A stretch of 64,000 bases of DNA, taken from assembly GCA_024195265.1 (NCBI GenBank), contig JAJLRJ010000006.1, positions 5,083,615-5,147,614 on the forward strand, read 5' to 3'. This stretch comes from Dendrophyllia cribrosa (lineage: Eukaryota > Cnidaria > Anthozoa > Scleractinia > Dendrophylliidae). A model generated the notes under the pieces. That model had not been told where the DNA came from. It saw only the letters and a list, made by a program, of their open reading frames with translations, and ran no database searches. Position 1 is the first letter of the stretch. The number at the start of each line of letters is the position of its first letter. The translations under genes were made by a program, and so were the position numbers. Positions 1 to 64,000 of the stretch are shown here, piece after piece.

Positions 1-140
1 ATGCTTTCAAAAATCTTTAAGAGTAGAAGGTATTCGAAGGAATCCTCTCTATATCGCGATTAAAAATTGTCATCAAAGTGCCAGTTCATGTGTTGTTTCA
101 GAATTGGTACCTCTTAGGGGTATAATTAGTTGATTATAAT

Positions 141-720
141 AGCGGAGATCTGCGGGCCGAAGGCCCGCGCGGAGCCCCATACTCATAGAACCCATGCTCA
201 TCATTTTTCATGGTCATGGCCAGCGGAATGTTTCGCGGGCGGCGTCTTTACATGTGTGAACGAGCGTTGGGCAGGGCTAATTCGCGGGCGCGTATGACGT
301 TGCAAAACATGCGCGTATGACGCCACACAACATCCGGGATATTAGCAATTTTGTTTTTCGCGCGGCTATACAGCCGAATGTCACGTCGGCTGTTCATGTG
401 TAGGCTAAATGCAAATATGTTTGTGTATTTTTTGCAATTCTGATTTCCAAATCAGTTTCTCGGGCAATTTTTGACAAGCATTAACTGTATTTTATTTGGA
501 AAGCAGTCGTACTAGTTATTCCAGACGGAGAAAAAGTTGTTTTCGTGAACTTTCGTAAGGTCTAAATGTACTGAGCAGACGGTCGCATAATACTGTTTTT
601 GAGAACTGCTAAAATTGAAAAATAGCCCGGTCGTCAATCTTAATTCTTGTGCTTCCGACCTTTCACCTTAGTTAAGCTTCACCATAGTTAAGCTTGTTTA
701 GAGAGCGACGCTGTTAGGCT
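141..720 (+). repeat. Dispersed repeat family 1, copy A
   Basis: The stretch matches two other places in this window (828-1625 and 47050-49570). Shared landmarks are a GC-rich head with gggccgaaggcccg, a 'cttattcatag'-like start of the body, a segment around 411-480 ending in ttctcgggcaatttttgaca, and a tail near 635-720 reading cttgtgcttccgacctttca. No coding sequence was recognised. It has no transposon insertion at the TA near 489, so it serves as an empty-site reference for copy C. Superfamily unknown. Confidence 0.7.
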
Positions 721-724
721 CGGC

Positions 725-726
<2 letters not shown>

Positions 727-818
<92 letters not shown>
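727..818. repeat. (CT)n(AT)n microsatellite
   Basis: About 45 bases of uninterrupted CT repeat run directly into about 46 bases of AT repeat. It lies between copies A and B of the dispersed repeat, at the 3' end of copy A, as if it were the tail of that element. Confidence 0.95.
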
Positions 819-823
<5 letters not shown>

Positions 824-827
824 CTAA

Positions 828-1625
828 ACCTATGCCCGTCATTTTTCATGGTCATGGCTAGCGGAATGTCTCGCGGGCGCGCCTCCGTGACATGCGTGTC
901 TGTCTGTCGTGCAAGGCCAACTCGCGGGCGCGTATGACATCGCAAAACATGTGCGTATGACGCCACACAACATCCGAGATGTTTGTTTTCATTACGGATT
1001 TCACAACCAAAGAAGCCGAGATGTAAAGAATTTCCAAGCAAGCGAGGGACTTAAAGGTAAAACAGATTACATTTTTCGATGGGAATTTATGTTGATATCA
1101 ATCCGTGATTGACTTTTTCTTTTGGAGGCAAGACAGCTCGGCGAACTCGATGCGCTATAAATGGTACTCGTTTTGCTTTTAAACATAAACTAATGGAGAT
1201 TTGAATAACATTTTTCGAAAGAAGACTGATTGTGTTGTCCATTTTTATGTGTTTGTTCATTCATTACATAGATTGAAAAGCTAATTTATTTAAACAAAAC
1301 AAGACTTAGACTTCACTCGCGTCGCCTAGTGCAAATATGTTTGTGTATTTTTGCAATTTTGATTTCCAAATCAGTTTCTCGGGCAATTTTTGACAAACAA
1401 CAACTATATTTTATTCGGAAAGTAGTCGTACTAGTTATTCTAGACAGAGAAAAGTTGTTTTTGTGAACTTTTGTACGGTCTAAATGTACTGTGCAGACGG
1501 TCGGGTAATACTGTTTTTGAGAATTGCTAAAATTTAAAAATAGCCCGGTCGTCAATCTTAATTCTTGTGCTTCCGACCTTTCACCTTCGTTAAGCTTCGT
1601 TAAGAGCGACGCTGTTAGGCTCAGC
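828..1625 (+). repeat. Dispersed repeat family 1, copy B
   Basis: Same family and order of segments as copy A: head with tcatttttcatggtcatggc, middle with cgatgggaatttatgttgat, tail with cttgtgcttccgacctttca, ending in ctgttaggctcagcctat followed by a short AT run. Open frames inside it are short and not conserved in frame between copies. Confidence 0.7.
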
Positions 1626-1978
1626 CTATCTATATATATAATATTGTCTGAGGGAGCCTATTTATTTATAAGCCCAGTGGATTCTTTTGGGCTTCCTTGC
1701 TCTTAAATTTTATATTTATTTACTGTAACTGTTTACAACACAGGGCAATAAACTAAACTTGAAACTTAAACTTGAAAATCTATTTGAGCCATGCCCATCA
1801 AACGAGACTCTGCAGCTGGTACCTTGTAAGCTGCTATATGCTACTATATTGGGTTAGGCTGCACCCCCGTCATTTTTAGATGGGAGTCCCCCCGGCATAT
1901 GACTACCCTCTTACTAATAAAAAACTTGGACATCGCTAAAATGCTACAAATAGAGTGAGTATTTTCGTTGTGTTTTAG

Positions 1979-2716
1979 GAGGTGGATGGGGCTTTAAGTT
2001 TTCCGCTAGTGCAAGCTACAAAGAATCCGTGGCGCAGATGTCTTCAGGAGAGTTCTTGTACATTATTTCCCAGGCGCAGTGCCGTTATTACTTCAGCAAA
2101 ATTGACCTCACCGAACCGCCGCCGTTTCATCCAGGTTTTGTGAGCTGGGCGAAGAGACTGTCCTCCTCTGATGCTAATCAAAATGACATCATTCAGTTCA
2201 TTAAATACTTTGGAACTCATTACGTATCAGAAGTAACTTTTGGAGCACGATTCATGAAAAACCACAAAGTCAGCCAAACAAAATACGAAGAGCTCAGGCA
2301 GAAGAAGATAAGTGTAGAGGCGCAAGCCAGCTACTCTGGGATTTTCAGTGTAGGGGGAGGGTTGTCGATGGATTCGGAGCAACGATCCGCGGTCTCGAAC
2401 TTTCAGAAGTCGGTGGAAACTAGCACTATTACTGTGGGAGCAGCTCCTCCTAGCAACGGTGATGCGATGACATGGGCTTCCTCGGTACAAGAAAACCCGG
2501 TTCCTATAACATACTCTCTATCAGCCATTCACAACCTTTTTAATGAGAGATATACCGAGCACCTTCCTGGTGTGAACTTGAAAGTCGTGCGAGAGAAGCT
2601 GATTAACGCCTCAAAGAATTATTGTCAGGCTTTGAAACAAGAGGGACGCATTGATTCGTGTGACGACGGCATTCATTTGGGGACGTCTCTGCAAAACGTT
2701 TATGTACAATCTTACG
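1979..2716 (+). CDS. MACPF-domain protein, MACPF exon (gene partial, 5' exons outside)
   Basis: The exon is bounded by a tgttttag acceptor and a ttacg/gtaata donor and is open throughout. It encodes about 245 residues in the frame whose first full codon is at 1981. The MACPF signature (Y-F-G-T-H-Y followed by V and an amphipathic strand) lies around residues 79-84, followed by a glycine-rich stretch (GGGLSMDSEQ) and the long helical bundle typical of MACPF folds. The family comprises secreted pore-forming or cell-adhesion proteins of immunity and venom; which role applies here is not shown. Signal peptide and first MACPF exons are not in the window, which holds only repeats to the left. The exon ends in phase 1, matching the next exon at 5072. 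Confidence 0.85.
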
Positions 2717-3068
2717 GTAATATTATCACTTGGTTTTTTAGATTTAGATATAGTGTCAATATCTTTGATTATACATTATACTGAATTCTTCGTGCATTTT
2801 GATTGGTCATTAGCTATGATCTATTAGAGCACAGACGAATGGAGAATTTGTGTTTCGTCCAAAATGGCGAACAGTTTTAATTTGAAAATCTGGACGAGAT
2901 TATTCCGGAAAGGGCAGGTGAAGTCATCGAAAAAATGTTTTGCAGAAGCTATTGACAATTAGGGAAAAGACTTAACCGAAGCGAAAAGTAATAGCCAAAA
3001 TTAGAAAACATCCTCCAACAGAAACGAGTCTAGTTTTCCTTCTCTGTTATTGTGTTAAACAAATAGAT

Positions 3069-3205
3069 TCCATTTTGCCGTGCGTCTGTTCTGCTAGATC
3101 CCAGAAGACGTCAACATACGGTAAGAACATCAGCGACCTTTTTTCTTACCACATTTTGACGTCATCTGAGATCTATAACTGAATAAATGCACGGCAAAAT
3201 GAGAT
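3069..3205. repeat. Foldback (hairpin) element
   Basis: The outer segment cattttgccgtgc is repeated inverted at the right end (gcacggcaaaatg), and the inner arms pair over agatc..cagaagacgtcaa..ggtaagaa against ttcttacc..ttgacgtc.tctgagatct. It looks like a small MITE or its remnant. Confidence 0.7.
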
Positions 3206-3286
3206 CTCAGTATTTGTTAAATGGCAACGATGTAGAGTCTACAATAGACGCCAGAATATAGAAGATAAAAACATCTCCCAGCGTAA

Positions 3287-3700
3287 AGGCTGGTTTTCAC
3301 TAGCGACGCAGTTGGAGTCGAAACCCGGGAGTCGGAGACGTCGTAATCAGAAGCGTATCTAGTGGAGATCAAACAACGAAGTCATATGCAGAGTTTCCGA
3401 TTGCACTTATGATTCTTGTCGGAGTCGTTAAAGCAGGGAAAGGCCATTGTGATTTGTTCATGTCTCTTCTGCTTGCGACTCCGACAACCTAGTTTTCACT
3501 AATTAAATTGTAAGCGACGGAGCTAAAAGCGCAATCGGAAGAAAATGAAAACCTTCTGATTCTTCCGACTCCGATTCCGTGGAGATAAAGACTCCGCTTA
3601 CGACCGCGTTGTTTGATTTTCACTAGGTCCTAAGCACCCTTACGACTCCGATTACGGCTCGGACTCCGACTCCGATGCTAGTGAAAGCGAAGAGGGGCAT
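3287..3700. mobile_element. MITE-like element with imperfect inverted ends
   Basis: The left end reads ttttcactagcgacg and the right end, inverted, reads ctttcactagcatcgg. The interior is a series of degenerate 'gactccgactccga' repeats in both orientations. No ORF. Confidence 0.6.
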
Positions 3701-5071
3701 GCATACTCAACTTGGATCATTCCCCCTATGTTATCATGTAACTTGTAAGAACGCTTTCAAGTCAAAATCAACAAACAGAACACAACATCGAGAGAGTACA
3801 TTCCATAATAAACTCTCTCTAAAGCTCTCTATTGTTCATATCTAACAAACACGTGCATTTTCACCCGATAAAAACCGTAATATTGTTATGTTTAATTATC
3901 GCGGGCGACGAAGGAACCCGATTTCTAATCCGGTCGATGATGGAGATTTTTGGAAATATCCTACACGTTCACATCCTGCACTTTTTAGGAGAACCGCTGA
4001 AAAAAAGGTTATATCGCCTGCGCTCCCTAACGCATCGTTGCATCTAGTTTAATAAAATTGAGCCAACAGAAAGATCAGTAACACGAGATAAACACTTTAT
4101 ATGTAAGTGCCCTGTACAATCTTATTTTACAATGTTTTATCACTCTTTAGGAATGTCTTGGAACTTCGCAATCTAGAAACGTATAACAATTTTCGTTAGA
4201 GCCATCACCCATACCCTTGCACAGACTAATACCAAATATAAGGCGTCTTACTTAGAAGCAACCTTCGCTCTTGGAGTAACGCGTTCAATAAAGGTCATCG
4301 TTCTGTCCCAACCCTCGTCCATAAGTCTTGTTGAAGGGAATATAGTATAACGTGTTGATAATCGATTACATCTTATGATATGAGGGGTTTAACCCTTTAA
4401 GGTGGGGGTTTACCTAAATGCCATTTTTACGCCACTTAACACGGGTTTAATGGAAATATGTCGTTCCCGTTTCGAGCAATCCAAAAACGCTTCGCTCATG
4501 ACATGAATCTATGTTATGGGGTGATTTGCAAATTTTGGGGTGATTTTTCGGTATATTTGGAAGGAGATAGTTTTTCTCAAAGGTGTTGTAAAATTCAGAG
4601 AAATAAGAAATTTTGAAGATTTAATGAAGTTTTAAAATTAGAATTTGTAGTTAATAATTAATAGACGGACACCAAGTTAATCCAGTAGCAACCTGGGCTG
4701 CTCTTCTCTCTTGCGTGGGTATCAACTGTCTGTTGGTGTTCCAAAAATCATTTTCTTTCTTCTATCCCTTCTTTTAACCCCTTAAAATTTCATTCAATTT
4801 CAGGTAGAACCTCCCTTAACTCCCAAGAATGCCAGAAATCGAAATTCAAGAAAAATCTCAAATTTAATTTTGTAAAATAGTGAAAGACAAATGATGTCAT
4901 GCAAAAGTACTACCGAAGAGGTTTCATTTGAACGGTGGCACCATAGAATTTTGTCCACAATCTGAAAAGTTAGAACTACACTATTACATGCCTGCAAAAT
5001 TGACTCGGGGAGTGGAAGGGTTTAAACGAATCTGGGCTGTTATACCAAGACTCTCTTCTTTACTTTTGCAG

Positions 5072-5568
5072 GATACAGGTATTTGCCAAACGTGGATGAG
5101 ACGGATTGTCGAGCCATTTGTCTTTTAGAGGAGAAGTGCGTGGCAGTACAGTACACTGAGCATACGGGCATTTTTATCTGGCGAGGGTGCAAGCTCCTGG
5201 ACACGACCAGGAAGTTAATAACGGTCAATGCAAATGCAAAATCATCCAAAGTTGTCGTGTTCCTTCCAAGGCTGCAAAGAGAAAAGAAGAATTTTATTTT
5301 GTATCAGCTGAAGGTGAAGCCAAATCAACAGCGTCGTGATGCGGTGCATGCCTCCAATGTTACAGTTTGTAGTTCCTCTTGTGCACAGGACGCCTTCTGC
5401 CAGGCATTCGTCATGTGCAACCCTGTTAAAGGAAGTTGGTGCGAGAAAGCCACAGGTAACTGCTTGTTGTATTCAAAACAACAGATCACTGCTATTGAAA
5501 TGGATGTGCATTCCGAGATGCATTTTGTGTGGAAAGATTATACTCAAGTTTCAGAGAATTCCAATTGA
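5072..5568 (+). CDS. Cysteine-rich C-terminal exon of the MACPF gene
   Basis: After an acceptor (tacttttgcag) an open exon runs to a TGA at 5566-5568. Its first two bases complete the split codon left by the MACPF exon, so the two join in frame across a 2.36-kb intron. It encodes about 165 residues with ten or more cysteines, in two clusters: near the start (TDCRAICLLEEKC) and near residues 100-135 (CSSSCAQDAFCQAFVMC). The spacing resembles PAN/apple-type disulphide modules, which bind carbohydrate or protein; this assignment is tentative. Whether further exons lie inside the intron is not excluded. Confidence 0.7.
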
Positions 5569-5581
5569 ATCAGGAGGACAC

Positions 5582-6070
5582 CCAAGGAGGAATGTTTAGG
5601 AAAACGCTTGGAATGGCGTTGTACTGTTTTTCTAATCTCGTACCCAGATCTCCCACTGTCAGGTCAGTACAGTAAAAGCACGAGTGAGATCTGGATACGA
5701 GATTACTGTTTTCCTTTATCATTTTAGTGTCTTTAAAGGAAACTATATGAAAGTGAATACCATTTGACCTTTTCGGTTCGTAGCTAAATATTTCAGCGGT
5801 AGAAAATTTTAGGGAGTTAGACTACGAGCAGTCTCTCTTTCCCAGCTTAGCCCGTCGAGCGAGAAACGAAAAATTAAACATCAGCGAACGGATAATGGCC
5901 GCGCGAAACTGGCTGCCTTTTCCTTTTCGAAAGTTTGAGGCGACATTTTTCTGTTTATTACGAATTTTTGAGATGACTGATGACTTCCGAATAGCTTTTC
6001 CACCGAAACGAGTCGTTGGATGCATCAGCTTCTGATGAATGCAAGCCATTATTAAACTCCTGAATAAATC
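5582..6070 (+). repeat. Dispersed repeat family 2, copy 1
   Basis: The stretch aligns with 21420-22140: shared segments include ggaaaac.cttggaatggcg, aactatatgaaag, agctaaatatt.cagc and ttacgaatttttgagatgac. It carries an extra hairpin (5633-5704, arms taatctcgtacccagatctc and its complement) not present in the second copy. A short piece also occurs near 31019. Superfamily unknown. Confidence 0.65.
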
Positions 6071-6493
6071 GTCAAGTTTAAACAAAGAAAATCGTAAGTA
6101 CGACATGTTCAAAAATATGTTTTTTTTCGGCACCCTTCTATTCAACTTGATTAAGCATTGAATTTGGCTACTTTTAATATTCATTAGTTTTCTCAGTTCT
6201 TAATGATAAGTTTCCGAATGAAGCTACATCAAACACTCGAACGAGTGATTCATCAGGTATCCAAACACCCTTCTCTTTAACTTGCCAGTGATTAATCTCT
6301 TAAACCGCTAGAACTACTATGGTCTACTCTCAAAATGCTACGAAACATGATTAGCTTGATCTCCGCTGGCCTTTTCATACTTAGAACACTACAAGCCATG
6401 TAGGTGTCTCTGATCTTCATCTCATCACCTGCTACGTGTCTCAAATCATATGATGACAGGGCTTTTTCTATGGCAGCTCCATCTCTATAGTAT

Positions 6494-6740
6494 AAGGGAA
6501 AGTTCATTTATTATGACAAGGGGGGGGGGGGGGGGGGGGATGAAGATATTGAAACTCGAAGCTTGAAATTTTAGCAGCCCCCCTCGCTAGTCGAAAAAAT
6601 TTCAAACCCCCCCTCCTAGCCCCCCTCCTATTAGCCCAACAATTTTTTCAGAGCCCCCACTTCGGGTGTCTAAAAATTTTAGGAGCCCCCCCTCAATATC
6701 TTCATCCCCCCCCCCTTGTCATATTAAATGAACTTTCCCT
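6494..6740. mobile_element. MITE with ~45-bp TIRs and a poly-G run
   Basis: The left end (agggaaagttcattta.tatgacaagggg) is inverted at the right end (ccccttgtcatattaaatgaactttccct). The TIRs enclose a G run next to gatgaagatattga and its complement, then C-rich filler. No ORF. Non-autonomous DNA transposon of unknown superfamily. Confidence 0.8.
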
Positions 6741-6770
6741 AAGCTACCTGGGGACCTTTAATAGATCTTG

Positions 6771-6845
6771 TAAATGAATGAATGAATGAATGAATGAGGG
6801 GGTGAATGAATGAGCGAGCGAGTGAATGAATGAATGAATCGGAAT
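6771..6845. repeat. (GAAT)n microsatellite
   Basis: Repeated gaat units with interruptions (gggg, gcgagcgag), just right of the MITE. Confidence 0.9.
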
Positions 6846-7346
6846 GAATGAATGGTTTGAAGAAGAAGCTAAAAATGGAATGCATAAAGAACAAGCTAAA
6901 GACGTATTTGTTTCGGCTCGTTTTTTAGTAACTTGTTTTCAGCGATATTCAAGCATATTTTAGACGTATATTAGATTTCACTATTTCGTTTTATTATAAA
7001 TAATTTCTATTTTTAACTGATTGTAAAGGCACTATATAGCTGATCGATTATCATTCATAAACAAGACATAAGATGAAATTTGAATGTTAACTGTAATATT
7101 AGGAATTCCTGTTAATTAAGTGTTACAATGTATCCTCAGATATTAATAAAAGTGTAACTGCAAAAGTGAAGTAATTGATGAAATTTTGCCATAAGCATGC
7201 CAGAGAGAAATTAACAGACTCCTGAGGCTTTGGAAGTTTTGTCCAGTTTACAGCTCACTTTTTATAGAGTAAGTGTAATTGCTAAAAAATGTCTTTATTT
7301 AATTTGACTCTATAAAAAACCTTGTAGCACAGACAACCCTAAGACA

Positions 7347-8210
7347 ATGAGCTGTTTTTCGTTGTCCCAGCTGGGAAAATTTTGTTCAGTGAGTTTATCC
7401 ACAAATCACCTGCAAAAAATATTTAAAGATGTTCCTTTCATCGCTTACCGTCGTTCACCAAACCTTCGCGACCTTTTGGTTAGAGCTAAACTAAAAAACA
7501 CTAACACGACACCAAAGCCCACCTCTCGCACTTTCCGCTGCAACTCCACTCATGGATGTCTCACTTGTCCTTACATTGACAATGGTAGAACTTCGTATAC
7601 TTTTGGCAACACCGGGGAAATTAGACAAATAAAACAACATTTAACCTGTAATTCTAGTAACCTCACATATATGATAGAATGTAAAAAATGTAAAAAACAA
7701 TATATAGGGGAAACCAAACGCACGATTCGTGAACGCTTCACAGAACACAGACAAGGAACAAACAACCCACATCACGCCAACTCCACAGCAGCGGTCCCTA
7801 CACATTTCAACTTACCAGGCCACTCTTCCGCAGACATGAGACTCATCCCGCTTGAAACTGCAGCCTACCATCAATGCTTCCCGTCGAAAAGCACGCGAGG
7901 CCTTTTTAATTCATAGAGGGAACACTTTGTCACCAGAAGGCATTAACCGAAGGAACGAACGCTGAAATCATTTTTATATCATACACTATATATGTCATAT
8001 ATTATTTTTATCTTATGTTTACAAGTGCGCTGTCTACATGTCATGTACTAGCCAATCATTTTTAACCATGTAATTTTCAAATTTTAGGAGCCGTTACAAT
8101 ATTTTCTTTCAGTACAGCCTTGGCCCTGAGGAAGACTAATACTATTAGTCGAAATATTGACCATTAATAAATCTGCCCTTTGCCGTAGTGCCAGCCTTGC
8201 ATTCAGTTTT
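7347..8210 (+). mobile_element. Penelope-like retroelement 3' fragment with GIY-YIG domain (broken)
   Basis: The open frame to 7916 encodes the end of a Penelope-like (PLE) polyprotein: the segment with FRCNS..GCLTCPYI, then MIECKKCKKQYIGETKRTIRERFTEH, which is the CxxC plus GIY-YIG endonuclease core of EN+ PLEs. A one-base frame change near 7880 moves the ending (reading KAREAFLIHRGNTL and INRRNER, stop near 7965) into another frame, so the copy is dead. The reverse-transcriptase part is absent. The 3' tail runs to about 8210 and contains a hammerhead-like core. Seen: motifs and frame break. Family knowledge: PLEs pair an RT with a GIY-YIG nuclease. Confidence 0.85.
8120..8160 (+). ncRNA. 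Hammerhead-ribozyme-like core in the PLE tail
   Basis: ctgagga (8126-8132) is followed by a perfect 7-bp stem (8134-8140 with 8144-8150, loop act) and then gaaa (8151-8154). This is the CUGANGA / helix II / GAAA arrangement of hammerhead ribozymes, which are known in PLEs. There is one extra A before helix II, and I could not place a clean cleavage triplet with helix III, so it is probably degenerate. Confidence 0.4.
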
Positions 8211-8298
8211 GTATTTTCACAGTGTAAAAGCCTAAGTTATGAGGATTAGCTTTGAAGTCTTTAAAGAAAAATGCACTGATGATATGTTATTTGTTTAT

Positions 8299-8693
8299 GG
8301 CCCTGTCACACTATTGCGTATCGTACTAGCGTATGCCAGCGTATGAAAAATGTCACTCATACGCTGGTATACGCTGACAAACGCTAGGGGTACGTTAGGC
8401 ATAGGTTGTATACGTTTCAAGCACGGTCGCATACGGTGGCATACGCTGGCATACGGCGAGGCAGACAATTTTTTTAAGCATGCTTAAAAATTTTGTGCGT
8501 ATTCGGACGTATGGTTTATACGCTAGGCATTAGCTGAATACGCGAGAGTTACGCTAGAGGTACGTTACTCAAAGGTCAAGTACGCTGGTCATACGCTGTA
8601 TTTGCAAGATAATTTCGTGCGTATGAAAATTATTTTATGAATTTTCATACGCAACTCATACGTTTCTTTAATACGCAATGGTGTGACAGGGCC
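8299..8693. mobile_element. MITE, TIR ggccctgtcacac
   Basis: Ends ggccctgtcacactattgcgta and tacgcaatggtgtgacagggcc are inverted copies with one mismatch. The interior is made of degenerate tacgc / gcgta repeats in both orientations. No ORF. Confidence 0.9.
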
Positions 8694-8756
8694 TTTACCA
8701 AACGTATTACACAAACCACTATTTCTGTATTTAACGTGTAAATGTCTTGTCATTAG

Positions 8757-8835
8757 TATAAATAAATAAATAAATAAATAAAAGATCACAGCAAAAAACA
8801 ACAACAACAACAACAACAACAACAAAAAACAAAAG
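8757..8835. repeat. (AAAT)n and (ACA)n microsatellites
   Basis: aaataaataaat units followed within 20 bases by acaacaacaac units. Confidence 0.9.
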
Positions 8836-9007
8836 GCAAGTCAGGCATATGTTATTATATGTATGTACCACACTCCTGGAAAAGAAGAGTGGATCAACAG
8901 TGACACCGACAAGTACTCAAGTATGTACCACAGATGTACTGCAGGTGATGTTGTAGGAAGAGCCCTTCGTCTCGTCATGCATACCTGCATACTTTAACTG
9001 AACTCAA

Positions 9008-9545
9008 CAGGATAGCTTAGAGACCTGGGATATTAAACTTAGGGACCAGGCTTAGCGACCTGGGATAGCTTTGAGACCTGGGATACTAAACTTAGGAATC
9101 TGGCTTAGGGACCTGGGATATTAAACTAAGGGAACTCGTTTAGGGAACTGGGATATTAAACTTTATAGGGACCTGGCTTAGAGACCTGTGATATTAAACT
9201 TAGGGACCTGGGATATTAAATCTAGGGACCTGAGATAGCTTTGAGATCTGGGATCGGATATTAAAGTTAGGGACCTGGGAAAGCTTTGAGACCTGGGATA
9301 TTAAAATTAGGGAAATGGCTTAGTGACCTGGGATAGCTTCTGGGATATTTAACTTAGAGACCTGGGATATTAAACTTAGGGACCTGGCTTAGGGATCTCG
9401 GATAGCTTTGATGCCTGGGATATTAAACTTAGAGACGTGAGATATTAAACTTAGGGTCCTGGCTTGGGGACCTGGGATAGCTTTGAGACCTGAAATATTT
9501 AACTAAGGGACCTGGGACATTAAACTTAGGGACTTGGGATTAGGC
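9008..9545 (+). repeat. Degenerate minisatellite (gggacctgggatattaaactta)
   Basis: About 20 imperfect units of roughly 22-28 bases, built on gggacctgggatattaaact alternating with gggacctggcttag and gacctgggatagctttga. The alternation suggests an original two-part unit of about 50 bases. No ORF. Confidence 0.9.
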
Positions 9546-9651
9546 CTGTCCCGATTTTGCTCCTAAAATTCTGTAAAGCTGCTCCCTATAAGACCTAGAA
9601 TGCCAAAATGGGGCTAAAACGTTTAGTTACCAAAATCCAAAATGTTGCAAC

Positions 9652-9690
9652 CCAACTGAGTTGATAAGGTAAATTGGCCAATGCTTCGCT
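9652..9690. repeat. Small fragment of a PLE terminal repeat
   Basis: caactgagttgataaggtaa followed by attggcca matches, with one mismatch, the left end of the Penelope-like insertion at 16597. Confidence 0.5.
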
Positions 9691-10191
9691 CAGCTAAGCG
9701 GGTCACCCGGCTAGCCGGATCAATTTCCCTCCATGTAAACAGGTCTTAAAAGTGCCAGGTAGCTCTGAGAACGAGACCGAGAATGGCTACATCCACTCCC
9801 GAGCATGTGTCAGTTGTGTGACATTAGACCTGGCCACGCCTTCGGTCACGCCATTGGGGTGTCCAGAGTCATGTAATTCAGCGGATGTTCCCTCAAAGAA
9901 ACAAAATGGCGTTTTTCTTCAAAACGGCTCTCTGTGATCGAAATGAAAGGATAATATTCCCGTGACTGGTAGGTACACAATTGAAAAACCTCCAAAGATA
10001 TTTCATTTCTGTGAATGTCTTTAGTTATGGTACTATTCATTATGCCCGTTAACGTTTGCTTGACACGATTATGAGGTACATGTACGCTGCAAGATCAGAG
10101 ATTATTTATCAGCGAGGTTTGTTTTGTTTAGCGGTTTAAGCTTAAGCTAATATCAGCTAAGGATTGTTCATTTGTTTTCCAGTTATTTGTC

Positions 10192-11681
10192 ATGTATTCC
10201 GAGTGGGTTTCTCTTCGAAACACGCTACAGCGTGACCGTAATAACAGAAGTGTTCTGCACAATTTTCCTCCTCCCGTGGGAAGAGACGTCGCGCACACGG
10301 TCGTCAAAACTCTTGTTAACACGGGAACACAAGAGTCGCTTCGCTCGGAGAAGGAGTTGGATTGGATTATGGAAGTTCTGTGTTATGGCTTAACTCTTCA
10401 AATGACTGAGAGTGATGGCGAAATTGTAAAGGGTTGTGTCAACATATATCTGGACTGGCTCACTGTTCTAGCAACTCCCAAGAAAGGAATTCCCGATTCC
10501 CTGCTAAAGTCCCCGGAGAAATACGCCAAAGAGATTTTCCAACACTTTCGTAACCTTTTTGTGCGAAGGGGGGAAGGAAATTTAGCTTTGCAAGCTTCCT
10601 TGTGTATCAGAGTATTGCAAGTGATTCAGGCAACAGCAGCAGAAGCGAAAATGTCACCTTTGACGTGGGAGGCATTGCTAAAGTTTTTGATGATTATAAA
10701 TGACATGCTTCTTTCACCACCAAACATGTCAGGTGGACTTGCAGAACACTTGTGCGAGAAATTGATCAGTGTCCTGCTAGAAGTGTGGTTGTATGCCAGC
10801 TGTCATCATTTTCCTGCGCCCTCAATGTGGAAAACATTGCATGAGCTTTGTGTCTCATGGCGGCATCACAGTGCAATGATTGACTATTGGAGTAGAACTT
10901 CTCTTTCTCTCACGAAAAGAGTTATACAGTACATGTATGGTCCTAGCTTTCCTCTACCTCTGGTCCCAACAAGGAAGAGTGATGTCCGACTGCCAGCCAA
11001 TTTAGCCAATGATTGCCTCATGCAGTGCTGGTTCAGAATTCTTCATATCATTGGCAATCCCATTGATCTCTGCAAGAAGGAAGTCATTAGTGATACGCCG
11101 AAATTCAAAGAGTTTGCATTGGCAAGCGAAGAGGTAATGTCACCTGAGGCCCATCCCTGCTTGAAGATGCTACCACAGAATTTCTTGCAAGCAATGAAAG
11201 GCACCGCGGTGCTTGTAAATGCATTTCTCAGCATTACAACCACAGTGGATGAGCCAGTAAAGCACACACCAATCCCAGCCCCAACAAAAAGTTCTAGCCC
11301 TCCAGCCGCCAAAAAACGTGACCAGAAATCCTTGAGCATTGGTGTGGCTTTGGGTTTAAATGAACTGACAGGAATGGTAAGATCACAAACAGTTCCATCT
11401 AGACCCAGCAGTGGAACGTCATCCACTGGGCTGCCACAGTTAGACCCTTTTCATGCAGAGCTAACAGGTTTACCATCCACTTCATTTCTGTTCCCAAGAT
11501 CTCCAGCATCTGACACTGAAAAACCATCTGGAGACAGTGTGCTGCATTTGTTCGGAGCATGGCTCTTTGATGCTATATTTGCCAAACTGGATGTGCCAGC
11601 AAACTTTAGGGCTCTTGGAAAGATATATGAAGGATTTGTTGGAAATTCTGTCCCTGAAATGATAGGAGCAGGCAGAATTGG
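10192..11681 (+). CDS. RALGAPB: RALGAPB coding exon 1
   Basis: Starts at ATG, 9 bases after the acceptor; ends ..agaattgg/gtaagt in phase 2. At 496 codons it is an unusually large first exon and holds the conserved [10 protein letters not shown] region and the Ser/Pro-rich linker (residues ~355-445). Confidence 0.95.
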
Positions 11682-14093
11682 GTAAGTAAAATAATAATTA
11701 AGAAAGTTGAACCCTGTTTCATGTAATTAATATGGCCACTGCAAATACCATGTGAACTATCCAAACATGTACATGGATTAACAGTTCCATATTATACAGG
11801 TGTACATGTACATGTATATGGATGATGCAATTTTTTACATTTTGGAGGCCAGGACATATGTCCTTCTATACTTGTAGTATTGTGTAAAAGTAATGCAAAT
11901 GAATTATGCAAATTCATTTAGTTCTTTGTTTTCGCGAACTTTTGTTGAAAGTTTGCTCGAAAATTAGAGTGAAATTTTGTGGTGTTTAGAGTGATATTTT
12001 GCTGAAACAAAGGGCGATATTTCGCCCATTTTGGGACCTCAACATACACTTTTGCGTTTGTAGTGTTGACAAAGTTGGCCACAGCCTGGACAGCAAGTTT
12101 GAACCAGGATGTGCTGAAGCCTATGGTGCCCTGTGTCGCATCTTTTGTAGTCATCGTTCTGGTCAAGAGATCAGACCAGTTTATCTCTCCAGATTTTATT
12201 TGGCTTTGGCAATTGGACTCCTGTACTCAGAGGTAAGAAAAAACTTCATTTTCAAATTCTGATTGGCTCTCTGAATTTTGCTACATGTATATGGACTGCT
12301 AAAGATAGACCATTCACTACCTTTTCCTTGGCATCTTATCTACAATTTTGGTAAATTGAAAAAACTTGAAAAAACGCACACGAGATTGTAGTGCTTGAGT
12401 GCCATTGGGACCATGGTTTAGAACAGCGCTGTCATTGAAGCCAGCAGCCAGCTATTATGGCCAGCAACTGCGCTGTAAACAAGCGGCTATGAATCTCTTA
12501 CTTACTGATGACTGTATCAAGATTTAAATCTTGTTTGGCGGGAGAATATTACAGAGCATATCGCTGATGAATCAAACATTATTTCAAACTCTTTTTTTTT
12601 TTCAAGTGTTATTTTTTCACGAATGCTGCTCACTTCGCAATTTATATTGCCAATGTACAGCTGTAAACAAACCACCTTCAAGTGCTCGCTCGCTCGCAGA
12701 GACAGAAAGTTTGCTACAAGGCAGCATACTGTATATAGCTCGTAGCAAACTGGGACGATGGCTGAGTGTCTGCTTAGGAAGAGCAGGGTACTTTTTAGAC
12801 ATACAGTGTACGATGTATTATATTTATTGCAATGTATAAGTTTATTATATACAACTCAGTTGTTTATAAGAAACATACATGTACATGTAGAATCTCTTCC
12901 TCATGCACAGTTGAACCGTGCACGAGGAAGAGACTCTACCGGCATATACATACATGTACATGTACTTGTAGAGTCTCTTCCTCATGCACAGTTGAACTGT
13001 GCACGAGGAACAACAGAAACAACAGAAACCTAAATAGCCTAAAATAAATATTTATTCTCAGTAGCTGTCACCAATAATTACAATAATTTAAATACATGTA
13101 AGAACTTTTTCTAGGCTAATTTGGGACAATGTAGGCTGTAATTATGCAGGTTTTACTGTTTCTGTAATCAGAACTGAGTTCCGATGTTTGTATTGCAGCT
13201 GATGACACTACACCTGTAGCTGTACATTGTAAAAGTGAACATGGTTCTGCTCAATGCAGTCAATTATTTAATTTAATTTCTTTTTTTCACCAAACTTTGT
13301 TCAAACTTTTTCAGTCATGTACAGGTCACGTTCTTTGCAGTATCCTTCTTAACTCAGCTGATATTTTAAGAGTTGATCTTCAAGGAGTACAAGTGTTGTT
13401 GCCTCACCTTATTAATGCTCTTGAGACAGTGCTACCAAGAAAAGAGTTTCAGATAAGGTACCTTGCTTTTAATTAATATTTAATGAAAAATGCAAAAAAA
13501 AAAAAACGGGTAGATACATATAATTAATTTATAACCCCAAATGGAAGCAATTATTCCATGGGAGGTGATTAATCGAGGGGGACATTTATTTTTAAATATT
13601 GCTTACTGGAAGCACTTAAACATGCTCAATTACATGTATGTGCTAATTTGAGAGTTCCAAGAAAGAGTCAAATAATACAAATGGCCATCACCAGAGAAAA
13701 ACTACATGAAAGCTGTGCTTTTGTAACTTTTCTGTTTTCCCATACAAGAAGTGAATTTTTAACTTGACTGGAAGGGTTGATTGATGGAAGGGATTATTTC
13801 AAATATTTCCACCAAAGGGAGGCGATTGTTCAAATATTTCCACCAAAGGGGGGCAATATTATTATTCGAGGGGGTAAATGGAGGGACGACTATTTTGCAA
13901 AGAAATATGGTATTTACAGTGGAACCCTGAGATAACCAACCCCTTCATAATGAAGTCCATAATAAAGGTACAGTGTATAACGAACAATAAATATTTTAGC
14001 CTCGCCAAAGCAACAATGAAATGTATGAAACCCTTACGTGATGTTTTAATGAACACAATTCAGAAGCCCAAACTTAAAATCTACTGCAATATT

Positions 14094-14149
<56 letters not shown>

Positions 14150-17100
14150 CATAAACTTTATATTTATACCTAATTATGATAAAAGCATTAAAGTACCCAT
14201 AACCTAAAATTTTTTATTTTCGTATCTAAATCTACACGTCACGTAATGAACATCTGCAAAAAATTTTTTGATTTCAGCAAAACGTGAATTTTTTATGATG
14301 TTTTAAAGTCTTCGAAATTTGCCGCCATTTTGGTCCACCATTCGCATTAGTCTCCTCTTGGTCCCTCTCGATTAACAAAGGATCTGTGATGTAGATTAAG
14401 GAACACATAACTTCAAACAAAGGAACTTGTGACTTCAAACAAAGGAACTGTGACGTACATTAAGGAACATGTGAGCCCATTGGCCTTCTTAACAACGGGA
14501 CAGGTATACCACAAAAAAATAGGATTTGGAAGATTTGAAATATTCATAAAAAATTCATGTTTTGCTGAAACCAAAAAAATTTTTCGCAGATGTTTATTAC
14601 GTGACGCGTAGATTTACTGTAGATACGAAAATAAAAAATTTTAGGTTATGGGCACTTTAAGCTTATAGGGTCTTGTGACTAAATAAATTAAAAACTAAAA
14701 TAGAACCTCTACGTGTACATGCACTATCCCCCTACTTACAGTGTACATGTATAATAACAAATGAATGTCTTAATGTGAATAAATGTCATAATGCAGATTC
14801 AGTGCGAAACATACACTGTACATGTATTTGTTACTGAATGTTTTTGCCACAGCATAAACTAGAGTTAATGTTTAGCTCATTTGAACCTTGTGCCTTGCCG
14901 TCATATCATGTATTTTTCCGGCTAATTGAATTATTGTACTTTGCTTTACTTACACGCGTGTCCGAACTGCCACATATTTTTAGCAGCCAATTACACTATT
15001 AGCATGCACGTGCCTCAGTCTGTTATCCAATCAGATTTGGGCCCCCTCACTGCGGTCACTTTTGGTAATGTACATCGCTCGTGGTCTATTTCGCATTCAG
15101 TTCAATTTCACTGTACAAGGCAACTGTTTATTTCCCTCCCACCCACCGCATTCCCCTTTCTTTTTTTTCCACCCAACCGAGGTTACCACTCTGGCCCGTG
15201 TTTATTGCGTAAAATGTAATAAAGTTCTTTGTTTTGTTTATTTTCAATAAACGGTTTGGGGGATAAGTGTTGCTGGCGACAACCCTTCAGTCCCACACTG
15301 AAGCGATGCCTGGGTTGCCTTAGCTTGGGTCGAGCAAGGTGGCCACGCCCACTACCCCTCGCTAGTCACCCCTCTAGGAGCTTGGCATAGGTACACGCCA
15401 CTCAGCTGTACTCCATGACGGCCAATCCATGGTTTCTATGCCACTCGCTGACACTAGCCCCAGTGACTGGCCTCGCATGTGGCAGGCAGCATTCGGGTCC
15501 TGGACAACACTTACCCCCCGGGCCTTTCTCCCACATAAACAGTGTCTTTCAATTGCGCGTGACATTAAAGAGATGGAAATCCTTTAATCCTACATTTATT
15601 ACATGTGTATCAGGGCGGATCTAGGGGAGGAATGCAGGGGGTGCGCACCCCCACCCCCCTCACTGAGATGACCTATGCGTTGTTCCCTTTTAAAATTTGT
15701 TTACGTCACCCTTCAGTTACGTCATTCCTTAGAGGTGCACCCCCTCCTAAGAAATGCACCCCCTCCTAAGAAAAATCCTGGATCCGCCCCTGTGTATTAC
15801 ATTGTAAGACTACGTTTTCTGTAAGCTGTAAGCTGCCAGAGGGCACTACAATGTATTATGTGTGCCACTTTATCCTCTTCAGTCTTAATTATTAGCCAAA
15901 CCATGGCGTAGTGAGCATTTTTAGTTGGTTTCCCACATAACAAACACATACGGTATAATGAACACATTCGGTATAATGAACACATTTCTTGGTGTTCCAC
16001 TGTATTGCAAAAATATTAGGTTTTAATTAGTACATGTACATTTACATGTACATAGGTCACGTAGAATTAGATTAATTACAAGTTCTGTTATCATGCTCAT
16101 TACAATAGTAAGGTGGTCATTTTTATTGACAAGGTGCTGATACAATGTATGGCAGTGTTTAGGAGAGTGTAATAAGAAAATAATATTCTTTTTAAATCAC
16201 TTTTCTTTCATCTTGTATCATCAGGTGTAATGTGTCGACCACTGAGCTTCGCAGGGCAGCTATACATCTTCTGTTGTCCATGCTGTGCCTTCCACTTCAC
16301 TTTCAAGACCTTCCTATAAAAGGTCAGTTTTTTTTATTTTCAATAATATTTTGATTGCAGACTGTGATCAGTCCCGTATGCTTAGAACTTTAGGAAGTAC
16401 TCAGTATGATTTCATGGCGCAATGTTGGGTCAGTTCCCTTTACAAGAAATTGTTTCTGTTACACCTCCTTTATTGAACTTGTGTTTGGATAAAGTTTCAT
16501 GCTATAACCAGTCAAGCATAAAGTTTGCACACACCAGAAAGGATCACAGAATTAATGTGGCTAATTATAATTTACAAGAATTTAGTTTTATCAACTGAGT
16601 CGATAAGGTAAATTGGCCACCGTAAAAAGATTCAAATAGCTGACGTTTCGAGCGCTAGCCCTTCGTCGGAGCAAATCAAGGAATTGTGGGTAGTGTGTTG
16701 TTTTATATAGTAAGCTGTGGAGCTACGCTATTGGTGGAAATTTGGTGACGTGAAAAACAAATGTAAATTAGTTGAATGAAAAGCGTTCGTTGATTCCGTG
16801 GGGTTTGAGAGTGCCAATTTGAAAGATGATTTTTTGTTCTAGGTTTTTACGGCTTTCTGTGTTACCCTGGTGTAGGGAAAGGCCGCAGATTGTCATGTGT
16901 TGTTGAGAATGGTTAGTAAGATTAAAATGGCACGCGACTGGTTTGGATGCGTCTTTGTCATTTTTTTCAACGTCTCGGAGATGTTCACGAAAACGGTCGC
17001 CCAGTCTCCTCCCTGTTTCGCCAATGTATATCTTTTTGCAAAAAGTACAAGTTATGCAGTGGATAACATTTACGGAGGTGCATGTAAAACGATCAGTGAT

Positions 17101-20100
17101 TTTAATAGATCGTTTGGGTCCTGTTATTTTGTCCGTTTTTCTGTTATTTTATTCCCACAGTTATCTGTTACATTCATCCTCACATCCATCGCACGTTAAA
17201 AACGCCATTCCGTATTCTCAATTTCTCAGACTTCGACGTCTATGTAGTGATGACTCTGATTTTTCCAACAAATCAGAAGAAATGTGCCAGTTTTTCAAGA
17301 AACGTGGGTACCCTGACTCTGTTGTTAATACGGGCCAACAATGTGCACAACAGATCGACAGACAATCAGCACTACAAACGCCACAGAAGGAAGAGAACGA
17401 GAGAATTCCATTCACCCTCACTTTCCACCCACACAACAACACAGTCAAAAGCATCATTTTAAAAAATTTCAAATTACTCCAAAACGACCCCGAAACTGGC
17501 AGAATTTTTTCACAATCCCCACTAATTTCATTCAAACGTGACAAAAACATAGGCAACTTTCTAGTTACGAGCGCACTGAAATCTGACGATGAACCGGGAA
17601 CTTTTAAATGCACACGCACACGATGTGACACTTGTCCTTTCATTCACAACGCGGACAAAATAACAGGACCCACACGATCTATTAAAATCACTGATCGTTT
17701 TACATGCACCTCCGTAAATGTTATCTACTGCATAACTTGTACTTTTTGCAAAAAGATACACATTGGCGAAACAGGGAGGAGACTGGGCGACCGTTTTCGT
17801 GAACATCTCCGAGACGTTGAAAAAAATGACAAAGACGCATCCAAACCAGTCGCGCGCCATTTTAATCTTACTAACCATTCTAAACAACACATGACAATCT
17901 GCGGCCTTTCCCTACACCAGGGTAACACAGAAAGCCGTAAAAACCTAGAACAAAAAATCATCTTTCAAATTGGCAGTTACATGTAAATTCTACCAGGCCT
18001 ATAACAGTTTTGTTCTTCTTCTAATTTAGACATGACAGTATCATGGAGGAAGAAACATTGTGGTGACCCGGAAAGCAGAGAATTGAAGCCTCTGACATTC
18101 TTATCTTTGAAACCCCGACTCATTCGACTTCTTCTGGAGGCTCTGCAGTGCGAAACTGACTCATTTAATGTTCAAATATTGCTTGGAGGTTTGTAACAAC
18201 AAATACAGTTTCCACGTTGTTTTAATAAATTAAACCTGTACTGTATTTGCTCAAATAATCACCCCCTTTGGTGGAAATATTTGAAATTTATACACTCACC
18301 TTCCTCAATAATACATGTAGTCTCCACACATCCCCTCCCCTTTCTCCCAGTCAAGTTAAAAATTCACTTCTTGTATAGGAAACAATTTTTACAATTTAAC
18401 AGGAACAGATACAGGTTTCATATAGTTTTTCTATAGTGATGTTCGTGTATTTGACTTTTTCCTTTATTTCTTGGAGCTCTCTAATTAACACATTAGCACA
18501 ATTTAGCACTTCCAGGGAGAAATATTTGAAATAATCGGCTTCCTCGATTGCCTCTCGAATAATCGCCCTGGAAATACAGTTACGGTATTTAATGACTACA
18601 TTGATAAAAAGAGAAGGATTGTTAATGCTAAGCTCGGTAATGCAGAGAGAAAAATGTACATGTAATGTTTGTCATGTCACGAACGTAGGACAAAGAAAAT
18701 AGAACATTACAACTTTCTCATTGCATTACCGAGCTTAACGTTTTATTTTACCATCCTTTCTTTATTTATCCCCACACATAGCTTTCGACATTGCTGATCC
18801 TAACAGTACGCAGGACGCATGTCATTCATGAACCTAGTATTACGGCCCAGTTAGCCATCAGTCTCTCGTAGCTCAGCGCAGTCAATGAACATTATATCCT
18901 TTTCAATCATGATGACTACACTGTAAATCTCTTATAATTAATTGCTCCCTTTTTTCTAGGAACGTTATAAAATTATGTCCTCACAGCAAGTGCTACGTTT
19001 AGTTTTAATGCTGGTTTTAAACTTGGTTTTCTCTGTATAGAAAGGGAAGGAACTCTGCTGTTTGCCTATCTAAATACCGTAATATTTTTGGTTAGAAGCC
19101 CACCTGCTAGTTTGATAAAAAAAAAATTATTCCAGTTATACCCTCTCCAATATATACATGTACATGTAAGCATACCACATCTCCTCAACGGCAATATTTT
19201 ACAAAACTTACACTAAAATGGCAAAACAATAGCTTGCTGAAATAGTATTTTTTGCTTGCCAGCCTAAAAACCATTGTGAAGTTGTATAAGCACAGAGCGT
19301 GTGCACTGTAACTGGAATTTTACGGTATATTAAACACTTAATGACTCGTCCCAAGGGAAACAGTGAATTTTGTCTTCCGAGAATCTCGATGTTTCACGAG
19401 ACGAAGTCGAGGGAAACATCGAGATTCTCGGGAAACAAAATTCACTGTTTCCCGAGGGATCAGTCATTAAGTGATTTGTTATATATAGCGAGACAAAAAA
19501 ACACAACACAACACAGTTTCAAAAACGCGCCGAGCACTCGAGGTTAACATCAATCGCATCATAATCATGGCACCTTTTGTCACGGTCTGATCACGTGCGC
19601 TTGCAAGCAACATTGCAATGTTAAACTGTGACGTCAAAATTGTTGCAAACTTTCGAAAATGATGCCCGCTTAGGACAATTGGCTGGAAACAGTTTGTTAG
19701 ATGTCATGTGACCATGAATCAACCAATCATTGTGCGCGTTGTATTGAGAAAAACTCCAGCTATATAACAAACTGGTACATGCATATTACACATATATTGG
19801 ACATTCTTTTCTAGGTGTATCTCTACTAATCCAAGACAGCGAGATTGCTGAATCCCAAGGGATCGCCTCCCCAAAGCAGACTGATGCCCCCGCAAGAGTG
19901 TCTGATCATCTGCAGGCTCCACAGGATCACCGGCGTCGTGCCAGCACTGGCAGCAGCACAATATCAGAGACCGGCAGTACTGACACCATTGAGGTAGACA
20001 GTGTTGGTCAGCTTGGATATAATCAACAACCTGTACAGTCCTACGGTATGTGACTACAGGGTTCAAGTAGAGTTCAAATTTCTTTTCTGTGTGTCAGTTG

Positions 20101-23100
20101 CCCTTGGGGCAACCACATTTGTTTGTTTGTTTGTTTGTTTGTTTCGATAACAAATACTTTATTGAAATATTACCGTAAGTCATTTATACATCCATGCGAT
20201 TGAACCTTACAATCAGTGAATATATACAATATAATAAAATAAGAAAGACATATCATATGATTTATTCTAGCAGGATTTTTGAAAACCATCTCGCCCAGCG
20301 TAAGCGTCTGGGAGTGTTTCTCCATCGTTTTTTGTCGTTCAAAACAATCATGAATGTGTAGCATTGATTTAAGATTACATTTTTTTGGTTGCTTCAAGAA
20401 TCATGTGTACTGTAGCCCAATAACGAAAAAAACACTTTTTGTTTTGCATTGTCTTTTATAGAGCGTTTTCATATGACGTCACGCCGGCCATATTGGTGTT
20501 CCAAAACAAAGAAACGGCGGCCATATTGGTGTACCAAACCAGTCCTCCGGGAATTGAACTCTATTTTTATGCAAACATTTTCTTTTGTTTCATTAAACCA
20601 ATATGGCCGCTGGTCACGTGAGTGAAAACGCCCTATTACGTACAGTGTATTGAAATAATTACATCAACGAAGACTAAGACCATCTCCAAAAAAAGAAAGG
20701 TTAAGAAAGTTATCAGTGTCGGTGGCAAGTGGTGAATATTTACCGGCCGCAAAGCCACCTTGACTTCGGTGAATAGTGAATTTATTTCACAGCAAACTTA
20801 GTTTAGTTTTTATGAACTAAATCACTATTAATTTTTCATTTAATTATTTATATTATTTTTCATGTTTCGTAATTCCTCACTCTGTTTTGACCATGCCATG
20901 ACGTCAAACCATTAGTTATCAGAGGACATATAATGGCGAACTAAAATTTATGTGTTATGTATATCTCTGATTTTGTTTCAGATCTATCCACTGTCCAAGG
21001 TCTGTTTGTGCAGCTGACACATCTCTTGTGTAATAAACTGGTTGTGATAAGAAGCAGCCGTTGGAAATCCGATGTTCATATTACCTTGGCTGCCTTTGAA
21101 CTGCTGTCTGGTCTTGCTCAACTTAGCATGGATCATCTGGGTGAGATTCACAACAATACTAGAACACTGCGGTCGAAACGCAAACCTTTTTCAAGGCCCG
21201 TTTACACGGCGATTTTTGTGTGCAATTTTTGTCGTACTTTTCGATGCAATTTTTGCCGTGCGCAAGTTACATCTTCAAAGCGCGTGTGTAAATTAGCGGC
21301 GATTTCAGTCAGATTTGGGCGCGATTTGTCGCGCAATGTCGCAGAGGTTTCGAACTTGTTCCAAATCGCAGCTAGTTTGCACCTGTGACAAAAGTTGCAT
21401 TGGCGAGCGCGACAAAACGAGAAATGATTAGGAAAACACTTTGAATCTGATGGCGTGGTACTGTTTTTTCCCCATATCATTCCAGTGCCTGTAAAGGCAA
21501 CTATATGAAAGCTTCTTCTAGCTAAATATTACAGCCGCTGAAAATTTTACTTATCTTGCCTTAAGCCCTATTTACATCAGTGGAAAGGGGATGATCCTAA
21601 TGCTAGGATCATCCGAGCGCAACATGTTTTCTGCTTTCAGTTTACATGCGAAGGGTTACATTTGGCCCTAGCGCTAGGATAATCCTAGCTCCATGTAAAC
21701 GGCCTCGGGAGCCCCAGGGTTATCTTCGCTTTTGTTATTGTCGCCGTCTTGCTTTGCAACCGCGCCGAACTCAAAAGAACTGGGGCCATCCTGCCGAATT
21801 TTTCATGTAATCCTAATGAAAAGTTCATCCTGGAAGTCGTATTTATGCATGTCAACCAAATGAACCTTCTAGGATCATCCTAGCACTAGGATTATCCTCT
21901 TACCATGTAAATAGGGCCTTATTTTGTTCTCAAAACGACATTTCTATCCCGCTGAAAACAAAAGGCATTTATTTTTGCAATGTTACGAAAGTTTTCCGTC
22001 GACATTTTTTCAAAGAAACTCAAGTTTGAAGTCTAATTAATCACGAATTTTTAAGATGACTGATGCTTTACGAATAGATTTCCGGCATGACGAAACATTG
22101 TCCCTCCGAAATAACAAACGTTTAAGTCCATGTTTTATCGCAAAATGCTTGTAGTTCAATTTATGGGTTTACCTCGGTGTAAAAACCTGTGACTTTTTCC
22201 TTTGTGTTCTACCTTTGTCGTCTTGCACTCTATTGTTTCAGTACCTTTTGTTTTCTTTGTTTTACGTCACTCGTGAGTTGGCAGGTTTTTACACCGAGGA
22301 TGAGCCAATTTTACCCTTGGTTCAATTTTCATTTTTCATTGTTCTTTTCTATGTTAATATATGATAATAAATATAAAACAAAGAAAAATGAAAATTGAAC
22401 CAAGGATAAAATTGAAATACAACATATACAACTAAATTTGATAAAAAGATTCTACAGAGCAAAACAGAAGAAGTAGTTTGGAGAAAAAGTGCAGGATTGC
22501 AAGGATGGAAGTGGATTTGGGATGACAGTTCAGCAAAGTTGATTTGCGACAGCGGATCAAGAAATCAAAATTGCCATTTGGGGGGATTTTTGAAGCGTTT
22601 TAGTCGTTACGTTTCTTTAATTAAGATTTATTTGCGTTCATCACTTTTGGCAATTTTTTTCTTCCTATTTAAAGATAATAAAGCACGCTTAAGGAGGTTC
22701 GCAACAGTTATCTTTTTGCCGTGTTGGGGGGGGGGGGGGGGGGGGGAGGGCGGGGGGAGATGTTTTGAAATCAAATTTTCGTAAGGAAAACATGCTTCGA
22801 TTGCTTTCATACTTCATCATGTTTATGAAATGGGATAACAGTTTTATGTTTCACGGGTTTCCAGGCGACGGCGGTTACCATAGCAACACCGGCTTGTTTT
22901 TCTCAAAATCTACTCACACTTGACTTTTTCAGGGCCCCATTTAAACCAGCTATGCTGAACTGGGCACCTCTGTTGAAATATTGTTAATAAATTAATTAAT
23001 AAATAAAACTTTAACAATCGCCTGATGATTTTCAGACCAAGCTGAATGTAAGAGTACGATTCATTGGCTGTGTGATTATGTCACGTGTCAAGCTAACAAG

Positions 23101-24339
23101 AAAGCCACGCATCACTCACGTGATCTCCACTCCATGATAGTCGCTGCATTTAGCTGCCTTCAGTCCTGGATAACGTCACATCCTTGGCTACTGGACAGTC
23201 AGGTATGGTTTAAAAATGACCAAAAAATGTCCAATTTCCGGTTTGAAAAATTGTAAAAAACTAAAAGCACTAAACGAAAGTTCTACTCAATAGCTTTCAT
23301 TTCATTGGTCACTCTTTAATTGACTCTGGGAGTGAAAGGGTTAAGGTCGCTCCCTATAGTTTTATAACCGCGCGCGTGCAATGCGTTATTACGTCAGCGT
23401 TTCGTTCGGTGAAATTCCGTAAAATTTGGCGGAGAGGTTATAATTTGTTTGTTGTTCTCGGCGCTTATAAAACCAGTTTTTACGCAGAGGCAAACAACAC
23501 AAATTTGTGAATAACGAAGAAACTGCCTTACAACCCATACGTTTTGCGCGTCTTTTTTATTATCTGGCCAGATTCTATGAACTGTAAAAATTTTGAAAGA
23601 TTTCATCAAAGGAAATTGAAGAAAATCACAATTAAATCCCCGTAAACAATGAAAAATGCAGATTTGCTTGGGCAGTTTTAATTCAAGACTGAAGCCGTTA
23701 TTTTAGCAAAGAGGGTTGTAGAACACTGTTTTATCATTGCTTTTTACAATTCGACAAGTTTTAGTAAACTGGGAGTAAAAAGGAATGCGAAAACCAGCTT
23801 CCAAAAAGCAACACTAGCGCGCAACACCATCTGTGAATACTCCATGCAGCCACCTTAAAAAGCGACATTCAAGTGCGTAAACTTATATCATTGGTTTATA
23901 TTTTACAGGGTTGCTTGCATGTTGTTATGGAGGTGGTAGAGCTGGGAATTTCAGGAAGCAAGTCCAAGGAAATTCCAAGAGTGAGTAATCAGGGACCGCG
24001 GAGGGGAAGGGCCTGGTAGGGCCGCGGCCCCGCCACTTGTTTGCGCCCCCGCCCTCACTTTTTTCGATTTTCAATATGAAAAAATTATTTTCAATTGTCA
24101 GCCCTCCCACTTTTCACCTTGCTCCGCGGTCCCTGGTAATAGAGTGATTTTCGATTGAGTGTTAACAGTAATATCGCAATTGCTTTGGTTTTGCATTGTC
24201 ACGCTTTGTGATTGGCTAAAAAAATCTCGCGCCACTTTCTCAACCAATCGTAGCTTGCACGCACACGTTTTCCCACGCTTGGCGCCAGCTGCATGTATTT
24301 GCTTCTAGTTCTGGCCCCGGTTTTTCTAAAGGTGGATAG

Positions 24340-24374
<35 letters not shown>

Positions 24375-26043
24375 AGTGCCAAATCCATTGTGTTATCCGC
24401 TGGATAGTGATTTATCCGGTGGATAGCGCTATCCACCTTTTGAACAACCGGGACCTGATTGGTTCATTGGATTGGATTATCTGCGTCTGTTTCGATTGGT
24501 TAAAAGTGAGTCCAGTTATATAAATTTCAGATCATTTGGAGCAGGGATGATAATATAGTGATGAGAGCGCTCGCCTTCCACCAATGTGTCCCGGGTTTGA
24601 TTCATGGACTCAGCATCATAATGTAGGTTGAGTTTGCCGTTAGTTCTCAATCATCCTTGGGCCGAGGGTTATTTCTCCCTCCTCAAAAAAAACAACATTT
24701 CTAAATTCCAACTCTATCTGAAATCCGAGGACCACAGATTTGTCAGTTTTAATTATTACCCTTGTTAAAAAGTCGATTTATTAATTTATTTATTAAGATA
24801 TTAATTTTCATTCTATATTTTAGGATCCTCAACAAGGTACAGAAATCGTTCCACGATTGAAAGGTATGCCGCTTATAACAGGGCCTGTGTTAGCTTATTT
24901 TGAATGCCCTATTTTTGTTTCTTGTAATTGGCCAGATGTGCGTGATTAAACTTGTTTAGGCTTTGGGTCTGTTGCTAACGCGTTTGCTACCCGTCACAAT
25001 AGAGTCGATATAAACGCGGCAAGGTCTATTTTCGAAGTAACGATGGATTTGCTGTGCCTTTCAGGCGACAAAGAATTAAAACCTGTTTCATTCAGAGTGA
25101 GGGAAGCTGCTGAAGGACTCTTGACTGTTATAATGGAACACTTGGTATGTCATCTGAATATTAACGGCACTAACAAAATAGAATTATATTGTCCACTTAT
25201 TTATTAGCAGTGATCTTATGCTGTGTTCGCATCAGTACCGAAGCATGTTCAGAACGAACATGTTTTGCAATTTCGTTGTTCACATTAGTTTTCAAAAACT
25301 TGTTTCACGCCTGCTTCTATATTGTATGCTGGTTTACGAAACAGACATAAGCTCGCACAAGAACCGAATAGAATTGAGCTTAAAGTGCCCATAACGTTTT
25401 TTTTATTTTCTCATCTGAATGTAAACATCACACAAGGAACCTCTGCGAAACAATTTCGCGCTTTGTACAAAATGCGAATTTTTTATGAATATTAAAAATC
25501 TTCAAAATCCTATTTTTTTTGCGGTATACCCGTCCCGCTGTTAAGAAGGTCAACAGGCTCACATGTTCCTTAATCTACGTCACAGTTCCTATGTTTGAAG
25601 TCACAAGTTCCTTTGTTTGAAGTCACGTGTTCCTTAATTACGTCACGTATCCTTTGTTAACCGAAAGGGACCGAGAGGAGACTAATGCGAATGGTGGACC
25701 AAAATGGCGGCAAATTTCGAAGACTAAAAAATCATTAAAAATTCACGTTTTGCTAAAATCAAAAACTTTTTTCGCAGACGTTCATAACGTGACGTGTAGA
25801 TTTAGATAAGAAAATGAAAAAAAAATCGTTATGGGCACTTTAAACTTGTTTTTGTATGATTTTGTGGTTTGATCTCACTTGTCAAGCTCGTCGGGAACGA
25901 AGGGTGATGCAGTGTTTAACAAGGAGAGGACATGTTTCGTCTGCTGAGATCGAAACTAACTCGTGAGATAGTTTCAATCATGCTCAAAATAAACATGTTT
26001 CGATCATGATTCGCACAATGCGGCACTTGATGCTCCCCACTCC

Positions 26044-26080
<37 letters not shown>

Positions 26081-28783
26081 AAATATCTAGAGTTCAAAAG
26101 TCTTGAGGATGCAAGAAGACGGAATGTTGGAGTTTCGACTTGGTCAATATTCGACACTTTAAAGAAGTGATATCCCAAGATGGCCAATCAAACGCAACCT
26201 AGTTTTAAAAGCACTAATGTTTTTTATTTATTTCACAAAACAGGGAGCTTTCCCTTCACCGTGCGGGCCAGCTGCATTATCTTCGCTCTTGGATGAGGAC
26301 TGGGTTTTAGATAATGTGCAACCCGCTGATGGCTCAAAGGTCAGGTCACTGCAAAGAAACTGTAGATTTACATCAGTTCGGCCCCTCGGAAGGTGTAGTT
26401 AAAAACAAACAAAAAGGGAAAGTTGTATTGCAACTTAAAACTAGAGATATAATGCAAGATTTCCGCTGTAAGTTAGAGATTTGTCATAAACGGATAAAAA
26501 AGAAACGCCTCTTTCAACATGCTCCAACTTACTATTTAGAACAATTATAATGCTTTTTTTCTTAACCAAAGCCTCGTGATATTGCATTTGCGTGCTTTTC
26601 ATGCCCTTGGCACACCGTTGTCTGTTTTCCCGCGCTTGGCAGTAGCAACTCCTTTTCGCGCGTTCGCCTTTTCCCGCGCTTGGCATTTGTTGCATATCTT
26701 CCCATGCTTAGCATTAGTTACGTGTTTTAGCTTCTAACTAGTTCATTTGTTCATTGTTAGTCGCATTCAGTTTGTTGGGATTGACCATAGAGCGGTTTTC
26801 AATTGTGTTGAAAGTAATTTAGCGATTACTTTGGTTTTGCAATATTACGCTTTATAAAACCAGAAGTAAAACCAAAAACATTGGTGGCAGTTTGTTCGCA
26901 CGCGTTTTCCCGCGCTTTGCGCCGGCTGCATATTTGCTTAAAGTTCTGATTTGTTCGTTGGATTGTCTGCCTTTAATATGATTGAACAGAGTAAATTCTT
27001 TAGGTTTGTTTTACGCATTGAAAACCGCCCCATGTGTGTGTGATTAGTTTAGTTTTAAAATACTATTTAAAAGGCTAAATAAGTCATCTTCAGATACCCT
27101 AAAGATGACTTATTTAGTCGAAAACGTCTTTTTTTTCTTTTACCTTTTTTAACCTTGTAAATAGTATTTTAAATCTCAAAGCGAATATTATGGACATAGT
27201 TTAGTTTTATTATAGCAGTCGTCAAATCATAGTTAATCAAGAGATGAAACCTTGCAGACTTCAATGGCGATGACAAAATAGCTACAATTTATGTTGAACC
27301 GTACTTGACCGTGCACGTCTTTTGTCTTTTGATAGCACGCTATGACTAAATAACTTAGTAGCACCATTTCTATTGATCAGTTGCTCGAACAAAAGTTCAA
27401 TAGTTATCTATTGTGTTGTACACGGTCAATGCCGAAAAACAATGACAAAAACATCGAACGAAGACATTTATCAGGTTTCGTAACCATTGCACTTTATTAA
27501 CTATGGTCAAATATGATTGATTTTGCTTTTTATTGTTTTGGTTTTTGTTAGCAGACATCTCGAAAGTTTCAGTACTACGTAATTCAGGATAGTAGCATTA
27601 TACTTGGCTTATTGGAAGAATCTCTTAAGTTCAAAGGTAGGCCTTTTTGCTTTTAAAAGGAGGTATATGTTATCCTACCCACCGCAGGCGCCCAACATTT
27701 TGTTAGGCTGACTTCACTGTCTCGTAATTATTCTATTGTCAAATGTGACACTTCCCGTATATACACAGGGAGCTTCCAAAAAGCTTTATCCAAAGCCCTT
27801 GTCAAACGGCGCATGATAGTGAGGGTGAGAGTTTTGATCCCAAACTATAATCTACTATCGTTGACTATCAAACGGTGCGTGACAGCGCATGATGTACGAC
27901 GGTCTTGTTGGCTCGATATTTTCTTTGTTTTCGAACCTCAACCGAGACTGTTGTTGCCTTTTTCGCGACTGTTTAAGTAACTCTAGGTGGCAACGGCTGA
28001 AACTATCATCCATTATCAGGCGCGTGCAGGTCAAACGATCAAAACTATCTGGGCCAGGGCTTAACACTCAAATTGACTGTGAATGCGTTTATTTTTCAGA
28101 CCCACTGCCGGCCTTGTCAGCGGTTATTCGTGGGCCAGCTGGCCGGTACGTATGGACCATGCAGCTGAGACAGTTTTCGAGGCAGAAAAACGTAAAGTAC
28201 TTCATATTACTCATGTTTCAGCCAGATTTTCTTATTCGCTGGAGTTGACTTTGTTTTGATACAAAGCTATCTGCTTTTAATAATATGTAAATTATGTTCA
28301 ACAAAAACTAGTTAGCATAAAAACAACATGATTGACATTTGACAAGAAGGAAGGTCTGTATCATGGTCATGGTCATCTTCAGCCTCACTCTCACTCAGAG
28401 GCAAGGTTACTAAGGCACACGGATGTAAATTGAGCTGTTGTACTCTGTTGGAAACGTTTATTAAGGCCGTTATTCACGTTTATAGCAGAAGACCGAGTTC
28501 TTTATTCTAGTAAATGCGGTACTGTTTTCTTAGGACTTGATTGAGGCTCATCTGAAGGACCCAGGCCGCCCTTCTCCAGACAAGACCCAACCTCGTCCGC
28601 CTCCGAACATAAAACACAGGGCCTTTCCTGAGGCTGTGGATACGGTGCCTGTTACCAAAGCGTACGTAAACCTGCTATTTCTTGTTTTGTATTGTTGTAA
28701 CTGTAATATTTTTCCCGCGCTTTTCTGCGGCGTACAAATGAATCATTTTGCGCTTACTGCCAAATATGTTTTCCAACTGAACT

Positions 28784-28814
<31 letters not shown>

Positions 28815-31800
28815 CCGTCCCTGGTTTGAATTTGATTATGGTGCTTTTTTTCTCTTATTATAATGTTTCAAATTAAAATCAATAACGATAAAGAAAATAC
28901 AAAACAGAGTGGACAGGGTTTTGACGTTATTGGAGTTAAAACATGAAAATAATACGATGATGACATCGATATGTGGTATTTTTCTTTTTTTTTTTTCTCC
29001 ATTCTGCTGTGCATTTCTAAAAGTCATCTTATTATAATTAATATTCTACTCTTTTTAGAGACCGGAGTATACCAGATCTGGATGACATTTTAGATGCTAA
29101 ACTCAGTGAAGTTCAGGACCATATGCGGACATTAATGCAGAAACAGGTTCGAGTTTTCCTTCGTGTTTGCGCCTTTAACTCTTTTACCCTGGAGGGCACC
29201 CAAATTAAAAATTAAAGCCGATCGGGTTTAATTTGAAGCGTAATAGTCCATTTTGCGAGGGTGATGCCAAGAACGTAATGCTCAATATACGGATCATAAT
29301 GTGTCCACCCCTAACGGAGTTAACTGGGGTTTTGAATGGGTTATTTTTGTTGTGGTTGAAAACAAAAACAGCAAAAAGATGGAACAAACTATGATCAAAT
29401 ATAAGCATCCTAACATGCGTTTCATGAAGGCAGGCATTTTGGACGACAGGATGCAGTTTCGAAAGCGTTGACAAAAAGGAAACGTTGTTGGCACTATGGT
29501 AGTTAAGCATTTTTCAATGTTTTATTCTTCTTTATACAACAGTTGGAGCATGAGACAGTAGCGCAGGCAAAACTGAATGAAGAAAAAACCAAGGTTAAGT
29601 TCCCGGATCACGATACAGAAATAAAACCACCCAGGTAAGTAGCAGGGTAATGAAGGATTTTGGGAGGGGTGGGTCAGTTATTTTAAGGAATGTGCGTGTG
29701 TGGGAGGGGAATGAGTGGGGGAGGGGAGGGGGGTACAACATTGGCGCAGGCAAACTAGAGTAAGGAAAAAAATGTGACGTTTCCGGATATCGATACAGAA
29801 ATGAGACCACCTTGGTACAAATGTAAGTATGCAATGTGCTAAGGGATTGGGGAAGGGATGACGGTTAGTTCATTTTAGGAGGTGTCCGGTAATGTAGTAT
29901 GCCAGCAGGCCTCCTTGTTCGGAATCTAACGACTTCTATCACGAGTATACAAAAGCAGGGAAAGCGAGCCGTAAGGAATTGAGTCTTTTCGCCAGCTCCT
30001 TTGAAGTCTTGTTTTCTTGCGCTTTGCCACTTTTGTAATACCCAAACACGAAAGTACGCTGATAAGCTAGCTCATTCCTCTTCCCAGTTTTGTCTCTTCC
30101 AGATCCGTGTGGTATTTAGTCTCCTAAGCAGACGTTATTTAGAGTGTCACGCAAAACTTTTTTTTTTCCATTACTGGGAGAAGAGTTGTGTGACGACCCA
30201 AATAAAGGCTGCATATAAGACTTTCAGTGATATATTGTCGTTCACAAGTTTGTCGCTATTTCTCTTCCTATTGTCTTTGTCGTTCTGTTTGCAGACCGTG
30301 TCAGGAATTTAGTCCATCTCGCCTGTTGCTATCCCATCTTGGTTTACTCACGATTGAAGGACTAATGGTAACTGAATACTGCCAAGCTAATCACTACTGT
30401 ATAACTTTTATTCTTAAAGGCCTTATAGAGCGGTTTTCAAATGAGTATCTTAAGTAATTTCATTATTCCTTTGGTTTTGCATTGCAACGCTTTGTGATAT
30501 TTGGCTAAAAAATCTCGCGCCACTTTCTCAACCAAGTAGAACCTAGACCAATTGTGACTACCTCGCACGCGTTTTCCCGCGCTTGGCGCCAGCTACACTG
30601 TACATGTATTTGCTTCGAGTTCTGATTGGTTCATTGGATTGTCTGCATCTGTTGTGATTAGCTAGATTTATTTCCTTGGTTTTACTCAAACTATGTAGGC
30701 CAAATTTCCATATCGCGTCATGACACTGTCTCAGTCTGCTGTTATATCATCATAAGTACGCACTGGGGACCCATCTTTGTTTTACAGGGTAATCCATTGC
30801 GTCCATTTGAAGACGCCAGCCTGCTTGCACTGAATTGCATGTCCAGCGGATTCTCTCAAGCACTGAAGGAACTGGATCACGTGTCCACTCGAACACAGGA
30901 TACGGTTTATGTGTTTTACGTAAAGGCTGAACAGGGAGGCGCGCATGACATCATAGAAAATCAGGTCAGTGATCATTAAACAGTTCAGTTCGGATTTAGC
31001 AGGGGCGAGGAATGTTGAGGAAGGCGCTTGGAATGGCGCTGTACAACACAGTTTGCTTTTCGGTATTTTAGCTGGATGTTTCCGCAGAGATGGACCAGCA
31101 AAGCATCTCATACAAGAGTCGAGCGATTGGAGGGGGGGGGGGGGGGGGGGGGGGGGGGATGGGAGGGCACTGATACTCCTAACTGTTTGCTGTTGCAGAA
31201 ACCGAGTCAAGCTCTGTTAGTGTGAGGCGACACCATATGTGGGTTGAGTTTGTTGTTGGTTTTCATCCTTGTTCCAAGGGTTTTTTTCTGGGTACTCCGA
31301 TTTTCCTCCCTCCACAATTCCAAATTCCAATTCGATCCGGAATCAGTGGCAATAAGAGCCACCTTGAAAAAAGACTGCTCAAATTCCTATTTATTTTGTT
31401 AGATCACTTCTTGTAAGCATTCCAAGGCTTTCCGCGAGTTTCTGCTCTCCTTGGGATGGCTAGTAGACGTAGCCTCCCACCCAGGTTGGACAGGGAACAT
31501 CAAAGAGGCCTGGAACCGAGGCAGAAGTGTATCCACGTTACGTCCAGCGGACTCCAGCTATTTCCAGTCCTCGCAGAGCGTGTCTACTCTCACAGGCAGC
31601 GACGAACGAGAGGTGTCTGGGAATGACAGTGACCCATATACAACCTGCCGCGAGAGTTTTGATAGTGAGGCATCGAGCAGCGGGAAAAATTCTCCGGCGA
31701 TTCACTCTTCTCCTTCTCGTCCAGCGGCAGAGACTAAGGTGGTCGATGAGATTCTCTATTACGCAGATGTCAGCTGTGAGGTTGCGTTCATCATGCCTTC

Positions 31801-33613
31801 ACTGCTGCCGGGTTATCAGCGGTTTCAGCGCATGGCAGGACAGCTTGATAGCTTGGACGAGGAAGTAGAGCCCATTCCGCGGAGGAGAACTCGGTCGGGT
31901 AGCACGGGTAGCCTGGACGCGAGTAGCAGTGGGAGCCAATTGGATATTAGAAGCAAGCTATCCCGTCAGGCCTCGGAAGGTGTAACGACTCACGAGGTAA
32001 AATGCCATTATGCTTGGGTAACCCAAATTCCCTAAACCGTTTCTTGAAGGCGTAAAACACTTAAAAAAATCTGCTGATTATTCTTAAGCAGAAGCTTATC
32101 ACGTAAAGAGCTTCTGTCTTAAGTAATAGTTATTAATGCAAATTAAACCGTCGACCGTCAGAGTTTACAGCAAAGCCCCGTTAATATGACCAGTGATGAG
32201 ACATAAATGTGGTTGTGGTTGTTTTATCGTGGTGGTCGGATACGATTAACAAGGTTTTTGAAATGAAAAAAAAAATTAAAGAACGAGTGCTTTTTCGCGC
32301 CCCCATAAAGTCGTAATAATAAAGCGTTCATGTTAAAGGGGTGGTCTTCTGGCGGGGTTACACTGTACGCTCATTAAGACCCTCCAGAAGCAGTAACTCT
32401 TGTGCTTTTAATTTACCGCGGGTTTAAGCTCGCGATACTTTTCGGAGATTCCGTAGTCCAATCACTTGTTTCAGACAGCTTTAGATTTAGAATTCTATTA
32501 ATCTAACTTAGTTGGTCATATCAAGACTTTCTTTCGTAGTTTCAGAACCGTGCAATGTCGCGTCTTGGAAACGAACTGTCATTAGACAGTCGACCACTGT
32601 CCAGGTTGAGCACGCACAACACTTCGTCCGAGACGAACGTCCTGGTGGCCTGGCTCGAGCGCTTTGAAGATCATGCCCAGTTCCCCGTGGATGAGCTGCT
32701 GATGGAGTTTGACGTCAGCTGCGATGCAGGACACAGCTTGCGCGAGAAAGATACCGTTGTTATCTTTATACATCACCTCAGAAGCGGGCTATACCGCATC
32801 CATATCAGGTCCACCATCAGGTATGACACCAATAGATATCTCCATTAAAATCACATTTACACATGATATCAGTGGTAATGGTAAATGACTGTTTTCCAGG
32901 TCTCCTATTGGTGGGCCACTGGTGGACGGTATGGTGGTGAGCCGCAGGGCGCTGGGTACCATGGTGCGACAGACCGCTATCAATATCTGCCGAAGGCGCA
33001 GACTGGAAATCGATTCGTAAGTGAAGTTACTTTTGAACGTTACAGAAAGGTTTTCATCTAACTGTCGAAACCAATTACATGTGTTCGGTTTCAGTAAAAT
33101 CAAAACAGACATACTTTTGGTTATTGTTGTTGTTGTCGCTTTTTTTTGTTTTTACAGCCACATTAGAGTCACTCACAAAACATTCTTAAAATCGAGCCTA
33201 ATAGAAACTTGTATTACACGCATTTCCCCGCGCTTGGCATCAGTGCATGTTTCATTCGCTCAGCACCAGTTGCATGTTTTTCGCGCTTGGTACCAGTTGC
33301 CCGTTTTCCCGCGCTTGGCAGCGGTTGCATGTTTTCCCGCGCTTTGCAATAGCTGCAATTTTTTCTTTGAGTTCTGATTGGATCATTCCGTTATTTGTTT
33401 ATTGACTTTTCTGTTTACCACCCGAAAATAGAAAAATCCGGTCTTATATACATGAAGGCTCAACATCTTTAAACATTCTTTTTATACTATTTTAGGTATT
33501 CCCCGCCCCAAGTTTGTCGTAAACTCAAGATCCAAGATATCGTCAAGAAATATCGCCATGAACGATCAGTTCCCGACTTCTACGTGTCGCTGTTCGCCAA
33601 AGAAGGGAAATAA
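10192..33613 (+). CDS. RALGAPB: Ral GTPase-activating protein subunit beta, complete (23 coding exons)
   Basis: The spliced product is 1,579 aa (human is about 1,500), starting MYSEW as in vertebrate RALGAPB, from an ATG just inside an exon with acceptor tgttttccag. I followed 23 exons with GT/AG borders; every phase matches and the total of 4,740 nt divides by three. The N-terminal two thirds is helical-repeat scaffold; residues ~1154-1579 form the RapGAP-like domain (starting near [11 protein letters not shown]), interrupted by a Ser-rich insert in exon 20. Family knowledge: RALGAPB pairs with RALGAPA1/A2 as an obligate partner; the alpha subunit carries the catalytic Asn thumb, and the complex switches off RalA/B in the cytosol, acting on exocytosis and mTORC1. 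No break was seen despite heavy transposon load in the introns. A possible aataaa lies at 34085. Confidence 0.95.
12064..12232 (+). CDS. RALGAPB: RALGAPB coding exon 2
   Basis: Acceptor gtttgtag, donor cagag/gtaaga. Encodes VDKVGHSL to GLLYSE; one base completes the glycine codon of exon 1; ends in phase 0. Confidence 0.93.
12877..13012. repeat. Two-copy hairpin repeat
   Basis: tctcttcctcatgcacagtt pairs with aaccgtgcacgaggaagaga as a hairpin with almost no loop; a second partial copy follows about 90 bases later, each preceded by tacatgtacatgta. Confidence 0.8.
13315..13457 (+). CDS. RALGAPB: RALGAPB coding exon 3
   Basis: Acceptor ctttttcag, donor ataag/gtacct. Encodes [12 protein letters not shown] to PRKEFQIR; ends in phase 2. 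Confidence 0.92.
13555..13920. repeat. Dispersed repeat family 3, copy 1
   Basis: Matches 18240-18600 in the opposite orientation: shared, complementary segments include aagtgaatttttaacttgac, gagagttccaagaaa and caaatatttccaccaaaggg. No ORF. Both copies lie in RALGAPB introns. Confidence 0.6.
14096..14150. repeat. (AATC)n microsatellite
   Basis: About 13 uninterrupted aatc units. Confidence 0.95.
14188..14660. mobile_element. MITE, TIR ttaaagtgcccataac, copy 1
   Basis: Ends aaagtacccataacctaaaa and ttttaggttatgggcacttt are inverted, with further pairing over ttttattttcgtatctaaat. Related to 25380-25844, which lies in the reverse orientation. Interior shares cttgtgacttcaaacaaagg and aaaatggcggcaaat in complementary form. 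Confidence 0.9.
15200..15580. other. Unclassified intronic sequence
   Basis: GC-rich compared with the surrounding intron, with an aataaa at 15246. I recognise no coding potential or repeat ends here; it may be an old retroelement tail. Confidence 0.3.
15611..15792. mobile_element. hAT-like MITE, TIR cagggcggatctagg
   Basis: Left end cagggcggatctagggg, right end cctggatccgcccctg; flanked by tgtat on both sides as a possible part of a target-site duplication. C-rich interior with the repeated unit tgcaccccctcctaagaaa. Confidence 0.85.
16225..16322 (+). CDS. RALGAPB: RALGAPB coding exon 4
   Basis: Acceptor tatcatcag, donor aaaag/gtcagt. Encodes [17 protein letters not shown] to LPIK; ends in phase 1. 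The Penelope-like insertion lies in the intron after it. Confidence 0.92.
16597..17972. mobile_element. Penelope-like retroelement, inverted double fragment
   Basis: From about 17155 the plus strand encodes the end of a PLE RT ([16 protein letters not shown]) and a GIY-YIG endonuclease ([19 protein letters not shown], then RFREHL), reading to 17986. From 17140 back to about 16800 the same C-terminal region occurs on the minus strand, continuing into the 3' tail to about 16600. Two truncated copies thus face each other. The plus copy stops matching near 17972, where unrelated target sequence begins. Sited in RALGAPB intron 4; no splice site is damaged. Confidence 0.85.
18030..18188 (+). CDS. 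RALGAPB: RALGAPB coding exon 5
   Basis: Acceptor ctaatttag, donor ttggag/gtttgt. Encodes [15 protein letters not shown] to NVQILLG; ends in phase 1. It starts only about 55 bases after the retroelement insertion. Confidence 0.92.
18240..18600. repeat. Dispersed repeat family 3, copy 2
   Basis: Opposite-orientation counterpart of 13555-13920 (gtcaagttaaaaattcactt, tttcttggagctctc). The right end carries gaataatcgccctgg, the complement of the first copy's start. Confidence 0.6.
18605..18760. repeat. Foldback element
   Basis: Arms gaaggattgttaatgctaag..ctcggtaatgca and tgcattaccgagcttaacg..ccatccttt pair over about 40 bases with small gaps. Confidence 0.7.
19335..19474. mobile_element. Near-perfect palindromic MITE
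   Basis: Arms cacttaatgactcgtcccaa and its complement at 19455-19474 extend inward through gggaaacagtgaattttgt and tcgatgtttc, about 60 bp per arm with few mismatches, leaving a loop of under 25 bases. Confidence 0.85.
19815..20045 (+). CDS. RALGAPB: RALGAPB coding exon 6
   Basis: Acceptor ttttctag, donor tcctacg/gtatgt. Encodes [10 protein letters not shown] to QQPVQSY, a polar Ser/Thr/Gln-rich and probably unstructured linker; phase 1 in and out. Confidence 0.9.
20458..20638. mobile_element. MITE, TIR tagagcgttttca
   Basis: Left end tagagcgttttcatatgac, right end gtgagtgaaaacgcccta; the interior holds ggccatattggt in direct and inverted orientation. No ORF. Confidence 0.8.
20982..21140 (+). 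CDS. RALGAPB: RALGAPB coding exon 7
   Basis: Acceptor ttgtttcag, donor catctgg/gtgaga. Encodes [16 protein letters not shown] to LSMDHL; phase 1 in and out. Confidence 0.93.
21193..21419. mobile_element. Truncated MITE, TIR aaggcccgtttacac
   Basis: Left two thirds resembles the intact element at 35421-35710 (aaggcccgtttacac, gcgatttgtcgcgcaatgtc, gcagaggtttcgaac). The right TIR is lost; the sequence ends gagcgcgacaaaa and abuts a copy of dispersed repeat family 2. Confidence 0.8.
21420..22140 (+). repeat. Dispersed repeat family 2, copy 2
   Basis: Matches 5582-6070 (aggaaaacactttgaat, aactatatgaaag, cacgaatttttaagatgact). It is split by the MITE at 21563-21921, so the MITE came later. Confidence 0.65.
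21563..21921. mobile_element. MITE, TIR taagccctatttacat
   Basis: Left arm taagccctatttacatcagt..ggatgatcctaatgctagg, right arm its inverted copy ending atgtaaatagggcctta; arms pair over about 50 bases. Confidence 0.88.
22165..22412. repeat. Two adjacent inverted repeats
   Basis: tacctcggtgtaaaaacctg (22169) pairs with caggtttttacaccgagg (22284), and aattttacccttggttcaat (22309) pairs with attgaaccaaggataaaatt (22393). Two small foldback elements or one nested structure. Confidence 0.75.
23036..23202 (+). CDS. RALGAPB: RALGAPB coding exon 8
   Basis: Acceptor atgattttcag, donor agtcag/gtatgg. Encodes [16 protein letters not shown] to HPWLLDSQ; ends in phase 0. Confidence 0.93.
23909..23980 (+). 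CDS. RALGAPB: RALGAPB coding exon 9
   Basis: Acceptor attttacag, donor ccaaga/gtgagt. Encodes [16 protein letters not shown] to KEIPR; 72 nt, phase 0 in and out. A hAT-like MITE begins 9 bases downstream of its end. Confidence 0.92.
23990..24135. mobile_element. hAT-like MITE, TIR cagggaccgcggag
   Basis: Ends cagggaccgcggag and ctccgcggtccctg are exact inverted copies, flanked on both sides by gtaat. It lies 9 bases after the 5' splice site of RALGAPB exon 9. Confidence 0.9.
24142..24530 (+). repeat. Dispersed repeat family 4 (agagcggttttcaattg), copy 1
   Basis: Related stretches at 24142-24530, 26790-27020, 30425-30680, 33225-33400 and 52190-52350 share actttggttttgcatt, acgctttgtgat, aaaatctcgcgccactttct and cccgcgcttggc. 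This copy is interrupted by the foldback at 24328-24441. No ORF; probably a MITE family. Confidence 0.65.
24328..24441. mobile_element. Foldback MITE (aaaggtggatagcgctatcc)
   Basis: Near-perfect 50-bp arms: aaaggtggatagcgctatcc with accggataaatcactatcca, then the complement, separated by about 15 bases. Confidence 0.9.
24545..24730 (+). repeat. tRNA-derived SINE copy
   Basis: The head resembles a tRNA with a B box (gggtttgattc at about 24592-24602); the body contains gtaggttgagtttgccgtta and tttctccctcctcaaaa. The body is shared with a truncated copy at 31215-31345. Confidence 0.6.
24824..24863 (+). CDS. RALGAPB: RALGAPB coding exon 10
   Basis: A 40-nt micro-exon: acceptor tatattttag, donor ttgaaag/gtatgc. 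Encodes [13 protein letters not shown]; ends in phase 1, which fits the next exon. Confidence 0.85.
25065..25144 (+). CDS. RALGAPB: RALGAPB coding exon 11
   Basis: Acceptor gcctttcag, donor cacttg/gtatgt. Encodes [18 protein letters not shown] to VIMEHL; ends in phase 0. Confidence 0.92.
25380..25844. mobile_element. MITE, TIR ttaaagtgcccataac, copy 2
   Basis: Ends taaagtgcccataacg and cgttatgggcacttta are inverted. Interior contains four related units of the kind cacgtgttccttaattacg and aagtcacaagttcctttg. Same family as 14188-14660, opposite orientation. Confidence 0.9.
26047..26079. repeat. Homopolymer G tract
   Basis: About 33 consecutive G. Similar G or C runs occur at 6520-6539, 22727-22746, 28785-28810, 31132-31158 and 45412-45424. 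Confidence 0.9.
26244..26339 (+). CDS. RALGAPB: RALGAPB coding exon 12
   Basis: Acceptor cacaaaacag, donor tcaaag/gtcagg. Encodes [18 protein letters not shown] to PADGSK; phase 0 in and out. Confidence 0.92.
26790..27020 (+). repeat. Dispersed repeat family 4, copy 2
   Basis: Starts agagcggttttcaattgtg, ends with inverted gaaaaccgcccca near 27030; carries the shared actttggttttgcaatatta and cgcgttttcccgcgcttt segments. Confidence 0.6.
27555..27636 (+). CDS. RALGAPB: RALGAPB coding exon 13
   Basis: Acceptor ttgttagcag, donor ttcaaag/gtaggc. Encodes [18 protein letters not shown] to ESLKFK; ends in phase 1. Confidence 0.92.
28100..28191 (+). CDS. RALGAPB: RALGAPB coding exon 14
   Basis: Acceptor tatttttcag, donor gaaaaac/gtaaag. 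Encodes [19 protein letters not shown] to SRQKN, a strongly conserved-looking core; ends in phase 0. Confidence 0.92.
28534..28661 (+). CDS. RALGAPB: RALGAPB coding exon 15
   Basis: Acceptor gttttcttag, donor accaaagc/gtacgt. Encodes [17 protein letters not shown] to PVTKA; ends in phase 2. Confidence 0.9.
29059..29146 (+). CDS. RALGAPB: RALGAPB coding exon 16
   Basis: Acceptor ctctttttag, donor aaacag/gttcga. Encodes [18 protein letters not shown] to TLMQKQ; ends in phase 0. Confidence 0.9.
29543..29634 (+). CDS. RALGAPB: RALGAPB coding exon 17
   Basis: Acceptor tatacaacag, donor cacccag/gtaagt. Encodes [17 protein letters not shown] to EIKPPR; ends in phase 2. A decayed duplicate follows at 29736. 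Confidence 0.9.
29736..29832 (+). pseudogene. RALGAPB: Decayed tandem duplicate of RALGAPB exon 17
   Basis: About 75 bases align with exon 17 and its donor: ggcgcaggcaaac, ttcccggat/tttccggatatcgat, cgatacagaaat and the downstream intron (aagggat, ggttagttcattttagg). The exon frame holds a stop (tag/taa after gcaaac) and the donor is altered to atgtaagt, so it cannot be a working alternative exon. Confidence 0.75.
30295..30367 (+). CDS. RALGAPB: RALGAPB coding exon 18
   Basis: Acceptor tgtttgcag, donor ctaatg/gtaact. Encodes [18 protein letters not shown] to EGLM; ends in phase 0. Confidence 0.92.
30425..30680 (+). repeat. Dispersed repeat family 4, copy 3
   Basis: Starts tagagcggttttcaaatgag; contains ctttggttttgcattgcaac, ctcgcgccactttctcaac and gttttcccgcgcttggcgcc. 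Confidence 0.65.
30788..30964 (+). CDS. RALGAPB: RALGAPB coding exon 19 (start of RapGAP-like domain)
   Basis: Acceptor ttgttttacag, donor aatcag/gtcagt; 59 codons, phase 0 in and out. Encodes [16 protein letters not shown] to AHDIIENQ, with the [11 protein letters not shown] strand that opens the RapGAP-like fold. Confidence 0.94.
31215..31345 (+). repeat. Truncated SINE body
   Basis: caccatatgtgggttgagtt, tgttgttggttttcatcctt and gggtactccgattttcctcc match the body of the SINE at 24545-24730; the tRNA-like head is missing. Confidence 0.55.
31403..31996 (+). CDS. RALGAPB: RALGAPB coding exon 20 (RapGAP-like domain with Ser-rich insert)
   Basis: Acceptor ttttgttag, donor cacgag/gtaaaa; 198 codons, phase 0. 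Opens with [19 protein letters not shown], continues into a long Ser-rich, low-complexity insert, then returns to folded sequence ([19 protein letters not shown]). Confidence 0.94.
32546..32820 (+). CDS. RALGAPB: RALGAPB coding exon 21
   Basis: Acceptor tagtttcag, donor accatcag/gtatga (an alternative donor 12 bases earlier at atatcag/gtccac would remove four residues in frame). Encodes [12 protein letters not shown] to [10 protein letters not shown]; ends in phase 2. Confidence 0.93.
32900..33016 (+). CDS. RALGAPB: RALGAPB coding exon 22
   Basis: Acceptor ctgttttccag, donor cgattc/gtaagt. Encodes [19 protein letters not shown] to RLEIDS, a highly conserved C-terminal block of the family; ends in phase 2. 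Confidence 0.94.
33225..33355 (+). repeat. Tandem ttcccgcgcttggca(n)ttgcatg repeat
   Basis: Five imperfect units of about 28 bases, each with ccgcgcttggca and ttgcatgttt. They derive from the internal cccgcgcttggcgcc segment of repeat family 4, amplified locally. Confidence 0.75.
33496..33613 (+). CDS. RALGAPB: RALGAPB coding exon 23 (last)
   Basis: Acceptor tactattttag; ends at TAA 33611-33613. Encodes [19 protein letters not shown] to FAKEGK. About 470 bases downstream an aataaa (34085-34090) could serve polyadenylation. Confidence 0.93.
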
Positions 33614-34160
33614 ACTTCAGAAAACAATAGCCAAGTTCAAACTTGAAAAATAGTAAAACTCTAAAATAACTCTTACCACAGCAAATACTACTCAGTTGCT
33701 TTTGTTGTTATAGTCACATTTCAGAAATTCATCCACAGACTGAAAAGTTACAACCAACATTAAAGCATATTAAACAGCACCACAGAAAACTAATACTGCT
33801 CAGTAGCTATCATTTGAATGGCCACACTTTAGGATTAGACTGAAAAGTGGGAAACGCATTGTACAGTTTAATAACCAGTCAACAGCTTTGATTTCAATGA
33901 TCAAACAGTTAGATTTTAACCACAGACCGTATAAGACAATAAGAATCACGTTATATGGTTCAGGGTTTGGTTTATAGCTCCTTAAGTGCTGTTAAGGTCT
34001 GTGTACATTGTTTTTACTCAAAGACTAACCTCTTAACGTGATTCAAATTTAATTATTAACATCTGTAAAGGTTTGGAGTAAACAAATAAATGAAAAAATG
34101 AAACTGCTTCAAATGAAAATAAGAATATAAGCCTAAAGGGCAAGAGAAAGTGGCCTGCCC

Positions 34161-34624
34161 TTAAAGTGCCTATCACCCCTAGAAAGTTATTCTCAGAATC
34201 AACTCTATGTACATTGAATAGTTGAATGGTAAAATATTTCTTGTTTTGAACGTGCCGTTAGTGAGTTATAGAGATTTGAATTTACAAAATGCTAATTAGA
34301 TGACGTCAACCCGGGACTTTGCCATTATTTCTAAGCCAATTTACAATGCGCAGTTTACAGCTTGAGGATAATTAATTTTGATAAACACTAAAAATTAACT
34401 GTGGATAGTCAATTGATAAGTAAAAAATATTTCTTGGAGGTGAAAACAAGTAGTTGTATAATAAATGATTCCCGGGTTGACGTCATCTAATTAGCATTTT
34501 GTAAATTCAAATCTCTATAACTCAATGACGCGACGTTCAAAACAAGAAATATTTCACCATTTAACTATTCAATGTACATAGAGTTGATTCTGAAAATTAC
34601 TTTCTAGGGGTGATAGGCACTTTA
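34161..34624. mobile_element. MITE with ~150-bp inverted repeats
   Basis: Ends ttaaagtgcctatcacccct and aggggtgataggcactttaa. The arms pair almost base for base over about 150 bp, through aatcaactctatgtacattg and gatgacgtcaacccggga, leaving a ~130-base centre. The arms are so alike that insertion seems recent. Confidence 0.93.
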
Positions 34625-35420
34625 ATACAGCGTGTCGCCTCTTAGTGGGTGGGAGCGATGAGAGGCGGCTGTATTCGCAGGCAAAGAGAAACAGGTCTGT
34701 AAACATTTGCCTTCTTGAATGAATTTGGCAGGCGGGTGAACTTAACTAAATACAGATAACGTAAATCCAGAGGGGCCCAGGTGCCACGAAGCTCTTTAGA
34801 ACCTCTCATTTTATTGGCCCTGGGTATCACGAAGCTCTATTCAGGGCTAGGGTCCATTCTTCTGTTGTTTGCTCTATTGTTTTCTCAGCCAATCCTGTGA
34901 GGCGTTATCAGAGCTTCGTACCCGCTGATCCAGAGTGAATATTTTTTAATTTACATGTGATTAAAAAAATTGTAGTCTGGCCCAGCGTCTTTTGTTTGTT
35001 TATTTTTAGTAGGAAGAGCGTTCAAGGTTTATTAAATTGCATTCTTATTGGATGTTAATTTACAGCTGTATCTCTCTATACATGCACTTAAGGTAGTGCC
35101 GAGCGCTGATCGAGTGTAGGAACTAAACGGTTGGAAATCAAGCCTAGGGTGCTTGACTCATCTTTGAATTAATCGGAAGTAAAGGTTTAAGGGGGAGAAT
35201 CGTAACTACAATGCCGTTGCTAAGTACACGGACCTGCGGGCTATAGAGGTCAGCGGATTCGATCGATCCAACATTGCAGCAAGAACGGCGACTGCATGGA
35301 GCAAGATGTATTATGCGCATGCGTCACTAGTGCCATTCGTAAACCGAGCAAAACACGTGGAAAGAGAAAATTTTCTAAAATGGGTACCGGAAACATTTTT
35401 GGGTGGATCTTTGAGTCTTA
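34625..35420. other. Intergenic sequence after RALGAPB
   Basis: No gene or clear repeat recognised. A short inverted pair (gaagctctttagaacctctc region and tcacgaagctctatt) is visible near 34790-34840. Confidence 0.4.
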
Positions 35421-35710
35421 AGGCCCGTTTACACATGCGATTTTTGTCGCACTTGTCAATGCAATTTTTGTCGCGCGCAAGTTGCATCTTCAAATCGCAT
35501 GTGTAAACGGGCGGCGATTTGGGTGCGATTTGTCGCGCGATGTCGCAGAGGTTTCGAACATGTTCGAAACCTGATGCAACTTGGCGGCGATTTTTGGGAA
35601 ATCACGGCAAATGTCGTACCCGAATCGCACAGGAAATCGCCGCCCGTTTACACATGCGACAAAAATTGCATTGGAGAGCGCGACAAAAATCGCATGTGTA
35701 AACGGGCCTT
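35421..35710. mobile_element. MITE, TIR aaggcccgtttacacatgcg (intact)
   Basis: 31-bp TIRs are exact inverted copies (aaggcccgtttacacatgcg.. and ..cgcatgtgtaaacgggcctt). The interior is a hierarchy of cgatttttgtcgc / gcgacaaaaatcg repeats and a palindrome (ggtttcgaacatgttcgaaacc). Flanks are tctta on the left and tatg on the right, so no clear target duplication. Confidence 0.93.
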
Positions 35711-35786
35711 TATGTTTCACAAATTCTATAGCTTGCACTTGTCTTGCACAGTTGGAAATCTATTTATAAAAACGTGCAATTATTGA

Positions 35787-35935
35787 AGAGGTTCATTTGA
35801 ATGGTCACACCATAGGATTTCATCAACAGACTCAAAAGTTAGAACCACCTTCTACAGCGTAATAAATAGTACCATGGTAAAGTACTGCTCAGTAGCTTTC
35901 AGTTTAAGTAATGATTCGCAGAAGAAGGAAAGTGC
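35787..35935 (+). repeat. Dispersed repeat family 5, copy
   Basis: tcatttgaatggtcacacca, atttcatcaacagactc and aaagtactgctcagtagctt recur at 4917-4990, 33700-33880 and, shorter, at 36340-36390, directly before the satellite array. Confidence 0.6.
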
Positions 35936-38219
35936 TGAAACGCAATGCACGATGGAATGTCAACTTTTTTCATTGTTACAACTAGTGATCTGATTGGCCT
36001 AGACTCGAAAACCGCTAAAAAGTTAAGGTTCAAGGTGCAGTTTGTCTAATTATTTTAAGGTTTCAAGTAATTTAAGACCCAATCGCACAACATACAATTT
36101 TTAAAAGATTTGTATTTGTATTTGGGGAACTTCATCAAAGAAGCAAAATTATTAGCTATTGTCTTCTGCTATTCTGATTGGTTAAGCACAAACATTTCCC
36201 AAAGTTTATTTGACGCAAATGGATTTTCTTTATTTTTATACTGAAATATAATTATGAACCATCAGCCCCTCCTCTATTCTTAAAATCAAAGATATTCTAT
36301 GTGGGAAAGAGCCAATGCGGCAGAACAATGAAGTTTACGGTAGTTCTTATGTGGAGCATCACTTAAATGGTCGCACCATCAAATTACAGTTGGCTCTGGG
36401 AGTAGTGGTAATAGTAGTAGACAGGATCCCAGTAGTATGTGTTTATTATTCAACATAGCATTCTACATTACTACATTACATCACATCACATTACAGTTGA
36501 CTCTGGGAGTAGTGGTAATAGTAATAGACAGGATCCCAGTAGTATGTGTTTATTATTCAACATAGCATTCTACATTACTATATTACATCACATCACATTA
36601 CAGTTGACTCTGGGAGTAGTGGTAATAGTAGTAGACAGGATCCCAGTAGTATGTGTTTATTATTTAACATAGCATTCTACATTACTACATTACATCACAT
36701 CACATTACAGTTGACTCTGGTAGTAGTGGTAATAGTAGTAGACAGGGTCCCAGTGGTATGTGTTTATTATTTAACATAGCATTCTACATTACTACATTAC
36801 ATCACATCACATCACATTACAGTTGACTCTGGGAGTAGTGGTAATAGTAATAGACAGGGCCCCAGTAGTATGTGTTTATTACTCGACATAGCATACTACA
36901 TTAGCTACATTACATCACATCACATTACAGTTGACTCTGGGAGTAGTGGTAATAGTAATAGACAGGGTCCCAGTAGTATGTATTTATTACTCGACATAGC
37001 ATACTACATTACTACATTACATCGCATCACATTACAGTTGACTCTGGGAGTAGTGGTAATAGTAGTAGACAGGGTCCCAGTAGTATGTGTTTATTATTCA
37101 ACATAGCATTCTACATTACTACATTACATCACATCACATTACAGTTGACTCTGGGAGTAGTGGTAATAGTAATAGACAGGGTCCCAGTAGTATGTGTTTA
37201 TTATTCGACATAGCATTCTACATTACTACATTACATCACATTACAGTTGACTCTGGGAGTAGTGGTAATAGTAGTAGACAGGGTCCCAGTAGCATGTGTT
37301 TATTATTCGACATAGCATTCTACATTACTACATTACATCACATCACATTACAGTTGACTCTGGGAGTAGTGGTAATAGTAGTAGACAGGGTCCCAGTAGT
37401 ATGTGTTTATTATTTGACACAGCATTCTACATTACTACATTACATCACATCACATTACAGTTGACTCTGGGGGTAGTGGTAATAGTAGTAGACAGGATCC
37501 CAGTAGCATGTGTTTATTATTCGACATAGCATTCTACATTACTACATTACATCACATCACATTACAGTTGACTCTGGGAGTAGTGGTAATAGTAGTAGAC
37601 AGGGTCCCAGTAGCATGTGTTTATTATTCGACATAGCATTCTACATTACTACATTACATCACATCACATTACAGTTGACTCTGGGAGTAGTGGTAATAGT
37701 AGTAGACAGGGCCCCAGTAGCATGTGTTTATTATTCGACATAGCATTCTACATTACTACATTACATCACATCACATTACAGTTGACTCTGGGAGTAGTGG
37801 TAATAGTAGTAGACAGGGTCCCAGTAGCATGTGTTTATTATTCCACATAGCATTCTACATTACTACATTACATCACATCACATTACAGTTGACTCTGGGA
37901 GTAGTGGTAATAGTAGTAGACAGGGTCCCAGTAGTATGTGTTTATTATTCAACATAGCATTCTACATTACTACATTACATCACATCACATTACAGTTGAC
38001 TCTGGGAGTAGTGGTAATAGTAGTAGACAGGGTCCCAGTAGTATGTGTTTATTATTCGACATAGCATTCTACATTACTACATTACATCACATTACAGTTG
38101 ACTCTGGGAGTAGTGGTAATAGTAGTAGACAGGGTCCCAGTAGCATGTGTTTATTATTCGACATAGCATTCTACATTACTACATTACATCACATTACAGT
38201 TGACTCTGGGAGTAGTGGT

Positions 38220-39940
38220 AATAGTAGTAAACAGGTCCCAGTAGTATGTGTTTATTATTCGACATAGCATTCTACATTACTACATTACATCACATTACAG
38301 TTGACTCTGGGAGTAGTGGTAATAGTAGTAGACAGGTCCCAGTAGTATGTGTTTATTATTCGACATAGCATTCTACATTACTACATTACATCACATTACA
38401 GTTGACTCTGGGAGTAGTGGTAATAGTAGTAGACAGGTCCCAGTAGTATGTGTTTATTATTCGACATAGCATTCTACATTACTACATTACATCACATTAC
38501 AGTTGACTCTGGGAGTAGTGGTAATAGTAGTAGACAGGGTCCCAGTAGCATGTGTTTATTATTCGACATAGCATTCTACATTACTACATTACATCACATT
38601 ACAGTTGACTCTGGGAGTAGTGGTAATAGTAGTAGACAGGTCCCAGTAGTATGTGTTTATTATTCGACATAGCATTCTACATTACTACATTACATCACAT
38701 TACAGTTGACTCTGGGAGTAGTGGTAATAGTAGTAGACAGGTCCCAGTAGTATGTGTTTATTATTCGACATAGCATTCTACATTACTACATTACATCACA
38801 TTACAGTTGACTCTGGGAGTAGTGGTAATAGTAGTAGACAGGTCCCAGTAGTATGTGTTTATTATTCGACATAGCATTCTACATTACTACACTACATCAC
38901 ATTACAGTTGACTCTGGGAGTAGTGGTAATAGTAGTAGACAGGTCCCAGTAGTATGTGTTTATTATTCGACATAGCATTCTACATTACTACATTACATCA
39001 CATTACAGTTGACTCTGGGAGTAGTGGTAATAGTAGTAGACAGGTCCCAGTAGTATGTGTTTATTATTCGACATAGCATTCTACATTACTACATTACATC
39101 ACATTACAGTTGACTCTGGGAGTAGTGGTAATAGTAGTAGACAGGGTCCCAGTAGCATGTGTTTATTATTCGACATAGCATTCTACATTACTACATTACA
39201 TCACATTACAGTTGACTCTGGGAGTAGTGGTAATAGTAGTAGACAGGTCCCAGTAGTATGTGTTTATTATTCGACATAGCATTCTACATTACTACATTAC
39301 ATCACATTACAGTTGACTCTGGGAGTAGTGGTAATAGTAGTAGACAGGTCCCAGTAGTATGTGTTTATTATTCGACATAGCATTCTACATTACTACATTA
39401 CATCACATTACAGTTGACTCTGGGAGTAGTGGTAATAGTAGTAGACAGGTCCCAGTAGTATGTGTTTATTATTCGACATAGCATTCTACATTACTACATT
39501 ACATCACATTACAGTTGACTCTGGGAGTAGTGTTAATAGAAGTAGACAGGTCCCAGTAGTATGTGTTTATTATTCGAAATAGCATTCTACATTACTACAT
39601 TACATCACATTACAGTTGACTCTGGGAGTAGTGGTAATAGTAGTAGACAGGGTCCCAGTAGCATGTGTTTATTATTCGACATAGCATTCTACATTACTAC
39701 ATTACATCACATTACAGTTGACTCTGGGAGTAGTGGTAATAGTAGTAGACAGGTCCCAGTAGTATGTGTTTATTATTCGACATAGCATTCTACATTACTA
39801 CATTACATCACATTACAGTTGACTCTGGGAGTAGTGGTAATAGTAGTAGACAGGGTCCCAGTAGCATGTGTTTATTATTCGACATAGCATTCTACATTAC
39901 TACATTACATCACATTACAGTTGACTCTGGGAGTAGTGGT
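38220..39940 (+). repeat. Satellite higher-order repeat, copy 1 (1,721 bp, 17 monomers)
   Basis: Variant monomers recur at a fixed distance of 1,721 bases: agtaaacaggtcc at 38227 and 39948; actacactacatc at 38886 and 40607; gttaatagaagtag plus cgaaatagc at 39531-39580 and 41252-41301; the gcatg/ggtccc monomers follow the same spacing. This copy ends where the second begins. Confidence 0.9.
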
Positions 39941-41661
39941 AATAGTAGTAAACAGGTCCCAGTAGTATGTGTTTATTATTCGACATAGCATTCTACATTA
40001 CTACATTACATCACATTACAGTTGACTCTGGGAGTAGTGGTAATAGTAGTAGACAGGTCCCAGTAGTATGTGTTTATTATTCGACATAGCATTCTACATT
40101 ACTACATTACATCACATTACAGTTGACTCTGGGAGTAGTGGTAATAGTAGTAGACAGGTCCCAGTAGTATGTGTTTATTATTCGACATAGCATTCTACAT
40201 TACTACATTACATCACATTACAGTTGACTCTGGGAGTAGTGGTAATAGTAGTAGACAGGGTCCCAGTAGCATGTGTTTATTATTCGACATAGCATTCTAC
40301 ATTACTACATTACATCACATTACAGTTGACTCTGGGAGTAGTGGTAATAGTAGTAGACAGGTCCCAGTAGTATGTGTTTATTATTCGACATAGCATTCTA
40401 CATTACTACATTACATCACATTACAGTTGACTCTGGGAGTAGTGGTAATAGTAGTAGACAGGTCCCAGTAGTATGTGTTTATTATTCGACATAGCATTCT
40501 ACATTACTACATTACATCACATTACAGTTGACTCTGGGAGTAGTGGTAATAGTAGTAGACAGGTCCCAGTAGTATGTGTTTATTATTCGACATAGCATTC
40601 TACATTACTACACTACATCACATTACAGTTGACTCTGGGAGTAGTGGTAATAGTAGTAGACAGGTCCCAGTAGTATGTGTTTATTATTCGACATAGCATT
40701 CTACATTACTACATTACATCACATTACAGTTGACTCTGGGAGTAGTGGTAATAGTAGTAGACAGGTCCCAGTAGTATGTGTTTATTATTCGACATAGCAT
40801 TCTACATTACTACATTACATCACATTACAGTTGACTCTGGGAGTAGTGGTAATAGTAGTAGACAGGGTCCCAGTAGCATGTGTTTATTATTCGACATAGC
40901 ATTCTACATTACTACATTACATCACATTACAGTTGACTCTGGGAGTAGTGGTAATAGTAGTAGACAGGTCCCAGTAGTATGTGTTTATTATTCGACATAG
41001 CATTCTACATTACTACATTACATCACATTACAGTTGACTCTGGGAGTAGTGGTAATAGTAGTAGACAGGTCCCAGTAGTATGTGTTTATTATTCGACATA
41101 GCATTCTACATTACTACATTACATCACATTACAGTTGACTCTGGGAGTAGTGGTAATAGTAGTAGACAGGTCCCAGTAGTATGTGTTTATTATTCGACAT
41201 AGCATTCTACATTACTACATTACATCACATTACAGTTGACTCTGGGAGTAGTGTTAATAGAAGTAGACAGGTCCCAGTAGTATGTGTTTATTATTCGAAA
41301 TAGCATTCTACATTACTACATTACATCACATTACAGTTGACTCTGGGAGTAGTGGTAATAGTAGTAGACAGGGTCCCAGTAGCATGTGTTTATTATTCGA
41401 CATAGCATTCTACATTACTACATTACATCACATTACAGTTGACTCTGGGAGTAGTGGTAATAGTAGTAGACAGGTCCCAGTAGTATGTGTTTATTATTCG
41501 ACATAGCATTCTACATTACTACATTACATCACATTACAGTTGACTCTGGGAGTAGTGGTAATAGTAGTAGACAGGTCCCAGTAGTATGTGTTTATTATTC
41601 GACATAGCATTCTACATTACTACATTACATCACATTACAGTTGACTCTGGGAGTAGTGGTA
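39941..41661 (+). repeat. Satellite higher-order repeat, copy 2
   Basis: Carries the same sequence of monomer variants as copy 1, in the same order, 1,721 bases on. The two look almost identical, so the duplication is recent. No third copy follows: the agtaaacagg variant is absent at the expected place near 41669. Confidence 0.9.
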
Positions 41662-42866
41662 ATAGTAGTAGACAGGTCCCAGTAGTATGTGTTTATTATT
41701 CGACATAGCATTCTACATTACTACATTACATCACATTACAGTTGACTCTGGGAGTAGTGGTAATAGTAGTAGACAGGTCCCAGTAGTATGTGTTTATTAT
41801 TCGACATAGCATTCTACATTACTACATTACATCACATTACAGTTGACTCTGGGAGTAGTGGTAATAGTAGTAGACAGGTCCCAGTAGTATGTGTTTATTA
41901 TTCGACATAGCATTCTACATTACTACATTACATCACATTATAGTTGACTCTGGGAGTAGTGGTAATAGTAGTAGACAGGTCCCAGTAGTATGTGTTTATT
42001 ATTCGACATAGCATTCTACATTACTACATTACATCACATTACAGTTGACTCTGGGAGTAGTGGTAATAGTAGTAGACAGGGTCCCAGTAGTATGTGTTTA
42101 TTATTTGACACAACATTCTACATTACTACATTACATCACATCACATTACAGTTGACTCTGGGGGTAGTGGTAATAGTAGTAGACAGGATCCCAGTAGTAT
42201 GTGTTTATTATTCGACATAGCATTCTACATTACTACATTACATCACATCACATTACAGTTGACTCTGGGAGTAGTGGTAATAGTAGTAGACAGGGTCCCA
42301 GTAGTATGTGTTTATTATTTGACACAACATTCTACATTACTACATTACATCACATCACATTACAGTTGACTCTGGGGGTAGTGGTAATAGTAGTAGACAG
42401 GATCCCAGTAGTATGTGTTTATTATTCGACATAGCATTCTACATTACTACATTGCATCACATCACATTACAGTTGACTCTGGGAGTAGTGGTAATAGTAG
42501 TAGACAGGGTCCCAGTAGTATGTGTTTATTATTCGACATAGCATTCTACATTACTACATTACATCACATCACATTACAGTTGACTCTGGGAGTAGTGGTA
42601 ATAGTAGTAGACAGTGTCCCAGTAGTATGTGTTTATTATTCGACATAGCATTCTACATTACTACATTACATCACATCACATTACAGTTGACTCTGGGAGT
42701 AGTGGTAAGTACTATTTACAATATGAGTGGCGATGTTGTATCGGATTTACAATCTCGAGCCGAAGGCGGGAGATTGTGAATCCGATACAACATTGCCACG
42801 AATATTGTAAAGTACTTATGATATTTTACACTCCATTGTTATGCAAACATTTTCTATTGTTTCTGA

Positions 42867-43055
42867 AAACCGACGTGGATAAGGTTATGTAACACACTGT
42901 TAATGAACAAGCTTTTTCTTTTTTAAACAACACCAACGTGGATTTGGTTATGTAACACACTGTTAATGATCAAGCTTTTGTTTTTTTAAACAACACCAAC
43001 GTGGATAAGGTTATGTAACACTCTGTTCCTGAATAACCTTTTCTTTTTTAAACAA
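42867..43055 (+). repeat. ~75-bp tandem repeat, 3 units
   Basis: Each unit has aacgtggataaggttatgta, acacactgttaatgaacaag and cttttttaaacaacacc. Confidence 0.9.
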
Positions 43056-43137
43056 TAGTGTTTTGTGGGCGAAAAATCGAGACAAATTTGAATATTCACT
43101 TCGGTATAGCTGCTAAGCCAGAGGAGTCGTAACAAGC

Positions 43138-43529
43138 ATGGCTCGTCAGTTTAGGAAACCAAAAAGTCCTAAAGAGGAGGAATCTTGGTTGAAAGAAACT
43201 GTTCCTCGTAATACTAGGCACAGCACTAAATGGAGTGTTAAAATATTTGAAGAGTGGCAGAATACTCGTAAAAATAAAGTAGCCAAAAACGAGTCGGTTG
43301 GATTTCCCTGTAATCTGGAAGAGATCCAAGATGTAACGGTTCCAATCACTGAACTGTCACCTGCATCTCTGAACTTTTGGCTGACCAAATTCGTTGGCGA
43401 AGTTGTAAAAAAGACTGGTGGTCGGTATCCTCCAAAGACACTTTACCAAATAGTTTGCGGCCTCAATAGGCGTATATTGAATATCAACGCGGAAAGAGGA
43501 GTGAATGTACTGAGCAATAGTGAACAACG
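43138..43529 (+). CDS. Crypton/DUF3504-type tyrosine-recombinase N-terminal exon (fragment)
   Basis: The ATG at 43138 opens 130 codons ending at a donor (gaacaacg/gtaagc). The product reads KWSVKIFEEWQNTRKN, then LSPASLNFWLTKFVGEV and GGRYPPKTLYQIVCGLNR. This is the recognisable N-terminal (core-binding, SAM-like) part of the DUF3504 proteins that derive from Crypton tyrosine recombinases (ZMYM2/QRICH1-like in vertebrates), which in cnidarians are mostly mobile copies. The catalytic domain (R..HxxR..Y) was not found downstream: satellite resumes about 450 bases later. So it is a first exon or a truncated copy, not a full gene. Confidence 0.65.
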
Positions 43530-43689
43530 GTAAGCCTGTTTGTGATATTTTGAAATTTGCATGGGTTGTACTGCACTATTAATTTCAATTTCAAGTAAAG
43601 TAAGATACATTTGTAACAATAAAGCAGTTCAGTCCAAAAATTAAATGTGGATTTTAATTGCGAGCTGTTCTGCATCGTTCATACAGAAA

Positions 43690-43797
43690 AATCTATTAGT
43701 ATTCTGTTTATACAGAATACTAATAGATCTATTAGTATTCTGTATATACAGAATACTAATAGATCTATTAGTATTCTGTATATATACAGAATACTAA
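43690..43797. repeat. Tandem perfect palindromes (tattagtattctgta)
   Basis: attagtattctgtatatacagaatactaat occurs three times in a row (first with tttatac, third with an extra ta), joined by agatct, so every unit and every junction is itself a palindrome. Confidence 0.9.
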
Positions 43798-43974
43798 TTA
43801 AGGTCATTATTTATTGTATTAATTCATCAACCCCAACATTTCCCTGCTGACTATTCAAACCCTCCCCGTGCTTTCAACTACTTGGGATTATTATCGGGTA
43901 TACAAGTATGTTCACGTGAACTTAATGCTGCGCAGAGATTGGACAGAAACCTTATGAATTATTAATGAATATTA

Positions 43975-44525
43975 TAATAGTAGTAGACAGGATCCCAGTA
44001 GTGTGTGTTTATTATTCGACATAGCATTCTACATTACTACATTACATCACATTACAGTTGACTCTGGGAGTAGTGGTAATAGTAGTAGACGGTGTCTCAG
44101 TAGTGTGTGTTTATTATTCGACATAGCATTCTACATTACTACATTACATCACATTACAGTTGACTCTGGGAGTAGTGGTAATAGTAGTAGACGGTGTCTC
44201 AGTAGTGTGTGTTTATTATTCGACATAGCATTCTACATTACTACATTACATCACATCACATTACAGTTGACTCTGGGAGTAGTGGTAATAGTAATAGACA
44301 GGGTCCCAGTAGTGTGTGTTTATTATTCGACATAGCATTCTACATTACATCACATCACATTACAGTTGACTCTGGGAGTAGTGGTAATAGTAGTAGACAG
44401 GTCCCAGTAGCATGTGTTTATTATTCGACATAGCATTCTACATTACTACATTACATTACAGTTGACTCTGGGAGTAGTATTGATAGTAGTAGACGGTGTC
44501 TCAGTAGTGTGTGTTTATTGTGCCT
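43975..44525 (+). repeat. 101/107-bp satellite array, right block
   Basis: Five to six monomers of the same satellite with their own variants (gacggtgtctcagtagtgtg). Ends inside a monomer at tgtgtttattg. Confidence 0.95.
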
Positions 44526-46090
44526 TACTCTCCAAAGTGAGGTAATGGCCTACTAACAATAAAGGATAAACATAGTACAGTAAAATAATTACAGGAAACG
44601 TAATACAAAAATATTAATGCAAAATAACTAATTAATTGAATACATTTTTGTTGATGTTCTCTTATCTTTTCTGTAACATTAAATGAATATGTTTGACAAC
44701 AATTTTACTAGTACAGTGTAACCTCCATTAAGGAAGACACCCTCTCTGAGTGGTGCAATGTAACCTGTTTAATTTTTAGGCAAAATATTTATAAGCCAAA
44801 CCTCACGAAGCTTTTGGTCGTTTTCGCAAAAAATCGTTTGAACGGGGTTTCGTTTAATTATACGAACCCCATTATCAGAAACACATTTTGCCAGTCCTTC
44901 GGCACTTCGTTATATCGGGGTTACACTGTAATAAGTATAGGGGTTTATATCAGGGTTACACTGTAACAAGTATAGGGGTTTATATCAGGGTTACACTGTA
45001 ATAAGTATAGGGGTTTATATCAGGGTTACACTGTAATAAGTATAGGGGTTTATATCAGGGTTACACTGTCATAAGTACAGGGGTTTATATCGGGCTGGAT
45101 TACACTGTAATAAGTAAAGGCGGTCAACAAATCTGACCAAAAGTCCACAAAGATTGCATCCTTCCTTGAATACAAAATACAAAAAAGATTTCCTAACTGA
45201 TCTACTTAAATGTAAAATTTATCCTACATACTATATTTTTAAGATATATGCTAGCTCTTGACTCCGTACTAGTAAATTTTCCGTTGCCCTCAAGGAGACC
45301 TTTTCTCATAGAACGGTCATTTTAGATTTTAGCACCCTAAGCGGTACCAATCTACAAGTTTTCACCCCTAAAAGGTACGACGAGCACCCCCGTCAGTTTT
45401 ATTTGAGAGAACCCCCCCCCCCCCTTTCCCACCAGCACTCCCCTGGGCATTGACTACCCTTACATATGTGCTCAATAACTTTCTAATAACATTGTGTAAA
45501 TGAATTAAAGATGGTTTCCTCTTTCTCTACCTACATCCACCTGAGAGTCCAAGTCTTAATGCTGATTTTTCAGCAAAAAATAAATCCGTCAATTTCATAT
45601 CTATGTCTCCTTAACAAAAAAAACTTGTGTTATTTATTTTTAAAAATTAATAGTGACCTTAATTATTTCCATGCATATTAATCTTTAACACTACATTCAC
45701 ATCAAGGAGGCCAATTAATCATAAACGGTTTCTTTTAGTCCTCTTTATCGTCACTTTTCATACAATTGTTCTTCGGTTCTATTTTTACATGTGTGGTCAG
45801 AAGATGAATTGAATTGAATCGAGGAGACGTCTGTTGTCAGGCCATAGTTTCTATATGGCTACTGTAAACCTACAACAGCACCTGGTGAGTAATCGCTGCT
45901 AATTTTAATATGAACATTAGTATACAATCATCTCTCTAAAATAAGATTAGCGACAACGATACACGTAACACCTGCCGACCCTAAATATGGTAGCTGAGGA
46001 GCGTGTCCATGTGGGAGCTTTCTTATAATAGGGGAGGGGAGGGTAGGGGGTTTAAGCTAGTGCGCGTCATTAATGTTTATAGACCACTTA
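44526..46090. other. Intergenic sequence with a 36-bp tandem repeat
   Basis: Apart from the tandem repeat (44915-45115) and a C run (45412-45424) I recognise no gene or repeat. Confidence 0.5.
44915..45115 (+). repeat. 36-bp tandem repeat, ~5 units
   Basis: Unit: aagtataggggtttatatca + gggttacactgtaat, with small changes. Confidence 0.93.
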
Positions 46091-46094
46091 TCTC

Positions 46095-46522
46095 TTAAAT
46101 TTCTTCCGTTTTCTGAAGTCTCGGAAGACAAGACAAATTTTCTTGCAATTTGACAGCTTCAGCCCAGTGGTTTATCCCTCTCTGGGTATGTGGATACTGA
46201 GTATTTAACTTGAAAGGTACGGTCCTTCGTAACTCCAGCATCACTGAAATGAGATCCAATGTCTGCCAGCGCTTGTTCAGAAGCTGCAACATTGTGGGTA
46301 GAGGAATTCGTGTTCGCCGATAATACGAATAATTCACGTGAAGAGTTTCCCGGGGAATTTCATCATTTTCCCTCCAATTTAAGATATTGTTTATCACCAG
46401 CTTCATATTTGGAATTAATGCTAACCTCTCTTTCAAACATCTTCCTATCATTTCTGTGAGTTGTTTGTGCCAGGACGTGCTATCGCTCACAGTAATTACG
46501 ACTAAAAGGGTCGACCCTTCAC
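46095..46522 (-). CDS. Death-fold/coiled-coil gene, exon 3 (last)
   Basis: Minus strand. The acceptor (tctttatag) is followed by two bases that complete the split glycine codon left by exon 2, then 141 codons to a stop at 46095-46097. Reads GEGSTLLVVITVSDSTSW to LPRLQKTEEI. No known domain recognised; it is mixed helical and strand-like with little low complexity. Joined to exons at 50798 and 51286 because phase and reading frame match; the intron of 4.3 kb is filled with transposons. Confidence 0.6.
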
Positions 46523-47175
46523 CTATAAAGAGAACAAACAGTAGACCATTTTGATTTTTAAGTTCGTAGGAAATAGGTTTTAACAAATATTCATAGGCAA
46601 TTAACTGAAGGTAATTTTTAACATGTATATATTTATTAGCTCTTTAAGTATTTTACATATGTATATATTTTTGTTTTTTATCTTTTAAGTATTTTTATTA
46701 CAGTCTCCCCAATTATCTACTAAGCTAAATACTTTGGACACTATAATAAAGGTTTTGTTGTTGTTGTTGTTGCTGTTGCTGTTGTCATTTAATAACGGTG
46801 TCTCCTAGCAAAACATCAGTATTAACTGCTTTTACTTTAATTATAAGATAGCCGTACTGGGGATACGAGTGAGATTCCCACAGCCAGCTAGCGCACGTTT
46901 AAAATTTAATGACATTTTACATATCTACCGCTTTTTAAGATGCGAGATAGACGTGGTCAGACATGCTAATCCAGCTATGTCGTAACAGGCTTAAAATTAC
47001 TTAGGGCGCTTACCATTTGTCAGAACTGGCCGGCCGGACCGCTCAATTCGTTAATAGCGGAGCCCGCGGGCCGAAGGCCCGGCGGAGCACCATACTCATA
47101 GAACCAATGCCGTCATTTTTCATGGTCATGGCTATCGGAATGTTTCGCGGGCGCCTTGTGCGCCCGCCGAAGCTG

Positions 47176-47841
47176 ATTTCCCTTTCGTAAACGGTCGATG
47201 CCATTTTTAACGGTCGATGCCATTATTAGCAAACGGTCGATGCCATTTTTAAGGGAGAGGCTGTACCTTTCCAAACAAGCTCAGTGATTGGTTAACGAAA
47301 CAATAGGTTAAACAACACAAACAATAGCCCTAGACCTAAACACAATAGAAGCTACAGTACTACGGGGCCAATAAAAATAGAGGTCTGGAAGAGCTACAGT
47401 ACTACTCATTTTTAACGGTCGATGCCATCATTAGCATTCATTAGTAACCAAGCCTTTTTGTAATGGTTGATGCTATTTCTCTCTAGTTTATGCCTGGATT
47501 GGGACGAAAATAGGCTATCATTATTAGATAAAATTGGGCCTAGGTAAAGCGATTATTAGATCTAAGCTAGATTCGCGGTTAGGTAAGATTTAGGGTTAGG
47601 GTGACCCGTTATTGATGTATATTAAGAAAAGCACCGTTTATAATTAAATTTTTCTTGGATTTGCCGGATCAACCCAGTGGTCTAGTGGTAAGAGAGAGAT
47701 GTTAGCATGCAGAGGTTCCGGGTTCGATTCCAGGTAATTATATTCCATTTTTCTTTTTCTGATAGAAAAAATAATTCTAAAATTGGTGAAAACTTTTCTA
47801 AGTGTCGCTAAAATGGCAACGACCGTTTACGAAAGGGAAAT
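47176..47841. mobile_element. TIR element carrying a tRNA-like sequence
   Basis: Ends atttccctttcgtaaacggt and its exact complement (47821-47841), pairing on through cgatgccattttta with two mismatches. Inside are four acggtcgatgccat repeats and, at about 47667-47738, a tRNA-like sequence. No transposase. Confidence 0.85.
47667..47738 (+). tRNA. tRNA-like sequence (pseudogene)
   Basis: An A-box-like tggtctagtggtaaga and a B box ggttcgattcc stand at normal tRNA spacing, with a T stem having one mismatch. The acceptor ends do not pair and the anticodon arm is poor, so it is a tRNA relic or SINE head rather than a working gene. Confidence 0.4.
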
Positions 47842-48704
47842 GCGCCCCGCCGAACGCCCGCCGAACGCCCGCCGTACGCGTTGGGCTAGCTCGCTGGCGC
47901 GTATGACGTCGCAAAACATGCGCGTGTGACGTCACAAAACATCCGGGATCTTTTAGGCTTTGTTTTTCGCGCGGCTACACAGCCGTCAGCTCGGTAAACA
48001 CTTTAGCCGTTGCAGGATTTTTATGCTGTTTTTAGCGGAGAATTAAAGTCGTTATTACCCAACATTTTTTTTGGCGGTTTGCTACTCAAGACAGGATACA
48101 AATTAAGGGATACTCAGATACCGCTTTAGTGGAAAGAGAAGAGCTTTCAGGGATAAAATCTTGCTTCGAGGAACTATATACGGTTTTAGCAATGTGAAGA
48201 GATGGGTTCGTTTTACGGATTTCAGCACCAAAGCGGAGATTTAAAGAATTTCCAAGTACAGTAGTCGCCGGAGGGACTTAAAGGTAAAACAAATTACATT
48301 TTTCGATGGGAATTTATCTTGATATCAATCTGTGATTGACTTTTTGTTTGTGTTCTCGTTATGTTTTGGAGAATTGTTTATAAACGTGTAGCTTAAATTC
48401 AGTTGTATTAATTTCTTGAATTTCATCAAAGACACGGCTCGGCCTCCATGCGCTATAAATGGTACGCGTTTGCTTTTAAACAAACTCATGGAGATTTGCA
48501 TAAAATTTTTCGAAAGAAGATTGTGTTGTCCATTTTTATGTGTTTGTTCATTCATTACAGAGATTAAAAAGCGCTTTTATGTAAACAAAACAAGACTTAG
48601 ATTTTATACTCGCGTCGCCTTATGCAAATATGCCTTTTGTGTATTTTTGCAATTTTGATTTCCACATCAGTTTCTCGGGCATTTTTTGACAAGCAACAAC
48701 TGTA

Positions 48705-49331
48705 CAGGGTGTCCCAAAAGTTCGTTCCTCTACTTTACAGGCCTGTATTTTATTCTATAGTGACTCATGTTATAGCCTTTTAATAAAAACTTTCACAAAA
48801 ACAATCTAATTTAATGTCCTTATTACTTACGGGGTTAAATGCAACAGGCCTTTATTTCATGTTCCCGCTAAAATGAGATTATAAATCGCGCGCGAAAATT
48901 TCCCGCCATTTTACGGCATTTCACAACCGCGAGTTGCTCTGAATTAATTGTCAGTGTTTTGCTTAGCGGCTCATAAAATGAATCCTCTCAAAGCAAAAAA
49001 ATCTACTATTTACGAGCACAATCATCTGTACTTAGATCTTTTGGTCTTTCTGTTCAACTAATCGCCAAACTACTCGAAAAAAAGCAAACGGCGGCTCAAA
49101 CTAGCATGGGCAAACGTCCGGTTTCCTACGCTACACGAATTACCACACTCCATGCCGAGGCAGCTACGAAATGAGATAAAAAAATAATGGAGGCCACTCA
49201 GGCTACTAAAACTACGTTTGAAAATAGTGTACATAACAGTAAAGAACTGCTGGTATTTTGATGCACATATCGCTTGTGAATCAAAAGTTATTTTAATATA
49301 AATCAGAGGAACGAACTTTTGGGACACCCTG
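48705..49331. mobile_element. Tc1/mariner-family element, non-autonomous, with empty site known
   Basis: 27-bp TIRs (cagggtgtcccaaaagttcg.. and its complement) sit between TA dinucleotides. Copies A and B of the host repeat show the uninterrupted site (aactgtatttta). The 627-bp interior keeps relics of a transposase: a helix-turn-helix-like FGLSVQLIAKLLEKKQ around 49028-49090 and, further on, an SMPR motif like the C-terminal end of mariner transposases, in a different frame and with stops. Confidence 0.92.
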
Positions 49332-50144
49332 TATTTTCGGAAAATAGTCGTAATAGTTATTCTAGACGGAGAAAAAGTTGTTTTTGTGAACTTTTGTACG
49401 GTCTAAATGTACTGTGCAGACGGTCGGGTAATACTGTTTTTGAGAATTGCTAAAATTGAAAAATAGCCCGGTCGTCAATATTAATCTTAATTCTTGTGCT
49501 TCCGACCTTTCACCTATTAGTTAAGTTTCATCTTAGTTAAGCTTGTTCAGAGGGCGCCGCTGTTAGGCCAAGCCTAACTATATATATATTATTATTCCAT
49601 TATTTGTCAGAACTGGTCGGCCAGACTGGTAAATTTGGAAATAGTATGCACCCTTTTGATGGACTTGTAGTAACAAGTCTTCAAAAAGATGCATTCTAGT
49701 TACAAACGGACCGGTCTGGCCGGCCAGTTCTGACAAATGGTAAGCGCCCTAAGTCTTCCTTTGTGCGATGATGACCCCAATTATGGAAAATTGTCCAATT
49801 AGTTTTTGTGCGGTTCTGGAGTACCTAATGCCACGTGTTTATATGTGGAAAATGTATAAAAAATGTCGCACGCGTTATTTCAAAGGGCTTGGTGATATTA
49901 TGTCATAAAGTTCAACAGGGATAAAGAGGCCAAAAACGAAAGAACTTGTTCCAGGAGTTCAGATCGTGGGACGCGACGCGAAGGGAAAATTGCGGGCGAA
50001 GAGATAAGAGAGGAAACTGGGGAGAGAGTAACCACTTGCAATATTTTTCTATCTCGCGCCGCCTATCCTTTGCTTCCAACTCGTGAGCTAAACGCCCAGA
50101 ACGGGCTAACAAGGAAAAGATGTTCGTTTATGTTCTAAATTTCT

Positions 50145-50217
50145 GCCTGGTTAGCCGAATTGGTAGAGCGCCAGTCTGCAGAGCGGGAGGTCGCGGGTTC
50201 GAATCTCGGCCAGACCA
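50145..50217 (+). tRNA. tRNA-Cys(GCA)-like head of a SINE
   Basis: The 73-base sequence folds as a tRNA with anticodon gca: acceptor gcctggt against gccagac (one mismatch, one wobble), D arm ttagccgaattggtagagc, anticodon loop ctgcaga, T loop gttcgaa. Mismatches in the acceptor, anticodon and T stems and a missing terminator argue for a SINE promoter, not a working tRNA. Confidence 0.6.
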
Positions 50218-50548
50218 ACACTCTGAGGGCGAAAGTGCTGCCTTTGCTATGACTTCTGCAAATGGTTTGACCTTCACGTGACTCGCATGATCACCTAGAA
50301 ATGGCGGTCCCGTATCCGATGGGGACGTAAAAGAACGACTGAGGACGTAACAAAACCTTGGCTGTGACCACCCTCAGTGCCATACATTGTTCATAGGTGG
50401 AGTGGGGAGATGAGATCAACAATGGACGGTTGCCTGAGGCGGTTCCCTGAGGCGCCTTCATGAGCTGACGTCCGATCTCATATTCATAAGTGCACATAAA
50501 CCGCCATGAGACGCAAGTGATATGTGCACTATTTAAGTCATTCATTCA
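50145..50548 (+). repeat. tRNA-Cys-derived SINE
   Basis: The tRNA-like head is followed by a ~320-base body (cgaaagtgctgcctttgcta, cgtatccgatggggacgtaa, gagctgacgtccgatctcat) and a short tail with cattcattcattg, a typical SINE end. Sited in the intron of the death-fold gene. Confidence 0.7.
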
Positions 50549-50797
50549 TTGCTATTCATACTTATATGGAGAGAATCCAGTAAAAACGAGGTAGAGGAAT
50601 GGGGGAAGGGGGAGAGACTGAGAAGTGTCTTTAACTGATATAAACATTTCTAGTACTATCGAGGCGTACCCGAAGCTCCTAGCTAGCCTAGATCTACTAG
50701 TGATGTGTGTGCAATTATTATAAAATGGAATCGAACCAAAAGATGAAGAATCGTGAGAATCAATATTGCAATTGTACTTTTCGGGGTTGTAACTAAC

Positions 50798-51003
50798 CTT
50801 CATCCTGTGCATGTTGTGTCCATTTATCCATGACAGTTGAAACAGCCATTTCAAATTTCTCATTCTCTTTCTGTAGTTCTTCCTCCTTCTGCTTCATCTC
50901 CTTCTCGATCTTCGGCTTTTTTTCTTTCGTCCACTGTTCTCTAGTTTTCATCAGCTCTTCTAGTTCTTTTTTCATCGCAGGCAGGTCCTCTTCCTGGAAA
51001 CTC
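50798..51003 (-). CDS. Death-fold/coiled-coil gene, exon 2
   Basis: Minus strand: acceptor ccctttag, donor gatgaag/gttagt. Encodes SFQEEDLPAMKKELEEL and a highly charged Glu/Lys heptad-like stretch (EKEMKQKEEELQKENEKFE), a clear coiled coil. One base completes the proline codon of exon 1; it ends with one base of a glycine codon. Confidence 0.75.
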
Positions 51004-51011
51004 CTAAAGGG

Positions 51012-51240
51012 AGGTAGGTAGGTAGGAAACCTTTATTTAAACACGATAAGAAATAAAACCTTACAGCTTGTGTGGTCCTGTACCAGTGAACTATAAATTA
51101 ATCTAAAAGTTATTTAAACTACAAACTCCTTAAGATAACACTTGCTAAGATCACACTAAAAACTCTAAAAGCTCTAAAACATTTAAATTAATTAAATATA
51201 TACAAATTCAAAACTTACAGTAGAAGCAAAAGTTAAGCTT
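51012..51240. other. Intron 1 of the death-fold gene
   Basis: AT-rich; starts with a ggtaggtaggta run and otherwise resembles a retroposon 3' end. No coding sequence. Confidence 0.4.
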
Positions 51241-51285
51241 ACATCAAAACTAAAATCATTAAAATGCTTTTCACTGATCACTTAC

Positions 51286-51986
51286 GGGACGTTGTCATAC
51301 CTTTTTCTTGCTGTTCCCGGCGTATGCTTTGCGGGTTTTTCCTTTTCCAAAAGCTCTTTTAATTCCATTTCCCTCATCTTTGCACTCCCATCCTTCCTCT
51401 CTTCCTCCCACTTGCTTTCCTTCAACTCCTCCGTTTGTCTGAATACTTCCATTGCAGGCTTTGCCGTTAATTTGATTAATTCGCTCCGTGAATTGAATTC
51501 TTTAAAAAATGATCCAATTCTTTCAGCATTATCGTCTGCAACATACATATTGAAGTCGATAATCAAAACTTCTGCTTTAGTGTAAAACTTTGTAGGGCGA
51601 TTACTGGCATTCGCGATCGGCAACTTTCCAATTTCTTGCAGGGAAAGAGCAGGACGAAGTGTCCGTGGTTTTACTTTCTCCAACAACTCTACGATATCAT
51701 ACAACTGCAACGCTTCGAAAACGTCTTTTAACACCTTGACTGGAGTGTCGGGAAACAACTCGCTAATTTCCATTAGTCTCATGGAGTTTAATTTACGAGG
51801 ATCAAGCCCATATGATTTATAAAATCGTTGCAAAGCACTATAGTCAAGTTGAAGTCTCCATGCCAGTTCTAAGGTCACTTGTTTACTCAGATCTTTCAAG
51901 CAAAGGTTAAAATTGGAATCTATAAATGGAAGTGAGAACAGTTCAAGATCAGTAAGTAAGAAAGACAAATTGCTAAGGGCAGACAT
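51286..51986 (-). CDS. Death-fold-like protein, exon 1
   Basis: Minus strand, ATG at 51986, donor acgtccc/gtaagt, 233 full codons. Residues ~25-105 look like a death-fold domain: a helix with LSKQVTLELAWRLQLDY, then YGLDPRK, then VLKDVFEALQLYDIVELL, the pattern seen at the last helices of death domains. Residues ~170-230 are charged, coiled-coil forming. Spliced length is about 443 aa. Proteins of this build are often adaptors in innate-immune or apoptotic signalling, but I recognise no specific orthologue. The death-fold assignment rests on pattern only. Confidence 0.7.
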
Positions 51987-52189
51987 TGTTTGTATTTTTC
52001 ACAGTTGTGTTGCCAAAGACAAAAGACAACAGTTCTTGTGAACTGAGATAGAACAATTTTTAACACAAGTGAGTGTCGAGAGTAGTAGTTCGCGTTTTTG
52101 TTTAGTTTTGTACTACTACGCTTTCGTCATGGACTTGCAAGTGCAGAATTTTATTTTTTAAAAATCATTATTAATATTGTTGTTTTGAA

Positions 52190-52350
52190 TGTGTATCTTT
52201 TTAATTGATTAAAATATACTCGTGCCAATTTTTCAACCAATCAGTAGTAAAACCAAAACTAATCGTAAGTTTCAAGCGAGTTTTCCCGCTTTGTACTTGC
52301 TTCGAGTTCTGAACTAAGTTTTGCGTCTGTAATTAGAGTGATTACTTTAG
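52190..52350 (-). repeat. Dispersed repeat family 4, fragment
   Basis: aaaatatactcgtgccaatt, tttcccgct and cttcgagttctga are degenerate family-4 segments. This marks host DNA immediately left of the viral element. Confidence 0.4.
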
Positions 52351-52622
52351 TTTTGTCAAGACTTCCCATAGGCAACTATTTGGGCTGAGTAAAGGGTATA
52401 GGAGAGTCTGGTAACGAGTATAAAAATGCAACTGACAAGGAAGGGGGTAGGAGAGAAAAAAATTGCTCCCCACCCCCTCCTGTCCTATTTTTATTTCAAT
52501 TTGCCCCAGACCCCAGAGTGGCCTGCAGAGGAGGAAAGAGAAACTGTAAAAGGTTTTGACTGGAATCACCTACCCATGATCATACAAGTCGCAAATTAAT
52601 GAGACGGCAAGTGAAGAAATCC

Positions 52623-52704
52623 TACCAAGGTTATAATATATAACCTACTAATAACCTAATATATAATAACCTAATATATAATCCTACCAAGGTTATAATA
52701 TATA
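52623..52704. repeat. AT-rich direct repeats at the edge of the viral element
   Basis: taccaaggttataatatata occurs at 52624 and again at 52685, with ataacctaatatataat units between. Just left of the hairpin. Confidence 0.7.
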
Positions 52705-52892
52705 GTAGTTAGTGACGTTGGTGATTCGGGATCACCCCCAAAGACCCCTATAGAGCCTTATTTTAATGATTGGCACCGCCACCCACTGGTCCTCCTGCCA
52801 GTCGGCCCAGTGGGTGGCGGTGCCAATCATTAAAATAAGGCTCCATAGGGGTCTTTGGGGGTGATCCCGAATGAACCAACGTCACCAACTAC
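52705..52892. repeat. 188-bp hairpin at the left edge of the viral element
   Basis: Two ~86-base arms (starting gtagttagtgacgttggtga; right arm starting ccagtgggtggcggtgcc) pair with a 2-nt bulge and a few mismatches, leaving a 16-base loop. The position, next to the first viral gene, fits a terminal structure, but a MITE is possible. Confidence 0.85.
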
Positions 52893-52902
52893 TCACTGTG
52901 AA

Positions 52903-52980
52903 TGCTGGTCCGGTACGAGATCACCGGAGGGCCCGGCACGAGATCACCGCTGTGAATTGCTGGTCCGGTACGAGATCACC
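52903..52980 (+). repeat. Direct repeats (tggtccggtacgagatcacc)
   Basis: tggtccggtacgagatcacc occurs at about 52906 and 52961, with a degenerate cccggcacgagatcaccgc in between, spaced 25-30 bases. Placed just upstream of the first viral gene; may be control sites. Confidence 0.8.
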
Positions 52981-53036
52981 ACCCCAGGGAGGTATTGACA
53001 ATTGAAGAAACCACATTACCTCATATAAACGTGACA

Positions 53037-53597
53037 ATGTCTCTCGGCAACGAAGCCATGACTGCCGTTGCGTTTTTGAAAATGCGTAGAATCCCTTTGA
53101 AAGAAGGTGATGACTTATACGCAAAGAACAAAGGGACGTTCGAATACAACCCTTGCAGACATTGCGGTTTAAACTTCACCCAAGGTCATTCTCTTGTTGA
53201 GCATCAAAAATACGCTTGCAAGAAGCTGAGAACAGAAAAACGACCGAAACAGATTTGCCCCGGCTGCAATCGAGCAGTTTCTAAAACAACGGTTTACAGC
53301 CACTTAAGAAATGGTTGCCCTCCCGTGAAAAACAACCCTCGAGTTTTTATACAGCGAGAGGTTGTTCGAGATGTTTTTGCAAACATTAGCCAGCATGAAT
53401 TGAATGTCTGGCTTGACGAGCAAGAACAAGAACCATTTAAAAACAAAAACCTGGAGGCTCTCAACCCCTTACCCAGGATCCGAGATTTGAGCTTTGTTTC
53501 TGATTTCATCGAAGGCAAGTCATCACTCGCAGCCTTTCAAACTGAGTTGAGCGGTTATCACCAATTGAAGAAACAATCACACTTCGTATACCAATGA
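53037..53597 (+). CDS. Viral two-zinc-finger (C2HC) protein
   Basis: 186 aa from ATG 53037 (chosen as the first ATG; no ATG lies upstream in frame). Two C2HC zinc fingers: C40-C43-H56-C61 and C74-C77-H89-C94. Rest is helical, with an acidic C-terminal half. Its stop overlaps the start of the recombinase gene (ATGA, 53594-53597), so the two are probably expressed together, for example by re-initiation. It lacks the TATATAYAC motif of the virion genes; upstream is catataaacg. A nucleic-acid-binding partner of the recombinase is plausible but not shown. Confidence 0.85.
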   Translation: MSLGNEAMTAVAFLKMRRIPLKEGDDLYAKNKGTFEYNPCRHCGLNFTQGHSLVEHQKYACKKLRTEKRPKQICPGCNRAVSKTTVYSHLRNGCPPVKNNPRVFIQREVVRDVFANISQHELNVWLDEQEQEPFKNKNLEALNPLPRIRDLSFVSDFIEGKSSLAAFQTELSGYHQLKKQSHFVYQ

Positions 53598-54706
53598 TGG
53601 CGACAACACAAGAGTTCATGAACTTCCTCAAATCGAGACAAACTGGCCTGAAACAAAAGAGTGCCGACTGGCTCTCAGCCAGACAAAATACAATTGGTGC
53701 CTCTGAAGTTTCTGCCTTGACAGGATCGTCGCCGTTCGAAACGCGAAGAAGCTTGCTCTTAAAGAAAATTCAGCCAACACATATGCTCAACAATGTGGCT
53801 TGTACCTGGGGCAATCTGTTTGAGCCGATTATACGCAAGTGTTTTGAGCAAAAACATTCTGTTTCTGTTTTTGGTCACAGCATTTCTCTTAATCTGTCAA
53901 GCGAGCATCCGCTTTATCGAAAGGTCACTTGTAGCCCAGACGGATACTTCATGAATACAGATAACACATTAAATCTGTTAGAATTCAAGTGTCCGTTCAA
54001 GCGAAAAATAGCGATGAACAGAATTCCTAGCTATTATCGCGATCAGATACAAACAGGGCTTGCTTTGAGTGGTGACATGGTCCCCAAAGGCTTGTTTGTT
54101 GACGGCTATTTCAGAATGTGTTCTTTAAAACAGCTTGAACCAAGTTTAGCTCACAATTCTTTTCTCAACGCCGGGAGAACATACAAAACAAAAAATAAAT
54201 CAACTCTTGCCTGGGGGGTCTGTTATCTATTTAGCAGACAAAACATTAAGATCAATCAAGTCGAACTTATTGATCTTGGAGCAACGCAAACAATTGCTTT
54301 GTTTGAACATGTCATGGGTTTAATTGCCACTAAAGAGATTTTAGTTTCATATGGCAAAATAAGAATGACGTTTACAGCCCGTGACGAAAATGCTGAATTT
54401 CTACGTTTAAACACCATGAAAGAAGCGTTCTCTAACCCGCGTAGAGAAGGGCCGAAACCTGTCGCAATGTTCGCTTGGAAATTGCTGGATCTCACTGAAA
54501 TTTGGGAGTTTAAAAAACCATATTTCTTGAGGGAAATCCAAAGGTCTGTTGAATGTTTTCATGAAAACCTATCAGAATTGAAAGGAAGAATCAAAAATTA
54601 TATTTACACCGAGGGCTCTGCCACAACTCCAAACACAGGCGATGACAAGGCCTTTTTGGAATCCTTTTTAATGAAGCAAGCGGCAAAGCTTACTCCAGAG
54701 TTCTGA
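53594..54706 (+). CDS. YqaJ / lambda-exonuclease-like viral recombinase
   Basis: 370 aa, complete. The PD-(D/E)XK core is present: GASEVSALTG (35-44), WGNLFEP (72-78), SPDG with the metal-binding Asp (114-117), LEFKCP with the E-x-K pair (129-134) and QIQTG (151-155). Family knowledge: such enzymes resect double-stranded DNA ends for single-strand-annealing recombination in phages and large eukaryotic DNA viruses. Here it would serve replication or concatemer resolution. It overlaps the zinc-finger gene by 4 nt and converges with the VLTF3-like gene with a 17-nt 3' overlap. Confidence 0.93.
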   Translation: MMATTQEFMNFLKSRQTGLKQKSADWLSARQNTIGASEVSALTGSSPFETRRSLLLKKIQPTHMLNNVACTWGNLFEPIIRKCFEQKHSVSVFGHSISLNLSSEHPLYRKVTCSPDGYFMNTDNTLNLLEFKCPFKRKIAMNRIPSYYRDQIQTGLALSGDMVPKGLFVDGYFRMCSLKQLEPSLAHNSFLNAGRTYKTKNKSTLAWGVCYLFSRQNIKINQVELIDLGATQTIALFEHVMGLIATKEILVSYGKIRMTFTARDENAEFLRLNTMKEAFSNPRREGPKPVAMFAWKLLDLTEIWEFKKPYFLREIQRSVECFHENLSELKGRIKNYIYTEGSATTPNTGDDKAFLESFLMKQAAKLTPEF

Positions 54707-55358
54707 ACGCATTATGCCATAAATATTCGTTTTTGATTATCATCGCATCAGACATCCATTGTTGTCTCAGGTAATTTATAATCACCCACTGCGGGGCTTC
54801 AAGCGGTGTTATTATGTTCAGGATTTTGTAGATCACAAACGTATAAGACATTCTCGGAAGCCGACCTTCTATTTGTTTGAAGACACGTTTCGTTTCATGG
54901 ATTTGATCGAGAGTCAACTGCACAGGCAGAATTTTGAGCTTTTTTATAAGTCGGTTCAGAGCATAACCAAATGAATAACTTCGTCCCGGTCGATGACTTT
55001 GTCTGTGGAAATTGTTTTGCTGCGTACATGCCTGACCATCATCATCGAGCACTTCCACACGGCCGCATCTTTTACAATAAAGTTCACAAGAATTGATTGA
55101 TTGCAAAAAGGGGTCACAACAGCCATAACAAGACAGGAGTCTTCGGGCCCGGCGTTCAATCTCCATGTCATTGTAATGTTTTTGAAGATATTGCTGCCCA
55201 ATCTCTGCCAACCCCACATCTTCGCATAACTGATAAAGTTTTTCCGGCAGGCACAAGCGGTGTATTTCTTTTGTGTAATCGCTGCCGTATAGCGAGCGAA
55301 GGATGGCAAATTTGTGCTCTTTGTCAAGTTGTCTGAGCCGTGCGCCAAACTCAGTCAT
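54690..55358 (-). CDS. VLTF3-like late transcription factor
   Basis: 222 aa, complete, minus strand. Residues C77, C80, C95, C98 form a zinc ribbon; after it comes YSFGYALNRLIKKL and a helical region ending in KILNIITPLEAPQWVIINYL. This matches the build of poxvirus late transcription factor 3 relatives found in large DNA viruses and polinton-like viruses (zinc ribbon, then Y/F-rich helices). Family knowledge: VLTF3 activates late genes, so it is a candidate reader of the TATATAYAC motif. Upstream of its own ATG is only taaatatagcc. The family call is from pattern memory, not a search. Confidence 0.75.
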   Translation of the reverse strand: MTEFGARLRQLDKEHKFAILRSLYGSDYTKEIHRLCLPEKLYQLCEDVGLAEIGQQYLQKHYNDMEIERRARRLLSCYGCCDPFLQSINSCELYCKRCGRVEVLDDDGQACTQQNNFHRQSHRPGRSYSFGYALNRLIKKLKILPVQLTLDQIHETKRVFKQIEGRLPRMSYTFVIYKILNIITPLEAPQWVIINYLRQQWMSDAMIIKNEYLWHNAFRTLE

Positions 55359-55479
55359 GGCTATATTTAGAGATTACAATTTTTCAATTGGAGGTTTCCC
55401 GTGACTTCCGGTGTTGTTGTGCTCGGGCCGTATTTAGAAAATTACGACTTTTCGAAGCTTCTCGGACATGCCGAAGCGC

Positions 55480-55630
55480 CCCACAAATGCCGAAGCACCC
55501 CAACTTTGTTGAAAAAAGTTTTTCTGGGGCGCTTCGGAATTTATTTTTTGAAAAAGTTTTTGTGGGGGGCTTTGGAATTTATTTTTTGAAAAAAGTTTTT
55601 GGGGGCGCTTCAGAATTTATTGGTGGGATT
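55480..55630. repeat. ~45-bp tandem repeat between two minus-strand viral genes
   Basis: ggcgcttcggaatttatttt followed by ttgaaaaaagtttttgggg occurs three times; to the left lie inverted partial units (gccgaagcgccccacaaatg and gccgaagcaccccaac). It fills most of the space between the VLTF3-like gene start and the next gene's end. Could be an origin or a transcription end. Confidence 0.85.
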
Positions 55631-55663
55631 TTTCTTTAGAAATGTAGAGATTGAAGCCAGAGT

Positions 55664-56350
55664 TTAATCTCTCAAATCGGATTTGGAGGCTGCGGTGAGA
55701 AGACTTATCTTTTTTTGAAACTCTTGTTTGACTTCCTTGCGAAGTTCGTTTTTGAGTTTCTCGAGGTCTGGCGATTGTGTTTGAGTGCCAACGTTTTTTT
55801 TAGCCTTAACACCATCCCTGATTGCAGCTTTGAGTTCGTGATATTTTTCCACCTCACGAGTAATTATGGTGAATTCTGCATCACTGATCCTCTTGTCTTC
55901 CAGAGCCTTTGAGACCAGTTCATAGACAGAGTTGCGTTTAGCCAGGGCCAGTGTGTAGATATTCTCGTGTTTGGTCACTTTTCGCTCCAATCGCTTGTTA
56001 GCAGCTGTAAAACCAACAGAGGACAGTCCACAGATGGTCGCGATGCCCGCAAGTGCTGGACCTGCAATTATTCCGAACCCAGTCAATGCGGTTGCAAGGG
56101 CCCCTGATGACAGCCCGACAGAAAGCGACCCCAGGCCAACAGCTGAGTAATGAACCAATGATTGGGTTCGTTTATATTTCTTTGCGACTTGTCTGTAATG
56201 CTCGGCTTCGTCAGACAGCTCTTTAAGCAAGTCAGAGATCTTTTTGAGTCGGAAGTCTTCTGCATTGATTTGAGCGATCTCACGCATGGGGTATAGCTGT
56301 TGTGTCTCGCTGTATTCGGGGGCTGATGGAAGCACATTGGCAGAACTCAT
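55664..56350 (-). CDS. Viral membrane protein with two hydrophobic helices (SLATT-like layout)
   Basis: 228 aa, minus strand. A charged helix (residues ~30-65) leads to two adjacent hydrophobic segments (about 70-90 and 92-118: VGLGSLSVGLSSGALATAL and GFGIIAGPALAGIATICGL), then a long charged helical tail. Similar proteins are common as hypothetical proteins in cnidarian genomes, where they probably derive from this virus group. The layout of paired TM helices plus charged helices resembles SLATT proteins. Preceded by atatatatacccc, so late class. Role in the virion membrane is inference. Confidence 0.8.
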   Translation of the reverse strand: MSSANVLPSAPEYSETQQLYPMREIAQINAEDFRLKKISDLLKELSDEAEHYRQVAKKYKRTQSLVHYSAVGLGSLSVGLSSGALATALTGFGIIAGPALAGIATICGLSSVGFTAANKRLERKVTKHENIYTLALAKRNSVYELVSKALEDKRISDAEFTIITREVEKYHELKAAIRDGVKAKKNVGTQTQSPDLEKLKNELRKEVKQEFQKKISLLTAASKSDLRD

Positions 56351-56370
56351 GACGTGGGGTATATATATGA
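56351..56370 (-). promoter_or_regulatory. Late-type motif before the paired-TM gene
   Basis: On the minus strand, atatatatacccc lies 5 bases before the ATG. Confidence 0.7.
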
Positions 56371-56374
56371 TTTT

Positions 56375-57046
56375 TTAATTTAACTCAACTTCAAATTCCA
56401 AAGGCTCGCCATTGAAGTTGAAGAGGTCATTGTTCTCATCTCTCACTGACAGCGTGATAGAGTTAACAAATTCACCAGACGAGACGTCACGCAAGACGTT
56501 CTGTTGTGTTGTCTCGTAATGAATCTTCTCAAAAGCTTTTCCACGAATGTCGAAGCGCGCCAAAACCGTCGAAGGCTTTCCATTGAGGAGGTTTTGTTCT
56601 TTATTAACGAGATCACAGTGGATGAAGTAAGTGCTTGGTGCCCTTAAACGCTGGACGAAAGTTATTAGCAACAATGTAGGCCTTATGCCAAGCAACTCTG
56701 CCAGATTATTACTTAACTTCACACTGCCGCTGTTATTTGTAATGACCATGGCCCCATATGGCCTGTTTGTTTCAATTGTTAGATTTAAACTTCTGTCAAA
56801 GTCTTTTAGGCTTTCAAAGTCTTTTGTTAAACTCTCAATAGTGTAATGGCCTTGAAGTAAGGTTACCTCACGTGATGAACCATTAGGTGGAGGGTTTGCT
56901 GATGAAATCTTTGCTTCTTCTTTCAAGTTGAACCACGAGTTGAAAATTGAGCAAGAAACAAGACGGATATAACTCGGTTTCGGCAGTGGGTGGTCGAAGT
57001 AAATCGTGCGAGGGTTCGAAGACGTGACGATTGTTAACACAACCAT
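56375..57046 (-). CDS. Minor capsid (penton-like, single jelly roll) protein
   Basis: 223 aa from the ATG at 57046, chosen because it directly follows the tatatatacacc motif; an ATG 45 nt upstream would read into the promoter. The C-terminal half (FIHCDLVNKEQNLL..VLARFDIRG..., SGEFVNSITLSVRDENN) has the pattern of polinton/PLV penton proteins: an 'IHCDL' strand, a variable loop, and a final 'I.L.VRDE' strand pair. In virions of this kind it fills the 5-fold vertices beside the major capsid protein. Divergently paired with the gene at 57094. Confidence 0.8.
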   Translation of the reverse strand: MVVLTIVTSSNPRTIYFDHPLPKPSYIRLVSCSIFNSWFNLKEEAKISSANPPPNGSSREVTLLQGHYTIESLTKDFESLKDFDRSLNLTIETNRPYGAMVITNNSGSVKLSNNLAELLGIRPTLLLITFVQRLRAPSTYFIHCDLVNKEQNLLNGKPSTVLARFDIRGKAFEKIHYETTQQNVLRDVSSGEFVNSITLSVRDENNDLFNFNGEPLEFEVELN

Positions 57047-57093
57047 GATGGTGTATATATAAGGACATTTTATAATTATAATTATATACAATC
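57047..57093. promoter_or_regulatory. Bidirectional late promoter (47 bp)
   Basis: Between two divergent ATGs lie only 47 bases, with a tatatatacacc motif facing the minus-strand penton gene and attatatacaatc facing the plus-strand gene. 5' leaders must be very short. Confidence 0.7.
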
Positions 57094-57909
57094 ATGTTTG
57101 GCAGACGGCCTGGTGGATTTAACCCTAATTCAAATCTTGGCATCTCCATCGGCGGCCACAATTATGGACCCCCACCTCCTTTTAATTCAAACCTAAACGT
57201 CAATAGCCATCCTCCATATAAGCCACCGCCCCCAAATCCTGAAATTGCTTGGTTGAATTCGCCGGAGGCAGCAAAGCTCTCTGCCGCGGCCAAGGCCAAG
57301 GCAATTTCAGACTTCAAAAAGCGTTTCCCTCGCGCCGATATGTCACACTTTGAAGTGCAAGTAGAGTATGGTGCTGACCACAAAACAGCCACAGGAGAAG
57401 TGCTTTATAAAAAGGCCCCTGGCTCCTGGGGGCTAATCACAGAAATGCCCCACAAAGATTGGACTGGCGCCGAAAGAGACGCTCTTGGCCTCCATTATGA
57501 CGGGGGTTTCCCTTATCAGTTATCGTTGGGGCAAAAAATGTCATCAATCCCGGCTATTGCTTTCGACACAACAATAGACAAAGACATGATGATTGGCGCA
57601 ATCTTGAATGACAAAGAGCAAAGGATTTACGTCACGCCAACTGAGTATTTCACAACGAAATACAGAAATATCTTCAGGGACACACAGATATCCTTCTCAA
57701 CCGCCAAATATGGCCGAAAGTGGATGGGTGGCCCGCATATGAGCTTTTGGCCACAACAACTCTCCTTCGCCCTGTGGTGTGCAACAACCGGCTGTGGAAT
57801 CTCGCGTGACATTCTATTCGATAAGAACTCCAGTTTATCCCTAACCACACAGCTCCGGTCGTTTTACCGGTTTCACGTTTATTTCACAACAAGGCGAATA
57901 CTCTACTAG
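57094..57909 (+). CDS. Viral virion protein, N-terminal half (before in-frame TAG)
   Basis: 271 codons to a TAG (57907-57909) followed at once, in the same frame, by ATG of the next ORF. Begins with a Gly/Asn/Pro-rich leader (to ~residue 60), then a folded region with a conserved-looking WATTGCGISRDILFD-type block (here CATTGCGISRD) and ends FYRFHVYFTTRRILY. Late motif present upstream. No characterised family recognised. The second ORF has no promoter of its own, which suggests a single protein in relatives; the TAG may be a mutation or a readthrough codon. Confidence 0.75.
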   Translation: MFGRRPGGFNPNSNLGISIGGHNYGPPPPFNSNLNVNSHPPYKPPPPNPEIAWLNSPEAAKLSAAAKAKAISDFKKRFPRADMSHFEVQVEYGADHKTATGEVLYKKAPGSWGLITEMPHKDWTGAERDALGLHYDGGFPYQLSLGQKMSSIPAIAFDTTIDKDMMIGAILNDKEQRIYVTPTEYFTTKYRNIFRDTQISFSTAKYGRKWMGGPHMSFWPQQLSFALWCATTGCGISRDILFDKNSSLSLTTQLRSFYRFHVYFTTRRILY

Positions 57910-58947
57910 ATGGGTGGGGAACAAAGCGTAAGTGCTTTGCCAGACGACCCCCCATTTAACCAGAAAGACAACAAGTACAACATCGACGCGTACAAGAAGC
58001 TTTGCATCGAGTTCGGTATCGACCCCAGTTCTGACTTCCGGTTCACACATGGTAAGAACCACGGTCTAGGGAATGTCTACATTAGGGCTTATGGAGAGGG
58101 CCCCATCTCTACCGATTACACTTATCCAGACTCTGATCTAGCTCTGTTCGATGATGAGCGCGTCACTGACAGAAAAGACCCCAACTTTAAAGCCAATGGA
58201 ATAACTTACGTCCGCAACGATCAAGGGGCTGACACCCAGTTCGAGCACTTTGTGCCAAATTACGCACAGGGGCTAACACAGCCAGGGCTCGCGCGTATGA
58301 ACCAATCAATCGAGGCCTTTGTGTACTGCATTCTTGGTTCACAACCCAAAACCCGCAACAGCATCATTGGAAGAGGAGGCAGGGCCTTCGAAACGCAGAG
58401 AGTATTTCTCACCCATCTAGAGGAGGCCATAATCCTGAACGACATCGCAACAAGCGTACAGCGATACCAGCTTGCCATCCAAGCAAAGAAAGTTCGCCTG
58501 GACTTTGCGACAGCACCCGGAAGCTGGCTCATGCCATCGCGCATGATTATCAACACAGAGAGCGTGATCGGGTATAACAACAATCTGCAGGAGGCAACAC
58601 AAGGAATGAAGCTGGGCGTGAACAGCGGTGTTAATCTGGGCACAAAAAAAGCCTTCCTTCGCCCCATGGACGGTGGACCAACAAAGATTAATCCACCAAA
58701 CAGCCACCCATCAAACCCGATACATACACAGGCCACACAGGCACAGGGCATTGCGCCCAAACCGAAGGCCACACCACAACCCACACCCACAGCACCCACA
58801 CCCACACCCACAGCACCCACACCCACAGCACCCACACCCACACCCACACCCACACCCGAACCGCAGCCCGACCCGCATCACGTAAACAAGGCACTCATTG
58901 CTGTGGGGGCGATTGCTTTGGGAGGGCTTTTCGTTTGGTTGAGATAA
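57910..58947 (+). CDS. Viral virion protein, C-terminal half with Pro-Thr repeat and membrane tail
   Basis: 345 codons directly after the TAG. About 240 residues of folded sequence (YKKLCIEFGIDP, HGLGNVYIRAYGEGP, RGGRAFETQRVFLTHLEE), then a run of (TP)n/(APTP)n at residues ~285-320 coded by acccacacccacagc repeats, then one C-terminal transmembrane helix (KALIAVGAIALGGLFVWL). The stalk-plus-anchor layout suggests a virion membrane or vertex protein. No TATATAYAC motif upstream, unlike its neighbours. Confidence 0.75.
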   Translation: MGGEQSVSALPDDPPFNQKDNKYNIDAYKKLCIEFGIDPSSDFRFTHGKNHGLGNVYIRAYGEGPISTDYTYPDSDLALFDDERVTDRKDPNFKANGITYVRNDQGADTQFEHFVPNYAQGLTQPGLARMNQSIEAFVYCILGSQPKTRNSIIGRGGRAFETQRVFLTHLEEAIILNDIATSVQRYQLAIQAKKVRLDFATAPGSWLMPSRMIINTESVIGYNNNLQEATQGMKLGVNSGVNLGTKKAFLRPMDGGPTKINPPNSHPSNPIHTQATQAQGIAPKPKATPQPTPTAPTPTPTAPTPTAPTPTPTPTPEPQPDPHHVNKALIAVGAIALGGLFVWLR

Positions 58948-58951
58948 GTGT

Positions 58952-60241
58952 TCAAGACTTCGAACGCTTGGTGATCCTTTCAACAAGGAAGGCCACCACG
59001 GCAAGGATGAGCAGCCAGGCGTGTTCTCCCAGAAAGGAGATGACCGACCCAGCCGTTTTGAAGATGAAGCTAACAATTGTGCCAATGAGGCCAGGCAGTG
59101 CGCTGGCTGCCTTTTTGGCAAGCTCTTTAAGCCCATTTCCAATAGCCTTAGTGGCCTTTGCCAGACCGTTCAAGGTGGCGAGTACAACAGCACTGATGGT
59201 GATGCCAGCTGCCAGAACAATGGCTTGCAGGGTCCACCCGTATTTCTTGAAGATTTCTCTGACCCTCTCACGCAAAGAGAGGCCCCTTTCGCGCACCTCG
59301 ATTTCTGTGGTTACCCTTGCCAGCTCTTCTTCACGTTCGGCAACCCTGTCTTCCGCAGCTGCTCTTTCGGAGGGGGAAGTGTTCTCATCCTCAATCACCC
59401 GCTTGTCTTCAGCGTTCTGCCGCTCGAGCTCTTCTTTGGCCCCCTTAAGTTCGTCGAGGGGTTTCACAGCATCCTGTTTCCCCCTGAGTTCCCCCAGGCG
59501 CCTTTCCAGTCCCCGTTTGTCAAGCAGATCTTTGTCGATTTCTTTTTGAAGCTTGTCTGCTTGTTTGGCAGCTTTTTGTGCCTTTTCCAGTTCTTCCCGT
59601 TTGGCTTGATGTTCAGCCTCAAGAGCCCCCTTTTCATTTTTCAGTCTTTGTATTGCCTCCTTGTCCAGCGGGCCGTGTGCATCTTCCATCTCTTGGATCT
59701 GGTCGGCAATTTCTCTGATTCTCTTTCTGATTGCATCCATGTCGAGGCGAAGTTTTTGTGTATCGGCAGCAGCTGTTTCTGCTTGTCGTTGTTCTTTTAG
59801 TTTTGCGTCCAGAGCTTTTTGATTTGCTTGGAGGGCAACATTTGTTTCTTTGAAGGCTTTGTCCATAGTCTTCCCGAGACCTTTTTTGATCTCGTTTGTA
59901 AGAGAGGTGTTGAAAGTCTTCGAATCGTCACCGCGCGATTTTGTCACAAGCGGATACCATTTTTCTTTCTTCCTCATGCTCACCTCGGTAATGGCGCCGT
60001 CGTTTGTTGCCCGCCACCTGAGCTTGACTATCGATTTATCTGCATCTGGGTATTCATCTTTAACATCTCTCCAAATCATGCCTTCCGTTAATGAAATGCC
60101 ATAGCCGTCCGGGCCCACGTTGCCGTCCGGGACCGTGAAAGAGGTTTCTTCACTGCTGGCACCTTGTCGCTCTGGGGGGAGCCTGGTTCTCGTTTTCATT
60201 TCTATCTGTTCACCAACAGGGGCGGAAGTAGAGATCGGCAT
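58952..60241 (-). CDS. Coiled-coil protein with C-terminal membrane region
   Basis: 429 aa, complete. A small N-terminal domain (~1-110), a long coiled coil (~125-320: repeated heptads such as RIREIADQIQEMED and ELERQNAEDKRVIED), then an amphipathic to hydrophobic region (IVLAAGITISAVVLATL, LIGTIVSFIFKTAGSVISFL, WLLILAVVAFLV), i.e. two or three membrane segments. Its 3' end nearly touches that of the preceding plus-strand gene (4 nt gap). There is no late motif before its ATG, but the small gene at 60490 lies 12 nt upstream, so both may share one transcript. Homologues occur among cnidarian hypothetical proteins; function unknown, perhaps membrane-active. Confidence 0.85.
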   Translation of the reverse strand: MPISTSAPVGEQIEMKTRTRLPPERQGASSEETSFTVPDGNVGPDGYGISLTEGMIWRDVKDEYPDADKSIVKLRWRATNDGAITEVSMRKKEKWYPLVTKSRGDDSKTFNTSLTNEIKKGLGKTMDKAFKETNVALQANQKALDAKLKEQRQAETAAADTQKLRLDMDAIRKRIREIADQIQEMEDAHGPLDKEAIQRLKNEKGALEAEHQAKREELEKAQKAAKQADKLQKEIDKDLLDKRGLERRLGELRGKQDAVKPLDELKGAKEELERQNAEDKRVIEDENTSPSERAAAEDRVAEREEELARVTTEIEVRERGLSLRERVREIFKKYGWTLQAIVLAAGITISAVVLATLNGLAKATKAIGNGLKELAKKAASALPGLIGTIVSFIFKTAGSVISFLGEHAWLLILAVVAFLVERITKRSKS

Positions 60242-60253
60242 GTTTTCATGGCG

Positions 60254-60490
60254 TTAGCGGAATTCTTCCTGTTCCTTTTTTGACATTTCATTCCAAACAT
60301 CTTTGTACTGGCCACCGCCATAGTCATCGTCACCAGGGTTTGGGGTGGATGTATCAACTGATTTGAGCCATTCCTCCCGGTCTTCTTCTTTTAGTCCATT
60401 CCACCAGTTTTCGAAATCAGCATCCTCGCCATCCTCTGGAGGAGGAATGAGAGGAGTTTTCTCAGTTGCCTCATCTGGATCGACTTCCAT
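60254..60490 (-). CDS. Small acidic viral protein
   Basis: 78 aa, about a third Asp/Glu, with Trp-rich patches (FENWWNGLKEEDREEWL and DVWNEMSKKEQEEF). It starts directly at an AT-rich motif (tatatttatatatc) in the promoter region shared with the major capsid gene. Function unknown; a scaffold-like role is a guess. Confidence 0.75.
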   Translation of the reverse strand: MEVDPDEATEKTPLIPPPEDGEDADFENWWNGLKEEDREEWLKSVDTSTPNPGDDDYGGGQYKDVWNEMSKKEQEEFR

Positions 60491-60530
60491 GATATATAAA
60501 TATAAATTTTAAAAACACAAATATATACCC
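60491..60530. promoter_or_regulatory. Bidirectional late promoter (40 bp) before the major capsid gene
   Basis: aaatatataccc stands 0-3 bases before the capsid ATG; gatatataaatata faces the acidic-protein gene on the other strand. Confidence 0.75.
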
Positions 60531-61781
60531 ATGGCTGTGCAGCCGAACCAACTCCCATCACACAGTGAAAAGACACTGGGCGCCATGAAGGCAGAGCGAA
60601 CCGTCAAGCGCATCACATTCAACCCAACTGCGGCCAACCCCGGCGAGACACTTTATGTCTCAGTCCCCAAGCTGGGCGAGCACGATGTTATTGTGTCCGG
60701 CTCGCTGGCCCTGGTATTCAACATCAGCCTGGCCGGTGGGCATGCAAACAATTATCTCGTGCAGAATGTTTCTCGGGCCCTGGTGGACAGGCTCGTTGTA
60801 AAGTTTGCAGCCACCACTCTCCAGGACACGGTTGGGTACGACATCTACAAGATCTTCGAAGACTTATTCAGATCAACCGATGAGCGGGACAACATGCTTA
60901 TGGATGGCATCCAGAGTGTCGATTTGTGCAAGATCCGGACTGGTGCTGGAGACAAAAAGACCTCAGGTGTGGATGCAGAGAACAAGCATGAGACAATTCA
61001 CAAGAATAAGTATCACATCAAGCTGGATCACCAAATCTTGACTGACCACGGAGTCCTGTACCCTCAAGCACTGTATAACGATCTGGTCTTCGAACTAACC
61101 CTCGCCCCCGCAAACCAAGTTGTCCGAGGCTCAGACACAAGCAAGCTCGTGTACAAGCTGGAAAACATCCAGCTGGAGTATGAGACGATCAGAAGTAAGG
61201 TGCTGGCCGATGAGGCAACAAGCACTTACACCAGTGGCAAGGAGTTCGCTTATGACCTGGTAATGCGAGATCGGGTGCATCCCTTCTCAAAAAGCGGTGA
61301 CACTCGGCTGAATCTTCGGGTTAACCCACAGCGCCGGTCTCTCAAGGGCATCCTGCTGCTGTTTATCAACCCTTACACTGCTGGCGCTCGGGACTCTGAA
61401 AACTATTTCAATCCCGACATCACCAAAGTGAAGGTCACAGTCAACGGCGTTCCAAACAGGCTTTACAATGAGGGTATAAGCGGCACGGACATGTGGAGAG
61501 AGATAACCAGGCATTTCACACCGCAAACGGACGGCAGGCCCAACATGAACTTGACCAAATACCTCACAGGTAACAAGTTTGGCCTCTGGATCGACCTGCG
61601 GACCATGGCTGACACATCTCTGCACGGAAGCGGCAAACGGCTCGTCAACACACAAGATGGCGTGCAGCTCGAGATCGAACGAACCGGCTCGGGGTCGGGG
61701 AATGCACTCTGCCACATCTTCACCCTCTCAGACTCACAGATGAACATAATGGACAGACAGTTGGAGTCTGTAGACTACTGA
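60531..61781 (+). CDS. Major capsid protein (double jelly roll)
   Basis: 416 aa, complete and open. The sequence has the build of polinton/PLV/adintovirus major capsid proteins: an N-terminal strand set (GETLYVSVPKLGEHDVIVSGS), HIKLDHQILTDHGVLYPQALYN at the end of the first roll, a linker YETIRSKVLADEAT, then a second roll with RRSLKGILLLFINPYTAGARDS and LWIDLRTMADTSLHGSGKRL. It ends QMNIMDRQLESVDY. Trimers would form the icosahedral shell. Intact despite breaks in nearby genes. It begins at an exemplary late motif. GC-rich codons differ from the AT-rich host flank. Confidence 0.93.
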   Translation: MAVQPNQLPSHSEKTLGAMKAERTVKRITFNPTAANPGETLYVSVPKLGEHDVIVSGSLALVFNISLAGGHANNYLVQNVSRALVDRLVVKFAATTLQDTVGYDIYKIFEDLFRSTDERDNMLMDGIQSVDLCKIRTGAGDKKTSGVDAENKHETIHKNKYHIKLDHQILTDHGVLYPQALYNDLVFELTLAPANQVVRGSDTSKLVYKLENIQLEYETIRSKVLADEATSTYTSGKEFAYDLVMRDRVHPFSKSGDTRLNLRVNPQRRSLKGILLLFINPYTAGARDSENYFNPDITKVKVTVNGVPNRLYNEGISGTDMWREITRHFTPQTDGRPNMNLTKYLTGNKFGLWIDLRTMADTSLHGSGKRLVNTQDGVQLEIERTGSGSGNALCHIFTLSDSQMNIMDRQLESVDY

Positions 61782-61784
61782 ACG

Positions 61785-61796
61785 CATTTATATACC
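61785..61796 (+). promoter_or_regulatory. Late-type motif before the ATPase gene
   Basis: atttatatacc touches the ATG at 61797. Confidence 0.7.
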
Positions 61797-62541
61797 ATGG
61801 CCACAAACAACAAGATCAACTTCATTGCCAAGCCGGCTCCCCTGCCATCCACCAGACCATTATCACACGCACAAATACAAAGACTTCTGGCAAAGGCCCC
61901 ACCACCGCCAGTTTTCGAACCGACTAATATAGGTGTTGGGTATGGACCCAAGAAAGCTGCCATTCAATGCACTAATCGTGGGCCCCACTAACTCTGGCAA
62001 GACACAGTATCTTCTCTCCCAACTGGTGGAGGCCTTCCGGGGTTGTTTTGATTACATCGTTTTATTCTGCCCCACATTTGTTAAGAACAAGACATACGAT
62101 GGCTTCGTGGATCGCGATCCACACATCTTTGTGATTGTCTGCCAACAGCACGAAATCGAAGACTGGTTGAGGCTGGCGAGCTTCTTTTTTGCATGCACCA
62201 ACACTTTATTCATTCTCGATGACTGCGCCGCCTCCAAAGATGTCAAAGGCCGCACGGGCCAGCTGGTCAATCTGGGGTTTAGCGCAAGGCATGACGGCAT
62301 ATCCGTGTGGGTCTTGACCCAGCAGATCACCAGCATTGCCAAACCATATCGTGACAACATTGCAGCGATTGTTCTCTTTTACACACCCTCCAGCAAGACA
62401 ACGAAAGCCATTTTCGAAGATTATGCCGGCGAGCTCTCCCACGAGGAGTACAAAGAGTTTATCGCAAGGCTCAAATCCCGCAAGTTCTCCCACCTGGTTT
62501 TCTCTCTTAGGCACCCGTATGGAATTGAGTACAAGATTTAA
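61797..62541 (+). CDS. Packaging ATPase (A32/FtsK-HerA type), frame change near the N-terminus
   Basis: The motif-adjacent ATG at 61797 opens a Pro-rich leader, which the frame abandons near 61955. The rest lies in the +1 frame, open to 62541, with its own ATG at 61942. Counted from that ATG: Walker A GPTNSGKT (14-21), Walker B with LFILDD, and sensor VLTQQ. The class pumps DNA into capsids. The leader in one frame and the ATPase in another imply a one-base indel, a programmed +1 shift at about ccc-aag-aaa-g, or translation from the inner ATG with the leader ORF as a remnant. The ATPase core itself looks intact. Confidence 0.88.
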
Positions 62542-62542
62542 A

Positions 62543-62558
62543 ACACACATATATACCA
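62543..62558 (+). promoter_or_regulatory. Late-type motif before the small helical gene
   Basis: cacatatatacc touches ATG 62559. Confidence 0.7.
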
Positions 62559-62796
62559 TGAATGCGCCAACAAGTCTACCAAACTGTGTGTGCTTTCACA
62601 GCTTTTGGATGAATTGCACAAACACACCCTTGAGGTGCAAAACAAAATTATCAAAGCCGCTGGTGAGGAAGATCTGCGCCTCATGCTTCTCAACAGATAT
62701 CCCTTGCGGTTGACTTCTATGCCAGACACCACGGCGGGGCTTATAAGAGAGTTTGAAACCCTTTTGCCAGACATCAAGAGAATTATTGAAAAATAA
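62559..62796 (+). pseudogene. Small helical viral protein, frame-shifted near its start
   Basis: The late motif (cacatatatacc) points at ATG 62559, but the frame that opens there does not hold the helical protein. That protein (LSQLLDELHKHTLEVQNKI to IKRIIEK, stop 62794-62796) runs in the next frame from about 62585, so a single-base change lies between 62575 and 62590. About 75 aa in all. No family recognised; helices and charge pattern suggest a small DNA- or protein-binding factor. Confidence 0.65.
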
Positions 62797-62799
62797 AAA

Positions 62800-62819
62800 A
62801 CACATATGTATACCCCCTG
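62800..62819 (+). promoter_or_regulatory. Late-type motif before the interrupted gene
   Basis: catatgtatacccc lies 4-5 bases before ATG 62820. Confidence 0.65.
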
Positions 62820-63428
62820 ATGGCAGAAGCAGCTGAAGAGCAGGCCGTTTTTGACGAAGTAATGCAGATGCTGGAGGCCACCCCTGGTGCCGAACCTCCC
62901 ACAGGTCTAATTGGTGACAATGGCATTCCTGCCAAACGTGAGAAGCTTGCAATCCTTGTTTCAACTGGCAAGGCCAAAGAAGCTATCGGAATGCAGCTCA
63001 CACACGATCGTGTTGCGCGGCTGTCAGACAAGGATGTTGAGAAGTACTGCAAAAGGTAGGAGGCCTACGTCGGCAGCAAGACGACCGAATCCCTAATTGA
63101 TTAAACTATCACGCTCGCGACCAAAGGCATTGGCCTGGTGGCCACGATTGATGATGCCAATGAGTTGCAGCAAGAAATCAAGAACAACTACATCATCAAC
63201 CATGAGCTGGCAAATCTTGCTGGGGATCTTGCCCTGCGATGCGGACGATGGCTGGCGCTTGCCATTGCTGCTCTCATCACAACAAAACACATCAAGTTTG
63301 AACGAGATCCTGACAAGGCTGAACCCCCACCCCAACCCACACATCCAACCAGGGACAGTGAAGGCTATCCACTTGAGGGATTTGATGAAGTTGGGTTGGG
63401 ACCTGTGGCGACCTCGCAGAAACCTTGA
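62820..63428 (+). pseudogene. Viral protein interrupted by two in-frame stops
   Basis: The ATG at 62820 follows the late motif catatgtatacccc. An 79-codon reading (MAEAAEEQAVFDEV..., KREKLAILVSTGKAKEAIG) ends at TAG 63057-63059, and after 14 more codons a TAA (63102-63104); the same frame then stays open to 63428 with conserved-looking sequence (KGIGLVATIDDANELQQEI, ELANLAGDLALRCGRWLALA). The whole would be ~200 aa, with one hydrophobic segment (LALAIAALITTK). A protein of this build occurs in cnidarian genomes as a hypothetical protein. Function unknown. Confidence 0.75.
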
Positions 63429-63483
63429 AGAAACCTGACAGCAACCTGTCAGCAACCTGGCACATCTTGTAAAAAATAAAATT

Positions 63484-63497
63484 CACATATATACAGG
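63484..63497 (+). promoter_or_regulatory. Late-type motif before the small membrane-protein gene
   Basis: cacatatatacagg touches ATG 63498. Confidence 0.7.
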
Positions 63498-63974
63498 ATG
63501 GCCACACCACTCGAGATTATCCCTGAAGAAACTCCAACACCAACTCCAACACCTGCACGGGTTACCTCTGAGGCACCGAAAACAAAGCCTGCAACAGAAA
63601 AGAACCCTGGCCGCGTTGCTTCTGGCAAAAGGCTAGCAGAACGCAACCGCATGGCCCGGGAAGCAAAGAAAAAGGCCGAAGAACAAAATCCTGCACCATC
63701 AACAAGTGGGGCAACAAGTGACACAACGGGGGGTGCAACAAGTGACACACCAAGTGACAGCAACAGCAACTCAATCATTTACATTCTGGGGGTTGCAGGG
63801 TTGGTTGTATCTGCTGCTGGTGTTTATTACCAACGCGAAGCCATAATGCAAAGGCTTGGACGAAAATCAAACACCCCACCACCAGCCACACCAGAAGCCA
63901 CACCAGAAGCCACACCCACTGCAACACCCCCATCTCGAATTCCGGTAAGACAAGGAATAAAAAATATGGGATAA
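63498..63974 (+). CDS. Small viral membrane protein with Pro/Thr-rich ends
   Basis: 158 aa, complete. Thr-Pro repeats near the N-terminus, a basic-charged stretch (GKRLAERNRMAREAKKKAEE), one transmembrane helix (~93-112: IIYILGVAGLVVSAAGVYY), then a Pro/Ala/Thr-rich tail ending RQGIKNMG. Late motif (cacatatatacagg) lies just before the ATG. A single-pass virion membrane protein is likely; family unknown. Confidence 0.8.
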   Translation: MATPLEIIPEETPTPTPTPARVTSEAPKTKPATEKNPGRVASGKRLAERNRMAREAKKKAEEQNPAPSTSGATSDTTGGATSDTPSDSNSNSIIYILGVAGLVVSAAGVYYQREAIMQRLGRKSNTPPPATPEATPEATPTATPPSRIPVRQGIKNMG

Positions 63975-63996
63975 AAAAATCATATATATACTGACC

Positions 63997-64000
63997 ATGG
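63997..64000 (+). CDS. Start of the next viral gene (cut by the window edge)
   Basis: catatatatactgacc followed by ATGG gives the same late motif and spacing as other virion genes. Only the start codon and one base are seen. Confidence 0.6.

Follow-up and report, generated by a model that had tools for sequence, protein, structure and literature searches.

Many eukaryotic DNA viruses are proposed to descend from Polintons, and the conversion of the inverted ends of a protein-primed genome into hairpin ends is an open question. In Cnidaria, Polintons with PBCV-1-like capsids are known from Hydra magnipapillata and from Nematostella vectensis (P-3_NV); for the Hydra capsid, VP54 of PBCV-1 is the sole significant match (Krupovic 2014, PMC4028283). 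Polinton/Maverick elements have inverted termini of the type (AGT)2 or (AG)3, the former being reported in vertebrate Mavericks (PMC8097293), and they are described with 6-bp target-site duplications (PMC8097293, PMC12747079). The hairpins which appear in PMC12747079 belong to giant viruses; in the open-licence literature searched we have found no description of long hairpin-forming terminal palindromes for Polintons.

Other groups have related gene sets. Adintoviruses and 'meldviruses' carry an OTU-bearing PolB and an rve integrase, Meld23486 unites such replication genes with poxvirus-like virion genes, and the adintovirus hexons are mutually recognisable by BLASTP, according to the Buck preprint (PMC11071296). 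Bellas 2023 places cnidarian capsids outside the Maverick/adintovirus cluster. Mriyaviruses, as described in PMC11253617, measure 35-45 kb and have a capsid, a packaging ATPase, VLTF3 and a PDDEXK nuclease, with VLTF2 and RuvC also conserved. In Exaiptasia pallida a VLTF3 gene stands isolated amid metazoan genes, and its description there gives no linkage to Polintons (PMC5294986).

We have analysed a stretch of DNA of 64,000 nucleotides, which we call the window. RALGAPB and MACPF exons, together with the 14 contigs that carry capsid hits, suggest an animal host, perhaps a stony coral. The block at its right end is a single copy of an element with a total length of 17.6 kb, which continues into the next stretch of the same contig (Table 1). 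Very probably it is an integrated Maverick/Polinton-type virus, of which the metazoan host, probably a cnidarian, has many copies. Our confidence applies jointly to the integrase, the OTU-plus-PolB-type polymerase, the double-jelly-roll capsid, the A32 ATPase, YqaJ, the termini, the 5-bp duplications, the palindromes and the purifying selection on the capsid. The first-pass annotation had taken the block for an endogenous element of the polinton-like supergroup, and integrase, PolB-type ORF, capsid, ATPase and termini all support this kind.

Compared by description, the element has in common with the cnidarian Polintons of PMC4028283 an OTU-PolB-type polymerase, an rve integrase, an A32 ATPase and a capsid with a PBCV-1-like fold, and it shares the (AGT)2 terminal motif of Polinton/Maverick elements. 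It differs from the cnidarian Polintons, as far as they are described there, by its duplications of 5 bp instead of 6 bp, its terminal palindromes, its YqaJ and VLTF3-like genes and the lack of a detected protease. Since the duplication has 5 bp and not 6 bp, we file it as a variant within the Polinton supergroup and not as a canonical Polinton. The polymerase and integrase are also the point in common with adintoviruses and 'meldviruses', and they set it apart from mriyaviruses, with which it shares capsid, ATPase, the candidate VLTF3 and a nuclease (here YqaJ). It also differs from the latter in size, 17.6 kb against 35-45 kb.

Table 1. Features of the element; positions are those of the window unless the next stretch is indicated
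Feature	Position	Strand	Remarks
Whole element	52704 to base 6342 of next stretch		
Left terminal palindrome	52704..52893	.	5' end AGTAGT; two arms of ~94 nt; centre asymmetric, ~52798
3 direct repeats, 23-nt unit	52903..52980	.	just inside left palindrome; stretch varies among copies
Zinc-finger-like ORF, 200 aa	52995..53597	+	zf-C2H2 match below cut-off
YqaJ / lambda-exonuclease-type recombinase, 370 aa	53594..54706	+	mimivirus R354 match, E 0.001
VLTF3-like candidate late transcription factor, 222 aa	54690..55358	-	tail-to-tail with YqaJ
3 tandem 38-nt repeats	55505..55621	.	between VLTF3-like gene and membrane genes
Membrane protein candidate, 228-aa ORF	55664..56350	-	hydrophobic central stretch; late-type box upstream
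Penton (minor capsid) candidate	56375..57091	-	late-type box upstream of inner start
271-aa ORF without assigned function	57094..57909	+	TAG stop directly abuts next ORF
345-aa ORF	57910..58947	+	Pro/Thr-rich stretch, hydrophobic C-terminus
429-aa ORF	58952..60241	-	coiled-coil-like by eye; hydrophobic C-terminus
Major capsid protein (MCP), double jelly roll, 416 aa	60531..61781	+	predicted fold
A32-type packaging ATPase, 202 aa from GTG	61933..62541	+	PF04665
4 small ORFs of late block	62542..63974	+	last (63498-63974) with hydrophobic stretch
Window edge	63983..64000	+	inside element
Element portion past edge	next stretch, from contig position 5147615		same contig
Small ORFs past edge	at 280 and 890 of next stretch		
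Integrase ORF	within 915-2336 of next stretch	+	rve-type
PolB-type ORF, 1,262 aa	2333-6121 of next stretch	-	motif order
Right terminus	ends at base 6342 of next stretch		

The first-pass annotation had seen neither polymerase nor integrase, and offered either a replication different from that of classical Mavericks or genes lying past the right edge. The latter is right: extension to the right finds an rve-type integrase, the PolB-type ORF and the second terminus, and both genes had seemed absent because the window stops inside the element. What survives of an unusual replication is the terminal palindromes, which the annotation did not mention. The integrase ORF matches PF00665 with 28.0 bits (E 2.7e-6, below the curated cut-off of 32.6) and the IS481 model with E 7e-14, also below cut-off; its D-D-E triad is D80, D145 and E180, with 34 residues separating the last two. 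A Pfam scan gives no chromodomain match, which by itself does not prove absence. The PolB ORF runs for 1,262 aa without a stop and has an OTU-type DNQC...HYC followed by exonuclease and polymerase motifs in order. The order of these motifs marks the ORF as a putative OTU-plus-PolB-type polymerase of the protein-primed family B type. It has no polymerase match in Pfam, NCBIfam or PHROGs, and neither the PolB nor the integrase protein yielded anything useful when searched by sequence against the PDB.

The major capsid protein is a double jelly roll in its predicted structure: the model has a pLDDT of 55, the two halves appear as two half matches in structure comparison, and capsid chains of double-jelly-roll viruses fill the first 22 PDB ranks. 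This is the fold that the first-pass annotation expected, and its idea of a widespread group agrees with 1,957 capsid homologues at E <= 1e-3. The capsid is under purifying selection, with a dN/dS of 0.113 (28 pairs of 8 copies; range 0.084-0.145). The proposed packaging ATPase is confirmed by PF04665 with 53.9 bits, above cut-off. Nothing useful came from a PDB sequence search with the capsid profile, from viral-contig searches with MCP, MCP alignment, ATPase and PolB, or from genome-contig, phage-record and Rfam searches. Among the 18 element ORFs there is no Pfam match to a maturation protease, of which a divergent one could escape, nor to VLTF2 or RuvC. The 271-aa and 345-aa ORFs may be one gene or two.

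The recombinase plus VLTF3 module of the first-pass annotation stands in part. The linkage of the genes and YqaJ, a nuclease which we take to be of the PDDEXK class, hold; the 222-aa ORF is a VLTF3 candidate. Its best score with PF04947 is 12.0 bits (cut-off 25, E 0.17), in the copy L054. The ORF of the window copy has no PF04947 match, a protein database search gave no homologue among 128 candidates and a PDB sequence search nothing useful.

Two promoter-like boxes, CAATTGAA (early-type) and TATRTATAC (late-type), divide early-type genes (YqaJ, VLTF3-like, PolB) from late-type genes. The early-type box CAATTGAARAA has 5 sites versus 0.015 expected by base shuffling: it is found at 52999, at the called TTG start of the zinc-finger-like ORF, at 53562 for YqaJ and at 55390 for the VLTF3-like gene. 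In other copies, 41 of the 45 left ends and 10 of the 11 right ones carry CAATTGAA just inside the palindrome. The late-type box lies just upstream of MCP and is kept in all 8 copies read.

A first look at the 627-Mb host genome gives 1,547 candidates for MCP, 1,386 for YqaJ, 1,254 for the VLTF3-like gene and 4,141 for PolB, so that the element appears to be present in more than 1,000 copies. All 31 YqaJ-MCP pairs have both genes on one strand, whereas in all 17 MCP-PolB pairs, chosen because the two genes lie near each other, the strands are opposite. The copies sampled are those most similar to the YqaJ of the window. Their flanks differ, and all 9 copies tested for a target-site duplication have one of exactly 5 bp.

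The element ends in a palindrome of about 120-195 nt, which 7 of 20 copies have on both sides. By our own rule for ends, 49 of the 61 left stretches and 11 of the 21 right ones have palindromes; among the 20 copies in which both sides were read, no right one was found in at least 9, and the window copy has only half of it. This half end suggested a chance head-to-head insertion as the origin of the left palindrome, which we reject, as other copies have the palindrome at both ends. The left palindrome of the window copy folds as DNA with -103.9 kcal/mol (z -24.6). Most sampled palindromes end in AGTAGT/ACTACT, some in AGCAGC.

Our preferred scheme of the whole life cycle is tentative, and we give it somewhat less than even chances. 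The genes with the early box (zinc finger, YqaJ, VLTF3-like, PolB) would be expressed first, and PolB would copy the linear genome by protein priming. Displaced single strands might form a hairpin of up to ~90 bp at each end, so that an end would become duplex without having to meet the other; YqaJ may act in end processing or in joining copies through strand annealing. The VLTF3-like factor would then switch on the genes with the late box (capsid module and integrase), the ATPase would pack particles, and the integrase would insert new copies with a 5-bp duplication.

The palindromes could also be hairpin telomeres in the style of parvoviruses or poxviruses, with replication by hairpin transfer instead of protein priming. 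They do occur at both ends, and their arms remain 93-97% complementary (12 compared) despite subfamily divergence, outer arms being only ~47-69% identical between subfamilies. Their centre has two orientations in three of the four centre classes, and copies 5 and 7 carry one orientation at one end and the opposite at the other. However, the inverted orientation is rare (5 of 59 classified ends, 54:5) and the arms mostly do not invert along with the centre, which rejects a classic flip/flop; because of this usual arm orientation, hairpin transfer of the whole palindrome is not supported. An OTU-type N-terminus in PolB favours protein priming, and neither HUH nor parvovirus Rep families match any of the 18 ORFs scanned. 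We consider hairpin transfer quite unlikely. Inversion of the centre only is what arm recombination inside the chromosome would produce, and palindromes of at least 100 nt are frequent in the host DNA of the window too: of 26 other 2-kb tiles there, 8 have them, none with the ends of the element. The palindromes may thus have no replicative role, being paired integrase-binding sites or a by-product whose symmetry is kept by cruciform gene conversion in the host. Against this, they are kept in many copies of four centre classes, with the duplication exactly at their outer edge in 9 of 9; such a reading is possible, if rather doubtful.

It is improbable that the capsid genes are relics in a family of dead transposons which only its integrase has spread. 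The several thousand PolB candidates do suggest much chromosomal copying and decay, and 9 of 37 scored PolB copies have stops, but 93 of the 100 scored capsids are free of them, as are 102 of the 111 scored YqaJ copies (in both cases the best-scoring, and so biased), and the dN/dS values of the capsid speak against relics. The first-pass annotation also named a misassembly that joined contaminating viral DNA to animal DNA. GC does climb within the block, being 0.41 at 54-56 kb and 0.52 at 58-60 kb, but scored MCP matches are spread over 14 contigs of the same assembly, and the sampled copies differ in their flanks; the more than 1,000 candidates, the conserved gene order and the exact 5-bp duplications refute a fusion, whose probability is practically nil.

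Beyond the protein-primed life cycle preferred here, the lineage might join a Polinton module for replication and integration (OTU-PolB, rve integrase) to a giant-virus-like module for expression and recombination (a VLTF3-type late factor with its own late promoter box, YqaJ). Terminal hairpins would replace linear inverted termini, and protein-primed copying would restart from self-folded ends. The idea that it represents a living intermediate, with Polintons on one side and hairpin-ended nucleocytoplasmic viruses on the other, is speculative, and we think it unlikely.

With its OTU-PolB, palindromic termini, recombinase and two classes of promoter, and with apparently more than 1,000 copies and many ORFs, the element offers natural replicates in which public data could be used to study how the termini function, how selection acts and how early and late genes are expressed. 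In three reef-coral genomes Maverick is the most abundant classifiable repeat, with 1.41-6.74% by the RepeatMasker counts given in PMC11370458. If the host is a coral, the element would provide a gene content for the DNA counted as 'Maverick' in coral genomes.

The window (C19:5083615-5147614 in an assembly of 627,238,274 bases) can be followed to the right, into a stretch which we call L009 and which has its own numbering. A single integrated virus-like element of 17,639 bases begins at 52704, and the part of it up to 64000 makes up its left two thirds; the length of nine other copies ranges from 16,821 to 18,620 bases. Its genes are listed in the table, together with other features of the region. 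The nearest relative of its YqaJ recombinase with a solved structure is mimivirus R354 (E 0.001).

Features of the element, in order from left to right, and of its surroundings
Feature	Position	Observation
Zinc-finger-like ORF	leftmost ORF of element	
YqaJ recombinase	second ORF from left	PF09588, 68.6 bits
VLTF3-like ORF	after YqaJ	minus strand
38-nt tandem repeat	55505-55621	three copies, between VLTF3-like and membrane genes
Membrane-protein candidate	between VLTF3-like ORF and penton candidate	
Penton candidate	right of membrane-protein candidate	
Two ORFs, function unassigned	right of penton candidate	TAG between them
Coiled-coil-like ORF	between TAG-split pair and capsid	
Capsid	between coiled-coil-like ORF and ATPase	
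A32 ATPase	right of capsid	PF04665, 53.9 bits
Small ORFs	right of ATPase up to window edge; more at start of L009	
Integrase	L009	PF00665, E 2.7e-6, below family cut-off; D80, D145, E180 read in ORF
OTU-plus-PolB-type ORF	L009:2336-6121	1,262 aa, minus strand
Second terminus	ends L009:6342	inverted copy of left terminus, 95.7% identity over 211 columns
CAATTGAARAA	52999	
CAATTGAARAA	32 nt upstream of YqaJ	
CAATTGAARAA	32 nt upstream of VLTF3-like ORF	
CAATTGAARAA, two sites	PolB start	one upstream, one just within called start
MACPF and PAN exons	1954-5568	
RALGAPB-type exons	10132-11685, 31403-32035	PF20412, E 1e-37; sub-threshold Rap_GAP match
ORF	16907-17986	weak GIY-YIG match, E 0.014
Satellite array	36377-42708	101-nt unit, about 61 copies; a higher order of 405 nt fits too
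QRICH1-domain ORF	43117-43533	E 5.5e-10, between satellite arrays
Smaller array	43975-44519	near the large satellite
Long ORFs	L009:7214-9998	adjoin right end of element; no Pfam match in 7214-9442

Among the surrounding features, the QRICH1-domain ORF perhaps belongs to another mobile element. The long ORFs on the right may be reverse-transcriptase-like.

No profile library used identified the 1,262-aa ORF as a polymerase. We call it a putative PolB from the order of its motifs alone: DNQC (196) and HYC (290), which we take to be OTU-like, are followed by DLE (372), NLKGYD (598), YLETD (741), DANNLY (841), KLMNNSVFG (1000), YTDTDS (1100) and KMY (1168), which we take to be PolB motifs; several of these patterns recur by chance elsewhere in the protein. 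An endonuclease VII-like zinc stretch is found at residues 542-581, with a Pfam E of 1.1e-4, below cut-off; when the N-terminal half is scanned by itself it reaches 23.7 bits, just above cut-off. PMC11071308 and PMC11071296 (section 16) state an OTU-PolB arrangement for this virus group.

At first look the host genome contains 1,547 candidates for capsid, 1,386 for YqaJ, 1,254 for the VLTF3-like gene and 4,141 for PolB; none of these totals should be read as a number of proven copies. Scoring was limited to the best 100, 111, 150 and 37, respectively. In this best-scoring, biased set 93 of 100 capsids, 102 of 111 YqaJ and 28 of 37 PolB are free of stops. A comparison of 80 YqaJ with 100 capsid places gave 31 pairs within 15 kb, all of them on the same strand and 6.3–8.0 kb apart, and no other arrangement within that distance; none of the 100 scored capsids pairs with the remaining 49 YqaJ places. 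Capsid and PolB, in pairs chosen for nearness, are on opposite strands (17/17) and 4.6–6.3 kb apart. In the window copy the VLTF3-like gene and the end of YqaJ overlap, and elsewhere the VLTF3-like places compared by eye coincide with YqaJ ends. For eight capsid copies (28 pairs, one stop-bearing copy being retained with its stop codon skipped) mean dN is 0.023 and mean dS 0.207, a ratio of 0.113 (range 0.084–0.145).

The ends were sampled in the copies ranking highest for YqaJ: the left ends of 60 copies and the right ends of 20 among them. Counting the window on the left and L009 on the right, a palindrome whose ends are of AGYAGY type satisfies the end rule in 49 of 61 left and 11 of 21 right stretches, and at both ends in 7 of the 20 copies examined on both sides; the misses include stretches possibly too short to reach the element end. 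Further palindromes were found by eye at left ends of copies 1 (with a central loss), 7 and 14 and right ends of copies 14 and 17. The palindromes that satisfy the end rule measure 122–195 nt; the arms are 93–97% complementary in the 12 compared, and outer arms share 47–69% between subfamilies. The target duplication has exactly 5 bases in all nine copies with both outer edges set by hand. In the window copy the left palindrome is kept; the right one ends at its centre, so the duplication of this copy is unreadable. Copies 39 and 50 agree in the 7 bases that flank their left ends, and the two could stem from a single insertion. As a control, the rest of the window was cut into 2-kb tiles: palindromes of at least 100 nt were found in 8 of 26 from the host part (left of the element), none with element-type ends, and in 0 of 6 from inside the element. 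Long palindromes are common in this region, yet the terminal ones are tied to the element edge. The host part has ten long, MITE-like palindromes (e.g. 34161-34625, 3055-3221, 19332-19476), with ends unrelated to the element.

The palindrome centre is asymmetric and has two orientations, 54 vs 5, with one unclassified; in copies 5 and 7 it is opposite between the two ends. Transfer of whole hairpins should invert the arms along with the centre. Inverted arms fitted better in 0/16 comparisons for the left end of copy 3, 6/18 for left 5, 1/18 for right 7, 1/18 for left 22 and 0/11 for left 49; in a noisy control, flips fitting better inverted on average were 3/22 in centre class B and 2/11 in class C. 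Arm orientation argues against simple hairpin transfer, in a test made weak by the few arm markers.

Two promoter-like boxes were noticed by inspection, not predicted beforehand. CAATTGAARAA (early-type) has 5 sites in the element vs 0.015 expected from base shuffling, and one in the 52.6-kb host part. Its core CAATTGAA has a further single site at 56778, within an ORF, and 5 in the host part; in other copies, 41 of the 45 left ends that offer 200 nt or more of inner sequence have it directly inside the palindrome, as do 10 of 11 right ends. TATRTATAC (late-type) has 8 sites vs 0.49 expected from base shuffling; the host part has 2. For AT-rich words, shuffling single bases sets a lenient standard. 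This box or near-forms of it stand immediately upstream of the membrane, penton, capsid, several small-ORF and integrase starts; the capsid near-form is kept in 8/8 copies. Neither box is found in the 45 nt examined for the coiled-coil, 345-aa and 63153 ORFs and for the ATPase GTG, which has a late-type near-form about 135 nt upstream. The apparent box of the 271-aa ORF is that of the penton in reverse reading.

In the open-licence papers searched, we did not find terminal palindromes or YqaJ/VLTF3-like genes in such an element; nor did we meet a 5-bp duplication in these searches, which were directed at terminal palindromes or hairpins and at cnidarian or coral links. PBCV-1 VP54 is the only reported match of a Hydra Polinton capsid and P-3_NV of Nematostella is linked with PgVV (Krupovic 2014, PMC4028283), the only metazoan capsids outside the main Maverick-Polinton cluster are cnidarian (Bellas 2023), and a meldvirus pairs adintovirus-like PolB and integrase with pox-like virion genes (Buck 2024, PMC11071296). 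Judging from these three studies, cnidarian Polintons whose capsid is giant-virus-like are already known as a kind of element.
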